A stretch of 64,000 nt of DNA, taken from contig NZ_CP146614.1 of the NCBI RefSeq assembly GCF_037094685.1, positions 4,402,001 to 4,466,000 of the forward strand. Reading direction: 5' to 3'. Shown piece after piece: positions 1-64,000 of this stretch. Both the position numbers and the translations under genes were made by a program. The DNA comes from Massilia sp. METH4 (GTDB lineage Bacteria; Pseudomonadota; Gammaproteobacteria; Burkholderiales; Burkholderiaceae_D). Below the pieces are notes generated by a model. It was not told where the DNA came from and ran no database searches. It saw only the letters and a list, made by a program, of their open reading frames with translations. Position 1 is the first letter of the stretch. Each line of letters begins with the position of its first letter.

Positions 1-1944
1 ATCTTCAAGATCCAGGTCGAGCTGCCGCCCGATATCTCGGAAAAGGACCGCCAGGGCATCCTGCGCTCGATCGACCGCTGCACGGTGAAGAAGGTGGTGC
101 AGCAGGGGCCGGAGTTCGTGATCGAGGAAGTGGAAAACCTCGACGCCGACGCGCAGGCGCTGCTGACGCTGAAGCCGGAAGGCAGCACCTTTATTCCCGG
201 CAAGGACCTGCCGCTGGAACAGACGATCGCCAACATGTCCGGGCTGCTGGCCGGCCTGGGCATCAAGATCGAAATCGCCTCGTGGCGCAATATCGTGCCC
301 AACGTCTGGTCGCTGCATATCCGCGACGCGCATTCGCCGATGTGCTTCACGAACGGCAAGGGCGCCACGAAGGAAAGCGCGCTGGCCTCGGCCCTGGGCG
401 AATACATCGAGCGCCTGAACAACAATCACTTCTACGCCGGCGCGTTCTGGGGCGAGGACATCGCCAACGCGCCCTTCGTGCATTACCCGAACGAGCGCTG
501 GTTCAAGCCCGGCCGGAAGGGCGCGCTGCCGCCCGAGATCCTCGACGACTACTGCCGGGAGATCTACGACCCCGACGGCGAGCTGCTGGGCACCCACCTG
601 TACGACACCAATTCCGGCAACGTGGAGCGCGGCATCTGCTCGCTGCCGTTCGTGCGGCAGTCCGATGGCGCGACCGTGTATTTCCCGTCGAACCTCGTGG
701 AAAACCTGTACGCCAGCAATGGCATGAGCGCCGGTAACACGCTGGCCGAGGCCCAGGTGCAGTGCCTGTCCGAGATCTTCGAGCGGGCCGTGAAGCGCGA
801 GATCCTCGAAGGCGAGATCGCCTTGCCCGACGTGCCGCAGGAAGTGCTGGCCAGGTATCCCGCCATCGTGGCCGGCATCCGCGGCCTGGAGGAGCAGGGC
901 TTCCCCGTGCTGGTCAAGGACGCGTCGCTGGGCGGCGTGTACCCGGTCATGTGCGTAACCCTGATGAATCCGCGCACCGGCGGCGTGTTCGCCTCGTTCG
1001 GCGCACATCCCAGCTTCGAGGTGGCGCTGGAGCGCAGCCTGACGGAATTGCTCCAGGGCCGCAGCTTCGAAGGCTTGAACGACCTGCCGGCGCCCACCTT
1101 CGCCAGCGAGGCGGTGCAGGAACCCTACAACTTCGTCGAGCACTTCATCGATTCGAGCGGCGTGGTGTCCTGGCGCTTCTTCAGCGCCAGGGCCGACTAC
1201 GACTTCGTCGAATGGGATTTTTCGGGGCACGGCGAGGATTCGAACGCCCAGGAAGCGGCAACGCTGCTGGGCATGCTCGAAGAAGCCGGCAAGGAAGTCT
1301 ACATGGCCGTGTACGACGAACTGGGGGCCACGGCCTGCCGCATCCTCGTGCCCGGTTATTCCGAGGTGTATCCGGTCGAAGACCTGGTGTGGGACAACAC
1401 CAACAAGTCGCTGCTGTTCCGTGAAGACATCCTGAACCTGCACCGCCTCGATGACGAGCGCCTGGCCGATCTGCTCGACCGCCTGGAAAACAACGAGCTG
1501 GACGAGTACTCCGACATCGCCACCCTGATCGGCATCGAATTCGACGAGAACACGGACTGGGGCCAGTTGACGGTGCTGGAATTGCGCCTCCTGATCAACC
1601 TCGCCCTGAAGCGCTTCGAGGAAGCCCGCGAGCTGGTCGGCGCCTTCCTGCAATATAACGACAACACCGTGGAACGCCGCCTGTTCTACCAGGCGCTGAA
1701 CGTGGTGCTGGAAGTGACCCTCGACGATGAGCTGGAAATGGCCGACTACGAGGCCAACTTCCGCCGCATGTTCGGCAACCCGCGCATGGACGCGGCGCTC
1801 GGTTCCATCGACGGCACCGTGCGCTTTCATGGGCTCACGCCGACCAGCATGGCGCTGGAAGGGCTGGACCGCCACCATCGCCTGATCGACAGCTACCGCA
1901 AACTGCACGTGGCGCGCGCCGCCGCGGCCGGGAGAAAGCAATGA
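1..1944 (+). CDS. OsmC-YcaO fusion protein, 5' end outside the window
   Basis: The reading frame is open from base 1, so the annotated methionine-like GTG at 85 is internal and the gene starts upstream. The first ~30 visible residues (ending DRCTVKKVV) look like the C-terminal part of an OsmC fold, which carries a reactive cysteine at this point. The rest is a full-length YcaO domain with ATP-site segments such as ALASALGEYIERL (about residue 125 of the visible part) and AEAQVQCLSEIFERAVKREI. YcaO proteins activate amide carbonyls with ATP; the E. coli relative is linked to ribosomal protein S12 methylthiolation. The fusion with OsmC is a known proteobacterial architecture, and its substrate is not settled. 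The stop overlaps the start of the next small gene by 4 bases (ATGA), so the two are probably translationally coupled. Confidence 0.88.
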   Translation: MFKIQVELPPDISEKDRQGILRSIDRCTVKKVVQQGPEFVIEEVENLDADAQALLTLKPEGSTFIPGKDLPLEQTIANMSGLLAGLGIKIEIASWRNIVPNVWSLHIRDAHSPMCFTNGKGATKESALASALGEYIERLNNNHFYAGAFWGEDIANAPFVHYPNERWFKPGRKGALPPEILDDYCREIYDPDGELLGTHLYDTNSGNVERGICSLPFVRQSDGATVYFPSNLVENLYASNGMSAGNTLAEAQVQCLSEIFERAVKREILEGEIALPDVPQEVLARYPAIVAGIRGLEEQGFPVLVKDASLGGVYPVMCVTLMNPRTGGVFASFGAHPSFEVALERSLTELLQGRSFEGLNDLPAPTFASEAVQEPYNFVEHFIDSSGVVSWRFFSARADYDFVEWDFSGHGEDSNAQEAATLLGMLEEAGKEVYMAVYDELGATACRILVPGYSEVYPVEDLVWDNTNKSLLFREDILNLHRLDDERLADLLDRLENNELDEYSDIATLIGIEFDENTDWGQLTVLELRLLINLALKRFEEARELVGAFLQYNDNTVERRLFYQALNVVLEVTLDDELEMADYEANFRRMFGNPRMDAALGSIDGTVRFHGLTPTSMALEGLDRHHRLIDSYRKLHVARAAAAGRKQ

Positions 1945-2168
1945 CCGTCTTCGCCATGCCCGTGTTCGACGCCACCGTCGTCTTCGAGGGCCAGGAACTG
2001 TTCAAGGGCCGCGGCGCGGCCAGCATGTGGGCCGAGAAGCTGGCCGCCGAGCTGGGCAGCCCCGTCACCGTCGAAAAGATCGGCACGGGCTGGGCCCTGT
2101 GCGGCAATGTGGACGGTACCGACTGCCGCTGGGGCATTCTCGGGCAGCGCCTGAAGCGGATGGAGTAG
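1941..2168 (+). CDS. Small conserved-looking protein coupled to the YcaO gene
   Basis: This 75-residue ORF begins at an ATG that overlaps the YcaO stop codon in an ATGA quartet, a strong sign of translational coupling. The product is soluble, without signal peptide or membrane segment, and contains two cysteines (in ALCGN and DCRWG) and two tryptophans. I do not recognise a family. Its fixed position suggests a partner or accessory role for the OsmC-YcaO protein, but that is inference from context only. The codon usage matches its neighbours. Confidence 0.7.
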   Translation: MTVFAMPVFDATVVFEGQELFKGRGAASMWAEKLAAELGSPVTVEKIGTGWALCGNVDGTDCRWGILGQRLKRME

Positions 2169-2248
2169 GAGATTCATTCCGGCCTGGAGGCTGCCCAGGC
2201 AGGGACAGGCCGATTGATGCGGGGTTGACACACCTATCCACCGCCTCA

Positions 2249-2264
2249 CGCAACTAAAGTTGCG
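2249..2264. promoter_or_regulatory. Short perfect palindrome in promoter region of the GGDEF-EAL gene
   Basis: CGCAACTAAAGTTGCG has 7-bp arms around AA. It lies downstream of a perfect -35-like TTGACA (2225-2230) and about 190 bp before the GGDEF-EAL start. It could be an operator or a small hairpin. Apart from this, the 2169-2452 gap shows nothing convincing. Confidence 0.3.
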
Positions 2265-2452
2265 GTATGGAATCATTGGTGTTACTGTTGGTCTCGTCGG
2301 AACAGCCCAGCAAGCGCATTCCGACGCCGTAGTGCGCCCGCACGCGCAGGATGGCCGGCATCCGATGCCGCGCACATCGACCTCCCGAACCGCTCGCACC
2401 CGCGACCCATCGTTCGTTCCCGACACCTCTGCATAGAGCCATCCGCTGGACG

Positions 2453-4834
2453 ATGAACGCCATGCCACAACCCGACTTTCCGACCCTTGGCGCCATCTGG
2501 TCGACAGGCGCCGACGGCGCCTTCCGTTCCCTGCACGAACACCATCCCGGCCTGCTCGGCGCGGCTGCTGGGCAACGGCTGGTGGACTGGCTGGCGAACG
2601 AACGCCTGCGGGCAGACTCCGTTCACGTTGCCGCGCTGGGCGCCGCGCTCGCGGCGGGCGAGGCGTTCCAGCAGCCATTGCGGCTGGTCGCGGTGGACGG
2701 GCATGTCCGCCATCTGCTCGTGACGGGGATTCCGGCGGGCGAGGGCACCGTGTGCTTCAGCGGCGCGATCATCGACCTGACGGCGCACCAGCACGCGCTC
2801 GACGGGGCACGGCGCAGCGCCGCCGAACACCGCCTGATCATCGACCATAGCGACGACCTGATCGCGCACTGCGGAGCGGACGGGCGCTACCTGCACATCT
2901 CTGCTTCGTACACCCGCCTGTTCGGATGGCGGCCGGAACAGATGATCGGCCGGCCCGTCATCGATTTCCTGCATCCGGACGACCAGGGTGCCGCGCGCGC
3001 CGCGCTCGAGTATCTGGTCACCCCTGAAGCCAGGCCGCTCGTGACCGAGGTGCGCAAGCGCAGCGCCAGCGGCGAATACATACAGCTCAGCACGAAGACC
3101 TGCCCCATCTTCGACCCGGCCGACGGCCGCAGTCTCGGCATGGTACTGGTTTCCCGCGACATCACCGAAGAGCAGGAGATGCGGCGCCAGCTGCAGGCCA
3201 TGGCGCGCGACAAGCTGGCGCTGGTGGAGAGCATCAACGACGGGTTCTTTTCCGTGAATGCCGACTGGGTCATCACCTACTGCAACCAGCGGGCGGCGGC
3301 GTTCGTGGGCGCCGGTCGCGAAGCGGTACTGGGCAAGCGCGTCTGGGATGTGGCTCCCGGGCTCGCCGAATCCGTCGTCGGCGCAAACCTGCGGCAGGCG
3401 ATGGCCACGCGCCAGAGCATCAGTTTCGAGGAATTCTACGAGCCCAACGGCGTCTGGCTGAGCGAGCGGATCTATGCGTATGCGGATGGCCTGTCGGTGT
3501 TCTTCCACGATATCTCCGAGCGCAAGGTCGCGGAAGCGAAGCTCGAAGAGCTGGCCACCCGCGACAGCCTGACGGGATTGCCGAACCGGGCGTGGATCAA
3601 CGAGCGCATCGATGCGATGCTGGCCTCGCCCGAGAGCCGGGCGCTGACCACGGTCTTCTTCATCGACCTGAACCGCTTCAAGGAGATCAACGATTCAATG
3701 GGCCATGCCACGGGCGATATCCTGCTGCGGCAGGTCAGCGAACGGCTCAAGAAATGCATGCGCCCCGGCGACGCGGTGGCGCGCCTGGGGGGCGACGAAT
3801 TCGTCGTCGCGGCAAGCTGCGTGGGCCGTGAAGCCGCGACGGCGATCGCGCAGCGGCTGCTGACGGCCTTGCGGGCACCGTTCCACGCCGACGGCCTCGA
3901 AATGTCGATCGGCGCCTCGATCGGCATCTGCCAGGCCTCGGGCGACGCGGCAAGCACGCAGCAGCTGTTCCAGAGCGCGGACACCGCGATGTACAAGGCC
4001 AAGGCGGCCGGCACCGGCTCGTTCGAATTCTTCGAGCCGTCGATGTGCGCCGAGGCGAAGCGGCGGCTGCAGCTGGAGATGGCCCTGAACCGGGCGCTGG
4101 ACCTGCAACAGTTCCAGGTGCATTACCAGCCGCGGATCGACCTGCGCCGCAGGCGCGTGCTCGGCATGGAAGCGCTGCTGCGCTGGCACCATCCGGAACT
4201 GGGCCACGTCTCGCCGCTCGAATTCATTCCGCTGGCGGAGGAGCGCGGCCAGATCGAGGCCATCGGGGCCTGGGTGCTCGGCGAGGCATGCCGCAGCCTC
4301 AAGCGCCTCGAGGAGCGTTTCGGGCTCGGGCTCAGCGTGTCCATCAACGTCTCGGCGCGCCAGCTGCGCTCCTGCGCCTTTGCAGACCAGGTGCTGCATG
4401 CGGTGAACGGGGCGGGGCTGTCGCCGGGCTCCGTCGAACTGGAAGTGACGGAAAGCGCGCTGATCGTCGACCTGGCGCAGTCGGCCGAGACGCTGCTCGG
4501 GCTGAAGCAGCAGGGCATCAAGCTGTCGCTGGACGATTTCGGCACCGGCTACTCGAGCATGTCCTACCTCCGGCAACTGCCGGTGGACGTGCTCAAGCTC
4601 GACCGTACTTTCGTCAACCAGGATGTGAACGACCTGGGTCTCGTATCGGCAATGATCGACATGGCGCATGCGCTCGATCTTTCCGTGGTGGCGGAAGGGA
4701 TCGAAAGCGTGGAGCTCATGGAAAAGCTGCAAGCGATCGGTTGCGACGAAGGGCAGGGATACCTGTTCGCGAAACCGATGCCGCTTGCCGACATCGAACG
4801 GTACCTGGCCGAGGTCGGGGAAAGCGCGCGCTGA
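2453..4834 (+). CDS. PAS-PAS-GGDEF-EAL cyclic-di-GMP protein
   Basis: The 793-residue product has no clear membrane segment. Two PAS domains lie at about 120-250 and 260-370. A GGDEF domain follows at about 375-535, with the intact active-site motif (RLGGDEFVV, about residue 444). An EAL domain follows at about 550-785, with GMEALLRW (about 571), the DDFGTGYSS signature and the LKLDRTFV strand. Both catalytic signatures look intact, so diguanylate cyclase and phosphodiesterase activity are both possible; in such hybrids the EAL activity often dominates. The PAS pair probably senses a small ligand or redox cue. The start at 2453 (MNAMPQPDF) is chosen because the upstream in-frame extension looks like translated non-coding sequence. 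The gene is monocistronic and convergent with the next. Confidence 0.9.
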   Translation: MNAMPQPDFPTLGAIWSTGADGAFRSLHEHHPGLLGAAAGQRLVDWLANERLRADSVHVAALGAALAAGEAFQQPLRLVAVDGHVRHLLVTGIPAGEGTVCFSGAIIDLTAHQHALDGARRSAAEHRLIIDHSDDLIAHCGADGRYLHISASYTRLFGWRPEQMIGRPVIDFLHPDDQGAARAALEYLVTPEARPLVTEVRKRSASGEYIQLSTKTCPIFDPADGRSLGMVLVSRDITEEQEMRRQLQAMARDKLALVESINDGFFSVNADWVITYCNQRAAAFVGAGREAVLGKRVWDVAPGLAESVVGANLRQAMATRQSISFEEFYEPNGVWLSERIYAYADGLSVFFHDISERKVAEAKLEELATRDSLTGLPNRAWINERIDAMLASPESRALTTVFFIDLNRFKEINDSMGHATGDILLRQVSERLKKCMRPGDAVARLGGDEFVVAASCVGREAATAIAQRLLTALRAPFHADGLEMSIGASIGICQASGDAASTQQLFQSADTAMYKAKAAGTGSFEFFEPSMCAEAKRRLQLEMALNRALDLQQFQVHYQPRIDLRRRRVLGMEALLRWHHPELGHVSPLEFIPLAEERGQIEAIGAWVLGEACRSLKRLEERFGLGLSVSINVSARQLRSCAFADQVLHAVNGAGLSPGSVELEVTESALIVDLAQSAETLLGLKQQGIKLSLDDFGTGYSSMSYLRQLPVDVLKLDRTFVNQDVNDLGLVSAMIDMAHALDLSVVAEGIESVELMEKLQAIGCDEGQGYLFAKPMPLADIERYLAEVGESAR

Positions 4835-4857
4835 CTGGTGGCCGGCGGCTCCGCGCG

Positions 4858-5325
4858 CTATGCGGACCTGCTTCGCGGGTGCCACGCGCGCGGCCGGAAA
4901 GCGGCGCGGCGGACCGGCGCGCTGGCCACGCGCCAGCCCAGCCACGCCATCGGACCGAAGGCGAGATTGAGGTCGAGGACCTGGAACCAGAAGGGCGCGT
5001 CGAGCACCAGCACGCTGGCGATGCCGGCCGACAGGAAGGTGAAGCCGATGGCGAGCGCGCTGATGAGCCCATGGCCCGGCGCCAGCCGCGCCGCCACCGC
5101 GGCACCGGCAAAGGCCCCGGCGGCATGCGCGGCGAGCAGGGCCGGATAGGCCATCGAGCCCGGCACGGCCATCGCCGCGATGAAGCGTTCGGCCAGCAGG
5201 CTGCCTTCCTCGGGCAGCGGCAGCGGCAGGCCGGCCATGGCGAGGATCGCCGCGCCGACGGCGAGGCCCGCGCAGCAACCCGCGATGAAGGCGAGAAGGG
5301 TGGAGAGCAATTGGCGCATGGGCAT
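4858..5325 (-). CDS. Small integral membrane protein of unknown function
   Basis: The 155-residue protein has about four hydrophobic segments (roughly residues 5-30, 58-82, 85-108 and 115-135). The first resembles an uncleaved signal anchor. No catalytic or transport motif is recognisable; it resembles generic small four-helix inner-membrane proteins. The gene converges with the GGDEF-EAL gene (24-bp gap). A GAGGA ribosome-binding site precedes the start, and a 27-bp dyad (5340-5366) lies just upstream of it, so expression may be controlled by a repressor or an RNA hairpin. Confidence 0.65.
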   Translation of the reverse strand: MPMRQLLSTLLAFIAGCCAGLAVGAAILAMAGLPLPLPEEGSLLAERFIAAMAVPGSMAYPALLAAHAAGAFAGAAVAARLAPGHGLISALAIGFTFLSAGIASVLVLDAPFWFQVLDLNLAFGPMAWLGWRVASAPVRRAAFRPRAWHPRSRSA

Positions 5326-5339
5326 CCTCAGTCAATTCT

Positions 5340-5366
5340 TGTAGCGTGGTTCGGTTGCACGCTACA
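5340..5366. promoter_or_regulatory. 27-bp dyad symmetry upstream of the small membrane protein gene
   Basis: TGTAGCGTG and CACGCTACA form perfect 9-bp arms around a 9-base spacer. The dyad lies 15 bp upstream of the ATG at 5325 (minus strand). It suits a dimeric repressor operator or a 5'-UTR hairpin. The regulator is unknown. Confidence 0.45.
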
Positions 5367-5487
5367 GGGTGAATATGTCCGGCGTATGACTTGAGGAAGC
5401 GGCGGCACGCCAAGGAAGCACCCGGATTCTCCAGTCCCGTGCATCCCAGGTATCCACCAAAGCAATACCCCCGACAGCGCAAAGTGA

Positions 5488-5533
5488 TTGACGCGAAGGA
5501 TGGCGGTTAATAATATAACCGTAATTCTGATTT
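5488..5533 (+). promoter_or_regulatory. Sigma-70-type promoter with operator motif (site A) for the monooxygenase operon
   Basis: TTGACG (5488-5493), a 17-base spacer and TAATAT (5511-5516) form a good promoter. Overlapping and following the -10 is ATAACCGTAATTCTGATTT (5515-5533). The same pattern, ATAA-N6-TTCTRATTY, recurs at 12422 and 17205, and in reverse at 9695. A perfect inverted repeat CGGTTA-N6-TAACCG also spans 5504-5521. The position suits repression by a dimeric regulator. Confidence 0.5.
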
Positions 5534-5574
5534 TACTTAGAAGCGTCCAAACACTCATCAGCAAAGGGCTTCCC

Positions 5575-6669
5575 ATGCGTTTCTCCGTCTTCCTCAACGC
5601 GCGCACGATGCGTGCCGACGCCGACAAGCAACTGATCACCGACCTGGAGGAGCACGCCCTGCTGGCCGGCGAACTGGGCTTCGACGCCATCTTCCTGCCC
5701 GACCACCATTTCAACGGCTACATGCCGGTGGCCAGCGACAGCTACATGTTCGCCTCCTACCTGGCGGCCAAGCTGCCGGACATGCATTTCGGCTTTTCCG
5801 TCACGTCGGTGCCGCTGCACCACCCGGTGCGTTTCGTCGAACGCATCAACATCCTCGACCACCTGACGAAGGGCAAGCTGCTGGTCGGCATCGGCTCGGG
5901 CACCACGCCGGAAGAGATGATCGGCTTCGGCGTGAACTACAAGGATGCCGGCCGCATCGCCGAGGAAAACCTGCAGGCGGCCGAAGCGCTGTGGAACAAG
6001 ACGGTCGATGACGCGCCGGTCGAGCTGGATGGCTTCCACAAGGGCCGCGTGCTGCAGCGCATCGCGCCGGCGCCGTATGGCGAAAAGCATGCGCGGCTGA
6101 TGCCGGTGGCGATGAAGGAAAGCAGCACCACGCGCGCGGCCGTCAACGGCTGGCCGGCCTTTATCCCCGCGTTCACGCCGCCGAAGATCGGCGGCACGGA
6201 ACCGCTCAGCCACGTCAAAAAATACTTCCGCAGCTACCACGAGCAGCTGCTGGCCGCCGGCCACCCGGCCGACACGGTGGCCGATGCGCTGTCGTGGACC
6301 ACGCACAGCTACCAGTGCGTGCACCTGGCGCCCACCGACGAACAGGCGCACAAGGAAGTGCTGGAAATCCTGACCTCGTACCAGGAAGCCATCGAACGCG
6401 AGGCGGCCTTCAACGCCAGGGCCGAAGCGGACGAGGCAAACCGGAAGACCGACCGCACGAACAACGCGCTGACCGAGGAATGGATGGCCACCTGGTGCCT
6501 GTACGGCAGCCCGGAAACCGTGATCGGGAAACTGCGGGACTACCAGGAAGTCGGCATCGGCAATATCCTGTGCGGCACGGTGACCGGCCCGTTGACGGAA
6601 AAGCGCCTGGCCTATGCGAACCAGACGCTGCGCCTGCTGGCCGAACACGTGCTGCCAGCCTTCAAGTGA
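5575..6669 (+). CDS. Luciferase-like (LLM class) flavin-dependent monooxygenase
   Basis: This 364-residue protein belongs to the bacterial luciferase-like TIM-barrel family. Family features include the N-terminal strand with FLPDHHFNGY, the VTSVPLHHPVR block and the KGKLLVGIGSGTTPEEMIGFG flavin/phosphate region. Such enzymes use FMNH2 delivered by a separate reductase to hydroxylate or oxidatively cleave an organic substrate. A reductase gene lies two genes downstream in the same operon (9085-9693), which fits a two-component system. The start at 5575 (MRFSVFL) is preferred: it has AAAGGG upstream, and the longer frame would run through the promoter. Context points to an aglycone or related aromatic substrate, but the substrate is not determinable from sequence. 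Confidence 0.85.
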   Translation: MRFSVFLNARTMRADADKQLITDLEEHALLAGELGFDAIFLPDHHFNGYMPVASDSYMFASYLAAKLPDMHFGFSVTSVPLHHPVRFVERINILDHLTKGKLLVGIGSGTTPEEMIGFGVNYKDAGRIAEENLQAAEALWNKTVDDAPVELDGFHKGRVLQRIAPAPYGEKHARLMPVAMKESSTTRAAVNGWPAFIPAFTPPKIGGTEPLSHVKKYFRSYHEQLLAAGHPADTVADALSWTTHSYQCVHLAPTDEQAHKEVLEILTSYQEAIEREAAFNARAEADEANRKTDRTNNALTEEWMATWCLYGSPETVIGKLRDYQEVGIGNILCGTVTGPLTEKRLAYANQTLRLLAEHVLPAFK

Positions 6670-6694
6670 CGCGCCGCCTGCCGTGGAGAACACC

Positions 6695-9088
6695 ATGACG
6701 AGAGAGCTGACCATCGACGAGATGGCGACGCTGACCGCCGGCGCGACGATGTGGACCACGCCGGCCATCCTTGACGCCGGCATTCCCTCGCTGGCGATGG
6801 CGGACGGGCCGATGGGCGTGGCCGGCGCGCGGATCGACGAGCGTGACGTCTCGCTGCTCACGCCGGCGCCCATCGCGCTGGGCGCGAGCTGGGACCCGGC
6901 GCTGGTGCAAAGGGTAGGGCGGCTGGTCGGCGGCGAGGCGATCCGCCGCAATGTCGACCTGATGCTGGCGCCGAACCTGAACCTGGCGCGCAGCCCGCTG
7001 GCCGGCCGCGCCTTCGAGTACTTCTCCGAAGATCCCGTGCTGACGGGCACGCTGGGCGCCGCCTGGGTGCAGGGTTGCCAGTCCGTCGGCACGGGCGCGG
7101 TCGCCAAGCACCTCGTCTGCAACGACAGCGAGACGGAGCGCGACCGCATGAATGCCGTCGTCGACGAGCGCACGCTGCGCGAAGTCTATCTGCTGCCGTT
7201 CGAGATGGCGGCGGCGGCGGGATGCGCCGGCATGCTCACGGCGTACAACCGCGTCAACGGCCAATGGTGCGCCGAAGCGGGGCCGGTGGTGCGCGACATC
7301 GTGAAGGACGAGTGGCGTTTCCCCGGCGTGTTCATGAGCGACTGGTTCGGCACGCATTCCACGGTGGGCTCGCTGGCCGGCGGCCTCGACCTGGAAATGC
7401 CGGGGCCGGCGCGCTTTCTCGGTGCGCGCAGCGCCGGCGCCGTGGCCGAAGGGCAGGTGCCGCTGGCACGCCTGCAAGACGCGGCGCAGCGCGTGGCCGA
7501 CACCGCGCGGCGCTTCGGCGCCGGCAAAGGCCAGCCGCTCGACGATGCCGCCGCGACCGAACTGCTGGTCGAAGCGGCAGCCGCCGGCTTCACGCTGGTG
7601 CGCAATGAAGGTGCCATGCTGCCGCTCGATCCGGCGAAGCGGCAGCGCATCGCCGTGATCGGCCCGAACGCCAGCGCGCCATGCTTCCAGGGCGGCACCT
7701 TCGCCAAGATCGCCGTCAAGCCCGATGCCGTGCTGCCGATCGATGCGCTGCGCGTGCGCTTCGGCGACGCCATCGCCAGCTACACGCCGGGTGTCGATCC
7801 GCAGCCGAAGCTGCCGCGCATGCCGGTGCGGCCGGCGCGCGCGCTCGACGATGGCTGCACGCGCGGCATGACGATCGAGTACTTCGACAATGCCGACCTG
7901 GCCGGCCGGCCCGTGCTGAGCGAGACGCGCGACACCAATTCGCTGACCTGGTTCCACGGCGTGCATGAAGCCGGCGCCTTCCAGGTCGCGGCGGGCACGC
8001 GCGCCAGCGGCCTGTTCACCGCCACCGAAAGCGGCGAGCACCGCTTCCACGTGGGCGGTACCGGCGCCCTGCGCCTGCTGGTCGACGGCGAGGAAGTCTT
8101 CCGCCGCGACGAACAGCTGGCGCCGGGCGACGTGATGGGGCGCCTGAAGAGCGGCGATGCCGACAGCGTCGTTATCCCGCTGGAGGGCGGCCGCACGGTG
8201 GAAGTCGTCGTCGAGCTGCGTTACACGCCGGCCCGCTGCCAGGGCCTGTGGTACGGCGTGCGCGCGCCCGGCACCGCCGCGGCGATGATGGCTGCCGCCG
8301 TGCAGGCAGCCCGCGACGCCGACACCGTCATCCTGGTGGTCGGCGAGACGTCCGATGCCAGCGTGGAGAGCAAGGACCGCGCCGATACCTGCCTGCCGTT
8401 CGAGCAGCTTGCCCTGATCGAACGGGTGTGCGCGGCCAATGCGAACACGGTGGTCGTCACCAATGTCGGCCATGCGTTCGACACGCGCTGGGAAACGCAG
8501 GCGAGGGCAGTGCTGCACTGCTGGTACCCGGGCCAGGAATTCGGCGCCGCGCTGGCCCAGGTGCTGGCCGGCGACCGCGAACCGGGCGGGCGCATGCCCG
8601 TCACGATCGCCCGCGACGATGCCGACTACCCGGCGTTGTCGCTGCGGCCGGACGCGCGGGGCGACCTGCACTACAGCGATGGCGTGCGCGTCGGCTATCG
8701 GGGCCTGGCCGCGCGCGGCGTTGCGCCGCGCCAGCCGTTCGGCGGCGGCCGCGGTTATGCCGAGTTCCACCTGCGCGATGCCGCCGTGCGCGAAGCGGCC
8801 GGCGGCTGCGAGGTCACCGTCACGCTGCGCAATACCAGCACGCGCGGCGGCGCCGAGGTCGTACAGGTGTACCGCACCGTACCCGAGCTGGCGCTGGTCG
8901 GCTACGCCAAGGCGTGGCTGGAGGCAGGCGCGGCGACAAGCGTCGTCATACCCGTTCCGCTGCGCCGCCTGCAAACGTGGCGCGATGGCTGGCGCACGCT
9001 GGAGGGGCCGATCCACCTGCTGGTGGGCCATTCCAGCGCCGACCTGCCGCTGTCGGTATCCATCACCATCCAAGGAGACAAATCGTGA
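6695..9088 (+). CDS. Glycoside hydrolase family 3 beta-glucosidase with PA14 insert
   Basis: This 797-residue enzyme has the GH3 layout. An N-terminal barrel carries the nucleophile aspartate in VFMSDWFGTH (about residue 214). The alpha/beta-sandwich domain carries the general acid glutamate region VESKDRADTCLP (about 557). A C-terminal fibronectin-III-like domain completes it. A PA14 domain (about 390-525, starting GMTIEYFDN) is inserted in the sandwich domain, as in known PA14-type beta-glucosidases, where it shapes the substrate pocket. No signal peptide is visible, so it is probably cytoplasmic and acts on imported glucosides. It starts 25 bases after the monooxygenase gene with GGAGA before the ATG, and its TGA overlaps the GTG of the next gene. 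It probably removes O-linked glucose. Confidence 0.92.
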   Translation: MTRELTIDEMATLTAGATMWTTPAILDAGIPSLAMADGPMGVAGARIDERDVSLLTPAPIALGASWDPALVQRVGRLVGGEAIRRNVDLMLAPNLNLARSPLAGRAFEYFSEDPVLTGTLGAAWVQGCQSVGTGAVAKHLVCNDSETERDRMNAVVDERTLREVYLLPFEMAAAAGCAGMLTAYNRVNGQWCAEAGPVVRDIVKDEWRFPGVFMSDWFGTHSTVGSLAGGLDLEMPGPARFLGARSAGAVAEGQVPLARLQDAAQRVADTARRFGAGKGQPLDDAAATELLVEAAAAGFTLVRNEGAMLPLDPAKRQRIAVIGPNASAPCFQGGTFAKIAVKPDAVLPIDALRVRFGDAIASYTPGVDPQPKLPRMPVRPARALDDGCTRGMTIEYFDNADLAGRPVLSETRDTNSLTWFHGVHEAGAFQVAAGTRASGLFTATESGEHRFHVGGTGALRLLVDGEEVFRRDEQLAPGDVMGRLKSGDADSVVIPLEGGRTVEVVVELRYTPARCQGLWYGVRAPGTAAAMMAAAVQAARDADTVILVVGETSDASVESKDRADTCLPFEQLALIERVCAANANTVVVTNVGHAFDTRWETQARAVLHCWYPGQEFGAALAQVLAGDREPGGRMPVTIARDDADYPALSLRPDARGDLHYSDGVRVGYRGLAARGVAPRQPFGGGRGYAEFHLRDAAVREAAGGCEVTVTLRNTSTRGGAEVVQVYRTVPELALVGYAKAWLEAGAATSVVIPVPLRRLQTWRDGWRTLEGPIHLLVGHSSADLPLSVSITIQGDKS

Positions 9089-9693
9089 ACCACACCACCA
9101 ATGCGGCCCGCGCCAGCGGCCGTGCGCCATTCGTCGTCGGCATCGGCGGCACGACCCGCCCCGGCTCCAGCACCGAATGCGCGCTGCGCGCCGCATTGCG
9201 GCATGCGCGGGAGCTGGGCGCCGAGACCCGCCTGTTCGGCGGCGAGGCGCTGGCAGCGCTGCCCGGCTATTCGCCGGAGCAGAGCGAACGCACGGCAGGG
9301 CAGCGCGACCTGGTCGAGGCGGTGCGGCGCGCCGACGCCGTGATCTTCGCCTCGCCCGGATACCACGGCGGCGTCTCGGGTCTCGTCAAGAACGCCATCG
9401 ACCTGCTGGAAGACCTGCGCGCGGACGAGCGCGTGTACCTGGACGGCATGCCGGTCGGCTGCATCGTCACCGCGGCCGGCTGGCAGGGCTGCAATACCAC
9501 CTTGGCGGCCATGCGCTCGATCGTGCATGCGCTGCGCGGCTGGCCGACGCCGCTGGGCGTGACGCTCAACACGGCCGGCGTGAAGCTGTTCGACGGCGAT
9601 GGCCAGTGCCTGGAGGCGCAGGTGAGCGCGAGCCTGCGCACCCTGGCCGAACAGGTGGTGGGCGTGCGCAATCCCGCACCCGCGGCAGCATAA
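9085..9693 (+). CDS. NAD(P)H-dependent FMN reductase
   Basis: This 202-residue flavodoxin-like reductase starts at a GTG that overlaps the GH3 stop in a GTGA quartet; GGAGA lies upstream. The FMN-binding loop GGTTRPGSSTE (about residues 22-32) and the FASPGYHGGVSGLVKNAIDLL segment are typical of the SsuE/ArsH/ChrR-like NADPH-dependent FMN reductase family. It probably supplies reduced FMN to the luciferase-like monooxygenase encoded first in the operon. The monooxygenase, glucosidase and reductase genes form one tightly packed transcription unit. Confidence 0.85.
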   Translation: MNHTTNAARASGRAPFVVGIGGTTRPGSSTECALRAALRHARELGAETRLFGGEALAALPGYSPEQSERTAGQRDLVEAVRRADAVIFASPGYHGGVSGLVKNAIDLLEDLRADERVYLDGMPVGCIVTAAGWQGCNTTLAAMRSIVHALRGWPTPLGVTLNTAGVKLFDGDGQCLEAQVSASLRTLAEQVVGVRNPAPAAA

Positions 9694-10004
9694 AAAACAA
9701 GAATTACGGTTCTAAAACCGTGCTATGCTGGATTCCACATGACGCCCGGCCATGACGGGCGCGTGCGGACACAAGAACATTGGAGACAAAACGCATGACC
9801 TGCCAGATCCACCCCTGCGCGGCCGGCACGGCCGCGACCCCGCCTCCCGCACCAACTTGCCGTTGATCCACCGGCCCGCGCCGCCACCGGCACGCGGGTC
9901 CGCGCAAGCGAATCGATAACGCCAGCTTGTCCGGCCGCTCCGCGCGGCACCGGCAAGGGCGCCGTGCGCCCCGTTGGCCCGCAGTCCCGAAAGAAAGGTG
10001 ATTC
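9694..10004. other. 311-bp intergenic region with reversed operator motif and a tiny ORF
   Basis: The region starts with the reversed copy of the block-wide motif (site B, 9695-9713). This merges into a perfect palindrome ACGGTTCTAAAACCGT (9707-9722) next to a -10-like TATGCT (9724-9729). A 23-codon ORF at 9795-9866 has a GGAGA Shine-Dalgarno sequence with the usual spacing; it may be a leader peptide or a remnant. No further feature is seen up to the start at 10005. Confidence 0.45.
9695..9722 (-). promoter_or_regulatory. Operator motif (site B) and palindrome before the GMC operon
   Basis: Read on the minus strand, this is AGAACCGTAATTCTTGTTT, matching sites A and C in the CCGTAATTCT core. 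The plus strand adds a perfect ACGGTT-CTAA-AACCGT palindrome (9707-9722). It is likely bound by the same regulator as sites A and C. Confidence 0.45.
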
Positions 10005-10661
10005 ATGACGATCAGTAAAGTGCAGTTCCGCCGGCAGCGGCCGGCCGCCGCGGGCGAAGGCCGCGTCGACAATCCGTCGCGCCGCGACGTGCTGGCCGCG
10101 CTGTTGGCAGGCGCGCTGGCTACTGCGTGGACCGGCTCCGCCGCGGGCGCCGCGCTGAAGGCCGCCGGCGCGGCCGCACCGGCGCGGTCCGCCCTGAACG
10201 CCGGCGAGATGGCGGTACTCGGCGCCGCCGCGCAGGTGATCATCCCCACGACCGACACGCCCGGCGCGCGCGAAGCGGGCGTGCCGCAGTTCATCGGCGC
10301 CCTGTACGCAGGCTGGATGACGGACGCCGAAGCGGCCGCCTTCCGCGGCGGCCTGGCCGGGCTGGACGACAGCGCGCGGCAGCGCTGGCAGCGCGGCTTC
10401 GCCGACTGCACGCCGGAGCAGGGCGCCGAACTGCTGCAGGCGCTGCGCGCGGCCAGCCCGTATGGCGGGCGCACGTTCTCGCTGGCCGACCGCATCCTCG
10501 ACCCGAAGGCGCCGTTCTACCTGCGGCTGCGCGACCTGGTCGTGCTGGGCTACTTCACGTCCGAGACGGGCAGCAACCGCGAGCTGCGCTACATGCCGGT
10601 GCCCGGCAAGTTCGAAGCGAATGTCGACATCAAGACCTGGCCCTACCAGGTCGTCATCTGA
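10005..10661 (+). CDS. Gluconate 2-dehydrogenase subunit 3-family protein, Tat-exported
   Basis: The 218-residue protein has a twin-arginine signal (NPSRRDVLAALLAGALA, about residues 24-42) followed by a domain of the gluconate-2-dehydrogenase subunit 3 family (LNAGEMAVLGAAAQVIIPTTDTPGAREAGVPQFI...). These small subunits escort or stabilise a GMC flavoprotein, which rides through the Tat system as a complex. The GMC gene follows 8 bases after its stop, so the two are almost certainly a heterodimer acting in the periplasm. No cytochrome c subunit gene is present nearby, so the electron acceptor is unknown. Confidence 0.88.
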   Translation: MTISKVQFRRQRPAAAGEGRVDNPSRRDVLAALLAGALATAWTGSAAGAALKAAGAAAPARSALNAGEMAVLGAAAQVIIPTTDTPGAREAGVPQFIGALYAGWMTDAEAAAFRGGLAGLDDSARQRWQRGFADCTPEQGAELLQALRAASPYGGRTFSLADRILDPKAPFYLRLRDLVVLGYFTSETGSNRELRYMPVPGKFEANVDIKTWPYQVVI

Positions 10662-10669
10662 GGACCATC

Positions 10670-12376
10670 ATGAAGAAGGACATGAGCAAGGGCGCGCAAT
10701 TCGACGCCATCGTGATCGGCTCGGGCATCACGGGCGGCTGGGCCGCCAAGGAGCTGACCGAGAAGGGGCTGAAGGTGCTGGTACTGGAGCGCGGCGCGAA
10801 GGTCGAGCACCAGACGGGATACATCCACGAATTCACGCCGCCGTGGCAGGCGCCCAATGGCGGGCTGCCCGAGCGCGAGCTGTTTGCGCGCGACTATGAA
10901 ATCCAGAGCAAGATCGAGCGGGGTGCCTTCAGCTGGGCCAACCGCCACTACTGGATCAACGACCGTGAAAATCCGTACGAGCAGGTAAAACCGTTCCGCT
11001 GGCACCGCACCAATGTGCTGGGCGGGCGCTCGCTGACCTGGGGCCGGCAGTCCTACCGCTGGGGCAACGACGACTTTCTCGCCAATGCCCGCGATGGCCA
11101 CGGCAACGACTGGCCGATCCGCTACGCCGACCTGGCGCCGTGGTATAGCCACGTCGAAAAATTCATCGGCGTGAGCGGCCAGCCCGAAGGCCTGGAGCAT
11201 TTTCCCGACGGCGAGTACCTGCCGCCAATGGAGATGACGGCGCTGGAGCGCGCGCTGAAGGAACGCATCGAGGCGAAGTGGCGGGACCGCCGCGTGACGA
11301 TCGGGCGCGTGGCCAATCTGACCGTGGAGCACAATGGCCGCGGCGCTTGCCAGAACCGCAATATCTGCAACCGCGGCTGCTCGTTCGGCGCCTATTTCAG
11401 CTCGCTCAGCTCGACCCTGCCGGCGGCACAGAAGACCGGGCGGCTGACGATCCGCACCGACAGCGTGGTGGAATCGATCGAGGTCGATCCGAAGACGAAG
11501 CGGGCCACCGGCGTGCGCGTGATCGACGCGAAGAGCGGCCAGCGGCTCACGTTCAAGGCGCGCGTCATCTTCCTGTGCGCCTCCACCTACGGCACCTTGC
11601 AGGTGCTGCTGCAATCGCGCAGCGCCACTCACCCGAACGGCATCGGCAACCACAGCGACAAGCTGGGGCGCTACCTGGTCGACCACCACGGCGTGGCCGC
11701 GTTCGGGGAGATCAAGGGTTTCGAGGACCGCAACTACAAGGGGCGCCGCGCCACCGGCATCCTGATCCCGCGCTTTCGCAACGTGGGCAGGCAGGACGAG
11801 GACGCCGACTTCACGCGCGGCTACGGCTTCCAGGGCGGCGCCATGCGCGACGACTGGACCAACACGGCGGCGCTCACCGACGACTTCGGCGCCGGCATGA
11901 AGCACAACATCGCGCGGCCTGGCAAGTGGGTGGCCTTCCTGGGCGCGTTCGGCGAACAGCTGCCGCAGGCGCACAACCGCGTCACGCTCAACGACAGGAA
12001 GCCCGGCAACCATGGCTTGCCGCAGCTGAGCTTCGACGTGGCCTACGGCGAGAACGAGAGAAAAATGGCCGTCGACGCCGGCAGGCAGGCCGAGCAGATG
12101 CTGAAGGCGGCCGGCGCCGAGCGCGTGCAGCTGATCCCCGTGCGGACCATGCCCGGCGTATCCATCCACGAGATGGGCGGCGCGCGCATGGGGCACGACC
12201 CGGCCGAGTCGGTGCTCAATGCGCACAACCAGGTGCATGGGGTGGACAACCTGTTCGTCACCGATGGCGCGGCCATGGCGTCGGCGGGCACCGTCAATCC
12301 CTCGCTCACCTACATGGCGTTGACGGTGCGCGCGGTCGACTACGCGGTGGCCCAGATCAAGGCTGGCCGGATCTGA
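10670..12376 (+). CDS. GMC-family FAD oxidoreductase, probable glycoside/sugar 3-dehydrogenase
   Basis: This 568-residue flavoprotein opens with the FAD-binding Rossmann motif VIGSGITGGWAAKEL. It carries the cysteine-containing block CQNRNICNRGC (about 224-234), typical of bacterial glucoside 3-dehydrogenase-like GMC enzymes. It ends with the catalytic HEMGGARMG (about 499) and TVNPSLTYMAL (about 541) motifs. The paired Tat small subunit upstream suggests periplasmic action. A predicted C-glycoside deglycosidase lies in the same block, and such enzymes require a 3-oxo-glycoside. The most economical role is therefore oxidation of the sugar C3 hydroxyl of glycosides. Other sugars or alcohols cannot be excluded. 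The gene is followed by the operon starting at 12456. Confidence 0.85.
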   Translation: MKKDMSKGAQFDAIVIGSGITGGWAAKELTEKGLKVLVLERGAKVEHQTGYIHEFTPPWQAPNGGLPERELFARDYEIQSKIERGAFSWANRHYWINDRENPYEQVKPFRWHRTNVLGGRSLTWGRQSYRWGNDDFLANARDGHGNDWPIRYADLAPWYSHVEKFIGVSGQPEGLEHFPDGEYLPPMEMTALERALKERIEAKWRDRRVTIGRVANLTVEHNGRGACQNRNICNRGCSFGAYFSSLSSTLPAAQKTGRLTIRTDSVVESIEVDPKTKRATGVRVIDAKSGQRLTFKARVIFLCASTYGTLQVLLQSRSATHPNGIGNHSDKLGRYLVDHHGVAAFGEIKGFEDRNYKGRRATGILIPRFRNVGRQDEDADFTRGYGFQGGAMRDDWTNTAALTDDFGAGMKHNIARPGKWVAFLGAFGEQLPQAHNRVTLNDRKPGNHGLPQLSFDVAYGENERKMAVDAGRQAEQMLKAAGAERVQLIPVRTMPGVSIHEMGGARMGHDPAESVLNAHNQVHGVDNLFVTDGAAMASAGTVNPSLTYMALTVRAVDYAVAQIKAGRI

Positions 12377-12421
12377 TGCCCGCGAAGCGGGGGCGCGCAC
12401 CCGCTTTGTTTTGCTTCGAAT

Positions 12422-12440
12422 ATAACGGTAATTCTAATTC
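12422..12440 (+). promoter_or_regulatory. Operator motif (site C) overlapping a TATAAC -10 element
   Basis: ATAACGGTAATTCTAATTC begins within the -10-like TATAAC (12421-12426), 16 bp before the isomerase start at 12456. The arrangement equals site A. The operon behind it contains the TetR gene, which would make control autoregulatory. Confidence 0.5.
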
Positions 12441-12455
12441 TTGAAAGGGCAAGGC

Positions 12456-13400
12456 ATGACGACCCCCAAACTGCGCTGGGCTTATATGGATCACTGGCGC
12501 ATCGATACGCCGCAGGGCCAGCTGTCGCAATACACGTCCGTGAAGCGCTTCGACGCCTTCCTGAAGCAGATCTCGGCGCTGGGCTTCGAGGCCATCGAAA
12601 CCTTCGACTTCCACCTCGGTCCGCTGCGCGAGCTGTTCGGCTCGCTGGAAAACGCCCGCGCCTTCATGCAGGAGCGCGGCATCGACCGCGTGCTGAGCCT
12701 GTTCCACGCGGTGATGTACGACGAGCGGCAGAGCGCGCCGCACGTGCGGGCCACGCATGACCACATCTTCAACTACGCGCAGCACATCATGCGCTCTTCC
12801 GCCGGCCTGGGGGTGCAGAACTTCATCGTCATGCCGGCCGGCCTGTACTACGACGTGGAACCGGTCACCGACGACAAGCTGCGCGCCTGCGCCGAATTGT
12901 GGAACCGCGTCGGCAAGATGACGCTGGACCATGGCGTGAAGACGTGCTGCCACCATGAATTCTTCTGCGGCATCCGCTCCGCCGAACAGCTGCGCAAGTT
13001 CTACGAGTGGACCGATCCGCGCTACGTGTTCCTGTGCCTGGACACGGCGCAGCACGTGATCGCCGGCGTCGATCCCGTCGACCTGTACCTGGAGCTGCAC
13101 GAGCGCTGCGCCGCGTTCCACATGAAGGACACGAAGCACGTCGACCTGGTGGGCGACTACCGCCGCAAGCCCGATGCCGAGGTGATGGCGACGACCACGC
13201 CGCGCTGGTTCCACGAGATGGGCACGCCCGGCGGCCTGGTGGACTTCCCGGCGCTGATGGCGGCGATGAAGGAGTGCGGCTTTGAAGGCTGGGTCGGCGT
13301 CGAGCACGACAAGGCCGACGTGGGCGGCGGCAACTACCCGGAAAGCACGGCGCTGGCGGCATGGTACATCCAGCACGTGCTGAAGAAAATCTACGCGTGA
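12456..13400 (+). CDS. Sugar phosphate isomerase/epimerase-family protein (TIM barrel) 1
   Basis: The 314-residue protein belongs to the xylose-isomerase-like TIM-barrel (AP endonuclease 2) superfamily. Likely metal ligands are spread over the strands: CCHHEFF (about 168), LCLDTAQH (about 195), FHMKDTKH (about 222) and VGVEHDKAD (about 285). Members isomerise, epimerise or dehydrate keto-sugars and cyclitols (for example the IolE and IolI groups). The start at 12456 is chosen because AAAGGG lies upstream; a TTG 15 bases earlier is in frame but would include that site. It heads an operon with a second paralogue, an MFS carrier, a third paralogue and the TetR regulator. It probably processes the keto-sugar produced by the neighbouring GMC enzyme; the exact reaction is unknown. 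Confidence 0.8.
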   Translation: MTTPKLRWAYMDHWRIDTPQGQLSQYTSVKRFDAFLKQISALGFEAIETFDFHLGPLRELFGSLENARAFMQERGIDRVLSLFHAVMYDERQSAPHVRATHDHIFNYAQHIMRSSAGLGVQNFIVMPAGLYYDVEPVTDDKLRACAELWNRVGKMTLDHGVKTCCHHEFFCGIRSAEQLRKFYEWTDPRYVFLCLDTAQHVIAGVDPVDLYLELHERCAAFHMKDTKHVDLVGDYRRKPDAEVMATTTPRWFHEMGTPGGLVDFPALMAAMKECGFEGWVGVEHDKADVGGGNYPESTALAAWYIQHVLKKIYA

Positions 13401-13408
13401 GGCAGGTA

Positions 13409-14389
13409 ATGAACGGACAGATCAAATGGGCGTACGGCGTCAACCAGTGGAAGGCCGGCTTCACCAGCTTCGCGCGGCTCGAGGAAATCGAACGGGCGCT
13501 GAAGGTGACCGCCGCCTGCGGCTTCGACGCGGTCGAGCTGAACGCGGGCAGCGGCCGCTGGGACCCGATCGGGCGCCCGGAGAACATCGCGATCAACTTC
13601 GGATCGGCGGCGCATTTCCGCCTGAAGCTGGCCGAGCTCGGCATCCACCGCGTGTCCAGCACCTTCTTCGATCCGACGGTGATGAGTTTCGAGGAACTGC
13701 ATTTCGGCCTGATGAGCACCCAGCCGGCGGACCGCGACCGGATCGTCGCCCAGGCGCGCATTCATGCCGGGATGCTGGCGGAAGTGGGCGGCGACGTGCT
13801 CGTGGTGCGGCCGTTCCCGTCGTTCTGGAAGGAGGGCGCGCTCGACGAAACCCGCATGGCCGCCGCCGCGGCCTGCTGGAACGCCGTCGGCGCCATGGCC
13901 GCCTCGCTGGGCCTGAAGACGGCGCTGCATGTCGATGCGCTGTCGGCACTGCGCACGGCCGACGAACTGGATCGCCTGCTGCAACTGTGCGACAGCGACA
14001 ACGTGGGCCTGGCCATCGACACGGCGGAACTGACCATCGCCGGCCATGACGTGGTGGCGCTGTACCGCCGCTTCCACGAACGCGTGCTGCACTTCCACTT
14101 CAAGGATGCGCTGGCCGTCGACACGCTGGGCGAGTACCGCCTGCCGAACGCCGAACGGGCCATGATCGCGGCGGGTGGGGAGCGCGAGGTGCAGCGCTGG
14201 TTCGGCGAGATGGGGAGCGGGCTGGTGGACTTCCCGGCGCTGCTGGCGGCAATGCGCGAACTGGGCTACGCGGGCTGGATCGTCGTCGAAAGCGACAAGG
14301 GGCCCGAGCCGATCGCGAGCGGCATGATGCTCAACGCCTGGTACCGGCGCCATGTGCTGGAGCGGGCCGGCGACCTTTCGCTGCGCTGA
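13409..14389 (+). CDS. Sugar phosphate isomerase/epimerase-family protein (TIM barrel) 2
   Basis: The 326-residue protein is a divergent paralogue of the preceding gene, 8 bases downstream of it. The opening segments WAYGVNQWKAGF and IKWAYG parallel LRWAYMDHW in the first copy, and the C-termini share EMG-LVDFPALMAAM-E-G. Probable metal ligands sit in TALHVDAL (about 173), LAIDTAEL (about 198), HFHFKDA (about 231) and IVVESDKG (about 292). A histidine replaces the usual glutamate in the first of these, so chemistry may differ from copy 1. The two may form a heteromer or catalyse successive steps on the same sugar. Confidence 0.78.
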   Translation: MNGQIKWAYGVNQWKAGFTSFARLEEIERALKVTAACGFDAVELNAGSGRWDPIGRPENIAINFGSAAHFRLKLAELGIHRVSSTFFDPTVMSFEELHFGLMSTQPADRDRIVAQARIHAGMLAEVGGDVLVVRPFPSFWKEGALDETRMAAAAACWNAVGAMAASLGLKTALHVDALSALRTADELDRLLQLCDSDNVGLAIDTAELTIAGHDVVALYRRFHERVLHFHFKDALAVDTLGEYRLPNAERAMIAAGGEREVQRWFGEMGSGLVDFPALLAAMRELGYAGWIVVESDKGPEPIASGMMLNAWYRRHVLERAGDLSLR

Positions 14390-14401
14390 TCGGGAGGCGC
14401 C

Positions 14402-15637
14402 ATGAACCTCCACGAGACGGGCGCCGAGGAAGGCGCCAGGCAAGGTGCCAAGGAAGGGGCCAGGCATGGCGGGGCGGCGCCTGCGCGTACCGCCGGCCGC
14501 GCGCAAGGCATCGCGCTGATGGCGATCCTGGCCATGCCCACGCTGGCGCTGGCCGCGCTGGTCCCGGGCCTGCCGCAACTGTTCCAGCAGTTTTCCGCGG
14601 TGCCGAACTTCCAGCTGCTGGTGCCGATGATCATCACGGTGCCGTCGCTGTGCGTGGCGCTGTTTTCCGGGTTCATGGGTGCCATCGCCGACCGCTGGGG
14701 GCGGCGCCGGCTGCTGCTGGCGGCGCTGTTCGCCTTCGCCCTGCTGGGGCTCGCGCCGCTGATGTTCGACAGCCTGCTGCTCATCGTCGCCAGCCGCGTC
14801 GTCGTCGGGCTGGCCGAGGCGGCCATCCTCACGGTGGGCAATGCGCTGATGGGCGATTATTTCGAAGGCGAGGAGCGGCAGAAGTGGCTGGGCTACCAGA
14901 ACATGTTCGCGCCGCTCATCGGCTCGGCCATCCTGCTCTCCGGCGGTTTCCTGGCCGGCGTGCACTGGCGCTATCCGTTCCTGCTGTACCTCTCCGGCTT
15001 CGCCGTGCTGGCGCTGGTCTTCTTCGTCTGCCATGAGCCGCGCAGGGGCGCCGCCGAAGCGGAGCGGCCCGCGGCCACGCCATTCCCCTGGCGCGTGTCG
15101 CTGCTCGTGTGCGGCGTGACGATCCTGTTCGCGCTGGTGTTCTTCGTGCAGGCCGTGCAGCACGGCCGCATCTTCGCCGACATGGGCGTGGCGTCGCCGG
15201 AGCGCATCAGCGTGCTGGCCACGGTGGCCAGCCTGGGCACCGTGCTGGGCGGCTACCTGTTCAAGCGCTTCGGCGGCCTGTCGGTGACGACGTGGATGGC
15301 CATCGTGCTGGCCTTCTATGGCGTCAGCTACGTCGGCGTGGCGTGGGCGCCCGATCTCGTCGTCGGCCTGCCGCTCGACGCGCTGGGCCAGGTCGGCGGC
15401 GGGCTGATGCTGCCGGTGCTCGTCACCTGGGCCTTGCAGCACTACGGCTTCGAACACCGCGGCCGCGGCATGGGCCTGTGGGGCGGCTCGTTCTTCCTGG
15501 GCCAGTTCCTCAGCCCGCCGTTGCTGACCCTGATCGGCAGCTTCGGTTTCACTTTCCTCGGCAGCGTGGCCGTGGTGGGCGCAGCCTGCGCCGCCGCCGC
15601 GCTCGTGCTGCTCGTCACTCACCTGAAAGAGACATGA
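14402..15637 (+). CDS. MFS transporter 1
   Basis: This 411-residue protein has about 12 transmembrane segments after a charged cytoplasmic N-terminus of roughly 38 residues. The classic MFS loop 2-3 motif is present (GAIADRWGRRRLLL, about residue 95). A repeated G-A-R/K-E-G pattern (EEGARQGAKEGARHGG) makes up much of the unusual N-terminal tail. It lies 12 bases after the second isomerase gene and 1 base before the third, so it is part of the same operon. It likely imports the glycoside, the free sugar or an oxidised sugar; an export role is also possible. A second MFS carrier of the same general type is encoded at 17272. Confidence 0.85.
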   Translation: MNLHETGAEEGARQGAKEGARHGGAAPARTAGRAQGIALMAILAMPTLALAALVPGLPQLFQQFSAVPNFQLLVPMIITVPSLCVALFSGFMGAIADRWGRRRLLLAALFAFALLGLAPLMFDSLLLIVASRVVVGLAEAAILTVGNALMGDYFEGEERQKWLGYQNMFAPLIGSAILLSGGFLAGVHWRYPFLLYLSGFAVLALVFFVCHEPRRGAAEAERPAATPFPWRVSLLVCGVTILFALVFFVQAVQHGRIFADMGVASPERISVLATVASLGTVLGGYLFKRFGGLSVTTWMAIVLAFYGVSYVGVAWAPDLVVGLPLDALGQVGGGLMLPVLVTWALQHYGFEHRGRGMGLWGGSFFLGQFLSPPLLTLIGSFGFTFLGSVAVVGAACAAAALVLLVTHLKET

Positions 15638-15638
15638 C

Positions 15639-16412
15639 ATGCAATTCGCAGCCTGTATCGAATGGATGTTTGCGGACGCCGGCGCGGACCTGCCGGCGCG
15701 CATCCACGCCGCCGCCGCGGCCGGCCTCAAATCCGTGGAATTCCACCTGTGGCGCGACAAGCCGCTCGATGCCATCGAGGCGGCGCTGCGCCAGACCGGC
15801 GTGCGCCTGCGCAGCTTCTGCGTCGACCCGCGCCGCAGCCTGGCCGACCCCGCAGACCATGACGCCGTGCTGGCGGCGGTGGCCGATGCGATCCCGGTCG
15901 CACGGCGCTTCCAGGGCGCGGCGATGATCCTCGCTTCGGGCTTCACGCGCCCCGGCGTGCCGGACCAGGAGCAGTTCGACGCGGTGGTCGCGGTGCTCAG
16001 GCGCGCGGCGGCGCTGGCCGAAGCGTCGGGTACCACGCTGTGGCTCGAGCCGGTGTACATGATCGTTGGCGGCCAGCGCATGTTCGTCGACACGATCGGG
16101 CGCGGGCTCGATATCGTGGCCGCCGTCGACAGTCCCGCACTGCGCCTTCTGGCGGACGTGTTCCATGCCGCGCAAACGGGCGAGGCGTTCGGCCCGGCCG
16201 TGCGCGGCCGCATGGCGCTGGTGGGGCATGTGCAGGTGGCCGACACGGGCGGGCGGCACGAACCGGGCACGGGCGATATCGACTGGGGGCACGTGATGGC
16301 CGCGCTGCGCGACGGGAAGTATGCCGGGGAGATCGGGCTGGAGTACTTCCCCACCTTGCCGGACGTTGCATCGCTGGCAGCCGCGCGCCGGGCGCTGGGC
16401 CTGGCCGACTGA
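15639..16412 (+). CDS. Hydroxypyruvate isomerase-like TIM-barrel protein
   Basis: The 257-residue protein matches the Hyi/OtnI-like group: FAACIEWMF at the start, LWLEPVYM, then the highly typical VGHVQVADTGGRHEPGTGDIDW and IGLEYFP blocks near the C-terminus. Hyi interconverts hydroxypyruvate and tartronate semialdehyde, while relatives act on four- to six-carbon keto-sugars. The position between a transporter and the regulator within a glycoside locus favours a keto-sugar substrate rather than glyoxylate metabolism. It starts 1 base after the MFS stop codon and is co-transcribed with it. Confidence 0.8.
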   Translation: MQFAACIEWMFADAGADLPARIHAAAAAGLKSVEFHLWRDKPLDAIEAALRQTGVRLRSFCVDPRRSLADPADHDAVLAAVADAIPVARRFQGAAMILASGFTRPGVPDQEQFDAVVAVLRRAAALAEASGTTLWLEPVYMIVGGQRMFVDTIGRGLDIVAAVDSPALRLLADVFHAAQTGEAFGPAVRGRMALVGHVQVADTGGRHEPGTGDIDWGHVMAALRDGKYAGEIGLEYFPTLPDVASLAAARRALGLAD

Positions 16413-16422
16413 CGGCCAGGCC

Positions 16423-17070
16423 ATGCCGCCCACCAGTGCCCATGCCCGTGCGCCCAAGCAGGGCCGGAGCCGCGAATCCTTCGAACGCATCATCGCCGCC
16501 ACCCTGGACCTGCTGGGCGAACGCGCTTATGACCAGATCACGCTGGCCGAAATCTGCCGGCGCGCCGGCGTATCCACCGGGTCGCTGTACGGCCGGGTCG
16601 ATGGCAAGGACGAGCTGCTGCGCGTGGTGCAGGTGCGCTTCCTCGCCGGTCTTGCCGGGCAGTTCACCCGCGAGGCGGACCGCATCGCCGCCGAGGCGCG
16701 CGGGCTGGAGCAGGTCGTGCCGGCCGTCGTCCGCGGCCTCGGCGCCCTGCTGAAGGACAATGCCAGCCTGCTGCGCGCGTTCATGCTGCGGGGCACCAGC
16801 GACCCGGTCATCGGCGCCGCGGGCAAGAAGTCGGCACTGGAGACGTTTGCGAAGTTCATCGCACTGCTCCAGACGTGCCGCGGCGAGATCCGCCATCCGC
16901 ACCCCGACCGGGCCATCGAGACCGGCATACAGCTCATCTACGCCACGCAGGCGCGCTTCCTGGGGCTGGACAGCATCGGCCGGCTGGACGAGGCGGGCAG
17001 CTGGAGCCAGTTCCTGGACGACCTGTCGGACATGCTGCTGGCCTTCCTGCTGTTCAGGCCCGGCCGATAA
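16423..17070 (+). CDS. TetR-family transcriptional regulator
   Basis: The 215-residue protein has an N-terminal TetR helix-turn-helix (about 25-70; DQITLAEICRRAGVSTGSLYGRV) and a helical ligand domain that I cannot assign. It starts 10 bases after the Hyi-like gene and closes the operon that begins at 12456. It is the only dedicated regulator in the glycoside block. It is therefore the natural candidate to bind the shared motif at 5515, 9695, 12422 and 17205 and to respond to a glycoside, sugar or aglycone. Confidence 0.88.
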   Translation: MPPTSAHARAPKQGRSRESFERIIAATLDLLGERAYDQITLAEICRRAGVSTGSLYGRVDGKDELLRVVQVRFLAGLAGQFTREADRIAAEARGLEQVVPAVVRGLGALLKDNASLLRAFMLRGTSDPVIGAAGKKSALETFAKFIALLQTCRGEIRHPHPDRAIETGIQLIYATQARFLGLDSIGRLDEAGSWSQFLDDLSDMLLAFLLFRPGR

Positions 17071-17204
17071 ACAGTCGAAAAACGGTCGAGGCGCGGCCAA
17101 CGTGCAGCCACGGGGCGCTATCGAAGACCTGGATAGGTGCTATCCATACAAACCGGTGGCGTCGATGCACTTTTTGATGGGAAAAGGCGGCGGGAAGCGA
17201 TATC

Positions 17205-17223
17205 ATAATTTCAGTTCTGATTT
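17205..17223 (+). promoter_or_regulatory. Operator motif (site D) before the second MFS gene
   Basis: ATAATTTCAGTTCTGATTT begins inside the -10-like CATAAT (17204-17209). It keeps the ATAA and TTCTGATTT halves of site A at the same spacing, with a different centre. It heads the unit MFS - deglycosidase alpha - deglycosidase beta. Confidence 0.4.
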
Positions 17224-17271
17224 CCCCCGCTGAAGCAGCCAGAGAGCTGCACACCATCCAGGAGACACACG

Positions 17272-18480
17272 ATGCAGAGCAACAGCCCCCAAGCACACCG
17301 CCAGGCCGACTGGCGCCAGGGATGGATCCTCGTCTTTTCCGGCTTCCTGCCGGTGATGGCGATCATCGCCCTCGCGCCCACCTTGCCCACGCTGCTGGCG
17401 CACTTCCACGACGTACCCAATGCCAGACTGATGGTGCCGCTGCTGATCACGGCGCCCAGCGCGTGCATCGCGCTGTTTGCCCCTGCGGCCGGCGCCATCG
17501 CCGACCGGTTTGGCCGCCGCAAGCTGCTGCTGTGGGCCATGGCCCTGTACGGCGCCGGCGGCCTGCTGCCTTTCTTCATCGATAATTTCTGGGCCGTGGT
17601 GGCGGGGCGCTTCGTGATCGGCATCGGCGAGGCCGGCGTGCTCACCGTCGTCAACACGCTGCTGGCCGACTATTACGAGGAGCAGGCGCGCCACCGCTGG
17701 CTGATGATCCAGGGCGTGGTCGGGTCCATGCTCGGCACGCTCACCATCGCCTGCTCGGGCTTCCTTGCCGCGCAGGGCTGGCAATTCCCCTTCCTCGTGT
17801 ATGGCGTGGCGATCCCGATCTTCCTCGCCAGCCTGGCCTTCCTGTTCGAACCGGCGCCGCGCGGCAAGCGCCTGCATAAAACCGACGGCGCGCCGACCGC
17901 CACGCCGTTCCCCAAGCTCGTCGCGCTGATGGTGTGCGGTGTGACGGTGGTGCTGTCGACGATCTACTACGTCCAGGTGATCAATTTTTCGCTGCTGCTC
18001 AAGGAAATGGGCGTTGGTGATCCCAAGTCGATCGGGCTGTGGATGGCGATCCCCAGCATCGGCGTGCCGATCGGCGCCGTCATCTTCCGCTACACGACGC
18101 GCTTCGGCGCCGGGGCGCAGATCTTCCTCGTGTTCGTCGGCTATGCCATCGGCCTGGGCGGCATCGGCATGGCGCCGGACTACAAGGTCGCGCTGGCCTT
18201 CGCGTTCGTGCAGCAGCTGGCCAACGGCATCATCGTGCCCGCCCTGATCGCCTGGACACAGAGCAAGTACTCGTTCGAACACCGCGGCCAGGGCATGGGC
18301 TGGTGGGCCAGCTCCTTCTTCGTGGCCCAGTTCCTGTCGCCCGCCGCCGTGAACGCCATGCGTGGCCTGGTGGGCGACTTGCAGGGCGCATTCCTGGCCT
18401 TCGGCATCATTGCCGGCGTGTGCGCCCTCGGCGCCGTGCTGCTGCGGCTGCGGCGGCCGCCGGCACCCGCCTACTCGTAG
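17272..18480 (+). CDS. MFS transporter 2
   Basis: The 402-residue protein has about 12 transmembrane segments and the MFS signature GAIADRFGRRKLLLW (about residue 72). It is closely related to the MFS carrier at 14402: the SFEHRGQGMGWW-SSFF block matches GFEHRGRGMGLWGGSFF there, and both share a phosphate-like H(D)VPNA/F start and P-L-I-TAPS/TVPS second segment. A strong CCAGGAGAC ribosome-binding site precedes the ATG. It is the first gene before the C-glycoside deglycosidase subunits, so it may carry the C-glycoside or its 3-oxo form. Confidence 0.86.
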   Translation: MQSNSPQAHRQADWRQGWILVFSGFLPVMAIIALAPTLPTLLAHFHDVPNARLMVPLLITAPSACIALFAPAAGAIADRFGRRKLLLWAMALYGAGGLLPFFIDNFWAVVAGRFVIGIGEAGVLTVVNTLLADYYEEQARHRWLMIQGVVGSMLGTLTIACSGFLAAQGWQFPFLVYGVAIPIFLASLAFLFEPAPRGKRLHKTDGAPTATPFPKLVALMVCGVTVVLSTIYYVQVINFSLLLKEMGVGDPKSIGLWMAIPSIGVPIGAVIFRYTTRFGAGAQIFLVFVGYAIGLGGIGMAPDYKVALAFAFVQQLANGIIVPALIAWTQSKYSFEHRGQGMGWWASSFFVAQFLSPAAVNAMRGLVGDLQGAFLAFGIIAGVCALGAVLLRLRRPPAPAYS

Positions 18481-18510
18481 CCTCACCGCCGCAACCGGCG
18501 GCCGCACATT

Positions 18511-18542
18511 GGTGTCGGACATCCCTCGGGATATCGGACACC
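18511..18542. promoter_or_regulatory. 32-bp near-perfect dyad between MFS and deglycosidase genes
   Basis: GGTGTCGGACATCCC and GGGATATCGGACACC are inverted repeats with two mismatches around TC, followed by GGTTTTCC. It could be a terminator or attenuator after the MFS gene, or an extended operator 75 bp upstream of the deglycosidase alpha start. The near absence of a loop argues more for a protein-binding palindrome. Confidence 0.45.
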
Positions 18543-18616
18543 GGTTTTCCCCACCATTCACCAGGGCCCGCGACAGGGCCAGGGACCCCTGCATCCCGAA
18601 TATCCAGAGGAATCAC

Positions 18617-19606
18617 ATGACCACATCCCACCAGATCAAGCGCGGCGTCTCCCTGTACAGCTACCAGTACGAGACCTTCCTTCGCCAGATGACCCTCGAC
18701 GACTGCATCGCCCACGCCGCCGGCCTCGGCGCGCGCGGCATCGAAGTCGTCAGCGAACAGTCGTTCACCGGCTTCCCGGACGTGCCCGAGGAGCAGGTGG
18801 CCGGCTGGTTCGCCTCGCTCGAACGCCATGGCGCGTATCCGCAATGCCACGACATGTTCCTGGACGTGAAGCTGTACAAGGACCGCAAGCTGAACTTCGA
18901 CGAGATGGTCGCCTCCCTGAAACGCGACCTGCGCTTCGCCAAGCGCATCGGCTGCCGGAACGTGCGCATCATCGTCAACACGCCGCCGGAAGTGGTGGTC
19001 GCCTGCGTGCCGCTGGCCGAGGAACTCGACGTGCGCATGGGCATCGAGGTGCATTCGCCCTTCCACTTCGACCACCCATGGATATTGCGCTACACGGAAC
19101 TCACGCGTGCCACCGGTTCGGACCACGTGGGCTACGTGCCCGACATGGGCATGTACACGAAAAACTACCCTCCGGTGTTCCGCGACCGCTTCCTGCGCAT
19201 GGGCGCGACACCGAAGATCGTCGAATTCATCCTGCAGGCGCATGCCGCGCGCGTGCTGCCCGACTACGTGCTGATGGACGTGCGCAAGATGGGCGCCAAC
19301 GCCGTGGATTTGCAGATGGCCGAGACGCTGCGCCACAACATCTGGAGCAATCCGCGCCGCATGCTCGAGTTCATGCCGTGGATCTTCAACATCCACGCCA
19401 AGTTCTACGAGATCGACGACAGCGGGCGCGAACCGGCCATTCCCTACGAGGAGATCATCCCCGTGCTGATCGAGGGCGGCTACGACGGCCACCTGTCCAG
19501 CGAATACGAAGGCCAGCGCCACATCGAGGATGCCTTCGAGGTCGACGGCCGCGAGCAGGTACGGCGGCAACAGGAAATGTTCAAGCGCCTGCTGGGCGAA
19601 GTCTGA
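18617..19606 (+). CDS. C-glycoside deglycosidase alpha subunit (predicted)
   Basis: The 329-residue TIM-barrel protein matches my recollection of the bacterial C-glycoside deglycosidase alpha family (DfgA/CarB type): the opening KRGVSLYSYQYETFLRQM, CHDMFLDVKLYK, IIVNTPPEV, GIEVHSPFHFDHPWI and SSEYEGQRHIEDAFEVD. Probable metal ligands are Glu about 142, Asp about 176, His about 260 and Glu about 296. With its beta partner, this class cleaves the C-C bond between the sugar anomeric carbon and an aromatic carbon of a 3-oxo-C-glycoside, by beta-elimination. The next gene encodes the matching beta subunit. The GMC enzyme at 10670 could supply the 3-oxo substrate. A generic isomerase is the alternative reading. 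Confidence 0.8.
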   Translation: MTTSHQIKRGVSLYSYQYETFLRQMTLDDCIAHAAGLGARGIEVVSEQSFTGFPDVPEEQVAGWFASLERHGAYPQCHDMFLDVKLYKDRKLNFDEMVASLKRDLRFAKRIGCRNVRIIVNTPPEVVVACVPLAEELDVRMGIEVHSPFHFDHPWILRYTELTRATGSDHVGYVPDMGMYTKNYPPVFRDRFLRMGATPKIVEFILQAHAARVLPDYVLMDVRKMGANAVDLQMAETLRHNIWSNPRRMLEFMPWIFNIHAKFYEIDDSGREPAIPYEEIIPVLIEGGYDGHLSSEYEGQRHIEDAFEVDGREQVRRQQEMFKRLLGEV

Positions 19607-19637
19607 CAACCGCGGTCTGGAAAGAAAAGGAGAAACC

Positions 19638-20030
19638 ATGTACGACCAGCACATCATCTATCCCGGCAGCGTGCGCAATACCGACGACGGCGCCGGCTGG
19701 CAACTGGGCGCGCGCCTGCCGTATTACCGGGGCCAGATCCTCTCGGCCGTCGAGGATATCGCCTTGACCGTGGACGGCAACAGGGTCCCGCGCGAACACG
19801 TGCGCTTCACGGTGCGCGGCATGACCTTCACGCTCGACGAGCTGGAGACCGAATATGTCGAACGCTGGGAATTCGGCGAAGTCGCGCAGGTCACCGTCCT
19901 GCAGCCCGGCGGGCTGCCGCCCGGCGAACACGAGGTGACGGCGGCGGTCCAGCTGCGCATCTCCTACCTGCCGTGGAGTCCCGTGACCAGCTGCACGGCA
20001 CGCGCGGCCATCGAGGCGGCGCACACTTAA
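19638..20030 (+). CDS. C-glycoside deglycosidase beta subunit (predicted)
   Basis: This 130-residue all-beta protein has the hallmarks of the small deglycosidase subunit family (DfgB/CarC type, formerly a domain of unknown function): LPYYRGQILSAVEDIALTVDG, a ERWEFGE segment, and PGGLPPGEHEVTAAVQLRISYLP near the end. In the characterised enzymes this subunit packs on the barrel of the alpha subunit and helps to complete the active site. It starts 31 bases after the alpha gene with AAAGGAGAAA before the ATG. The fixed pairing is the main support for the enzyme assignment. Confidence 0.82.
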   Translation: MYDQHIIYPGSVRNTDDGAGWQLGARLPYYRGQILSAVEDIALTVDGNRVPREHVRFTVRGMTFTLDELETEYVERWEFGEVAQVTVLQPGGLPPGEHEVTAAVQLRISYLPWSPVTSCTARAAIEAAHT

Positions 20031-20200
20031 CGGGAACATCACGCGGCCGCGAAGGCGAGGCTGGCCTGGTTGCCAGCCCGTTCCCCACGCACGCCCATGC
20101 GCGGCCGCGCAGTATCCACCGCGTCGATCCCTGGCATCCAAACAATCACGCCGGCCGGGGCATCGAAACGGGTCCTTCAGCACCTATCATTTTTCGCACA

Positions 20201-20219
20201 AACACAGAATTGACGGCCG
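20201..20219 (-). promoter_or_regulatory. Partial operator motif (site E) before the TonB receptor
   Basis: On the minus strand this stretch reads CGTCAATTCTGTGTT, which keeps the AATTCTG core of sites A-C but lacks the ATAA half. It overlaps a TTGACG -35-like element. It is a weak candidate for the same regulator. Confidence 0.25.
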
Positions 20220-20251
20220 GTCCAGGACCGCCGGATAACCAGGAGACGAAA

Positions 20252-22480
20252 ATGAAGCACCCCAAGCCCAGCGCCATCGCCCATGCCCTCTGCGCCGCCG
20301 GCTGCCTGTCCTTGTCGGCCGGCGTCGCCGCGCAGGCCGGTGACGCCAGCCAGGAAGCACGGCCGGACCGCGGCGGCATCGCCGAAGTGATCATCACCGC
20401 GCAAAAGGTGGCGCAGCCCGCCAGCAAGACGCCGCTGGCGCTGTCGGTCGTGTCCGGCGACGACCTGAAGAACGCCGGCACGAACGACCCGCGCGCCCTG
20501 GCCGAGGCGCTGCCCAATGTCGAAATCGCCCAGGAGAGCGGCATGCTGCAGGTATCGATCCGCGGCGTGACGAGCCTGGACATGACGGAAAAGGGCGACC
20601 CCTCCGCCGCCTTCCATGTCGACGGCGCCTACATTCCACGCTACGAAGCGCAGGCGGCCGCCTTCTTCGACCTGGACCGCATCGAAGTGCTGCGCGGCCC
20701 GCAGGGCACGCTGTACGGCCGCAACGCCACGGCGGGCGCGATCAACCTGATCACGAACAAGCCCACGCGCAAGCTGGAAGGGAAGGTGGGCGTGGAGATC
20801 GGCAACTACCGCACGAAGCGGCTCGACGCCATGCTCAACGTGCCGCTCGGCGAGAACTGGGCGATGCGCGCGGCCATCAACACGAACAAGCACGATTCCT
20901 ACTACAACCCGGGGCCGAACACGATCGAGCTGGAAAGCCAGGACGACAAGTCGGCGCGCCTGCACCTGCTGGGCAACTTCGGCAAGGATACGAGCCTGCT
21001 GCTCACCGCCGAGAAGAACAGGATCGGCGGCGGTGCATCCTCACCGGTACCGATCACGAACTTCTTCGACGGCGAGCTGGTCGGCAAGCTGCCCTTCACG
21101 CCGGCGGGCCGTGGCAACCACATCAAGGACCCTGTGTATGTGGATCGCGGCAAGGACGTGCAGCGCACCACCTATTGGGAGTTCAAGCAGGACGCCGGCT
21201 CGCACCGCGACAACGAGGCGACCTCGCTGCGCGGCGAATTCAAGACCCGCGTGGCCGACATCGATGTCACCTACCAGCTGGCGAAGATGCGCCTGAAGCT
21301 GGACCAACTGAACAACGGCGTGTACTTCGGCTTCCCGTTCACCACATTGAACATCGGCGACAGCGACGCGGTATCGCACGAGTTCCGCCTGAACTCCACC
21401 GGCAACGGGCCGCTGCGCTGGGTGGCGGGCGTGTACAAGTTCGACGAGGACATCTTCCGCCGCGCCGCCTACACGACCTATGTCACCGCGCCATTCGGCC
21501 AGTTCAACATCCAGTTGCCGTTCCTCGCCACCTTGAACAACAAGTCCACGGCGGCCTTCGGCCAGGCCACCTGGGCGATCCGTCCCGATACGCGCCTGAT
21601 CGCCGGCGTGCGCCGCACGCGCGACCGCAAGTCCGGCTACGATCCGCTGTCCGGCGAGGCGGCCGTGCCGCCGGCCACGGAGAGCTCGAAGGCCTACTCG
21701 GAAGACGTGCGCTTCAATAACACCAGCTGGAAGCTCGGCATCGACCACGACCTGCGCCAGAACGTGATGGTGTACGGCTCCATCTCGACGGGCTACAAGG
21801 CCGGCGGCTTCAACGCCGAGCGCGATACGGGCGTGTACCGCCCCGAGACGCTGAAGGCCTACGAGGCCGGCATCAAGGGCCGCTTCCTGGACAACCGCCT
21901 GCAACTGTCGGCGAACGTGTTCCACTATGCGTACGAAGACCAGCAGCTGACGACGACGACCTGCCGCACGAACGATCCGGCCTCCTGCCATTCGTTCACG
22001 GCCAACGCGGCCAATTCGGAAGTCGACGGCGCCGAGTTCGAGGGCCAGCTGCGCGTGCTGGGCGACGGCACCTTGCGCGCCAGCCTGGCGTTCACGGACG
22101 CGAAATACAAGAACTACCAGCCGACCGCGACGATCGACTTCTCGGGCCAGAAGCTGGACCGGGCGCCGACATCGACCGTCGGGCTGGGCTACACGCATCA
22201 CTTCGCGGTGGCCAACGGCGGCGAGATCACGGCCACCGTGAACACCCGGCACTCGACGTCGTACTACATCAGCGACCCGGTCGAAGGTATCCGCTACCGC
22301 CAGCCTTCGTACTGGAAATCCGACGCGTCGATCGGCTACGCGAACCCGGACGGCACCTGGAACGTGCAGCTGTTCGTGAAGAACATCGAGGACACGGTGA
22401 AGATCGAGAGCCGCGTGCCGGGTTCGTTCTTCCTCAACGATCCGCGCACCTTCGGCGTGCGGGCCGCCTACAACTTCTGA
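20252..22480 (+). CDS. TonB-dependent outer-membrane receptor
   Basis: The 742-residue protein has a signal peptide (about 1-27), a TonB-box-like segment (IAEVIITAQKV), a plug domain (about 50-165 with DRIEVLRGPQGTLYGRNATAGAINLITNKP) and a beta-barrel ending in an aromatic residue (AAYNF). This type, with the VIVTAQK-like box, is common in bacteria that import plant or aromatic compounds and vitamins rather than siderophores only. Its place after the deglycosidase genes makes glycoside uptake the likely role. AGGAGA precedes the ATG; the longer upstream frame is not credible because it lacks a signal peptide. A hairpin follows at 22487-22519. Confidence 0.9.
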   Translation: MKHPKPSAIAHALCAAGCLSLSAGVAAQAGDASQEARPDRGGIAEVIITAQKVAQPASKTPLALSVVSGDDLKNAGTNDPRALAEALPNVEIAQESGMLQVSIRGVTSLDMTEKGDPSAAFHVDGAYIPRYEAQAAAFFDLDRIEVLRGPQGTLYGRNATAGAINLITNKPTRKLEGKVGVEIGNYRTKRLDAMLNVPLGENWAMRAAINTNKHDSYYNPGPNTIELESQDDKSARLHLLGNFGKDTSLLLTAEKNRIGGGASSPVPITNFFDGELVGKLPFTPAGRGNHIKDPVYVDRGKDVQRTTYWEFKQDAGSHRDNEATSLRGEFKTRVADIDVTYQLAKMRLKLDQLNNGVYFGFPFTTLNIGDSDAVSHEFRLNSTGNGPLRWVAGVYKFDEDIFRRAAYTTYVTAPFGQFNIQLPFLATLNNKSTAAFGQATWAIRPDTRLIAGVRRTRDRKSGYDPLSGEAAVPPATESSKAYSEDVRFNNTSWKLGIDHDLRQNVMVYGSISTGYKAGGFNAERDTGVYRPETLKAYEAGIKGRFLDNRLQLSANVFHYAYEDQQLTTTTCRTNDPASCHSFTANAANSEVDGAEFEGQLRVLGDGTLRASLAFTDAKYKNYQPTATIDFSGQKLDRAPTSTVGLGYTHHFAVANGGEITATVNTRHSTSYYISDPVEGIRYRQPSYWKSDASIGYANPDGTWNVQLFVKNIEDTVKIESRVPGSFFLNDPRTFGVRAAYNF

Positions 22481-22486
22481 GTCATT

Positions 22487-22519
22487 CGCCGGGCATGGCG
22501 TGCTCCGCCATGCCCGGCG
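22487..22519 (+). terminator. Hairpin after the TonB receptor gene
   Basis: Perfect 14-bp arms (CGCCGGGCATGGCG and its complement) enclose a TGCTC loop, 6 bases after the TonB stop codon. There is no U-tract, so it may act as an mRNA-stabilising or Rho-assisted end. Confidence 0.55.
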
Positions 22520-22618
22520 CCCCGTCCATGTAGCCGCTGGCTACGCCGGCGCCACGTTCCGGGCACGGCCGCCACGCGCTTGCCGCGCCTCACCCGGCAA
22601 GACCGCCGAGCCGGCTGA

Positions 22619-22658
22619 GACACTTGTCGCAGGCGCCGCCTCGCCTGCGACAAGTGTC
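22619..22658. promoter_or_regulatory. Perfect 17-bp inverted repeat, probable activator binding site
   Basis: GACACTTGTCGCAGGCG and CGCCTGCGACAAGTGTC flank a 6-base spacer. The centre lies about 100 bp upstream of the -24 element at 22737, the usual place for an enhancer of a sigma-54 activator. The half-site CTGCGACA recurs about 85 bp upstream of the second -24/-12 promoter (at 32856). The likely binder is the AcoR-like protein encoded at 28987. Confidence 0.6.
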
Positions 22659-22736
22659 GGCGCCGGTTGCGCGCATTTCCCTCCCATCTCCCCGGTTTTC
22701 CACGCAAAACGGTCCTCACGCACGTCAAACGCGTGG

Positions 22737-22752
22737 TGGCATCGAATTTGCT
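22737..22752 (+). promoter_or_regulatory. Sigma-54 (-24/-12) promoter of the dehydrogenase operon
   Basis: TGGCATCGAATTTGCT has the invariant GG and GC exactly 10 bases apart and fits the TGGCAY-N-TTGCW consensus. It lies 72 bp before the E1 alpha start and downstream of the palindromic activator site. Confidence 0.75.
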
Positions 22753-22823
22753 CAACGTCTCCTGCATGCGCTGCCTGTCCTCACCGGACCCGCGCATGGA
22801 CCACCTACAAGGAGACAGTACTG

Positions 22824-23834
22824 ATGAAGCCGACACCGGAACACCTGCTCTGGATGTACGAGAAGATGATCGAGATCCGCGCCTATGAAGAGACGATGGC
22901 GAAGGTCTACATGGAAGGGAAGCTGCCGCCGAAAATCCAGAAGGGGCTGGCGTTCGATATCGGGGCCGGGCCCGTGCCCGGCGAGATGCACCTGGCCGCC
23001 GGGCAGGAACCCGTGGCGGTCGGCGTCTGCGCGCACCTGGGCGACCAGGACAGCGTGGTGGGCGCCCACCGCTCCCACCACTTCGCGATCGCCAAGGGCG
23101 TGCCGCTCGACGCGATGACCGCCGAGATGTTCGGCAAGGACACGGGGCTGGGTCGCGGCAAGGGCGGCCACATGCACCTGTTCCACGTGCCGACCCGTTT
23201 TTCGTGCAGCGGTATCGTCGGTGCCAGCGCGCCCCAGGCATGCGGCGCCGCGCTGGCCGCCCGCAAGCTGGGCACCGACTCCGTCGCCGTCGCCTTCTTC
23301 GGCGAGGGTGCGGCCAACCAGGGCGCGTTCCATGAATCGCTGAACCTGGCGGCGGTGTGGAAGCTGCCCGTGGTCTTCGTCTGCGAGGACAACAAGTACG
23401 GCATCTCGGTCGAGAAATCGGTGTCCACGGCCGTCGCGTCGAATGCCTCCCGCGCGGCCGCCTACGGCATGCCGGGCGTGCTCGTCGAGCGCAACGACGC
23501 CATCGACGTCTACGCGGCGGCGGGCGCCGCCATCGCCCGCGCGCGCCGTGGCGAAGGCCCCACGCTGATCGAGGTGAAGACCGACCGCTACTTCGGCCAC
23601 TTCCAGGGCGACCCCGAGAACTACCGCCCGAAGGGCGAGGGCGCCGCGCTGCGCCAGGACGATCCGATCGCGCGGCTGGCCGCCGCCCTGCGCGGCGCGG
23701 GTCTGCTCGACGACGGGCGCGAACACGTGCTGCGCATGCGCATCGCCGGCCGCATCGAATCGGCTTTCGCGTATGGCCGCCAAAGCCCGTATCCGGCGGC
23801 GCGCGACGCCTTCGAGCACGTTTTCGCCGATTGA
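22824..23834 (+). CDS. Acetoin/2-oxoacid dehydrogenase E1 alpha subunit
   Basis: The 336-residue protein is the thiamine-diphosphate-binding alpha subunit of an AcoA/PdhA-type complex. It shows the GKGGHMH segment (about 113), the GASAPQACGAALA block and the diphosphate/Mg motif GEGAANQGAFHESLNLAAVW (about 160-180) ending in NKYGIS. Together with E1 beta it decarboxylates or cleaves the substrate and transfers the acyl group to a lipoyl domain. The AcoR-like activator, the sigma-54 promoter and the butanediol-dehydrogenase gene in the same regulon favour an acetoin-like alpha-hydroxyketone substrate over pyruvate. It heads an operon of seven genes. Confidence 0.87.
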   Translation: MKPTPEHLLWMYEKMIEIRAYEETMAKVYMEGKLPPKIQKGLAFDIGAGPVPGEMHLAAGQEPVAVGVCAHLGDQDSVVGAHRSHHFAIAKGVPLDAMTAEMFGKDTGLGRGKGGHMHLFHVPTRFSCSGIVGASAPQACGAALAARKLGTDSVAVAFFGEGAANQGAFHESLNLAAVWKLPVVFVCEDNKYGISVEKSVSTAVASNASRAAAYGMPGVLVERNDAIDVYAAAGAAIARARRGEGPTLIEVKTDRYFGHFQGDPENYRPKGEGAALRQDDPIARLAAALRGAGLLDDGREHVLRMRIAGRIESAFAYGRQSPYPAARDAFEHVFAD

Positions 23835-23856
23835 AGACTTGATACCAGGAGACACC

Positions 23857-24930
23857 ATGCAAGAGAGCAGCAAAGACGGCGCCGTGCGCACGCTGACGAT
23901 GGCGCAGGCCATTGCCGAGGCGATCGGCCAGGAGATGGAACGCGATCCGTCCGTGTTCGTCATGGGCGAGGACATCGGCAGGTACGGCGGCATCTTCAGC
24001 GCCACCACCGGCCTGCTGGACCGCTTCGGCCCGGAACGGGTGATGGAAACGCCGATTTCGGAAACCGCCTTCATGGGCGCGGCCGTGGGCGCCGCGGCGG
24101 AAGGGCTGCGGCCCATCGCGGAGCTGATGTTCGTCGACTTCTTCGGCGTCTGCTTCGACCAGATCTACAACCACATGGCCAAGAACTGCTACATGTCCGG
24201 CGGCGCGGTGAAGCTGCCGGTGGTGATCACGACCGGCATCGGCGGCGGCTACAACGACGCGGCCCAGCACTCGCAGTGCCTGTACGCGAGTTTCGCCCAC
24301 ATGCCCGGCCTGAAGGTGGTGGTGCCGTCTAATGCCTACGACGCGAAGGGCCTGATGATCCAGGCGATCCGCGACAACAACCCGGTGGTGTTCTGCTACC
24401 ACAAGGGCATCATGGGCCTGTCGTGGATGTCGTATTTCGAGGGCAGCACGAACGCGGTGCCGGAACAGGCGTATGCGATCCCGTTCGGCAAGGCGCGCGT
24501 GGTGCGCGAGGGCAGCGATGTCACCATCGTGACGCTCAGCCAGATGGTGCACAAGGCGGCGCTCGCGGCCGAGCAGCTGGCCGGCGAAGGCATCTCGGTC
24601 GAAGTGCTGGACCTGCGCACCATCGTGCCCCTCGACCGCGAAGCCGTGCTGGCCAGCGTGGCCAGGACCGGTCGCGTGCTCGTCGCCGACGAGGATTACC
24701 TGAGCTTCGGCCTGTCCGGCGAGATCGCCGCGCTGGTCGCCGAGCACCTCGACACCGTGCCGTTGCGCGCGCCCGTGCGCCGACTGGCGGTGCCCGACGT
24801 GCCGATTCCATTCAGCCGGCCGCTCGAACAGGCCGTGATTCCACAAGTCGAGTCCATTGCCGACGCCGTGCGCGGCCTGATGGAAGCAGGAAAACCGATC
24901 AATTCATTACTCCAGGGAGCACCAGCATGA
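23857..24930 (+). CDS. Acetoin/2-oxoacid dehydrogenase E1 beta subunit
   Basis: The 357-residue transketolase-type protein has the family start LTMAQAIAEAIGQEMERDPSVFVMGEDIG, the conserved ETPISETAFMGAAVGAA (about 68-84), and the C-terminal transketolase domain with VEVLDLRTIVPLD and VADEDYLSFG. It forms the alpha2beta2 E1 with the preceding gene product. It starts 22 bases after the alpha gene with CAGGAGAC upstream, and its stop overlaps the start of the lipoyl-domain gene (ATGA). Confidence 0.87.
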   Translation: MQESSKDGAVRTLTMAQAIAEAIGQEMERDPSVFVMGEDIGRYGGIFSATTGLLDRFGPERVMETPISETAFMGAAVGAAAEGLRPIAELMFVDFFGVCFDQIYNHMAKNCYMSGGAVKLPVVITTGIGGGYNDAAQHSQCLYASFAHMPGLKVVVPSNAYDAKGLMIQAIRDNNPVVFCYHKGIMGLSWMSYFEGSTNAVPEQAYAIPFGKARVVREGSDVTIVTLSQMVHKAALAAEQLAGEGISVEVLDLRTIVPLDREAVLASVARTGRVLVADEDYLSFGLSGEIAALVAEHLDTVPLRAPVRRLAVPDVPIPFSRPLEQAVIPQVESIADAVRGLMEAGKPINSLLQGAPA

Positions 24931-25196
24931 CCGAAGCAAGGACCGAAGCAATGACCGAAGCAAGGCTGGAAGGCGGGGTGTGGGACGACGTCGAGGAGGG
25001 CACCGAAGCCCTGTTGCAGGAATGGCTGGTGGCAACCGGCGACGAGGTGGCGGCCGGCCAGCCGCTGGCGATCGCCGAGCTGGTGAAGACGACGCACGAG
25101 GTGACCGCGCCGGTGGCGGGGCGCGTGACGGCGCTGCTGGTGGCGGCGGGCGAGACGTTCGGGCGCGCGCAGCCGCTGGCGCGGATCGGGGACTAG
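24927..25196 (+). CDS. Free-standing lipoyl-domain protein
   Basis: The 89-residue protein is a single biotinyl/lipoyl domain. Its acceptor lysine lies in IAELVKTTHEVTAPVAGRV (about residue 51), where the lysine turn reads LVKT rather than the usual TDKA. In typical complexes this domain is the N-terminal part of E2; here it is a separate polypeptide. The N-terminus holds a threefold MTEA/RTEA/MTEA repeat from a short DNA repeat, so a second ATG at 24951 is possible; the GGGAG spacing favours 24927. The lipoate ligase two genes downstream probably modifies it. Confidence 0.82.
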   Translation: MTEARTEAMTEARLEGGVWDDVEEGTEALLQEWLVATGDEVAAGQPLAIAELVKTTHEVTAPVAGRVTALLVAAGETFGRAQPLARIGD

Positions 25197-25199
25197 GCC

Positions 25200-25901
25200 A
25201 TGGGCACCGCAACCCCTGTGGAGGACCGCCCGGCCGGGCAGCCGGGCAAGGTACCGCTGGCCGGCATGCGCGGCGCGATCGCGCGCAATATGGAACAGGG
25301 CTGGCGCGTGCCGCGCGTGGCCCAGTCGATCGAAGCCGACGTGTCGGCGTTGCAGGCGCTGCGCGACGCCGCCGGCGAAGGCGCCAGGAGCAGCCTGACG
25401 GCCTACGTGCTGCGCGCCGTCGCGCTGTGCCTGCGCGAGCATCCGCGCCTGAACGCGCGGCTGCTCGACAAGGATATCGAGCTCATGGAAGACATCAACC
25501 TGGGCCTGGCCGTGAGCCTGGACGAAGGCCTGATGGTGCCGGTGCTGCGCAATGCCGACCAGAAGAGCACGGCGGAGCTGGCGGCCGAAGCACGCCAGTT
25601 GGCCGAGGGCGCGCGCGCCGGCAGCCTGTCCCCCGGCAGCTACCAGCGCGGCACCTTCACCGTCACCAGCCTGGCCGGCACCGCCATCGACAGCTTCACG
25701 CCGATCCTCAACGCGCCGCAAGTGGCGATCCTCGGCGTGACCCGCGTCGCCGCCAGGCCGGTGGCGCGGGGGAGCGGCGTGGTGGTGGCGCCGATGATGG
25801 GGCTGCACCTGGTGTTCGACCACCGCGCGGTGGACGGCTATCCGGCCGCGCTGTTCCTGACGGCGCTGAAGCAGCGCCTGGAAACGGCGGAGGGGCTGTG
25901 A
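25200..25901 (+). CDS. Lipoyl-less E2 acyltransferase catalytic domain
   Basis: The 233-residue protein is the catalytic core of a 2-oxoacid dehydrogenase E2 with the acyltransferase motif VFDHRAVDGYPAA near the C-terminus and the typical MRGAIARNM start helix. It lacks both the lipoyl domain and a recognisable peripheral-subunit-binding domain. The preceding gene supplies the lipoyl domain as a separate protein, with 3 bases between them. How E1 and E3 dock onto this core is therefore unclear. Its stop overlaps the start of the lipoate ligase gene by one base. Confidence 0.83.
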   Translation: MGTATPVEDRPAGQPGKVPLAGMRGAIARNMEQGWRVPRVAQSIEADVSALQALRDAAGEGARSSLTAYVLRAVALCLREHPRLNARLLDKDIELMEDINLGLAVSLDEGLMVPVLRNADQKSTAELAAEARQLAEGARAGSLSPGSYQRGTFTVTSLAGTAIDSFTPILNAPQVAILGVTRVAARPVARGSGVVVAPMMGLHLVFDHRAVDGYPAALFLTALKQRLETAEGL

Positions 25902-26674
25902 TGGACAACCGTGCGGTCTTCATCGACACGGTGACCTGCCGCGAGGAACAGGCGTGGAACGCGGCCCAGCTGGACGAGCCGGTGACCGAGCCGCGCATGC
26001 GGCTGTGGACCTACCGCGCGCCGGGCGTGGTGCTCGGTTGCTCGCAGGGGGCCCTGCGCGAGCGGCTGGACGGCGCGCATACGCTTGCCGGCGCGGTCGT
26101 GCAGCGCGGCTCGGGCGGCGGTGCCGTGCTCACCGGGCCGTGGATGGTCAGCGCGTCGATCGTGTTGCCGCCGGCGCACCCGCTGCTCGGCCGTGGCACC
26201 CTGTCGAGCTACCGCTGGCTGGGCGCGCTGCACGCGGGCCTGTTGCGCGATATCGGCATCGCCGCCTATGCCATTCCTCCCGAGGAGGTGCGGCTGCGCG
26301 AGGCCGATGGGGGGCTGAAGTGGGCCTGCTATGGCGGCGTCTCGCCATGGGAGGTGGTGGTCGGCCGGCGCAAGATCGTCGGGCTCGCCCAGCTGCGGCG
26401 GCGCACCGGCGTGCTGCTGACCTCCGGCACGCTCATCGGCCGGCCCGACTGGCCGCTGCTGTGCGATGCGCTCGGCCAGCCGCCCGCCGACGCGGCGCTG
26501 CTGGAAGAACGCACCACCTCGTTCGCCGAGCAGCTGGGCGCGCCCATCCTCGCCGAGGTGCTGGCCGAGCGCCTGCACCACATGTTGACCGACGTGCTCG
26601 GGGCGGCCGCCGACGCCACCGTTGCGTGCCCGCCCACGCCGAGGGCGCAACGCCAATTCTTCCTGTCGCATTGA
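25901..26674 (+). CDS. Lipoate-protein ligase A-family protein
   Basis: The 257-residue protein belongs to the BPL/LplA/LipB cofactor-transferase family. It has the glycine-rich binding motif VQRGSGGGAVLTGP (about residues 67-80) and the catalytic lysine region GRRKIVGLAQLRRRTG (about 158). It starts within the E2 stop codon, so it is co-translated with the operon. It probably attaches lipoate or octanoate to the stand-alone lipoyl domain, whose lysine turn is atypical and may not suit the housekeeping enzymes. No lipoate synthase gene is seen nearby. Confidence 0.78.
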   Translation: MDNRAVFIDTVTCREEQAWNAAQLDEPVTEPRMRLWTYRAPGVVLGCSQGALRERLDGAHTLAGAVVQRGSGGGAVLTGPWMVSASIVLPPAHPLLGRGTLSSYRWLGALHAGLLRDIGIAAYAIPPEEVRLREADGGLKWACYGGVSPWEVVVGRRKIVGLAQLRRRTGVLLTSGTLIGRPDWPLLCDALGQPPADAALLEERTTSFAEQLGAPILAEVLAERLHHMLTDVLGAAADATVACPPTPRAQRQFFLSH

Positions 26675-26687
26675 TGAAAGGACCAAG

Positions 26688-27269
26688 ATGAACGAACCAG
26701 TCAAACCCGCCTGCGGCGGGACCGGCATGCGCGTGCTGCCGAAAACGATCACCGTGACGCGGCGGGGCTTCCTGCACGGCGGCGCGATGGCCCTGGGCAT
26801 CGCGGCGGTGACCCCCGCCGCGCTCGGCGAGCCGGCGGCCGCGGGGCTTGCCCGGACCTTCCGCGTGCTGGGCGCGCCCGCGGCGGCGACCCTGCTGCGC
26901 ATGGCGCGCGACGTATTTCCCCACGACCGGCTGGCCGAACGCTATTACGCCGATGCGCTGCGCCCCCTCGAGCGCGCCATGGCGAAGGACAAGGCGCTGG
27001 CCGCGATGGTGCGCGCCGGCGTGCGCGACCTCGACGCGGCAGCCAGGGCCCGCTTCGGCGCGGCCTACGCCGCCGTGCCGGCCGAAGCCGACCGCGTTGC
27101 CCTGCTGCAGGGGATCGAGGCGACGCCTTTCTTCCAGAAGATCCGCGGCGACATGGTGACCAGCCTGTACGACAACAAGGCCGTCTGGCCCCTGCTCGGC
27201 TACGAGGGCTCCTCATGGGAGCAGGGCGGCTACCTGGCGCGCGGGTTCAACGACATCGACTGGCTGTAG
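26688..27269 (+). CDS. Tat-exported small subunit for the second GMC oxidoreductase
   Basis: The 193-residue protein has a twin-arginine-type signal (TVTRRGFLHGGAMALGIAAV, about 23-42) and a C-terminal tail WEQGGYLARGFNDIDWL like that of partners of GMC oxidoreductases (gluconate 2-dehydrogenase subunit 3-like). It is only distantly similar to the small subunit at 10005. It lies 13 bases after the lipoate ligase gene and 37 bases before the GMC gene, and likely escorts that flavoprotein to the periplasm. Confidence 0.7.
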   Translation: MNEPVKPACGGTGMRVLPKTITVTRRGFLHGGAMALGIAAVTPAALGEPAAAGLARTFRVLGAPAAATLLRMARDVFPHDRLAERYYADALRPLERAMAKDKALAAMVRAGVRDLDAAARARFGAAYAAVPAEADRVALLQGIEATPFFQKIRGDMVTSLYDNKAVWPLLGYEGSSWEQGGYLARGFNDIDWL

Positions 27270-27306
27270 GCGGCCGGCGCAGCACCATAACAATACAGGA
27301 GACAGC

Positions 27307-28884
27307 ATGAGCAGGAAATTCGCATTGAACGACCCGGACGTGGTCGTGATCATCGGCTCGGGCGCCGGCGGCGCCACGCTGGCGCACGAGCTGGCGCGCA
27401 AGGGCGTCGACAAGATCGTGATGCTGGAAGCGGGCAAGCATTTCACGCAGGCCGATTTCGAGAACGATGAATGGGCCATGTTCAACAAGCTTTCCTGGCT
27501 CGACAAGCGTATCTCGGCCGGCGGCTGGCACCACACGAAAACCTATCCGAACCTGCCGGCCTGGATCGTCAAGGCCGTGGGCGGCTCGACGGTGCACTGG
27601 TCCGGCGTGGCGCTGCGCTTCCAGGAGCACGACTTCCGCACCCGTACCGTGTATGGCGCCGTGGAAGGCGCCAACGTGCTGGACTGGCCCATCACGCTGG
27701 AAGAGCTGCAGCCCTACTACGAGCTGGCGGAAAAGAAGATGGGCGTGGCGGGAACGCGCGCGAGCGGCTTGCCGCCCATGCCGGAAAGTAACCAGACGAA
27801 GGTGGTGGCGGCCGGGGCCCGCAAGATCGGCTACCAGCGCATCATCCGGCCCGTCGCCTCGAACTCGCAGCCGTACGACGGAAGGCCCGGCTGCATGCAG
27901 ATCGGCTTTTGCATGCAGGGCTGCAAGATTGGCGCGAAATGGTCGACGCTGTACACGGAAGTGCCGCGCGCCGTGGAAACGGGCCGGGTGGAATTGCGGT
28001 CCGAGAGCATGGCGCTGCAGATCCGCCACGACAGGGCCGGCAAGGTGAACGGCGTGCTGTACGCCGACCGCAAGGGCCGCCACGTGCTGCAGAAGGCGCG
28101 GCTCGTGTGCGTGGCCGGCAACTCGATCGAATCGCCGCGCCTGCTGCTCAACTCGGCGTCGGCGATGTTCCCCGACGGCCTGGCCAATTCGTCCGGCCAG
28201 GTGGGGCGCAACTACATGAACCATTCCACGGCCGCGGCGCTGGCGATCCACCGCAAGCCGGTGTACATGAACCGCGGCTTCGACATCGGCGCCGTAATTG
28301 CCGACGAGGTGCCGCCCGACACGCGGCGCGGCTTCAACGGCGGCTATTACCTGGAAGGGCTGGCGCTGGGCCTGCCGTACGCGGCCGCGTTCATGAAGCC
28401 GGGGGGCTGGGGCAGGGATGTCACGTCCGCGCTGGAGATGTACGACCACATGACGGCGATCTGGGTGTGCGGCGAGGACATGGCGCGCGAACAGAACGCC
28501 ATCACGCTGCACCCGACCGAGAAGGACCAGTACGGCCTGCCCGTGCCGATCGTGAGCAAGACCTACCACCGCAACGACGACGCCATCGCGGCCCACGGGC
28601 TGGCTCAGTTCCGCAAGCTGTCGGAGGCGGTGGGCGCCACGCGCGTGATCGACATGCCGGCCTACCCGGCCAGCCACAACATGGGGACCAACCGCATGAG
28701 CGCGCACGCGCGCGACGGCGTGGTGAACAAATGGGGGCGCAGCCACGACATCCCCAATCTCTACATCTCGGACGGCAGCCAGTTCACGTCGAGTTCGGCG
28801 GCCAATCCCACGCTGACGATCGTCGCGCTGGCGATCCGGCAGGCCGAACACATCGCCGCCGAACTGGGGCGCGGCGCGCTGTAG
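27307..28884 (+). CDS. GMC-family FAD oxidoreductase 2
   Basis: The 525-residue flavoprotein starts with the FAD motif VVIIGSGAGGATLAHELARKG (about 11-30). It contains GGSTVHWSGVALRF (about 98-110) and CMQIGFCMQGCKIGAKWS (about 198-215), and ends with SHNMGTNRMS (about 457) and SSAANPTLTIVALA (about 497). This is the bacterial alcohol/sugar-type GMC group that pairs with Tat small subunits. As the last gene of the sigma-54 operon it probably produces or consumes the alpha-hydroxyketone handled by the dehydrogenase complex. It is not a close copy of the GMC enzyme at 10670. A hairpin follows its stop codon. Confidence 0.85.
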   Translation: MSRKFALNDPDVVVIIGSGAGGATLAHELARKGVDKIVMLEAGKHFTQADFENDEWAMFNKLSWLDKRISAGGWHHTKTYPNLPAWIVKAVGGSTVHWSGVALRFQEHDFRTRTVYGAVEGANVLDWPITLEELQPYYELAEKKMGVAGTRASGLPPMPESNQTKVVAAGARKIGYQRIIRPVASNSQPYDGRPGCMQIGFCMQGCKIGAKWSTLYTEVPRAVETGRVELRSESMALQIRHDRAGKVNGVLYADRKGRHVLQKARLVCVAGNSIESPRLLLNSASAMFPDGLANSSGQVGRNYMNHSTAAALAIHRKPVYMNRGFDIGAVIADEVPPDTRRGFNGGYYLEGLALGLPYAAAFMKPGGWGRDVTSALEMYDHMTAIWVCGEDMAREQNAITLHPTEKDQYGLPVPIVSKTYHRNDDAIAAHGLAQFRKLSEAVGATRVIDMPAYPASHNMGTNRMSAHARDGVVNKWGRSHDIPNLYISDGSQFTSSSAANPTLTIVALAIRQAEHIAAELGRGAL

Positions 28885-28890
28885 CCGTAC

Positions 28891-28919
28891 GATGGTCCCC
28901 GCGCCGCGGCGGGGCCATG
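28891..28919 (+). terminator. Hairpin after the dehydrogenase operon
   Basis: GGTCCCCGC and GCGGGGCC pair (one bulge) around GCC-GCG immediately after the GMC gene; only a weak T content follows. It probably separates the operon from the activator gene at 28987. Confidence 0.5.
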
Positions 28920-28986
28920 TTGACGTATCATTACAAGCGGGCAATGACCGGCAATCAATGAGTTGCCGGCGCAGCAGGAGACAGGC

Positions 28987-30953
<1,967 letters not shown>

Positions 30954-30954
<1 letters not shown>

Positions 30955-30973
30955 GGGGCGCCCGGGCGCCCCC
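30954..30973. terminator. Bidirectional hairpin between convergent genes
   Basis: GGGGGCGCCCGGGCGCCCCC is a perfect 20-bp palindrome that includes the last base of the activator stop codon, between the activator and the convergent VOC gene. Confidence 0.6.
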
Positions 30974-30982
30974 TTGGCGTCG

Positions 30983-31573
30983 CTACCTGGCCGGGTAGCG
31001 CGGGTCCCACAAGAGCGGTTTCGTCGTCTTCTCGTATGCCATGCCGCGCGGCAGGCTGACGATCTCCAGTTGCAGGCCCCAGGGCGCCAGGAAGTACATC
31101 CACGTCAGCCCGGCCGCCGGGCCCTCCTTGAAGGTGCTCGGGCTGCCGAGCGTGCGCACGCCCTTCGCGCGCAGCCAGGCGACCGCCTTGTCCATGTCCT
31201 CGACATAGAACGCGAGGTGATGGCCGCCGATGTCGCTGTTGCGCGGCAGCCTGGTGGCCTGGTCGGGCGCGGCGTACTCGAAGACTTCGACATTGATGCC
31301 CTGCCCGCAGCGCACCATCTGGAAGCGGCGGATCTCGGCGCGCGGATCGACATTCAGGTGGACCGTCATCCAGTCATCGGCGAACTTGAACGCGCCCAGT
31401 TCGATGGAAGCCTCGCAGCCGATCACGTCGACGAAGAAGCGCACGGCCTCGTGCATGTCCGGCACCGTGATGCCCACGTGGTGGGCGCCCTTCATGCCGG
31501 GCATGCCGGCGCTGGCGCCGAGCGGCAGTGCCAGCGCGAACGCGGCGCAGGCGATGGTCTGTTTCAAGCGCAT
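30983..31573 (-). CDS. Exported VOC/glyoxalase-superfamily protein
   Basis: The 196-residue protein has a signal peptide (MRLKQTIACAAFALALPLGASA) and then a VOC fold: HHVGITVPDMHEAVRFFVDVIGCE opens the first module and GGHHLAFYVEDMDKAVAWL the second, with a metal-site glutamate in LQLEIV. Members include glyoxalases, ring-cleavage dioxygenases and epimerases. A periplasmic location is unusual for the family. It lies 43 bases after the butanediol-dehydrogenase-like gene, so it falls under the same sigma-54 promoter. The function is unknown. Confidence 0.8.
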   Translation of the reverse strand: MRLKQTIACAAFALALPLGASAGMPGMKGAHHVGITVPDMHEAVRFFVDVIGCEASIELGAFKFADDWMTVHLNVDPRAEIRRFQMVRCGQGINVEVFEYAAPDQATRLPRNSDIGGHHLAFYVEDMDKAVAWLRAKGVRTLGSPSTFKEGPAAGLTWMYFLAPWGLQLEIVSLPRGMAYEKTTKPLLWDPRYPAR

Positions 31574-31616
31574 GGGGTCTCCTTGTGTTGTGGTGATGCG
31601 AAACGTGGTACTGCGT

Positions 31617-32723
31617 TCATGCCACTGCCGCCGCGGCCGGCGTCACGATGATCTTCACGTTGTTTTCCTTGTCGCGCGCGAGGCGCTCGAAGCCGCCGGC
31701 CACGATGTCTTCCAGGGCGATGCGGCCGGTGATGAACGGCGCGACATCGATGCGGCCGTCGGCGATGAAGGCAATCACGTCGGCAAACTCGCCGTTGTAC
31801 GCCAGCGAGCCGACCACCCGCTTCTCGGTGGAGACCAGGTTGAAGAAATTGAAGCTGCTCGGTTCCTCGAAGACACCGACCAGCACGCAGGTGCCGGCCT
31901 TGCGGATCGCGTCGATGGCCAGTTTCGCCGTGTCGCGATGGCCGATGCACTCGAAGCTGACGTCGGCGCCCAGGCCCGCCGTGACGCGGCGCACCTCGGC
32001 CAGCGCGTCGCAGGACGAGGGATCGAACACGTGGCTGGCGCCGACCGCCAGCGCGCGCGCCTTGCGTGCGCCCGACATTTCCAGGGCGATCACCTGGGCG
32101 GCGCCGGCGGCGCGGGCGCAGGCGATCGTGCACAGGCCGATGGTGCCGGCGCCCACCACCACCACGCTTTGCCCCAGCAGCGAACCGGCTTTCTTCACTG
32201 CGTGCATGCCCACGGCGAGCGGCTCGATGAGGGCGCCCGCTTCGGCCGGGAAGTCGTCGGGCAGCTTGTAGAGCAGGTCGGCGGGCACGTTGACCAGTTC
32301 GGCGAAGGCGCCGTTGTTCATCAAGCCGGTGAAGGCCAGCTGTTCGCAGATGTTGTACATGCCATGCGTGCAGTAGTAGCAGCGGCCGCAGTGCTGGCAC
32401 GCGTCCGCGGCCACCCGCTGGCCGACCGCGAAGCCTTCGACGCCTGGGCCGAGGGCGGCGATCTCGCCGCAGAATTCGTGGCCGAGGATGCATTGCCCCT
32501 CGATGCCGGTCAGCGGGTGAGGCGTGCCGACGGGGATGAACACGGGACCGGCCAGGTATTCATGCAGGTCCGATCCGCAGATGCCGCACCAGTGCACGCG
32601 GATCTGCACCCAGCCTTCCTGCGGGGGCGGCGGCAGCGGCACGGTGTCGACGCGGATATCGTGGCGGCCATGCCAGACCGCCGCGCGCATCGTGCGGGGT
32701 GAATCGGGGTAAGAGTCGTTCAT
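31617..32723 (-). CDS. Zn-dependent alcohol dehydrogenase, butanediol dehydrogenase-like
   Basis: This 368-residue medium-chain dehydrogenase has the catalytic zinc site CGICGSDLHEYL and GHEFCGEI, the structural zinc cluster CQHCGRCYYCTHGMYNIC (about 103-120) and the NAD site VVVGAGTIGLCT (about 187). The segment GPVFIP-PHPLTG matches (R,R)-butanediol dehydrogenases, which interconvert 2,3-butanediol and acetoin. That agrees with the acetoin-type dehydrogenase operon and AcoR-like activator. The start at 32723 has GGAGA at ideal spacing; an adjacent ATG at 32726 is possible. A consensus sigma-54 promoter lies just upstream. Confidence 0.85.
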   Translation of the reverse strand: MNDSYPDSPRTMRAAVWHGRHDIRVDTVPLPPPPQEGWVQIRVHWCGICGSDLHEYLAGPVFIPVGTPHPLTGIEGQCILGHEFCGEIAALGPGVEGFAVGQRVAADACQHCGRCYYCTHGMYNICEQLAFTGLMNNGAFAELVNVPADLLYKLPDDFPAEAGALIEPLAVGMHAVKKAGSLLGQSVVVVGAGTIGLCTIACARAAGAAQVIALEMSGARKARALAVGASHVFDPSSCDALAEVRRVTAGLGADVSFECIGHRDTAKLAIDAIRKAGTCVLVGVFEEPSSFNFFNLVSTEKRVVGSLAYNGEFADVIAFIADGRIDVAPFITGRIALEDIVAGGFERLARDKENNVKIIVTPAAAAVA

Positions 32724-32755
32724 CATGTGTCTCCTTGTTGTGGTGAGGAGAGCAC

Positions 32756-32771
32756 AGCAACACGCGTGCCA
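32756..32771 (-). promoter_or_regulatory. Sigma-54 (-24/-12) promoter of the butanediol dehydrogenase-like operon
   Basis: Read on the minus strand, TGGCACGCGTGTTGCT is a full match to TGGCACG-N4-TTGCW, about 30 bp upstream of the start codon. The half-site CTGCGACA (32856-32863), shared with the palindrome at 22619, lies about 85 bp upstream of the -24 element. Confidence 0.8.
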
Positions 32772-32996
32772 ACGAATTTCCGGCGGCGGGCGCACGGCCG
32801 GTGCGGCGTTCCCCGTGGAACGGCGCCTGCGGGCGGGCGCCATCGCATCGTCCGGCTGCGACACCTGTGCCTGATTCGCCTGTATCGGCTGAGACGATCG
32901 TATGGCTTTTCCCCGGCACGGTCCTGCTGCCACCGGCTTTCCAGCCTGCCGTGGGGACGACGTCGGCCGTGCCGGGCGAAGCGCCTGCCGGCGCCA

Positions 32997-35180
32997 TCAA
33001 AGGTCGAATGCGGCCGTCAGCTCGACGGTGCGGGGCTCGCCCAGCACGATCTGGTTCGCGGCGCTGGAACCGGTCCACTTGGCGTACAGGCGGTCGGCCA
33101 GGTTGCGCACCCGCAGCGTCACCGTGGCCGGACGGGCACGCCAGCTGACATGGGCATCGGCCAGCGCATGGCCGTTCATCCGCACGGTGTTGGCATTGTC
33201 CGCATAGCGCGCGCCGGTATAGCTCAGGCCCGCGCCGACGGCCAGGCCAAGCCGGGCGATGCGGTAGTCGCTCCACAGCCGCGCGGTGCGTTCGGGTACG
33301 TTGACGGGGACCTTGCCCACCCGCGACACGCCGCCGGTCTCGACCAGCGAGTCGTAGTGCGCGTCCAGCACTGAAAGGTTGCCCGCAATGCTCAGCGCGC
33401 CGCTGGCCTGCCAGCTTGCCGACAGCTCGACGCCGCGCGACGAGATCCTGCCATTGTTGACCGTGATGTTCGGCCGATCCGGATCGCGCGACAGCACGTC
33501 GGTCTGCTCCAGCCGGTACAGCGCGGCGCTCCAGTCGAACCGCCGGGCCGGCAGGCTCTGCTTGATGCCGGCCTCGATCTGGCGGCCCCGGGTAAGCGGA
33601 TAGGCCGCGTTGCTGGCGTTCATCAGCAGCAGGTTCGAGCTGCCCACGGGCGCCGCCGCGGTGCCGGCCTGGCCATACAGCGCCGTATCGGGCCGTGCTT
33701 CCCAGACCACGCCGGCGCGCGCGGATGACGGCCGGTAGCGCCTGGAGAACCCGCTCGTGGCGGCGAGATTGCGGTCGTCGGCCTCGTTTTCGAGCCGGAT
33801 CGTTTCGTGGCGCAAGCCGGTCACCACGGTCAGGCCGGGGACGAGCGTCAGCGCATCCTCGGCGAAGACGGCGGCGGTGCGTACCCGCGTGCGCAGCATG
33901 ACGCGGTTGCCGGCGCCGGTCGTCAATGCCATGCTGTCGTCGTAGTAGCCCTGGTACGGAGCAAACAGGTCGACCAGCAGTGCCGCGCGGGTGGCGGCCG
34001 AGCCGTCCGAGAAGCGGCGGTCGCTGGCGAACGCGGTATGGGTCAGCTCGGCGCCGGCGACGAAGCGGTGCCGCATGCCAGCCAGCGTGCCCTGGTAACC
34101 GAGATCGACGCGGTCGCTCCAGACCCGGTGCTCGTGGCCGACGTGGCTCTGCGTACGCACGACGCTGGCCGGCGCGGCGAAGACATTGCTCTCCGCATTG
34201 CGCCAAAGGCGGTCGGCATCGTAGCGGGACAGCTCGTTGCGAAGGGTCCAGCCGGGAGTGAATTGCCAGCCCACTTTCGCGCGCAGCCACAGGCTGTCGG
34301 CATCCATCACGCTGTCCAGCAGGTTGTAGTTGATGCGGGCGACGCGGCGGTCGATGACCCGCCCGGTCGGGTCGCTGACGGCGCCGGTCGGCGCGCCGGC
34401 CAGCGCCGCCGGGATCAGCGGTGTGCCGTAATAGGCGCCGACGTCGTCGCGCAGCCGGTCCAGCGACAGGTCCAGCGTGAGCCCGGGGCGGAACGTGGTG
34501 TGCCAGGCCGCCGTCAGATGCGTGAGCCGCTGGCCGGTCCGGTCGATCCAGCCATCGCTGCGGTTGTGGCTCACGTCGACGCGCCAGGCGCTGTCGCTGC
34601 CGGCCGGGCCGCCCAGGCCGAGCGCCGCGCGCCGTGCCCCGTAGCTGCCTGCGGACAGCAGGGCTTCGGCGCTGGCTTCGCGGCGGGCCTGGCGCGGCAC
34701 GAAGTTGACCGCGCCGCCGATGCCGCCTTCGCCGTGCAGCACGGAAGAGGGGCCTTTGAGCACTTCGATGCGTTCATAGTTCCAGCTGTCCTGCGGGCGG
34801 GTCGACATGGTTGGCGTCGAGATGCGCATGCCGTCGTACAGGTAGGTGAGGAAGCCGCCGGTGAAGCCGCGGGTCGACGCGACGCCGGGCGAGCCGGGGT
34901 TGCCGCCCACCGTCATGCCGACGGCGCCGCCCAGCGCATCCTCGAGCGTGCGCGCGCCGCGCTGCTCCATCAGGGCGCGGTCGATCACTTCGACCGATGC
35001 CGGGGTTTCGGCAAGAGTCAGTCCGAGGCGCGAGCCGGCGTCGGCCACGGCGTTGAACGCCGGCCTGGGGGCGGCCGTGATGGTGACGGTGGCGATCGGC
35101 TGCTCGTCGGCACGGGCCGGCAGCACGGGACCGGCGGCAATGACGCTGGCCAGAAGGGGAAGGACGTTCTTTTTCTTCAT
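32997..35180 (-). CDS. TonB-dependent siderophore-type receptor
   Basis: The 727-residue protein has a signal peptide (about 1-24), the TonB-box region ATVTITAAP, a plug with YERIEVLKGPSSVLHGEGGIGGAVNFVPR (about 136-165) and a barrel ending in AAFDL. The ETPASVEVIDRALMEQRGARTLEDAL segment is typical of the ferric-siderophore receptor group. A dyad-like AT-rich stretch TGATA-N12-TATCA (35273-35294) lies upstream and might be a weak Fur site, though the match is poor. The gene stands apart from the neighbouring catabolic operons, and no siderophore synthesis gene is nearby. Confidence 0.88.
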   Translation of the reverse strand: MKKKNVLPLLASVIAAGPVLPARADEQPIATVTITAAPRPAFNAVADAGSRLGLTLAETPASVEVIDRALMEQRGARTLEDALGGAVGMTVGGNPGSPGVASTRGFTGGFLTYLYDGMRISTPTMSTRPQDSWNYERIEVLKGPSSVLHGEGGIGGAVNFVPRQARREASAEALLSAGSYGARRAALGLGGPAGSDSAWRVDVSHNRSDGWIDRTGQRLTHLTAAWHTTFRPGLTLDLSLDRLRDDVGAYYGTPLIPAALAGAPTGAVSDPTGRVIDRRVARINYNLLDSVMDADSLWLRAKVGWQFTPGWTLRNELSRYDADRLWRNAESNVFAAPASVVRTQSHVGHEHRVWSDRVDLGYQGTLAGMRHRFVAGAELTHTAFASDRRFSDGSAATRAALLVDLFAPYQGYYDDSMALTTGAGNRVMLRTRVRTAAVFAEDALTLVPGLTVVTGLRHETIRLENEADDRNLAATSGFSRRYRPSSARAGVVWEARPDTALYGQAGTAAAPVGSSNLLLMNASNAAYPLTRGRQIEAGIKQSLPARRFDWSAALYRLEQTDVLSRDPDRPNITVNNGRISSRGVELSASWQASGALSIAGNLSVLDAHYDSLVETGGVSRVGKVPVNVPERTARLWSDYRIARLGLAVGAGLSYTGARYADNANTVRMNGHALADAHVSWRARPATVTLRVRNLADRLYAKWTGSSAANQIVLGEPRTVELTAAFDL

Positions 35181-35303
35181 GATGGGGGTTCGGCCGGAGA
35201 CTTGCGTCCCGGCGTAGCGGTTGAAGACGGTACCGGCCCCAGGTCCAGGCTCGGCTGCGAACCGCGAGTTTATGATATTGCGAGTGCGTTATCAATAAGC
35301 CCA

Positions 35304-35332
35304 GCAGGCCGGCACGCGTCGTGCCGGCCTGC
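35304..35332 (-). terminator. Hairpin terminator after the PaeA/YtfL-like gene
   Basis: Perfect 13-bp arms (GCAGGCCGGCACG and complement) enclose a CGT loop, 33 bases past the stop codon on the minus strand. CTTATT follows shortly after. Confidence 0.65.
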
Positions 35333-35364
35333 GCGTGTGCCGATTGCTGGCGGCGCCCGGCCGC

Positions 35365-36663
35365 TCAGCCGCCTTCCTTCGGCGCCACGTGCTTGACGAG
35401 CAACTGGTCGATCCGGTAATGGTCCACGTCGATCACTTCGAACTTGAGGCCGTGGTACTCCACGCTGTCGGTGCGTTTCGGGACCTTGCGCAGCATGTAC
35501 ATCATGAAGCCGGCGGCGGTTTCGTAATTCTCTTCTTCCGGCAGGCTTTCGAGGCCGAAGGTGCGCTTCAGGTCTTCGACCGGCGTGCCGCCGTCGATCA
35601 GCCACGAACCGTCGTCGCGCTGGATCACCTGCAAGTCCTCGTCCGGCGTGTTGCCCCAGCTGCCCATCACCGTCAGCATGATGTCGCTGAGCGTGATCAC
35701 GCCCATGACCAGCGCATATTCGTTGATCACCACGGCGAAGGTTTCCTTGCTGGCTCGGAAGCGGTCGAGCAGCTCGGAAAGGGTCAGCGTGTCGGGGATG
35801 ATCGGCACCGTGCGGATCGTCAGTTCGTTCAGCTGCACGGGGGCCTGCTTGTGCAGCAGGCGCACCAGGATGTCCCGCGTGTCCACGTAGCCGATCACGC
35901 GGTCGATCGAGCCGTCGCACACGGGGAATTTCGAAAACGACGCCACTTTCTGGCGGATGCTTTCCTCGCTTTCCTTCAGGTTGAAGTACACCACGTTGTC
36001 GCGCGTCGTCATCGCCGAGGCGACCGAGCGGGACTCCAGCTGGAAGACGTTCTCGATGAAATGCTGTTCCTGCTTCTGCAGCACGCCGGCCTGGGCGCCC
36101 GCTTCCACGGCGGCCGAGATCTCGTCGAAGGTGATGCTGTCTTCGCGGGCCGTGTCGATCTTGAAGATGCGGAAGATGATGTTCGCGGCCGAGTTGATCA
36201 GCCAGGACAGCGGTTTGCAGATGCGGATGAACAGCGAAACGGGTTCGATCAGCAGCACCCCGATCCGTTCCGGCGCCATCATCGCCAGCCGCTTCGGCAT
36301 CAGGTCGGCGAACAGGATGAACAGGAACGTGACGGTGATGAACGAGGCGGCGAAGCCGATATTGTCCAGCGCCGGGCCGGTGTAGAAGGTGGAGATCCAG
36401 CCGATGAAGTGCGGGCGCAGCGCGCCTTCGCCGACGATGCCGCCCATGATGGAGATGGCGTTCAGGCCGATCTGGCTGGCGGCGAAGAAGTCGGCCGACT
36501 GCGCCTGCAGCGCCATCACCTTCAGGGCGCGCTCGTCGCCCGCTTCGGCGAGCAGCTTGAGCTTGATCTTGCGCGCGCCGGCGAACGCGATCTCGGTAAG
36601 GGACAGGAAACCTGCGGCGAGCACCAGCAGGACCAGCAACAGGACGTTTTGCAGCAGACTCAA
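35365..36663 (-). CDS. YtfL/PaeA-like CNNM-CBS membrane protein (CorC/HlyC family)
   Basis: The 432-residue protein has a DUF21/CNNM membrane domain (about 1-175, three to four helices, with SLTEIAFAGARKIKLKLLAE), a CBS pair (about 200-320) and a C-terminal CorC/HlyC domain. The order and spacing equal E. coli YtfL, recently described as the polyamine exporter PaeA, and related putative Mg/Co exporters. A TTG start at 36663 (LSLLQNVLLL) is preferred: it has AGGTG upstream and aligns with the YtfL N-terminus. The alternative ATG at 36723 adds a 20-residue polar tail without ribosome-binding site. It stands alone. Confidence 0.85.
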   Translation of the reverse strand: MSLLQNVLLLVLLVLAAGFLSLTEIAFAGARKIKLKLLAEAGDERALKVMALQAQSADFFAASQIGLNAISIMGGIVGEGALRPHFIGWISTFYTGPALDNIGFAASFITVTFLFILFADLMPKRLAMMAPERIGVLLIEPVSLFIRICKPLSWLINSAANIIFRIFKIDTAREDSITFDEISAAVEAGAQAGVLQKQEQHFIENVFQLESRSVASAMTTRDNVVYFNLKESEESIRQKVASFSKFPVCDGSIDRVIGYVDTRDILVRLLHKQAPVQLNELTIRTVPIIPDTLTLSELLDRFRASKETFAVVINEYALVMGVITLSDIMLTVMGSWGNTPDEDLQVIQRDDGSWLIDGGTPVEDLKRTFGLESLPEEENYETAAGFMMYMLRKVPKRTDSVEYHGLKFEVIDVDHYRIDQLLVKHVAPKEGG

Positions 36664-36792
36664 AGGGCACCTGGCAAGGATGACCGGCGGGCGGTCGTTG
36701 CTGCCAGTATATTTGCTGGGCATGGCGGTCGCAACCGGAGCCGGCTGGCGCGCGCCGGCCGGCTCGCCCGGCGAGGACGGCGCCGGTTGCGG

Positions 36793-37836
36793 CTAGGCCG
36801 ACTCGCGCAGCACCATCCCGCCCGTGAAGCGCTTGCGCCACGGCGCCGTATCGTCGCCGTCGAGCTGCGCCTGCACGCATTCCATGGCGGCGATGCCGAT
36901 GGCCGCGACGTCTTGCCTGAACGTGGTGAGCGGAGGATGGAGGTAAGCGGAGATCGGCAGGTCGTCATGCCCGGCGATGGCGATGTCCTTGCCCGGTTCG
37001 AGGCCGAACTTGCGGCAGGCGGACATGGCGCCGATCGCCAGCCGGTCGGTGCCGCAGGCGAGGGCGGTGATGCCGGCGCGCTTGAACGCGCCGGTGGCGA
37101 GCCAGTCGAGCACGTGGCGGAATGCATACCCCTCGAAATCCCACGACGGCTGGGTGCCGGCGGGCACGAGGTGCGGCGGCATGCCCGCTTCCGCCATCGC
37201 TTCCTGGTAACCGGCCAGCCTTTCCGCCGGCGAGGGATGCGCGACCGGCGGCGCGCCCAGGTAGGCAGGCCGGTGGCCACGGCCGAGCAGGTAGCGCGTC
37301 AGCATCGCCATGCTCTGCCGGTTATCGTTCATCACGAAGTTGCAGTCCTCGTGCACGTAGCTGTCCAGGTAGACGATGCGCATTTCCTGCTCGAGCCGCC
37401 GCAGGAGGTCCAGGTTGTCCCGCGACGCGACGGCGGTCAGCACCACGCCGGCCACCTTCATCGAGCGCATCGTCAGCAGCGCCGCCGCTTCCTCGGCCGG
37501 ATCGTTGTACGAGCACTGGATGATCACATCCATCGCCAGCGCCTTGGCCTTCTGTTCGATGGCGCGCAGCGCTTCGGCGAAGAAGGGTTCGTTGATCACG
37601 GGCAGAACGACGCCGACGGTGCGCGACCGGCCCCTGACAAGGCTCACCGCGTGCGGGTCCGGCACGTATTCGAGTTCCTGGCAGGCCTGGAGGATGCGGG
37701 CCCGCGTGTCCGGCTTCAGTCCGTCGCCGTCGTTGAAATACTTCGAGACGGTGGCGCGCGAGACCCCGGCGCGCGCGGCGACATCGTGCATCGTGGCCGG
37801 TGGGCGGATGGCATGGCCATTCTGGGCTTTCTTCAT
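36793..37836 (-). CDS. LacI-family transcriptional regulator of the sugar ABC cluster
   Basis: The 347-residue protein has the LacI helix-turn-helix MHDVAARAGVSRATVSKYFN (about 16-35), the hinge region and a periplasmic-binding-protein-like effector domain (about 72-340). It is divergent from the ABC transporter operon at 38218. A shared sequence GAC-W-CGTGTAA-R-GT occurs just upstream of its own start (37846) and inside the transporter promoter (38106), so autoregulation and repression of the operon are likely. The inducer is presumably the transported sugar or its phosphate. Confidence 0.88.
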   Translation of the reverse strand: MKKAQNGHAIRPPATMHDVAARAGVSRATVSKYFNDGDGLKPDTRARILQACQELEYVPDPHAVSLVRGRSRTVGVVLPVINEPFFAEALRAIEQKAKALAMDVIIQCSYNDPAEEAAALLTMRSMKVAGVVLTAVASRDNLDLLRRLEQEMRIVYLDSYVHEDCNFVMNDNRQSMAMLTRYLLGRGHRPAYLGAPPVAHPSPAERLAGYQEAMAEAGMPPHLVPAGTQPSWDFEGYAFRHVLDWLATGAFKRAGITALACGTDRLAIGAMSACRKFGLEPGKDIAIAGHDDLPISAYLHPPLTTFRQDVAAIGIAAMECVQAQLDGDDTAPWRKRFTGGMVLRESA

Positions 37837-37845
37837 GCGTGACTT

Positions 37846-37859
37846 GACTCGTGTAAGGT
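37846..37859 (+). promoter_or_regulatory. LacI operator candidate 1
   Basis: GACTCGTGTAAGGT lies 10 bp upstream of the lacI-type start and matches GACACGTGTAAAGT at 38106 in 12 of 14 positions. Confidence 0.45.
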
Positions 37860-38089
37860 AAGTTCCCGGGCAACGGCCAGAAGCCCGTTGCCATCCATGG
37901 CCGGCGCCGGCGATACCGCGACAGCTTCCCTATCATAGCGCAAATACTTGTGCGCAACATCAGTGCAGCATCTTTGCCGGTATGGGAATTGCCGGGCACG
38001 GTGGCACGGGAACGGAGCGCACCGCCAACTGATTTTTCCCTGCGGAATCTAGCGCCAGATCCCCTCGGCAACAGCACGGAAAAAACCGG

Positions 38090-38122
38090 TTGACGTCAAA
38101 AAGTCGACACGTGTAAAGTTTG
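38090..38122 (+). promoter_or_regulatory. Promoter with LacI operator candidate 2
   Basis: TTGACG (38090-38095) and TAAAGT (38114-38119) are 18 bases apart. Between and over the -10 lies an imperfect palindrome centred on ACACGTGT (AAAGTCGACAC-GTGTAAAGTTT), with the central CG typical of LacI-family operators. Confidence 0.55.
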
Positions 38123-38217
38123 CTCGTGACGACAGAATCACAGCCCGGCGCCGGACAGTGGCGCCACAGGCCGCGGGCGCGCTCGCGCCGCTCGCCCCAT
38201 TAACCGGAGACACTGCA

Positions 38218-39159
38218 ATGAAAAGACAAGCCCTCGCCGCCTGCATCGCGGCCGCAGCGTTGGCGCTGGCCGGCCCGGCCAGCGCCCAGCGGCCCCTGAA
38301 ATCCGTCGGCGTCGCCGTGAGCGACCTCGCCAATCCCTACTTCGTGGCCATCGGCAAGGGCGCCGCCGACGCGGCCAGGAACATCGCCGGCCCGCGCGTG
38401 AAGGTGACCACCGTCTCCAGCAAGTACGACCTGCATACCCAGGTCGGCCAGATCGAGAACTTCATCGCCAACAAGGTCGACATCCTCGTCGTCAACGCGA
38501 CCGACCCGAAAGGCATCGCTCCCGTGCTGCGCAAGGCCCGCGACGCCGGCATCGTCGTGATGGCGGTCGACGTGGGGGCCGACAATGCCGATGCCACGAT
38601 CATGTCCGACAACACGATGGCCGGCGTCGAGTCGTGCAAGCGCATCGTCGAACGGCTGAAAGGGAAGGGCAATGTGGTGATCGTCAACGGCCCACCCGTG
38701 ACCGCCGTGATCGCCCGCGTGGCCGGGTGCAAGCAAGCCCTGGCAGGTACGGGCATCCGCATCGTCTCGGACAACCAGGACGCCAAGGGCAGCCTCGATG
38801 GCGGCATGGAAGTGATGACGAACCTCCTGATCGCGCACCGCAAGATCGACGCCGTGTTCGCCATCAACGATCCTTCCGCGATCGGTGCCGAGCTGGCGGT
38901 GAAACAGGCTGGCCGCGCCGACGTGCAGATGGTGGCATCGGTGGACGGCGCGCCGGACGCCGAGGCGGCGCTCAAGTCGAAGAACAGCATCTTCGCAGTC
39001 ACGGCCGCGCAGGACCCGTACAAGATGGCCACCATGGCCATCGAGATCGGCTACGGGATCATGCAGGGCAAGCGGCCGGCCAACCCGACCGTGCTGATTC
39101 CCACGCCGGCCATTACCAGGAACAACGTGGCTGCCTACAAGGGCTGGGCCAGCCGGTAG
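38218..39159 (+). CDS. Sugar ABC transporter periplasmic binding protein
   Basis: The 313-residue protein has a cleavable signal peptide (about 1-23, ending GPASAQ) and the RbsB-like fold: [39 protein letters not shown] and the C-terminal [17 protein letters not shown]. It captures a monosaccharide such as ribose, fructose or a related pentose/hexose in the periplasm. CCGGAGAC precedes the ATG. It starts the operon binding protein - ATPase - permease - kinase - porin, a layout like the fructose (frcBCAK) systems of rhizobia, so fructose is one reasonable guess. Confidence 0.88.
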
Positions 39160-39209
39160 CCTCTCGCGCTTCCCGCGCAATCCCCCTGCAACACCTCATC
39201 GGAGGAGAC

Positions 39210-40718
39210 ATGGCAACAGCAATTGAACAAGCGGTGCTGGAGGTGTCCGGCATCCGCAAGCGCTTCGGCGCCGTCACGGTGCTCGACGGCGTCCAGCTTT
39301 GCATCCGGCCTGGCGAGATCCACGCGCTGATGGGCGAGAACGGTGCCGGCAAGAGCACGCTGATGAAGATCCTGGCGGGCGTCTACCAGCCCGATGCGGG
39401 CGAGATCCGCGTGGCCGGCAAGCCGGTACGCATTTCCTGCCCGGCCGAGGCGCGCGCCTGCGGCATCAACCTGATCTACCAGGAACTGTCGGTGGCGCCC
39501 AACCTCACCGTGGCGCAGAACATCTTCATGGGCGCGGAACCGCGCGGCCGTTTCGGCACCGTCGATACGGCGCGCATGAACCGGCGCGCCGCGGAAGTGC
39601 TGCGCAGCCTTGGCGCCACCTTCGCGCCGACCCGGCTTGCCTGCGGGCTGTCCATCGCCGACCAGCAGCAGGTCGAGATCGCCCGTGCGCTGGTGCACGA
39701 AAGCCGCGTGCTGATCATGGACGAGCCGACGGCCGCCTTGTCCGAGCGCGAGACCGGGCGCCTGTTCGACGTGATGCGCGGCCTGCGCGATCGGGGCATC
39801 GCCATCATCTACATCAGCCACCGCATGGCCGAGGTGCGCATGCTGGCCGACCGCGTGACGGTGCTGCGCGACGGCACCTGGGTCGGCGAACTGCCGCGCG
39901 AGGAAGCCACGCCCGAGACGGTGGTGCGCATGATGGTCGGCCGCGAGCTGAACGGCTTCTACGAGCACGCCGGCAAGCGCGCCGCCGGCGCGGTGCGCCT
40001 GAAGCTCACCGGCGTGCACGGCGCGAAGGTGCACCCGGCGTCGCTCGCCGTGCGGGCCGGCGAGATCGTCGGCCTCGCCGGGCTGGTCGGCGCGGGCCGC
40101 ACGGAACTCGCGCGGCTCGTGTTCGGCGCCGACCGCATGGCCGGCGGAACGGTCGAGGTGGACGGCGAGGCGGTGACGATCCGCGAGCCCGCCGATGCCA
40201 TCCGCCTCGGCATCGCCTACGTGCCGGAAGACCGCAAGGGGCAGGGCCTGTTCCTGCAACAGTCACTGCTGGCCAATGTGACGATGAACGTGCTCGGCGC
40301 GCATGCGCGCTGCGGCGTGCTGCGGCAGGGGGCGCTGCTGCGCGTCACGCGCGACGCCATCGCCCGCCTCTCCGCGCGGGGCGCCGGGCCGGAAGGCATC
40401 ATCGGCGGCCTGTCCGGCGGCAATCAGCAAAAGCTGCTGCTGGCGCGCTGGCTGGCCATCAACCCGCGCGTGCTGATCCTGGACGAGCCCACGCGCGGCG
40501 TCGATATCGGCGCCAAGCACGAGATCTACCGGATCATCCACGAGCTGGCGGACGCCGGCGTCGCCGTGCTGTGCATCTCGAGCGAGCTGGCCGAGATCAT
40601 CGGCATCTGTGACCGCGTGCTGGTCATGCGCGAAGGCGCCATGGCCGGCGAACTGCGCGGCGAACGCATCACCCAGGAAAACATCATGGCGCTGGCCACC
40701 CTGGCCCAGGCCGCATAA
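39210..40718 (+). CDS. Sugar ABC transporter ATP-binding protein (two ABC domains)
   Basis: The 502-residue protein has two fused ABC domains as in RbsA/MglA. The first has Walker [10 protein letters not shown] (about 43), signature [15 protein letters not shown] and Walker [12 protein letters not shown]. The second has the degenerate Walker [17 protein letters not shown], usual in this family, with signature [15 protein letters not shown] and Walker [13 protein letters not shown]. It energises the permease encoded next. GGAGGAGAC lies before the ATG at 39210; the longer upstream frame is a shadow of the binding-protein gene. Confidence 0.92.
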
Positions 40719-40727
40719 GGAGACATC

Positions 40728-41816
40728 ATGCTCATCAATTCCGGCAACACCATTCAATCGTCGCTGTCACCGAGCCCCGGTGGCGAAGCCAAGGCTGCGT
40801 CCAACGCGGCGCGGCGCCCGGCCGGGCAAAGCCGCATCGGCGGCATCGGCCCGGCGTGCTCGCGCATGTTCGCCACGCTCGGCATGTTCCCGGTGCTCGT
40901 CGCACTGTGGGTCGTGTTCTATTTCCTGACCGGCTACTTCGCGGAAGACGGCATCTCCAACTTCGCCACCTCGGCCAACACGATGAACGTGCTGCGCCAG
41001 ACCTCGATCAACCTGGTGCTGGCCACCGGCATGACCTTCGTGATCCTCACGGGCGGCATCGACCTGTCGGTGGGCTCCGTGCTCGCGGTCTCGGCGGTGC
41101 TCGGCATGATCGCCTCGCTGCCGGGCAATGCGCCGGCGCTGTCGCTACCCGTCTTCCTGGCCGCCGGCCTCGGCATGGGGCTGCTGAACGGACTGCTGGT
41201 GGCGGTCTTTCGCATCAATCCTTTCGTGGTCACGCTCGGCACCATGACCGCGTTGCGCGGCGCCGCCTACCTGCTGGCCGACGGCACCACGATCCTGAAC
41301 CGCGAGATCCCGAGCTTCGAGTGGATCGGCAACGGTTCCTTCGCCGGCTTGCCCTGGCTGGTGTGGGTGGCCGCGGCGCTGGTGCTGGCCGCCTGGTTCA
41401 TCCTGCGCCGCACGGTGCTCGGCATGCACATCTACGCAGTCGGCGGCAATCCGCAGGCGGCACGCCTGACCGGCATCAAGGTCGGCGTGGTGATGGTCTT
41501 CGTGTATGCGTTCTCCGGCCTGTGCGCGGGCACCGCCGGCGCGATGTCGGCCAGCCGCCTGTATGGCGCGAACGGCAACTGGGGCTCCGGCTACGAGCTC
41601 GATGCGATTGCCGCCGTGGTCCTCGGCGGCACCAGCCTGATGGGCGGCGTCGGCACGATCTGGGGCACGGTCATCGGCGCGCTGATCATCGCGCTCCTCA
41701 ACAATGGCCTGACGATCCTCGGCCTGTCCTCGTTCTGGCAGTACGTGGCGAAGGGCGCCGTCATCGTGCTGGCCGTGATGCTGGACAAATGGCGTCACCA
41801 GCAACAGGCGAACTGA
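40728..41816 (+). CDS. Sugar ABC transporter permease
   Basis: The 362-residue protein has about eight to ten membrane segments after an unusual 45-residue polar N-terminal extension. It shows the RbsC-type motifs VLATGMTFVILTGGIDLSVGSVLA and AVVLGGTSLMGGVGTIWGTVIGALI. It lies 9 bases after the ATPase gene with AAGGAGAC before the ATG and 1 base before the kinase gene. Confidence 0.9.
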   Translation: MLINSGNTIQSSLSPSPGGEAKAASNAARRPAGQSRIGGIGPACSRMFATLGMFPVLVALWVVFYFLTGYFAEDGISNFATSANTMNVLRQTSINLVLATGMTFVILTGGIDLSVGSVLAVSAVLGMIASLPGNAPALSLPVFLAAGLGMGLLNGLLVAVFRINPFVVTLGTMTALRGAAYLLADGTTILNREIPSFEWIGNGSFAGLPWLVWVAAALVLAAWFILRRTVLGMHIYAVGGNPQAARLTGIKVGVVMVFVYAFSGLCAGTAGAMSASRLYGANGNWGSGYELDAIAAVVLGGTSLMGGVGTIWGTVIGALIIALLNNGLTILGLSSFWQYVAKGAVIVLAVMLDKWRHQQQAN

Positions 41817-41817
41817 C

Positions 41818-42729
41818 ATGGCAGACGGACGATTCCCCCGCTATGTCGTCTTCGGCGAAGCGCTGACCGACATGATCCGCCAGGACGACGGCACCTGGCA
41901 CGCGCATCCCGGCGGCTCCTGCTGGAACGTGGCCCGCGTGGGCGCGCGGCTGGGCGTGCACACCGGCTATGCCGGCGCCGTCAGCAAGGATATCTTCGGC
42001 GACGAGATCGCCGAGGCGGGCGCGCAGGCCGGCCTGGATGCGCGCTTCCTGCAGCGCGCCGACGCGCCGCCGTTCATCGCCATGGTGACGTCGCGCCATC
42101 CGCCGCGCTACGTCTTCCTCGGCGAGAACAGCGCGGACCTGCACTTCCAGCCGGCGCGGCTGCCGGAAGGCTGGATCGAGGATGCCGAGATCGTGCACCT
42201 GGGCGGGCTGGCGCTGGCGCGCCCGCCGCTGGCGCAGCGGCTCGTGGAGCAGGCCCTCACGGCGCGCTGCGCCGGCCGGCGCATCGCCTTCGATCCGAAT
42301 TTCCGCAACGAGATGCGCGACCCATCCTACCAGCCGGTGTTCCGGCAGGTCGTGGCGATCGCCAATCACATCAAGGTGTCCGACGAAGACCTGGAAGGCC
42401 TGTTTCCGGGGCTGGCGCCGCGCGACGCGGTGGCCGAGCTGCGCGCGATAGCGCCCGATGCGGAAATCCTGCTCACGCGCGGTGCCCGCGGCCTGTGCCT
42501 GATCCGCGGGGAGCACGTGCTGGAGGCGCCGGCGCGCCGCGTCGACGTGGCCGACACCGTCGGCTGCGGCGACGCGGCAATGGCGGGCTGGATCAGCGGC
42601 AAGCTGCTGTATCCCGAGATGCCGGCGCACCGCCAACTCGCGCGCATCGCCACGGTGGCCGCCGTGGCGGCCATGCACCCGGGGCCGTATGCCCCGTCGG
42701 CGCGGGAAGTCGACGCCATGCTTGACTGA
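41818..42729 (+). CDS. PfkB-family carbohydrate kinase
   Basis: The 303-residue protein has the two PfkB signatures: the N-terminal GGSCWNVARVGARLG (about 30-45, in place of GGAPANVA) and the C-terminal VDVADTVGCGDAAMAGW (about 240-256) with the catalytic aspartate in GCGD (an uncommon variant of GAGD). It phosphorylates the sugar brought in by the ABC transporter; fructokinase and ribokinase are the main possibilities. It starts 1 base after the permease stop codon. Confidence 0.87.
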   Translation: MADGRFPRYVVFGEALTDMIRQDDGTWHAHPGGSCWNVARVGARLGVHTGYAGAVSKDIFGDEIAEAGAQAGLDARFLQRADAPPFIAMVTSRHPPRYVFLGENSADLHFQPARLPEGWIEDAEIVHLGGLALARPPLAQRLVEQALTARCAGRRIAFDPNFRNEMRDPSYQPVFRQVVAIANHIKVSDEDLEGLFPGLAPRDAVAELRAIAPDAEILLTRGARGLCLIRGEHVLEAPARRVDVADTVGCGDAAMAGWISGKLLYPEMPAHRQLARIATVAAVAAMHPGPYAPSAREVDAMLD

Positions 42730-42740
42730 CGACCCGCCAG

Positions 42741-42762
42741 GCGCCGGCGCCACCGCCGGCGC
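42741..42762 (+). terminator. Hairpin between kinase and porin genes
   Basis: GCGCCGGCG and CGCCGGCGC form 9-bp arms around CCAC, 12 bases after the kinase stop codon. Without a U-tract it may be a partial terminator or processing site that lowers porin expression or protects the upstream mRNA. Confidence 0.4.
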
Positions 42763-42888
42763 AGCCTCCGGCCGTTGGCCGGAACGGCCCGGCAATCCCG
42801 CTTCGCACCACGCAACCCGCCGCGCACTGCTGCCGCGGCGGGACGGGATTCGCTGCGCCCGACAACCATAAAACCATCAGGAGACATC

Positions 42889-44112
42889 ATGCGCATGAAG
42901 CACATCGCGGCGGCGCTGCTCGCGCTCGCCCCGGCCTTTCCGGCGGCTGCCCTCGATATCGACCAGTACCTGCGCGCCCATGCCGGCGTCAATTCCGCCT
43001 CGGGCGGGCAAACCTGCTTCGGCCTGGCCGGCGCGGAGGCAAAGTACCGGCTGGGCAATGAATGCGGCGTCTATGGCGAACTGCTGCTCGGCCAGCGCCT
43101 GCTCGACAGCGCGGACGGGCAAGTGAAGGGTTACGCGATGCTGAACCTGGGCAACCGGGCAGCGTCCAGCAATGCCGCCCGGCCGCAGGGCGGGTGGGAC
43201 GTCGGCCTGCCGCAAGCCTACGTCGCCATCGAAAACATGTCCAGCCTCGGTGGCGCGACATTGTGGGCCGGCCGGCGCTACTACAAGCGCGAATCGATGC
43301 ACCTTACCGATTTCATGTACTGGAACCCTTCTGGCCTGGGCGGCGGCATCGAGAACGTGCGCGTGGGCGGCCTGCAGGTGAGCTATGCCTTCCTGCACGA
43401 CGACCGGGAAACCATGCCGAACATGCAGGTGGGCGACACGGCAAGCCGGCACGACTTCCAGCTGCGCGGCTGGCAGGTCAATCCCGGCGGCTCGCTGGAA
43501 CTCGGCCTCACGCTCATCCACGGCAACGGCGGCGAACAGCGCCATGGCGGCTCGATGATCACCGTGCAGCACCGCCAGAAGAACGTATTCGGCGCGGGCG
43601 ATAACCGCCTGGTGCTCCAGTGGGGCACCGGCGCGGGCGCGGACAATGGTGCTACCGGCGACACCGCCAACGGCAGCGACGTGCATCGCCTGCGCATCAT
43701 GGATGGCTGGCAGGCGCAGGTCACCCCGCGGTTTGGCGGCGAGCTCCTCCTGCTCTGGCAACGCGATACCGCGCACGATCCGGCGAAGGAGAAGACCTGG
43801 GCCAGCGCGGGCGGGCGCATGTCCTATGGCGTTACCGACCACGTGAAACTGCTGGCCGACATCGGTCACGACCGGGTCGCGCCGAAGCACGGCGACGCGC
43901 GGCGGCTGACCAAGTTCACGGGCGCGGTGGCGCTGTCTTCAGGCCGGCGCTATTTCGACCGGCCCGAACTGCGGCTGTTCTTCACGCACGCCCGTTGGAA
44001 CGCCGCCGCCCGCGCGGCGGCGGCCAGTGGCGATCCGTTATCGGCGGGCGGCATCTTCGGCACCGCCTTCAGGGGCTCCACCGTCGGCCTCGCGTTCGAG
44101 AACAACTGGTAA
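42889..44112 (+). CDS. LamB-like carbohydrate porin
   Basis: The 407-residue protein has a signal peptide (about 1-21) and a maltoporin-type start: [27 protein letters not shown] (about 45-70), including the paired cysteines, then [32 protein letters not shown]. It ends in an aromatic residue (FENNW), as outer-membrane beta-barrels do. It would allow sugar or oligosaccharide entry for the ABC system encoded just upstream. CAGGAGAC precedes the ATG. A 159-bp gap with a hairpin separates it from the kinase gene. Confidence 0.85.
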   Translation: [407 protein letters not shown]

Positions 44113-44118
44113 GCGCGC

Positions 44119-44922
44119 TCACAGCAGGAAGCGCCTGCCGCCGCCGTCGGGCAGCGGAGCGGCGGCGCCGCTCTCGTCCTTCAGCGCGACGCCGGTCAGC
44201 TGCCGCCGGCGCGCCTCCGCCAGCAGGTAATGCAGCCGGCCTGCCGCTTCCTCGTAGCGCAGCCCGGCCGGCCGCACGTTCGAAATGCAATTGCGCCGCT
44301 CGTCGGTCAGGCCCACGGCCGGTTCCCACGTGATGTACAGGCCCATGCTGTCCGGCGAACTGAGGCCGGGCCGTTCGCCGATCAGCACCACGACGATTTT
44401 GGCGCCGAGCAGTTCGCCCACCTCGTCGCCGACGGCCACGCGGCCCTGCCGCACGATCGAGACCGGCGCCAGCGACCAGGATTCGCTTCGCAGGCGCGAG
44501 CGCAGCGCGGCCAGGAACGGCGCCGCGTTCTGCATGACGGCGAGGGCGGAAAGGCCATCGGCCACCACGAAGGCCAGGTCGAAGGGACGCGGACCCGGCT
44601 GCCCCGGCATGGCGAGGGCGCGCGAGGCATCGTCCAGCCGCCGGCCGAGGTCGGGGCGTTGCAGATAGACATGCCGGTTCTCCGCCGCGCTGTGCAGCGA
44701 CAGGATAGGCCCCGCTTCCGGCCACGCGGCTTCGATCTGCCTGCCGAGCGCCGCGCTGTCCAGTTCCAGGTGCACGGCATCGCGCGCCCGCGCATGGGCG
44801 AGCTGGAAGTCCAGCTGGGCGGCGGTGGGCTGGCTCACCCCCACGTGGCCGAGGGCGATGCGTGCGGCGGTGAACTGGCGCAGCGCCTGCCACGGGTCGG
44901 GGTTGCCGAGATCGTCCGACAT
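44119..44922 (-). CDS. eutC: Ethanolamine ammonia-lyase light chain
   Basis: The 267-residue protein matches Eut[19 protein letters not shown] near the N-terminus, [13 protein letters not shown] (about 110), [35 protein letters not shown] (about 160-195) and [11 protein letters not shown]. With EutB it forms the adenosylcobalamin-dependent lyase that converts ethanolamine to acetaldehyde and ammonia. The E. coli protein is longer at its N-terminus. It starts 10 bases after the eutB stop codon with AAGGAGCAA upstream. It converges with the porin gene. Confidence 0.93.
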
Positions 44923-44932
44923 CGTTGCTCCT

Positions 44933-46324
44933 TCAGGACAGTTGCAGCAGGGCGCGTTCGAACGGCGCGGGCAGCGTGCGGCCCAGCGTCACGTCGCCGT
45001 CGCCCGTGAAGATGCCGAGATCGCGCAGCCAGCGTTCGAATTCCGGAGCCGGGCGCAGGCCCAGCGCGCGGCGCGCATACAGCGCGTCGTGGAACGAGGT
45101 GGTCTGGTAGTTCAGCATGATGTCGTCCGACCCGGGAATGCCCATCACGTACGTGCAGCCGGCCGTGCAGAGCATCGTCAGCAGCACGTCCATGTCGTCC
45201 TGGTCCGCTTCCGCATGGTTCGTGTAGCACACGTCGCAACCCATCGGCAGCCCGAGCAGCTTGCCGCAGAAATGGTCTTCCAGGCCGGCGCGCGTGATCT
45301 GCTTGCCGTCGTACAGGTATTCGGGGCCGATGAAGCCGACCACCGTGTTCACCAGCAGGGGCTGGAACCTGCGCGCCACCGCATAGGCGCGCGCCTCGCA
45401 CGTCTGCTGGTCCACGCCATGGTGGGCGCCGGCCGACAGGGCACTGCCCTGGCCCGTCTCGAAGTACATCACGTTGTCGCCGACCGTGCCGCGGCCCAGC
45501 GACAGGGCGGCCGCGCGCGCCTCGCCCAGCAGCGCGAGGTCGATGCCGAAGCTGGCGTTGGCCGCCTGCGTGCCGGCGATCGACTGGAACACCAGGTCGA
45601 CGGGCGCGCCCCGTTCGATGGCGGCGATCGTGTTCGTCACGTGCGTGAGCACGCACGATTGCGTGGGAATCCGGTAGCGGGCGATGATCTCGTCGAGCAT
45701 CGTCACGATGTGGATCACCTGCGGCACATTGTCCGTGGCCGGGTTGATGCCGATGACGGCGTCGCCATTGCCGTACAACAGGCCGTCGAACAGGCTGGCG
45801 GCGATGCCGGACGGGTCGTCGGTCGGGTGGTTTGGTTGCAGGCGCGTCGACAGGGTGCCGGGCAGGCCGATCGTGTTGCGAAAGCGTGTCACGTTCCGGC
45901 ACTTGCGGGCTACCAGCACCAGGTCCTGGATGCGCATGATCTTCGACACGGCGGCCGCCATCTCGGGCGTGATGCCTGGCGCAAGCCGGGCCAGCGCGGC
46001 CGTGTCGGCGGCGTCGCCCAGCAGCCAGTTGCGGAAGTCGCCGACGGTAAGGTGCCGGACGGGGGCAAAGGCTGCGGCGTCGTGCTCGTCGACGATCAGC
46101 CGCGTGACCTCGTCCGTTTCATACGGCACCACGGCTTCGTTCAGGAACGTGGTGAGGGGCAGGGCGGCCAGTGCCATCTGGGCCGCCACGCGCTCCTCGG
46201 CGCTGCCGGCCGCCACGCCGGCCAGGTGGTCGCCCGAGCGGGCCGGCGTGGCGCGGGCCATCAGCTCGCGCAGGCTGGCGAAGGTGTAGGTCCTGGGGCC
46301 CACGGTGTGACTGTATGCAGGCAT
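44933..46324 (-). CDS. eutB: Ethanolamine ammonia-lyase heavy chain
   Basis: The 463-residue protein is full-length EutB (E. coli 453): [19 protein letters not shown] near the N-terminus, [67 protein letters not shown] and the C-terminal [21 protein letters not shown]. It is a TIM-barrel subunit that holds the coenzyme B12 and ethanolamine. No reactivase (eutA) or microcompartment shell gene is present in the window. It follows the TorF-type porin gene in the same operon. Confidence 0.95.
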
Positions 46325-46354
46325 GATGCGTTCAGCTCCGTGCTATGGATGAGA

Positions 46355-47167
46355 TCAGAAATTCTGCGACGCGCTGATCACCAGTGCCGATCCTGCCACA
46401 TGTTTGCCGCGCCCGTCCGCATCGAAGAAGGTCCAGATCGGCACGCCGGCGCGGTCGGCGTCGCCGTCGTTGTGCATGGCCGCGAGGCTGAACGACCATT
46501 GCTTGTAGGTCTTCGTCACGGCGATCCGCGCATCGTTGAAATCATAATCCCCCAGGTGGCGCAAGTGCTGCCGGCCGGCGTGCAGGGCCAGCACGAGGCC
46601 GGGCGCCAGTTCGCGCGACCAGTTCACTTCGATATAGCCGGTGCCGCGCGTCTTCACCTGCTGGCCGCTGACAGGATCGGCGGCGAAGCCGAACCAGTGC
46701 TTGGACAGGCCCACCCAGCCCGTGACGTTGAAGCTGCCGAGGTTGACGGCCAGCTTGGCTTCCTGCGTGTCGTAGTCGATGTGCCGGCCCTGCAGCTGGT
46801 AGCCGGCGCTGGGGAACCAGTAGGTGACGATGCCGGCATCGATATTGTTGCCGTCGCCCCAGGCATGACGGTAGCCCCCATACACGTCGATTTCCGTGCC
46901 GCTGCCATTGTTGTAGGCCGCGTTGGACACGCTGGAACCGAACAGGCCGGCATACAGGCCGCTGGCGTGGACGGCATCGAAGGTGCCCTGGATCACGGGC
47001 CGCTTCTGCGTCTGCGTCAGGCCGCGGAAGCGGTAGTCCGAGGCCAGCGTGACGTTGCCGGACAGTGCCCACGGGGCTTCCTGGGCGGCTGCGTGGTGCG
47101 CGGCCAGCGGGGAAAGGGCAAGCGAAACGGCGAGCGAGAGGAACGGTTTGGCGAAGGGGCGGCGCAT
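46355..47167 (-). CDS. TorF-family putative outer-membrane porin
   Basis: The 270-residue protein has a signal peptide (about 1-28) and the TorF-type opening WALSGNVTLASDYRFRGLTQT, a repeat-rich beta-barrel pattern and a C-terminal phenylalanine (SASQNF). Members of this family are of unknown substrate, often near amine or organic-acid transporters. Its start overlaps the permease stop by one base (TGATG) and eutB follows 30 bases later. This suggests that it aids ethanolamine passage across the outer membrane, although ethanolamine can also use general porins. Confidence 0.82.
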   Translation of the reverse strand: MRRPFAKPFLSLAVSLALSPLAAHHAAAQEAPWALSGNVTLASDYRFRGLTQTQKRPVIQGTFDAVHASGLYAGLFGSSVSNAAYNNGSGTEIDVYGGYRHAWGDGNNIDAGIVTYWFPSAGYQLQGRHIDYDTQEAKLAVNLGSFNVTGWVGLSKHWFGFAADPVSGQQVKTRGTGYIEVNWSRELAPGLVLALHAGRQHLRHLGDYDFNDARIAVTKTYKQWSFSLAAMHNDGDADRAGVPIWTFFDADGRGKHVAGSALVISASQNF

Positions 47168-48546
47168 CAGATGGTCTCCACGATGGTTGGGGCGGGGCGC
47201 TTGTCACGGCTCAGCAGGAACACGGCGTAGCCGACGGCCAGCAGGCCGAGATAGACGCAGAAGATCAGGAAGTTGTAGTAGATCATCGTCACCAGGCAGA
47301 CACCGGCGGCGGCGACGGCGAATGCCGGGAACCATGGGTACAGCGGCGCGCGCCACGGCCGCACCATGTCGGGCTCCGTGCGGCGCAGCTTGAAGAGGCT
47401 CAGCATGCTGACGATGTACATCGTGATGGCGCCGAATACCGACATGGTGACGATATTGGCCGTCAGCGTCTGCCCGCCGAAGCTCACCCATTGGTCGCTG
47501 AAAATGGCGAGGATGCCGACCACGCCGCCGGCCAGCACGGCCAGGTGCGGGGTGCGCAGCCGCGGGTGGACGGTGGCCAGCACGCGCGGCAGGAAGCCTT
47601 CACGGGCCAGGGCGAAGATCTGGCGCGAGTAACCGAGGATGATGGCGTGGAATGACGCCACAAGGCCGAACAGGCCGAGCCAGACCAGCATGTGCAGCCA
47701 GCCGCTGTCGGCGCCGACGATGGTCTTCATGGCCTGGGGCAGCGGGTCGTTGATGTTCGAAAGCTTGGTCCAGTCGCCGACGCCGCCGGCGAACACCATC
47801 ACGCCGATCGCCAGCGCCACCAGCGTGAGGATGCCGGCAATGTAGGCGATGGGGATCGAGCGGCGCGGATTCTTTGCTTCCTCGGCCGCCATGGCCACGC
47901 CCTCGATGGCCAGGAAGAACCAGATCGCGAACGGGATCGCCGCCAGCATGCCGGGAATGGCGGCCGTGCTGAAGCCGTCCTGCCCGGACCAGCCGCCGCG
48001 TACGAAATTGGCCATCGAGAAGCCGGGCGACACCACGCCCATGAAGATCAGCAGTTCGGCGATCGCCAGCACGGTGATCAAGAGTTCGAACGTGGCCGCC
48101 AGTTGCACGCCCGCGATGTTCAGGGTCATGAACACGAGGTAGGCGCCCACGGCGATCCACTTGGGATCGAGTTCGGGGAATTGCACGTTGAGGTAGGAAC
48201 CGATCGCCAGCGCGATGGCCGGCGGGGCGAACACGAATTCGATCAGCGTGGCCGCGCCTGCCAGGTAGCCGCCCGTGGCGCCGAACGCCCGCTTGCTGTA
48301 GGCGAACGGGCCGCCCGCCTGCGGGATCGCGGTCGTCAGTTCCGTGAAGCTGAAGATGAAACAGGTGTACATGAGGGCGACGAAGATCGCCGTCACGGCA
48401 AAGCCCAGCGTGCCTGCCGAAGCCCAGCCGTAACTCCAGCCGAAATACTCGCCCGAGATGACCAACCCCACGGCAATGCCCCATAGCTGGACCGTACTCA
48501 GTGTCTGCTTGAGCGCCGGGGCGCCCGGTGTGCCTGCATTGTTCAT
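47167..48546 (-). CDS. eat: Ethanolamine permease (APC family)
   Basis: The 459-residue protein has 12 predicted membrane helices of the amino acid-polyamine-organocation family. ISGEYFGWSYGWASAGTLGF (about 31-50) and FAYSKRAFGATGGYLAGAATLIEF are typical of Eat-type ethanolamine permeases. The start at 48546 (MNNAGTPG) has AAGGAGAAG upstream; the longer in-frame extension covers the promoter. It heads the operon eat - torF-like - eutB - eutC and is divergent from the EutR-like gene. Confidence 0.9.
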   Translation of the reverse strand: MNNAGTPGAPALKQTLSTVQLWGIAVGLVISGEYFGWSYGWASAGTLGFAVTAIFVALMYTCFIFSFTELTTAIPQAGGPFAYSKRAFGATGGYLAGAATLIEFVFAPPAIALAIGSYLNVQFPELDPKWIAVGAYLVFMTLNIAGVQLAATFELLITVLAIAELLIFMGVVSPGFSMANFVRGGWSGQDGFSTAAIPGMLAAIPFAIWFFLAIEGVAMAAEEAKNPRRSIPIAYIAGILTLVALAIGVMVFAGGVGDWTKLSNINDPLPQAMKTIVGADSGWLHMLVWLGLFGLVASFHAIILGYSRQIFALAREGFLPRVLATVHPRLRTPHLAVLAGGVVGILAIFSDQWVSFGGQTLTANIVTMSVFGAITMYIVSMLSLFKLRRTEPDMVRPWRAPLYPWFPAFAVAAAGVCLVTMIYYNFLIFCVYLGLLAVGYAVFLLSRDKRPAPTIVETI

Positions 48547-48752
48547 GTGCTTCTCCTTATCGGTTACCCCATCGTCCCGCAAGCTGGAGCAGTTGTTGCA
48601 ACCGCACCTTGGTACACAACTTGCTGTACCGAGTGTAGAAAAGCTGCGGGCGCCAGCGTTAGTGGAAATCGGCAAAGTTCAGGGCAACGCGGCCTGCCTG
48701 CAACGGATTGCCGCGGCGCATCGTTCAACCATTGTTCCAAGGTGATACAGGC

Positions 48753-49706
48753 ATGCACCAACTTGATACCAGCTTGCGCCGCGTGGCGGCGCAGGACCCC
48801 GACGACCTGGCGCGCAACCTGACCGGCTGGGAACAGGTCTACGACCAGATCACCTGCGGCGCCTTCGCCGGCGCCCTCGACGAATTGCACCTGCCGGGCG
48901 TGCAGGTGTTTCGCGAGCGCATCAACCAGGCGGTGCACCAGGTGTGCCGCGTCCGCCCCGGCGCACTGTGGTTCGGCCTGCCGCTGGAGCTGGACGAAAG
49001 CCGCATCAACGGGCGCAAGGCTGCCAGCGCCTCGGTGATGGCGCGACCGGGCGGCAGCGCGTTCGAGCTCGTCACGCCGCGCGATCACGATATCTTCGGT
49101 GTCGTGGTCAGCCGCGAGCTGTGCGAGGAGGGCGCGCAGCGCAATGGCTGCGAGGAGGTGCTGGGAGCGATCGAGGGCGCCGAGATCCTGCGCGTCGACC
49201 CGGCGGCGCGCACCGCCTGCCTGCGCACGCTCGCCTCGCTGCTGGGCGAGGGCGGCGACCACGCGGGCGCCTCCATCGAGGAAGCCCAGCACTGCGTGGT
49301 CGATGCGCTGCTGCTGATGCTGGGCGCTTCGAGCATCGAGGCGTCCACCTTGCGCAGCGAGCAGCGCCGCCGCGCCATCGTGGCGAAGGCGCGCGACTAC
49401 CTGGTGGAACACCGCGACCGGGCCGTGACGATTCCCGAGCTGTGCGAACACGCCTGCGTGAGCCGCCGCACGCTGCAATACTGCTTCGAGGACGTGCTGG
49501 GCATCAGCCCCGTCGTCTACCTGCGCCGGCTGCGCCTCAACGCGATCCGCCGCACGCTGCTCGAAGACGGGGCGCGCGGCATCGGGCGCGTGGCCGCGGA
49601 GTGGGGCATCGACAATTTCAGCCAGTTCTCCAGCGACTACAAGAAGCTGTTCGGGAAGTCGCCATCGGCCTATCTCAGGAGCGCCTCGCGCGGGCCCGAT
49701 CGATGA
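48753..49706 (+). CDS. eutR: AraC-family regulator of ethanolamine genes (EutR-like)
   Basis: The 317-residue protein has an N-terminal effector domain and a C-terminal AraC pair of helix-turn-helix motifs (about 215-312; TIPELCEHACVSRRTLQYCFEDVLGISPVVYLRRLRLNAIRRTL). The conserved start with the DPDDLA-NLTGWEQVYDQI pattern matches EutR regulators, which respond to ethanolamine plus adenosylcobalamin. It is divergent from eat across about 206 bp, which would hold both promoters. The symbol rests on this context and family resemblance. Confidence 0.82.
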   Translation: MHQLDTSLRRVAAQDPDDLARNLTGWEQVYDQITCGAFAGALDELHLPGVQVFRERINQAVHQVCRVRPGALWFGLPLELDESRINGRKAASASVMARPGGSAFELVTPRDHDIFGVVVSRELCEEGAQRNGCEEVLGAIEGAEILRVDPAARTACLRTLASLLGEGGDHAGASIEEAQHCVVDALLLMLGASSIEASTLRSEQRRRAIVAKARDYLVEHRDRAVTIPELCEHACVSRRTLQYCFEDVLGISPVVYLRRLRLNAIRRTLLEDGARGIGRVAAEWGIDNFSQFSSDYKKLFGKSPSAYLRSASRGPDR

Positions 49707-49949
49707 ATTTCGTTCATGGGCGTGTTCAAAAGATTCACTTCCCACCGGCCGCCCGGCTGGCGACAATGCCGCGAAACGTGACAGCTGCGTCGGCAACGGT
49801 ATAAAACTTGGCACTGGCGATCAAGCGCCCGATGCCGCGATCCGCCATCTTCTCCCTATCACGATACGTTACCCGTCCGCCGTGGAGCGCGTTGCCGCGC
49901 CGGCTGCCGGTGCGTATGCACGGTTTCCAACTTCAGCAAAGGCCTCAGC

Positions 49950-52355
49950 ATGAACGAATACTCCTATGTGCTTCCGTTCGAGCACCTGCGCATGACCGAC
50001 GTGGAAGCGGTCGGCGGCAAGAACGCCTCGCTCGGCGAGATGATCAGCCAGCTCGCCGAAGCGGGCGTGCGCGTGCCCGGCGGTTTCGCGACCACCGCGC
50101 AGGCGTTCCGCGATTTTCTCGCTCATTCCAGCGACGGCGGGCCGGCACTTGGCGATCGCATCGCGCGGCGCCTCGATGGCTTGGATGTCGACGACGTGCG
50201 CTCGCTGGCGCAGGCCGGCGCCGAGATCCGCCAGTGGATCGTCGACACGCCGTTTCAGCCGCAGCTGGAGCGCGATATCCGCATGCACTATGAAAAACTG
50301 GTGGCAGGCTCCGAGGCGGAAGTGTCGTTCGCCGTGCGTTCCTCCGCCACCGCCGAAGACTTGCCGGACGCTTCGTTCGCCGGTCAGCAGGAAACCTTCC
50401 TGAACGTGATCGGCCTCGACAATGTGCTGGACGCGATGAAGCACGTGTTCGCGTCGCTGTACAACGACCGCGCCATTTCCTACCGCGTCCACAAGGGTTT
50501 TACGCATGCCGAGGTGGCGCTGTCGGCCGGCGTGCAGCGCATGGTGCGCTCCGACCTGGGCGCGGCGGGCGTGATGTTCACGATCGATACCGAATCGGGT
50601 TTCAAGGACGTGGTATTCATCACCTCCAGCTATGGCCTGGGCGAAACGGTGGTGCAGGGTGCCGTGAACCCCGACGAGTTCTATGTGCACAAGCCGATGC
50701 TGGAGCAGGGCAAGTCTCCCATCATCCGCCGCAATATCGGGTCAAAACTCATCAGGATGGAGTTCACGGAGGAAGCGAAGGCCGGCCGCTCGGTGCGCAC
50801 CGTCGACGTGCCGAAGGAGTTGCGCAACCGCTACTCGTTGGGCGAGGCCGACGTGATCGAACTGGCTCGCTATGCCGTCATCATCGAACAGCACTATGGC
50901 CGCCCGATGGATATCGAATGGGGCAAGGATGGCCGCGACGGCCAGCTGTACATCCTGCAGGCCCGCCCGGAGACGGTGAAGTCGCAGCAGAAGGCGACCG
51001 ACAGCCAGCAGCGCTTCAAGCTGAAATCGACCGGCACCGTGCTGGCCACGGGCCGCGCAATCGGCCAGAAGATCGGCGCCGGCCCGGTGCGCGTGATCGC
51101 CGATCCTTCGGAGATGGAGCGCGTGCAGCCCGGCGACGTGCTGGTGGCCGATATGACCGACCCGAACTGGGAACCCGTGATGAAGCGGGCGGCGGCCATC
51201 GTCACGAACCGTGGCGGGCGCACCTGCCACGCGGCGATCATCGCTCGCGAACTGGGCGTGCCGGCAGTCGTCGGCTGCGGGGAAGCGACCGAAGTGCTGA
51301 AGGATGGGGCGCTGGTCACCGTGTCGTGCGCGGAAGGCGACGCGGGCCGGGTCTACGAGGGCAAGCTGGACGTCGAAGTGACGGAAGTGGCCGCGACAGC
51401 GCTACCGGAGTTGCCGGTGAAAATCATGCTCAACGTGGGCAACCCGCAATTGGCCTTCGATTTCCAGTCCGTGCCCAATGCCGGCGTGGGTCTGGCCCGG
51501 CTGGAATTCATCATCAACAACAATATCGGCGTGCACCCGAAGGCGATCCTCGACTATCCGAACCTCGATGCCGACCTGAAGATGGCGGTGGAATCGGTCG
51601 CGCGCGGTCACGCCTCACCCCGTGCGTTCTATGTCGACAAGCTGGCCGAGGGCGTGGCGACCATCGCCGCCGCGTTCTGGCCGAAGCCCGTGATCGTGCG
51701 CCTGTCCGACTTCAAGTCCAACGAGTACCGCAAGCTGATCGGCGGTTCCCGTTACGAGCCGGAAGAGGAAAATCCCATGCTGGGTTTCCGCGGCGCGGCG
51801 CGTTACCTGGCCGAGGATTTCGCGATGGCGTTCAAGATGGAATGCCAGGCATTGCGGCGCGTGCGCGACGACATGGGCTTCACCAACGTCGAGCTGATGG
51901 TGCCGTTCGTGCGTACCGTCGGGCAGGCGAAGAAGGTGGTGAGCCTGCTGGCGCAGAACGGCTTGCAGCGCGGCGAAAACGGCCTGCGCCTGATCATGAT
52001 GTGCGAGGTGCCGTCGAACGCCGTGCTGGCCGAGCAGTTCCTCGAGCATTTCGACGGCTTCTCGATCGGTTCGAACGACCTCACGCAACTCACGCTGGGG
52101 CTGGACCGCGACTCGGGCATGGAGCTGCTGGCCGCCGACTTCGACGAGCGCGATCCGGCAGTGAAGGCGCTGCTCTCGCTCGCCATTTCGGCCTGCCGGA
52201 GGCAGGGCAAGTACATCGGCATCTGCGGGCAGGGGCCGTCGGATCACCCCGAGCTGGCGGGATGGCTGATGGAGCAGGGGATCGGGTCGATGTCGCTCAA
52301 CCCGGATTCAGTGGTCGAGACGTCGCGCCGGCTGGCGGAGCAGGCGGCCGGGTAG
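49950..52355 (+). CDS. ppsA: Phosphoenolpyruvate synthase
   Basis: The 801-residue protein (E. coli 792) has the ATP-grasp domain start [12 protein letters not shown] (about 21), [23 protein letters not shown] (about 130-150), the swivelling phosphohistidine domain [23 protein letters not shown] (His about 426) and the PEP/pyruvate TIM barrel with [16 protein letters not shown] and [12 protein letters not shown]. It converts pyruvate, ATP and water to PEP, AMP and phosphate for gluconeogenesis on C2-C4 compounds, fitting the organic-acid, acetoin and ethanolamine genes nearby. No adjacent PSRP (ppsR) gene is seen. The 243-bp gap upstream holds no further feature. Confidence 0.96.
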
Positions 52356-52378
52356 CGGGTATCAATCGCATGACCGGA

Positions 52379-52405
52379 GCAGCCCGGCTTCGGCCGCCGG
52401 GCTGC
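52379..52405. terminator. Hairpin between ppsA and the CDF gene
   Basis: GCAGCCCGGC and GCCGGGCTGC pair around a TTCGGCC loop, 24 bp after ppsA and upstream of the convergent CDF stop. No U-tract is evident. Confidence 0.55.
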
Positions 52406-52441
52406 CTGGAATCCTGGGCCGTCCACGCCGTGCGCACAGAC

Positions 52442-53113
52442 TCAGTGCCTTTTCAGCTCAACCGTATGTGAAACAGACTGCGCTTCGGAGGAAGGAGTTT
52501 TCTTGCGCATCTCCGCGCGTGCGTGGGTGATGACGGTTCGTGCAGCGGTAACACCCAACAAGCCCATGATGCACGCGACGACAATGTCGGGCCAGCCCGA
52601 ACCCGTGCCAAAAACGCCGAGCGCTGCCAGCATCACGGCAACATTGCCGATCGCATCGTTGCGGGAGCAGAGCCAGACGGAGCGCATGTCGGAATCACCG
52701 TTTCGATATGCGTACAGCAGCATGGCCACGCCAAGATTGGACACCAATGCCATGGCACCAATGATTCCCATCGTTGCCGGGGTTGGAACGGTCCCGTTGA
52801 CAAGATTCCAGCTTGCGGCGACGAGGACGAAGACCCCGTACCCACCCATCGTTACTCCCTTCAGAAAGGCGGTGCGCGGGCGCCATATGGGAGTCAACCC
52901 AAGCACGAACAGTGAAACCCCGTAATTTGCTGCATCGCCGAAGAAATCCACGGCATCGGCAAGCAACGAGACCGAGCCTGATCTGATTCCGCCGAAGAGT
53001 TCCGTGACGAACATGATGGCGTTGACACACAAGGCGATCCAGAGAATCCGGCGGTACTTCGCGTCGACAGGCGGTTTTTCGGAGGAGCAACCTCCAGAGC
53101 AGCAGGCGGACAT
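52442..53113 (-). CDS. Short CDF-type metal cation exporter
   Basis: The 223-residue protein has a cysteine-rich N-terminus (SACCSGGCSSE) and five to six membrane helices, with the CDF metal site LADAVDFFGDAANYG (about 51-65) and a second site in WLCSRNDAIGN (about 147). It lacks the C-terminal cytoplasmic domain of larger CDF proteins. The start at 53113 is preferred because the upstream ATG (53125) lies within the GGAG ribosome-binding site. A MerR-type promoter directs it, so Cd, Pb or Zn export is likely. Codon usage is less GC-biased than that of its neighbours, which fits horizontal spread of metal resistance. Confidence 0.83.
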   Translation of the reverse strand: MSACCSGGCSSEKPPVDAKYRRILWIALCVNAIMFVTELFGGIRSGSVSLLADAVDFFGDAANYGVSLFVLGLTPIWRPRTAFLKGVTMGGYGVFVLVAASWNLVNGTVPTPATMGIIGAMALVSNLGVAMLLYAYRNGDSDMRSVWLCSRNDAIGNVAVMLAALGVFGTGSGWPDIVVACIMGLLGVTAARTVITHARAEMRKKTPSSEAQSVSHTVELKRH

Positions 53114-53139
53114 GGCAATCTCCATCAGGGTATAGTGGC

Positions 53140-53170
53140 ATTAGAAAGCCTGTAGCGACTACAGAGTCAA
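53140..53170 (-). promoter_or_regulatory. MerR-type promoter/operator of the metal exporter
   Basis: On the minus strand TTGACT and TCTAAT are separated by 19 bases, the over-long spacer typical of MerR-family targets. The spacer holds the perfect dyad CTGTAG-TCG-CTACAG (53150-53164). CadR/PbrR proteins activate such promoters by DNA distortion. Confidence 0.8.
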
Positions 53171-53186
53171 GCTGGAAGGATAGGGC

Positions 53187-53591
53187 ATGAGAATCGGTGA
53201 GCTGGCAAAGAGGACTGGGTGCGACGTCGAGACGATCCGCTTTTATGAAAAATCAGGCATCCTGGAGGAGCCGGTACGCACAGCCTCCGGATATCGCGAA
53301 TATCACAGTCTTCATCTTGAGCGCTTGCAATTCATCCGGCACTGCCGGTCCCTGAAGATCGGCCTGCAGGATATCCGTACGTTACTTGATCTGCAGGCAC
53401 GGCCGTCGGCTGGATGTGAACGCGTGAATGCCCTTCTGGATCAGCATATTGCCGCCATCCAGTCACAGATGAGCGCCCTGCGAACACTCGAGACGCAGCT
53501 GATCTCATTACGCCGCAAATGCAACGATCCGCATTCGGTGGAAGACTGCGGGATATTGCAGGATCTCGCCGATCGCGTAGCGCAAGCCTAG
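53187..53591 (+). CDS. Cd(II)/Pb(II)-responsive MerR-family regulator (CadR/PbrR-like)
   Basis: The 134-residue protein has the MerR winged helix (MRIGELAKRTGCDVETIRFYEKSGIL), a dimerisation coiled coil (about 80-110) and the metal-binding cysteines: one in the DNA-binding domain (TGCDVE), one in SAGCERVN (about 77) and two in the C-terminal loop RRKCNDPHSVEDCGIL (about 112-124). This pattern is that of CadR/PbrR. It is divergent from the CDF exporter and controls it through the promoter at 53140-53170. It is preceded by GGAAGGATA as ribosome-binding site. Confidence 0.88.
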   Translation: MRIGELAKRTGCDVETIRFYEKSGILEEPVRTASGYREYHSLHLERLQFIRHCRSLKIGLQDIRTLLDLQARPSAGCERVNALLDQHIAAIQSQMSALRTLETQLISLRRKCNDPHSVEDCGILQDLADRVAQA

Positions 53592-53704
53592 TTTCAATTT
53601 CGTATGAAGGTTTTCGGCGACACAGTGCCGAGCCCGTGCTTACCGTCCCGCCGCCTTCTTCGCGCCACGCGCCGTGTATGCCCGGCAACGAGCCGAAGTC
53701 GCTC

Positions 53705-54241
53705 TCACGCACGCACCAACTGCCGGCGCGCGCCATCCTGCAGCAGCATCCGCGCGATCGCTTCGTCATCGAAGCCTTCCCGGCGCAGCATGCGTTCCGC
53801 GCGATCGCGGCCCAGCTCCTGGTGGATGGCAATCGCGGCCTGCACGACGGCCGCGCCGATCAGGTCCTGGCGGCGCCCCGCCGTGCAATAGAACAGGCTG
53901 ATGCGCTCGTCCGCCGCGGCGGGGCGCGATGGCGTTTCCACGGCGCCGGGCAGTGACGCGGCCCGTACGGGACGACCATGGACGAGCCGGTCGATGACCG
54001 GCTCGGACAGCCCGGCCCCGCGCCAGTAAGCACGGGCATCCTCGATTCCCAGCATCTCCATGAAGATCATGCCGACTTCCACTTGGCGGGACATCAGCGC
54101 GTTCCGGCGCAGCTCGCGCATGCCGTGTTGTTCGGCTTCCGGACTCGTGGATATCTGCCTGCTCGCATACGCGCGCACGTGCGGGACATTGCGGCCGGTA
54201 CGGGCGGCGCCGCCGTCCGCCAAAAAGGTCGAGCCAAGCAT
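53705..54241 (-). CDS. Unknown protein preceded by a LexA box
   Basis: The 178-residue product is not a family I recognise. It appears soluble and mostly helical, without signal peptide. The second half (FMEMLGIEDARAYWRGAGLSEPVIDRLV, HQELGRDRAERMLRREGFDDEAIARMLL) has short arginine-rich helices. The start at 54241 (MLGSTFLAD) puts the 5' end 28 bp downstream of a near-consensus LexA site, so it is a candidate DNA-damage-induced gene. The reading frame extends further upstream across that site, but a start there would not be compatible with the promoter. Another start at Met41 is possible. Confidence 0.6.
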   Translation of the reverse strand: MLGSTFLADGGAARTGRNVPHVRAYASRQISTSPEAEQHGMRELRRNALMSRQVEVGMIFMEMLGIEDARAYWRGAGLSEPVIDRLVHGRPVRAASLPGAVETPSRPAAADERISLFYCTAGRRQDLIGAAVVQAAIAIHQELGRDRAERMLRREGFDDEAIARMLLQDGARRQLVRA

Positions 54242-54268
54242 CTGCCAGCGTTCCGTTCTTGTTATGGG

Positions 54269-54286
54269 CTGTATGGATATACAGTA
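54269..54286. promoter_or_regulatory. LexA (SOS) box
   Basis: CTGTATGGATATACAGTA contains CTGT-N8-ACAG with AT-rich centre; read on the minus strand it is TACTGTATATCCATACAG. It overlaps a TATACT -10-like element and lies 28 bp upstream of the gene starting at 54241. The 54242-54471 gap holds nothing else I can identify. Confidence 0.65.
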
Positions 54287-54471
54287 TATAGGATGTCGCA
54301 ATGGCTGGCCAGCGCCCGCTGGCGAACAGACGCTCCGATGGCACCCGGATCGGCACTGGATGGAACCGGGCTCGCACAGGGGCGTATCGGCCACTATTCC
54401 GATGTGCCGGGTGTGGACAAGGGCGACCCTTGCCGCACCATGTCCAGTCGTGGCGATGCGCGCCGGCTTTG

Positions 54472-56031
54472 TCAGTTCCCTGCCGGCCCGGCATGCGCCG
54501 CGTCCGGCTCCGCCCCCAGCTTGAGCAGGTAGTAGTCCCCCACGCGCCGCACCGACCCTTCGTGGGGCCACACCGGCATCCGTTCGAATTCGCGGGTGAG
54601 CGCGCGCCGCGCCTCCGGCGGCGCGGCGCGTACATCGTCATACCCCAGCACACGCAGGTAGGCCGTGATGCGCTTCAGATTGCCCTTGTCCCAGCCGAAG
54701 AACGAGCCGCGCGTCACGCTGTTCGGCGCGGCGGCGAACCGCGAGGTGCGTTCTTCCGCGCCGTAACCATAAGCGTCCAGCCACACCGGCTTGCCGGCAT
54801 CCTCAGCTCCGCGCAGCAGCGCGATGCGCCGGCCGATCTCGAACCCCATGAAGCGGTCCTGGTGCTGCGTCATCGTGGCCGCGGCGATGTACTGCGACGT
54901 GAGGTTGACGATCTGCAGCTGGAACAGGCCGAACACCACGAGGGCGACAACCCGGAGCGGGCCGCGCCGCGACCGGAAGGCCAGCAGCGCACACAGCCAA
55001 ATGACGTAGGGCAGGGCGACCATCGCGCGCAGCGGCAGGCCCGCGGGGCCCGTCAGCAGGTGCAGCAGGAACGGCGTGCCCAGCAGGATTGCGAACAGCA
55101 GCAGGTTAAGCACCGCCAGGCGCGGGCGGGCGAGCGCCACGGCCACTGCGGCGCAGACGAGCGCCAGGGCCGCGGCGGGCATGGCCGCGCCGAACAGCGC
55201 GGCATCGCCGGAATAGATCCCCCATGCCTGCCGGGCGATCGCGCCGACCAGCCAGACCGGCGCGTTCCAGTTCTCGAGGACGATGAAGCCGCGGATGTAT
55301 TCCGGTCGCGCGCCGGACACGCCCAGGGCCAGCTTGTTCAGCCCGAAGTAGAGCACGGCGCCGGCCACGAGGCAGGCGCCCGCGTACACGAGCCGGCCGA
55401 TCGTGCGCCGCCACGGGAAGGTGCCGTCCACGTCAAGGGCGTGGCGCAGGGCGATGCCCAGCGCGCCGCAGGCGAACAGCAGCAACAGGGTCTGGTACGT
55501 GCCGGCGCACAGGGCCAGCAGCAGGCCGATGGCCAGCAGCCGTCCGGCTTCCCGCCGCGAGCCCAGTTGCCGCGGGTCGGCGGGCCCTTCGGCATGCAGC
55601 GCCAGTGCCACGGCGACCAGCAGGAAGCCGATGCCGGTGGCGGGCACGTTGGCGGCGAATTCTCCGATCAGCCACCACGTCGGATACGTGACGAACAGGC
55701 AGTACGCGGCGTGGGTGCGCCAGTCGGGCAGCATGCCGTGCGCGCGTACCAGCAGCATGTGCGTCAGCGCCAGCGCGATGGCCAGGAACAGGTAGGGGCT
55801 GAAGGGCAGCGAAGGCTGCGGGAACAGCAGCGTCTCCACGAGATACGTGGTGAAGCGGCCCTGCGCGATCCACACCTCGCCGCTGGTGCGCACGGCCGCC
55901 ATTTCATCGTCGATCGAGGGCGAGTAATTGGCCAGGAAGTAGATATTGGCCAGGGCGCCGGCCAGCACCAGGTACAGCAGCTCGCGCCAGGAAAAGTGCT
56001 GGCGGCGCAGCCATGAAGCGGTGAAACTCAT
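54472..56031 (-). CDS. GtrII-type glucosyltransferase membrane protein
   Basis: The 519-residue protein has about ten to twelve membrane segments followed by a C-terminal soluble part (from about 400). The early acidic loop NYSPSIDDEMAA (about 38-49) sits where GT-C type enzymes hold a catalytic aspartate, and the protein fits the GtrII glucosyl transferase family. Such proteins transfer a sugar from undecaprenyl phosphate to O-antigen or another glycan in the periplasm. The start at 56031 overlaps the GtrA stop codon (ATGA), so it works with the flippase encoded upstream and the GT2 enzyme at 57335. Confidence 0.8.
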   Translation of the reverse strand: MSFTASWLRRQHFSWRELLYLVLAGALANIYFLANYSPSIDDEMAAVRTSGEVWIAQGRFTTYLVETLLFPQPSLPFSPYLFLAIALALTHMLLVRAHGMLPDWRTHAAYCLFVTYPTWWLIGEFAANVPATGIGFLLVAVALALHAEGPADPRQLGSRREAGRLLAIGLLLALCAGTYQTLLLLFACGALGIALRHALDVDGTFPWRRTIGRLVYAGACLVAGAVLYFGLNKLALGVSGARPEYIRGFIVLENWNAPVWLVGAIARQAWGIYSGDAALFGAAMPAAALALVCAAVAVALARPRLAVLNLLLFAILLGTPFLLHLLTGPAGLPLRAMVALPYVIWLCALLAFRSRRGPLRVVALVVFGLFQLQIVNLTSQYIAAATMTQHQDRFMGFEIGRRIALLRGAEDAGKPVWLDAYGYGAEERTSRFAAAPNSVTRGSFFGWDKGNLKRITAYLRVLGYDDVRAAPPEARRALTREFERMPVWPHEGSVRRVGDYYLLKLGAEPDAAHAGPAGN

Positions 56032-56399
56032 CGGATCTTTCCAACGAACGCTAACTTGGACAGGAAGTAGGTCAGCGGCAGCGTGGCCGCGATGGCGATG
56101 GCCGGGGCCAGCATGGCATGCTGGTGCAGCACGTCGATCCACGCCCAGACCACCGCGGCGCCCACCGCGTACTGCACCAGGTACACCAGCGGCAACATGA
56201 GCACCGATCGGTAGCCCTGGTGCGCCTGGAACACGAAGACGCGGCCCAGCACATAGCTGATGGCGATGCCGGTGACGAAGGCGATCGCATAGCTGGCCTG
56301 GTAGCCGGCGACGGGCAGCAAACCCAGGTACAGGAGGTAGGTGACAGCGGTATTGAGGCCCCCGGCGAGCAGGAAGCGCAGGCCGCCGCCCTTACGCAT
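56028..56399 (-). CDS. GtrA-family flippase
   Basis: The 123-residue protein has four membrane helices and the GtrA pattern FLLAGGLNTAVTYLLYLGLL...YVLGRVFVFQ. GtrA proteins are thought to flip undecaprenyl-phosphate-glucose (or a similar lipid-linked sugar) to the periplasmic side. The start at 56399 overlaps the end of the preceding gene by 8 bases, and its stop overlaps the next start. Together with the GT2 enzyme and the GtrII-type enzyme it forms a complete three-component sugar decoration system. Confidence 0.85.
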   Translation of the reverse strand: MRKGGGLRFLLAGGLNTAVTYLLYLGLLPVAGYQASYAIAFVTGIAISYVLGRVFVFQAHQGYRSVLMLPLVYLVQYAVGAAVVWAWIDVLHQHAMLAPAIAIAATLPLTYFLSKLAFVGKIR

Positions 56400-57357
56400 G
56401 CGGGCGCGAGGCCAGCTCGACGTATTCGTCGTAGCTGCGGATGTAGTCGGCGCTGTCGTAGTGGTGCGAGGCAAAGACGAGCAGCACCGCGTCGCTCGAA
56501 TACTTGTACTGGATACCCCAGGTCATCGGCGGCAGGTACAGGCCCGTGGTGGCGGAATCGAGCACGAATTCCTCGCGCGTGGTGCCGTCGAACGCCACCA
56601 CGTGCACGGAACCCTTGATCGCCAGCATGAACTGGTGGCATTCGCGGTGGGCATGCTCGCCGCGCGTCTCGGCCGTGGGCACGCCGTACACGAGGAAGTA
56701 GCGCAGCGGCGCGAACGGGATTTCCTTCTCGAATTCGCCGACCGACAGGCTGCCGCGGATATCGGCCGCCTCCTTCAGCCGGTGCAGCGTGACGCCGCGC
56801 ACGGCCGTGGTGGCGACGCGCTTGTCTGGTTCGACGGTGCGCGCGCGCACGGGCTCCTCGGCGGGCACCGCCTTGGCATCGACATAGCCGACGATCTTGG
56901 CCGGGTTGCCCACCACGATGGCATTCGGCGGCACCGAGCGGGTGACGACCGCGCCGGCGCCGATCATCGCGCCGCGCTCGATGGTGATGCCCGGCAGGAT
57001 GGTGGCGTTCGCGCCGATCGAGGCCCCGCGGCGGATGACGGTGCGGTCGAACTTTTCCGGATACTGTTTACTGCGCGGGAAAATGTCGTTCGTGAAGGTG
57101 GCGTTCGGCCCCACGAACACATCGTCTTCCAGCGTGACGCCATCCCACAGCTGCACGCCGCACTTGATCGTCACGCGGTTGCCGATCCGCACGTCGTTCT
57201 CGATGAAGACGTTGTCGCAGACATTGCAATCCTCGCCGATCTGCGCCTCCGGCAGCACGTGCGCGAAGGCCCACACGCGGGTGCCCTTGCCGATGCGCGG
57301 CGACTCGCACAGCGCCCGTTCGTGGACGAAGTAATCAGGCTTGGTGTGCGTGAGCAT
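56392..57357 (-). CDS. Bifunctional acetyltransferase / dTDP-sugar 3,4-ketoisomerase (WxcM/FdtD-like)
   Basis: The 321-residue protein has an N-terminal left-handed hexapeptide acyltransferase (about 1-160; IGEDCNVCDNVFIENDVRIGNRVTIK...IGAGAVVTRSVPPNAIVVGNPAKIVG) fused to a C-terminal cupin ketoisomerase (about 185-315; RGEHAHRECHQFMLAIKGSVHVV and PPMTWGIQYKYSSDAVLLVFASHHYD). This pairing is known for enzymes that make 3-acetamido-3,6-dideoxyhexoses. With the DegT aminotransferase at 58294 it provides the isomerase, transaminase and acetyltransferase steps from dTDP-4-keto-6-deoxyglucose. The rmlA/rmlB steps must come from elsewhere in the genome. Confidence 0.87.
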   Translation of the reverse strand: MLTHTKPDYFVHERALCESPRIGKGTRVWAFAHVLPEAQIGEDCNVCDNVFIENDVRIGNRVTIKCGVQLWDGVTLEDDVFVGPNATFTNDIFPRSKQYPEKFDRTVIRRGASIGANATILPGITIERGAMIGAGAVVTRSVPPNAIVVGNPAKIVGYVDAKAVPAEEPVRARTVEPDKRVATTAVRGVTLHRLKEAADIRGSLSVGEFEKEIPFAPLRYFLVYGVPTAETRGEHAHRECHQFMLAIKGSVHVVAFDGTTREEFVLDSATTGLYLPPMTWGIQYKYSSDAVLLVFASHHYDSADYIRSYDEYVELASRPHA

Positions 57358-58291
57358 GGGCGACCCCTTCGAAGGCGTGAGATTGACGGTGGATGGCGTT
57401 CGGCCGCTGCTTGGTGTTTTCATACGCACGCCACGCATACACGCCCACGATGCCCAGGCCGAACAGGTTCATCGAACCGAGCAGGGCGATCGTCAGGATG
57501 GTCATCGCATAGCCGGGCACGGGGATCAACCCGTTCAGGCGCGCGACCACCACGACCACGGCCAGCGCGCCGACGAGCGCGGTGCCAAGGGCGCCCACGC
57601 GGATCAGCAGGCGGATGGGCAGGTCGGTGAACGAGAACGCGCTGTCCATCAGGTACTTCCATTTTTTCCTGAACGTCCAGCCGGACTTGCCGTGCTGGCG
57701 CTCCAGCCGTGTGTACGGGACCACGCTGCGGCGGTAGCCGACCCAGAACAGTTGCCCGATCAGCGAGGAATGCCTTTCCTCGAGCGTGAGCAGGGTGTCG
57801 CGGAAATCGCGGTTGCAGCCGAACATGTCGACTCCGCCGGGCGGGATCTCCGGCATCACATAGCGGCGATACAGCCACCAGAACGCGTTCGACGACAGGC
57901 GCGAGAAGAGCGGGTCGCTGCGGCCCTCGCGCACGCCCACCACCACGTCGGCCTCGTCGCGCCGCAGGATCTCGTTCATTTGCAACACCAGTGCCGGCGG
58001 CTCCTGCAGGTCGGCCGCCATCACCGCGAAGCGCTGGCCGCGCGCGAACTGCAAGCCCATGCGGATCGCCGCGAACGAGCCGAAATTGCGCGACAACAGC
58101 ACGAGCTGGGACCGGAAGGACTGGCGCGGCAACTGCTGGCGCAGCAGCAGGTAGCAATTGTCCGGACTGCCGTCGATGACGAACACCGTTTCGAAATCGC
58201 CGCCGACCTTGTCGTTCAGGTCCGCGATCGCGGCCAGCAGGTCCGGCAGCGACTCTTCATTCCTGTAGACAGGAACAATCAGGCTGAGCAT
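57335..58291 (-). CDS. GtrB-like family 2 glycosyltransferase
   Basis: The 318-residue protein has a GT2 catalytic domain (LSLIVPVYRNEESLP at the N-terminus, FVIDGSPDN about 38, VMAADLQEPP about 91, with QHGKSGWTFRKKWKYLMDS) followed by two C-terminal membrane helices (about 235-255 and 265-290). This is the layout of GtrB/DPM1-type enzymes, which load a sugar from a nucleotide donor onto undecaprenyl phosphate. It overlaps the start of the bifunctional enzyme gene by 23 bases and starts 3 bases after the aminotransferase gene. Confidence 0.87.
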   Translation of the reverse strand: MLSLIVPVYRNEESLPDLLAAIADLNDKVGGDFETVFVIDGSPDNCYLLLRQQLPRQSFRSQLVLLSRNFGSFAAIRMGLQFARGQRFAVMAADLQEPPALVLQMNEILRRDEADVVVGVREGRSDPLFSRLSSNAFWWLYRRYVMPEIPPGGVDMFGCNRDFRDTLLTLEERHSSLIGQLFWVGYRRSVVPYTRLERQHGKSGWTFRKKWKYLMDSAFSFTDLPIRLLIRVGALGTALVGALAVVVVVARLNGLIPVPGYAMTILTIALLGSMNLFGLGIVGVYAWRAYENTKQRPNAIHRQSHAFEGVAHAHAHQA

Positions 58292-58293
58292 GT

Positions 58294-59412
58294 TCAGCGG
58301 CCGGCAAAATGGCCGCGCACGGCGGCGATCACGCGCTCGACACTCTCGTCGTCGAGGCCCGGGAAGCACGGCAGCGTGACAACGGTGCCGGCGGCGGCTT
58401 CGGTCACGGGCAGCGACACGTTGACCGAGCCCGTGTAGGCCGACTGTCGGTGATCCGGCACTGGATAGTGAATGTCGGTTGCAATGCCGGCCGCGGCCAT
58501 GCTGGCAACGAAGGCGGCGCGGTCCTGCACGCGGATCACGAACAGGTGGGCGACGTAGTCGTTTCCATATTCGTTGCCACTCGCGGCAAGCGCCGGCAGT
58601 TGCACGGGCAGGTCGGCGAACGCCGCGGCATAGCGTGCCGCGATGGCGCGGCGCTGGGCATTCCAACCGTCCAGCTTCGGCAGTTTTTCGCGCAGCACGG
58701 CGGCCTGGAGTTCGTCGAGCCGGCTGTTGCGCCCGCCCGCTTCGGTCACGTGGTATTTCTTGCTCCAGCCATACTGGCGCAGGCGGCGCGCCCGTTCGCC
58801 GAGCTCCGCATCGTTCGTGACGAGCGCGCCGCCATCGCCGATCGCGCCCAGGTTCTTGGTCGGGTAGAAGCTGAAGCAGCCGATGTCGCCGACCGAGCCG
58901 GCGCGCACGCCGTCGCGCATCGCGCCATGCGACTGCGCGCAATCCTCGATCAGCGGCACGCGGAAGTCGGCGGCCAGGGCAGCGATGGCTTCGATGTCGG
59001 CCATCTGGCCGTACAGGTGGGTGACGATGATCGCGTCGATACCCGCCACGAGCGCGCCGCGCAGGGCGGCGGGCGACATGGTCAGCGTGGCGGCGTCGAT
59101 ATCGACGTAACGGGGCTCGCCGCCGACGGCATGCACCGCCGTGCTGCCATAGAAGCCGGCATTGGCCACGAGGGCGACCCGCTTGCGCGGGCCGATGCCG
59201 AGCGAGCGCAGCGCGATTTCCAGCGCATCGGTGCCATTGGCCAGCGAAACGCAGGTTTTACTGCCGAGATAAGCGGCGAATTCGGATTCGAAAGCCGCCA
59301 CCTCGCTGCCGAGCACATACCAGTTACTGTCGACCACGCGGTTCAGTGCACCGGCCAGGTCGACGCCTTCATTGGCAATCTTCGAAGAAAACAGGGGAAC
59401 CTGGCTCGCCAT
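58294..59412 (-). CDS. DegT/DnrJ/EryC1/StrS-family sugar aminotransferase (FdtB-like)
   Basis: The 372-residue protein is a PLP-dependent sugar 3-aminotransferase. Features are VDSNWYVLGSEVAAFESEFAAYLG near the N-terminus, LANGTDALEIALRSLG (about 57-72), LIEDCAQSHGA (about 153) and the PLP lysine in FSFYPTKNLGAIGDGGALVT (about 188). Together with the ketoisomerase domain of the bifunctional enzyme it probably forms dTDP-3-amino-3,6-dideoxyhexose. It is the first gene of the five-gene O-antigen decoration operon, whose promoter must lie in the 59413-59789 gap. Confidence 0.88.
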   Translation of the reverse strand: MASQVPLFSSKIANEGVDLAGALNRVVDSNWYVLGSEVAAFESEFAAYLGSKTCVSLANGTDALEIALRSLGIGPRKRVALVANAGFYGSTAVHAVGGEPRYVDIDAATLTMSPAALRGALVAGIDAIIVTHLYGQMADIEAIAALAADFRVPLIEDCAQSHGAMRDGVRAGSVGDIGCFSFYPTKNLGAIGDGGALVTNDAELGERARRLRQYGWSKKYHVTEAGGRNSRLDELQAAVLREKLPKLDGWNAQRRAIAARYAAAFADLPVQLPALAASGNEYGNDYVAHLFVIRVQDRAAFVASMAAAGIATDIHYPVPDHRQSAYTGSVNVSLPVTEAAAGTVVTLPCFPGLDDESVERVIAAVRGHFAGR

Positions 59413-59789
59413 CGCACGTCCTGATCAATTAACAAATTGGAAACTAGCAATTGATTATGCGAAAAAATGTTCGTGGTGTAAACAAAAAAGCATGCTGCCA
59501 TAGTGCAGCGTCGCGGATCTGCCAAGGTTTTATGACGACCGCTGGAAGAGTTACGGCGGCAGGAAGTTACAAATAAATAATAGGTGTTGCATTGCATGTT
59601 GCGATTGCCCGCGCCGGCACCCAGCCGAGCCAGGATAATCAGCGGAAAAATAGCGGTTGAAAGTCAGGCTGCAAAGGAACACAATTCCACGGCCAATTGC
59701 CGTTCGGGCAGCGACCGGCATGGCCGCGATATTGGCAACCGCAAGACAGGGCAGCAAGGATTGGCTCGTTTTCCGGCGGGAGGATCTCC
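59413..59789. other. 377-bp AT-richer divergent gap
   Basis: This region lies between the aminotransferase gene (minus) and the orphan gene at 59790 (plus) and should contain both promoters. It is visibly richer in A/T than the rest of the window (for example 59410-59500 and 59565-59590). No gene, tRNA or clear repeat is seen. The shift in composition hints at a boundary of acquired DNA. Confidence 0.4.
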
Positions 59790-61049
59790 ATGGCGCTCCA
59801 ATCACAGCTTTTCCGCGGCGACCTCAAACTCGAAGCCGCGGCCGTATCCGACCCTGCCCACATCGTGCCGGGCGCTGCTGGCGAGCATGTCCGGAAAATC
59901 CAGCTGGCCCTGATCCTGCTGGACGGTGCGGCCATCGACGCGGATGGAAAATACGGTCCTGGAACCGCCGCTGCCGTCCTTGCCTACAAGCGAAAGCGCA
60001 GCATCCTCAATCGTGCCTATCAACACCAGCCCGACAATATCGCCGGCAAGATGACCATCGCCTCGCTCGATCGCGAAATGTTTGCGCGGGAAAGCATGCC
60101 TGCCGCGCCGGTGCAAATCCTTCCCGTCACGCCGCGGCCATACATGGGGCGCCCGGTCGTGCGCCTGGGCTTCAAGATCGATGTCGATTTCCCGGTTTTC
60201 CCAAGTGGCAATCTGCCCAGGATGCGGCTGGCGCCCGTGACGACCGAAAAGATCGAGATCGTCAACGCAATATCCGGCCGGGTGAGATGCATGAATGTCG
60301 GGGCGAGCGAGGCCAAGGTTTGCCTCATTTTCGATCCGGACGAACCTGGTCTCGTGCCGGCGAGCCGGCTCAATCCCGTTCCGCGCGGGCCGCTCGGCGA
60401 AGCTTATTACGCTGACGGCGGTACCGTGCGCGTTCCCGCCAGCCCGTTCAGGATTCACCTGGACGCATTCCATCCCGGTAATGCTTTCGTCGATGCCACC
60501 AATGGCACGTCCGCAGCCACGCTTGCAGTCGAAGTGCGCGCGCCCAGGATCGCCGCGCCGTCCGGGTTCCCACCACCGACGAAGACGCGGCCCGGCTCAC
60601 GGTTCATTTCGGCGGCGGACAGCGAACCCGGTTTTCGGCGGGGGAGCCGGGCGGATTATGGGGGACGGCCCGTCAACCCCAGGAATACCGGGCGGAAGAT
60701 CAATCTGTTCGGGTCCCAGGAAACGCCGGGTTTCGACGACTATACGACCGACCTTCATTATTCCGGATTTGGAGCAAGACAATCCCTGGTCTTCAGGCCC
60801 TGGACAGAAGACAGCGAGGTTGGCACCGGCATTGAAAACGGCTCGGTCAGCGATATCTGCATTCGCGATTCTCCTGTCCTGCCAGTAACCATTGCTGCGA
60901 TCCGCAGGATCGCGGCGCCCGGTTGCCGGGTAACCTTCGCGGGCTCCGGTGAAGGTGGAACAAAGTACATTCCCATCCTGAAGAGCGCGTTCGCGGGCGC
61001 TGCGATCCTGGAGGAATTCGCCGACGCGATCGTGCTCGAGCTTCGCTGA
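59790..61049 (+). CDS. Orphan protein with peptidoglycan-binding-like N-terminal domain
   Basis: The 419-residue protein has at its N-terminus a helical peptidoglycan-binding-type segment (GEHVRKIQLALILLDG...DGKYGPGTAAAVLAYKRKR, about 32-72), as in PG_binding_1 domains. The remaining 340 residues are mixed and beta-rich, without recognised family, signal peptide or membrane segment. The pattern PFRIHLDAFHPGNAFVDATNGTSAATLAVEVRAP resembles an immunoglobulin-like fold. Base composition is lower in GC than that of its neighbours. GGGAGGA precedes the ATG. It may be an exported-without-signal effector (for example type VI) or a spore/phage-like binding protein; neither is shown. Confidence 0.6.
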   Translation: MALQSQLFRGDLKLEAAAVSDPAHIVPGAAGEHVRKIQLALILLDGAAIDADGKYGPGTAAAVLAYKRKRSILNRAYQHQPDNIAGKMTIASLDREMFARESMPAAPVQILPVTPRPYMGRPVVRLGFKIDVDFPVFPSGNLPRMRLAPVTTEKIEIVNAISGRVRCMNVGASEAKVCLIFDPDEPGLVPASRLNPVPRGPLGEAYYADGGTVRVPASPFRIHLDAFHPGNAFVDATNGTSAATLAVEVRAPRIAAPSGFPPPTKTRPGSRFISAADSEPGFRRGSRADYGGRPVNPRNTGRKINLFGSQETPGFDDYTTDLHYSGFGARQSLVFRPWTEDSEVGTGIENGSVSDICIRDSPVLPVTIAAIRRIAAPGCRVTFAGSGEGGTKYIPILKSAFAGAAILEEFADAIVLELR

Positions 61050-61120
61050 TGGCGACAGGCGACGGGGGCCGGGTTTTGCCGCCGCGCCTGCCGCCCGGCG
61101 GCCCGAACCGGCTCGTCACA

Positions 61121-61180
61121 CTAGGGAAGCGCTGATTTATTCATGGCGGCGTCATCCACCAGCAATAAATCAGTGCTTCC

Positions 61181-61184
<4 letters not shown>
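61121..61184. repeat. 64-bp unit with 21-bp terminal inverted repeats
   Basis: Arms of 21 bp (starting CTAGGGAAGCGCTGATTTAT and ending ...CAGTGCTTCCCTAG) match in 20 of 21 positions around a 22-base centre. The right arm contains the TAG stop codon of the dctD-like gene. It may act as a bidirectional terminator, although no U-tract follows. The arms resemble insertion-sequence terminal repeats, so a MITE-like remnant is possible. Confidence 0.6.
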
Positions 61185-62534
<1,350 letters not shown>

Positions 62535-62542
<8 letters not shown>

Positions 62543-64000
62543 CTTGTTTTTCCACTGATGCCGGTTTGAGTTCGATGACGAAAGAGGCGCCCGCGGCGGC
62601 CGGCTCGGCGCGCAGGCTGCCGCCGAAGTCGCGCACGATCTGTTCCGAGATGGCCAGGCCCAGGCCCAGCCCCTCGCCCTGGGGCTTGGTGGTGAAGAAG
62701 GGCTGGAACAGGCGTTCGCGCGCTTCGCCGGTCAGGCCCGGGCCGTTGTCGGCCACGCGGATGAGCACCGTGCCTGCCGCTTCGCCCGCGCTCACCGACA
62801 GGGCGCGCGGCGCGCCGCGCTCCAGCGTGGCCAGCGCGTCGAGCGCATTGGTCATCAGGTTCAGCAACACCTGTTCCAGGCGGTTGCTGTCGCCCAGCGC
62901 GTAGATGTCGCCCTCGCCGATGTCGAGCGTGAACGCCACCTTGTCCAGTTCCAGGCGGCGCTCCACGAGCACCAGGGCGTTCGAGATCGCCGTGTGGATC
63001 GAGACCGGTCCCAGCTCGGCATTGGACTTGCGCGAGAAGCTCTTCAGTTTGCCCGTGATGCTGCCCATCCGCGCCACGATCTGCGAAATCTTCGCGAGAT
63101 TCTGCCGGGCTTCCTCCACGCGGCCGCGCTCGAACAGCAGCACGGCATTGTCGGCCATCGTGCGCAGCGCCGTCAGCGGCTGGTTCAATTCATGCGTGAT
63201 GCTGGCAGACATCTGGCCCAGCACGGCCATCTTGCCGGCCTGGTACAACTCGTTCTGCGTGCGGTGCAGCTGCTGCTCGGCCTGGCGCCGCACTTCCGCC
63301 TCGTCCATCAGGCGCTGCGTGGTGCGCTCGAGGCGCGCGGTGCGTTCGGCCACCATCAGTTCCAGGTTGTCGTAGGCATCCTGCAATTGCTCCCGGGCCC
63401 GCAGGCGCTGCCGTACATACAGGAAGAGCAGCAGCAGGAAGCCGTAGGCCACGCAGGCGAACAGCACGGCGAGCCGGGCGTTGGCGCGCACTTGGCTCAG
63501 GTCGGACAGGTAGATGAAGGTCCACTGGCGCGGCGCCATGGAACGCTGTTGCGCCAGCATGGGCGGGGCGCCGGCACTGGCGCCGATGGCCATGATGTGC
63601 GTGCCGTCGGCCCGTGTTTCGTCGCGGCGCACCGGCAGCGGCGGCAGGGGCAGGCGGTGGTACTGGCGCGTCTGCTCCAGTTGCGCGCGCACGGCGGCGG
63701 AGAGCGGGCGCAGCGTGTGGTATTTCCAGGCCGGCGCGGAAGAGAGGAAGACCACGCCGTTGGCGTCGGCCAGCATCACCTTGTCAGCCCCGCGCATTTC
63801 GGGGCCCTGTATCCAGCCGCGTTCCTGTTCTTCGATGTTCACCTTCACCACGGCCACCCCCAGCATGCGGCCGTTGCGGTGCACGCCGCGGGCATAGAAG
63901 TAACCCGGCTCGCCGCTCGTGGTGCCCACGCCGTAGAAGCCGCTCGGGTGGCCGCGCAGGGCATTCTGCAAATAGGGGCGGAAGCGGATGTCGTCGCCCA
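62535..64000 (-). CDS. dctB: DctB-like sensor histidine kinase, 5' end outside the window
   Basis: At least 488 codons are present and the frame stays open to the window edge (DDIRFRPYLQ lies at the visible start). The visible part has a periplasmic double-PAS-like sensor (YGVGTTSGEPGYFYARGV, VMLADANGVVFLSS), a membrane helix (about ARLAVLFACVAYGFLLLLFLYV), a coiled-coil linker, the phosphoacceptor segment ASITHELNQPLTALRTMADNA and an ATPase domain with NLMTNALDAL, DNGPGL and GEGLGLGLAISEQI. It fits DctB, which senses C4-dicarboxylates. It is co-transcribed with dctD. Confidence 0.88.

Follow-up and report, generated by a model that had tools for sequence, protein, structure and literature searches.

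The window analysed here, a stretch of 64,000 nucleotides from the soil bacterium Massilia sp. METH4, contains a row of genes that looks built, as a single jointly controlled set, for the uptake, oxidation and cleavage of C-glycosides, plant compounds in which the sugar is joined through a C-C bond (Table 1). A preliminary description had placed within positions 10005..20030 a Tat-exported GMC oxidoreductase pair, three sugar isomerase-family proteins, two MFS carriers, a TonB receptor and both subunits of a predicted C-glycoside deglycosidase (CGD). Apart from the receptor, profile matches of the Pfam/TIGRFAM type located every one of these genes where it had been placed, the three isomerase-family proteins being two IolE-like and one Hyi-like member of AP_endonuc_2, and a TetR regulator lies in the same block. 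That block is the core of the locus, but its limits were drawn too short: the genes at 5575-9693 also belong to it, and the TonB receptor, although real, lies beyond position 20030. Neither the LLM-GH3-FMN reductase genes nor the regulon had been noticed in that description.

Table 1. Genes and operator sites of the predicted C-glycoside locus (positions in the window).
Feature	Position	Strand	Evidence
Operator dyad before LLM	5511..5532	+	Matrix match, window's top 4
LLM, luciferase-like flavin monooxygenase	5575..6669	+	PF00296, 139 bits
GH3, beta-glucosidase-like	6683..9088	+	PF01915/PF00933
NAD(P)H-dependent FMN reductase	9085..9693	+	PF03358, 88 bits; linked to CGD elsewhere
Operator dyad before sub3-GMC	9696..9717	+	Matrix match, window's top 4
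sub3, Tat-signal hitchhiker subunit, gluconate 2-dehydrogenase subunit 3 family	10005..10661	+	PF13618, 110 bits
GMC dehydrogenase catalytic subunit, FDH/GDH type, candidate glycoside 3-dehydrogenase	10670..12376	+	PDB matches, Cys motif
Operator dyad before IolE1	12418..12439	+	Matrix match, window's top 4
IolE1, IolE/HYD-like AP_endonuc_2 protein 1	12456..13400	+	PF01261
IolE2, IolE/HYD-like AP_endonuc_2 protein 2	13409..14389	+	PF01261; 36% identity to IolE1
MFS carrier 1 (MFS1)	14402..15637	+	PF07690
Hyi, hydroxypyruvate-isomerase-like AP_endonuc_2 protein	15639..16412	+	TIGR03234, under cut-off
TetR regulator, candidate dyad binder	16423..17070	+	PF00440
Operator dyad before MFS2-CGDa-CGDb	17201..17222	+	Matrix match, window's top 4
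MFS carrier 2 (MFS2)	17272..18480	+	PF07690
CGD alpha subunit (CGDa)	18617..19606	+	53% identity to PDB 8qvc_A; residue mapping
CGD beta subunit (CGDb)	19638..20030	+	PF19906, 123 bits
TonB-dependent receptor	20252..22480	+	PF00593/PF07715

The assignment of the CGD pair, as proposed earlier, was borne out by both sequence and residues. CGDa scored 409 bits against 8qvc_A, compared with 147 bits for the next-best PDB chain and 132-147 bits for seven other CGD chains. This closest solved relative is probably, judging from its sequence, a Deinococcus enzyme, likely the one from D. aerius in a paper by Furlanetto et al. (JMB 2024) whose title names C-glucosyl flavonoids and xanthonoids. Residue mapping indicated that CGDa keeps the metal ligands E144, D176, H260, K262 and E296 and the catalytic H146, corresponding to the Glu, Asp, His, Lys, Glu and catalytic His numbered for known enzymes (PMC8563793; PMC10628242). 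The adjacent gene, separated by a gap of 31 bp, matched the beta family far above its cut-off (27.6 bits) and is the only PF19906 match in the genome. Tyr30 (Y30) of CGDb aligns with Tyr39 of the PuCGE beta subunit and is invariant in the ten aligned sequences; in PuCGE this tyrosine is described as specifically important for C-glycosides (PMC10628242). CGDab is predicted to cleave 3-oxo-C-glycosides.

The putative oxidising partner differs from the oxidases of known soil systems. The best PDB matches of the GMC protein were fructose dehydrogenase large subunits (about 155 bits), with 54 bits or less for the POx/CGOx-type oxidase structures 7qf8, 7dve, 9fl2 and 8qve, and the protein carries 3Fe-4S cysteines (227, 233 and 237) in the C-x5-C-x3-C spacing given for reference dehydrogenases (PMC6719666). 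Because the scores point to fructose dehydrogenase and the protein has these cysteines, it is not a C-glycoside oxidase, and a CarA/PurA-type identity was dropped. Its sub3 partner bears the Tat motif SRRDVLAALL, kept in several relatives. Together they resemble the BcGDH/fructose dehydrogenase complexes (7w2j), which share the hitchhiker Tat subunit, GMC fold and cysteine spacing (PMC6719666); however, Pfam scans of cluster genes turned up no cytochrome, including the multihaem c subunit, Gln stands in place of the disulfide cysteine (Cys213) of the hitchhiker, and the specificity predicted here is for C3 of glycosides. In favour of a dehydrogenase in this role, flavin-dependent GlycDH is described as oxidising C-glycosides in vitro (PMC10628242); against it, oxidase-type PurABC homologues are reported from some Pseudomonadota (PMC12724307).

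Association of the sub3-GMC pair with CGD extends beyond this genome. The pair lies within the CGD gene row in loci L010-L013 and near CGD on sphingomonad plasmids. CGDb was found in 12 of 74 genus genomes, and GMC (84% identity or more), LLM (86% or more) and IolE1 (88% or more) were each present in 11 of these 12 and missing from the remaining 62. The twelfth genome, to which L010 belongs, carries a 59% GMC inside its CGD unit, and no genome among the 74 had a GMC at or above 59% identity while lacking CGDb; Fisher values for this co-occurrence overstate independence, since the genomes are related. A chance neighbourhood was ruled out by the co-occurrence and by the dyad common to the units, and linkage, co-occurrence and shared dyad tie the GMC pair to CGD.

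The remaining genes show similar associations. LLM, GH3 and FMN reductase recur next to CGD in Alphaproteobacteria and Deinococcus, where the LLM relatives share 62-70% identity; inspection of GH3 by eye showed no evident signal peptide. Relatives of Hyi (51-56%) adjoin CGD in Alphaproteobacteria, a relative of MFS2 (35% identity or more) was present in 22 of 28 CGD loci, and a TonB receptor also follows CGDb in Oxalobacteraceae relatives. In a Foldseek search with the predicted structure of IolE1, a model of modest confidence (mean pLDDT 69.8), AtHYD (8ro4) ranked second. An attempt to assign one specific reaction to IolE1 failed, since AtHYD, IolE, 3-keto-glucoside lyases and epimerases all matched the model at 11-19% identity among the matches listed.

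A 22-bp dyad, first spotted in the window itself, precedes four units: LLM, sub3-GMC, IolE1 and MFS2-CGDab. With a matrix trained on non-Oxalobacteraceae LLM promoters only, with a 4-bp centre, these four sites ranked first in the 64 kb, and four matches were obtained in 6.88 Mb (none in the control). The dyad occurs in all 20 LLM promoters and directly before CGDa in nine alphaproteobacterial loci. The exact core of the LLM dyad is found at only three places in the genome; allowing one mismatch, the core is no commoner than its reversed control (10 versus 9). The matrix scan of the window revealed no dyad immediately before CGDa or TonB; CGDa, which begins 136 bp after the end of MFS2, would be transcribed together with it. 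A separate long dyad is present in the MFS2-CGDa intergenic stretch (18511-18542). Among other loci of the same genome, L055 and L057 contained no site for the matrix, and the single site in L056 was unrelated. Relatives of the TetR protein (35-39%) adjoin CGD in Alphaproteobacteria and Deinococcus and share residues in the DNA-binding part, and we infer from these sequences that TetR may bind the dyad. Neither a CGD operator nor CGD with a Tat/Fe-S dehydrogenase appeared in the titles and abstract beginnings of the open-licence literature matches listed.

The preliminary description had also proposed a complete route of uptake, oxidation and C-C cleavage. The CGD pair and the Tat-exported GMC protein tied to it support the core of such a route, but "complete" is too strong, because the genome encodes the likely glucal hydratase, the keto-reductase and the aglycone functions at other places. 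F4iso and Gfo/Idh proteins, the probable hydratase and reductase, accompany CGD in 18 of 28 loci; they are absent from the window cluster, with homologues 1.4 Mb away, that of F4iso in locus L055. Aglycone-type genes, next to CGD in 10 of the 28 loci, occur at two other places in this genome. On two Rhizobium plasmids F4iso has ABC genes and a gene of the Gfo/Idh type for company, and it is at most a candidate for the hydratase of the AtGlycDH operon.

It is likely that the genes are regulated together and serve the catabolism of C-glucosides of plant polyphenols, possibly including O,C-mixed glucosides. In the scheme that we infer for substrate (C- rather than O-glycoside), order of steps, compartments and electron route, the glycoside would enter the periplasm through the TonB receptor and be oxidised there at sugar C3 by the Tat-exported sub3-GMC complex, with FAD and the 3Fe-4S cluster relaying the electrons into the respiratory chain instead of onto O2. 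An MFS carrier would bring the 3-oxo-glycoside into the cytosol, where CGDab would split the C-C bond by metal-dependent beta-elimination, yielding the aglycone and 2-hydroxy-3-keto-glucal; the sugar could then return to central metabolism through IolE/HYD-like proteins and a reductase, the latter steps here probably encoded in trans. GH3 might remove an extra O-glucose, the LLM/FMN reductase pair may perform some flavin-dependent step, and TetR acting on the 22-bp dyad would switch the four units jointly.

The substrate could instead be O-linked, since PuCGE is described as acting on both 3-keto-O- and C-glucosides (PMC10628242). A locus serving mainly 3-oxo-O-glycosides, through a generalist beta-eliminase route like AtGlycDH-AtOGE and with only incidental C-glycoside cleavage, would agree with the predominance of O-linkage among plant natural-product glycosides (PMC10628242), with the presence of GH3, IolE1 and IolE2, all compatible with O-glycoside use, and with the apparent resemblance of the IolE1 model to AtHYD and 3-keto-glucoside lyases, among others. 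We nevertheless regard it as rather unlikely: the beta subunit and its tyrosine are retained, the O-glycoside-specific AtOGE is described as lacking a second subunit (PMC10628242), and the closest solved relative is probably the Deinococcus enzyme with its likely link to C-glucosyl compounds. Less probable still is the coexistence of two adjacent pathways, in which sub3-GMC, IolE1/2, MFS1 and Hyi would process O-glycosides and another oxidase would supply CGDab. Indeed, sub3-GMC pairs without CGD exist, as at L055 in the same genome, and in the Deinococcus CGD loci and those of two Bacteroidota the GMC proteins lack the Fe-S cysteines; but the same dyad precedes both gene sets, and neither the placement of sub3-GMC inside CGD gene rows nor the restriction of close GMC relatives to CGDb-carrying genomes fits such a division.

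Comparison of the predicted C-glycoside locus with known systems indicates that its cleavage enzyme belongs to an established type, and that the exported oxidising partner and the common control site are the new arrangement. The Deinococcus CGD cluster is similar in CGDab (53-54% and 44% identity), LLM, FMN reductase, GH3, TetR and the dyad before LLM; it also includes aglycone-type genes, which the Massilia genome has elsewhere. However, the D. aetherius plasmid encodes a GMC protein without Fe-S cysteines, with no sub3 annotated alongside, and an ABC sugar transporter, in contrast to the Tat-exported 3Fe-4S dehydrogenase, MFS and TonB proteins of the window. CarABC/PurABC of Microbacterium and Paenarthrobacter likewise combine GMC/FAD oxidation at C3 with a subsequent CGD pair, but there the first enzyme, CarA or PurA, is an oxidase, and the route described for soil is O2-consuming (PMC8563793; PMC12724307). 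DgpABC/DfgABE of gut bacteria share alpha/beta cleavage and the metal site, although their oxidiser, DgpA, is a Gfo/Idh/MocA enzyme rather than an exported flavoprotein (PMC8563793; PMC11170127). The Agrobacterium GlycDH-AtOGE-AtHYD-Gfo operon has a flavin glycoside dehydrogenase (AtGlycDH, likened here by description), AP_endonuc_2-type enzymes and the order oxidation, elimination, hydration and reduction in common with our proposal, but AtOGE is reported as a one-subunit O-glycoside eliminase without sequence relation to CGD (PMC10628242).

A broader reading, which we put forward tentatively and with some doubt, is that the locus represents a respiratory, O2-independent variant in which periplasmic C3 oxidation would be wired by the 3Fe-4S dehydrogenase to the electron-transport chain and C-C cleavage would be cytosolic, with control by a TetR operator kept across Deinococcus and Proteobacteria, and with an LLM/FMN-reductase two-component monooxygenase as a regular, so far unrecognised step. 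C-glycosides are very stable plant conjugates. If this reading is true, Gram-negative root and soil bacteria carry out the two halves of the work on either side of the inner membrane and gain the electrons. Pathway members can be sought in genomes simply by means of the conserved dyad, which also assigns to the pathway LLM, a flavin monooxygenase that the cited passages do not mention, making its role directly testable.

All genes named in the preliminary description were confirmed by gene calls and profile searches of the window, and the beta-family search proposed there assigned the candidate beta subunit of the C-glycoside deglycosidase (CGD), CGDb, to PF19906 with 123 bits. The alpha subunit, CGDa, matched PDB chain 8qvc_A at 409 bits (53.4% identity across 326 residues), with seven further CGD chains scoring 132-147 bits, and its ten nearest named relatives (87-95%) belong to Pseudoduganella, Duganella, Massilia and Telluria. 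Since 8qvc_A shares 97% identity with a protein of Deinococcus aetherius, 8qvc is, judging by sequence, most likely a Deinococcus enzyme; going by its title, a JMB 2024 paper on D. aerius is presumably the one paired with it. Passages of PMC8563793 give Glu147, Asp179, His269, Lys271 and Glu305 as the metal ligands of AgCGD2, and passages of PMC10628242 describe His143 as catalytic in PuCGE, with Tyr39 on its beta subunit. In the alignment, window CGDa carries E144, D176, H260, K262, E296 and H146 at the spacing of known CGDs, and CGDb Y30 is the counterpart of PuCGE Tyr39. Across 12 sequences, the only one of the six alpha residues to vary is the metal-ligand H260, replaced by Gln in one copy, from Croceicoccus, and Y30 is conserved in 10/10 beta sequences. 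It is our firm expectation that the two subunits (CGDab) form a true CGD. Two other loci, L010 and L012, have a second, divergent CGD pair that follows the first pair after a few genes, with alpha subunits 29-32% identical to window CGDa.

Positions of features in the window (G000:C1:4402001-4466000; G000 is the whole genome, 6.88 Mb on a single contig) and elsewhere
Feature	Location	Position
LLM (luciferase-like monooxygenase)	window	5575-6669
LLM-GH3-FMN reductase	window	5575-9693
FMN reductase	window	9085-9693
sub3 (Tat-signal subunit)	window	10005-10661
GMC dehydrogenase	window	10670-12376
IolE1 and IolE2 (AP_endonuc_2)	window	12456-14389
Hyi	window	15639-16412
TetR	window	16423-17070
MFS2	window	17272-18480
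Imperfect dyad, MFS2-CGDa gap	window	18511-18542
CGDa	window	18617-19606
CGDb	window	19638-20030
TonB receptor	window	20252-22480
2-oxoacid dehydrogenase operon	window	22824-26674
Second sub3 and GMC pair	window	26727-28884
Aglycone-type set, L057	G000	4.273-4.284 Mb
Further sub3-GMC locus, L055	G000	5.773-5.782 Mb
Aglycone-type set, L056	G000	5.896-5.902 Mb
Second CGD pair	L010	15905-17282
Second CGD pair	L012	15969-17351
Croceicoccus CGDa with Gln	L074	13998-15005

The nearest structure match of the GMC was fructose dehydrogenase (about 155 bits); oxidase structures 7qf8, 7dve, 9fl2 and 8qve reached at most 54 bits. Its C-x5-C-x3-C motif lines up with the fructose dehydrogenase cysteines and has the spacing of BcGDH Cys212/218/222, as given in part of PMC6719666. 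The motif is present in 20/20 GMC matches of at least 50% identity with the motif region covered, a set that includes the window's own protein and its paralogue in L055 and counts a few genomes twice, 11 more such matches being edge fragments short of the motif and left out; it is absent from weaker GMCs (24-25%) of Deinococcus and two Bacteroidota. The Tat motif of sub3, SRRDVLAALL, is kept in several relatives and unreadable in some, where the predicted translation overran the true start, and no evident signal peptide was seen by eye in translations of GMC, CGDab, LLM or GH3. We consider it quite likely that the sub3-GMC pair is the oxidant serving CGDab. A second Tat-type sub3 and GMC pair in the window, about 25-29% identical to the first, adjoins a 2-oxoacid dehydrogenase operon; its sub3 falls just under the PF13618 cut-off and its GMC (27307) has its own C-x5-C-x3-C motif.

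The unit exceeds the block from sub3 to CGDb initially described: LLM, GH3 and FMN reductase belong to it. Among 28 CGDa loci from named genomes, with flanks of up to 10 kb and several shorter, the flanks held a GMC of at least 50% identity in 8, LLM in 7, a relative of MFS2 in 22, and both a Gfo/Idh gene and F4iso, an AP_endonuc_2 protein found beside CGD elsewhere, in 18. Sub3-GMC lies within the CGD gene row in L010-L013. LLM, FMN reductase and GH3 are again neighbours of CGD in Nitrospirillum and related Alphaproteobacteria, and on a D. aetherius plasmid they lie near CGDab, aglycone-type genes, ABC genes and a GMC free of Fe-S cysteines; Novosphingobium PP1Y has sub3, GMC, LLM, Hyi, CGDab and GH3 on one stretch. 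On the nine plasmid records common to the best 20 rows of the GMC and CGDa searches, the best places of the two were at most 10 kb apart in six (one spanning the record start), ~15 kb apart in one and far apart in two. The CGD unit regularly includes LLM and FMN reductase. The two travel with CGD across phyla, LLM with an operator-like dyad, and no step in the cited passages of pathway descriptions calls for either. A further TonB receptor gene (49-52%) lies between FMN reductase and sub3 in 8/10 relatives (L080, L081, L083-L088) and is lacking in the window.

The distribution of CGDb is patchy, as it occurs in 12/74 genomes of the genus and 14/392 family genomes drawn. GMC (at least 84%), LLM (at least 86%) and IolE1 (at least 88%) were each found in 11 of the 12 CGDb-positive and none of the 62 CGDb-negative genus genomes (Fisher p = 2.9e-12, uncorrected for kinship of the genomes); best matches in the latter were 55% for GMC, 23% (56 bits) for the best-scoring LLM, and weak, at most 25 bits, for IolE1. 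The twelfth genome, G023, has neither LLM nor IolE1, and the GMC within its CGD unit is a 59% match. In the ten other genomes with both, LLM and CGDb lie 17-32 kb apart on one contig. From the aglycone set, the VOC protein, counted at full length and at least 76% with one G056 fragment dropped, was present in 12/12 CGDb-positive genomes versus 7/62 others.

An AT-rich core was first noticed before LLM, sub3 and IolE1. The exact core occurs at three places in the genome, all in this locus, and once before LLM in D. aetherius; with one mismatch it occurs at ten, no excess over the reversed control (nine). In full, the site is a dyad of 22 bp, a form first seen in this window, and of its four sites only that before MFS2 had no part in finding it. 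Within 200 nt before LLM, the best dyad scored 12-16 of 16 in 20/20 LLM loci, a score of at least 12 being reached in 18/2000 resamples. A matrix of LLM sites gave 109 matches in 1.07 Mb, not independent because some loci overlap the same genomes: 27 preceded LLM and 71 other cluster genes, among them CGDa of nine alphaproteobacterial loci (L019, L021-L027, L029), 11 lay elsewhere and 0 inside cluster genes only; resampled controls gave 3, 1 and 1. With a stricter matrix, trained on six LLM sites from Alphaproteobacteria and Deinococcus, the sites before LLM, sub3, IolE1 and MFS2 topped the 64 kb at 19.4 or more, the next scoring 7.1, and local dinucleotide shuffles matched them 1, 0, 0 and 0 times per 300, respectively. 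No dyad was found in the stretches before CGDa, the TonB receptor and the next operon in the window. A pattern from the four window sites matched those four only in 6.88 Mb (control 0), a result circular for these sites and informative on dyad specificity. Because relatives of TetR (35-39%) adjoin CGD in Alphaproteobacteria and Deinococcus and have residues of the DNA-binding part in common, TetR is the likely binder of the dyad. The MFS2-CGDa gap holds, by eye, a long imperfect dyad (15-base arms, two mismatches), either a hairpin or a second operator.

Beyond the gene identities, residues, linkage, co-occurrence and shared dyad observed, the substrate would enter via the TonB receptor, be oxidised at C3 in the periplasm with electrons passing to the respiratory chain, be imported by MFS carriers and undergo beta-elimination in the cytosol, under putative TetR control; GH3 would trim extra O-glucose. 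This reading of the locus as a whole appears reasonably probable. CGD has already been reported from Proteobacteria (PMC8563793) and PurABC homologues from some Pseudomonadota (PMC12724307), and C-glycosides are oxidised by GlycDH (PMC10628242). Because, in the cited portions of these accounts, the first enzymes are DgpA-type and CarA/PurA-type (PMC8563793, PMC12724307), whereas the Agrobacterium operon pairs GlycDH with an O-glycoside eliminase, in sequence unrelated to CGD (PMC10628242), we take the joining of CGD and a Tat-exported 3Fe-4S dehydrogenase under one operator as new within the literature searched.

In section 7 of PMC10628242, elimination is followed by hydration and then reduction. 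F4iso directly follows CGDb in most Oxalobacteraceae loci, and the window cluster lacks both F4iso and a Gfo/Idh gene. Homologues of the two occur in the same genome at 5.78 Mb near another sub3-GMC pair, that of F4iso at 73% to the form found in Alphaproteobacteria and that of Gfo/Idh at 52%, in a locus, L055, that perhaps represents a separate 3-keto-glycoside route; hydration may instead be carried out by IolE1 and IolE2, a choice that their fold does not decide. In L055, genes that by eye resemble an ABC sugar transporter lie between those for the sub3-GMC pair, the AP_endonuc_2 protein and the Gfo/Idh reductase. Aglycone-type genes (VOC, FMO, FrsA-like hydrolase, cyclase and FAAH; loci counted with at least two of the five) adjoin CGD in 10/28 loci. 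In the Massilia genome two such sets lie elsewhere, with no dyad at the genes of either, and their contents (VOC, FMO, hydrolase, cyclase and FAAH) correspond by family to aromatic ring cleavage.
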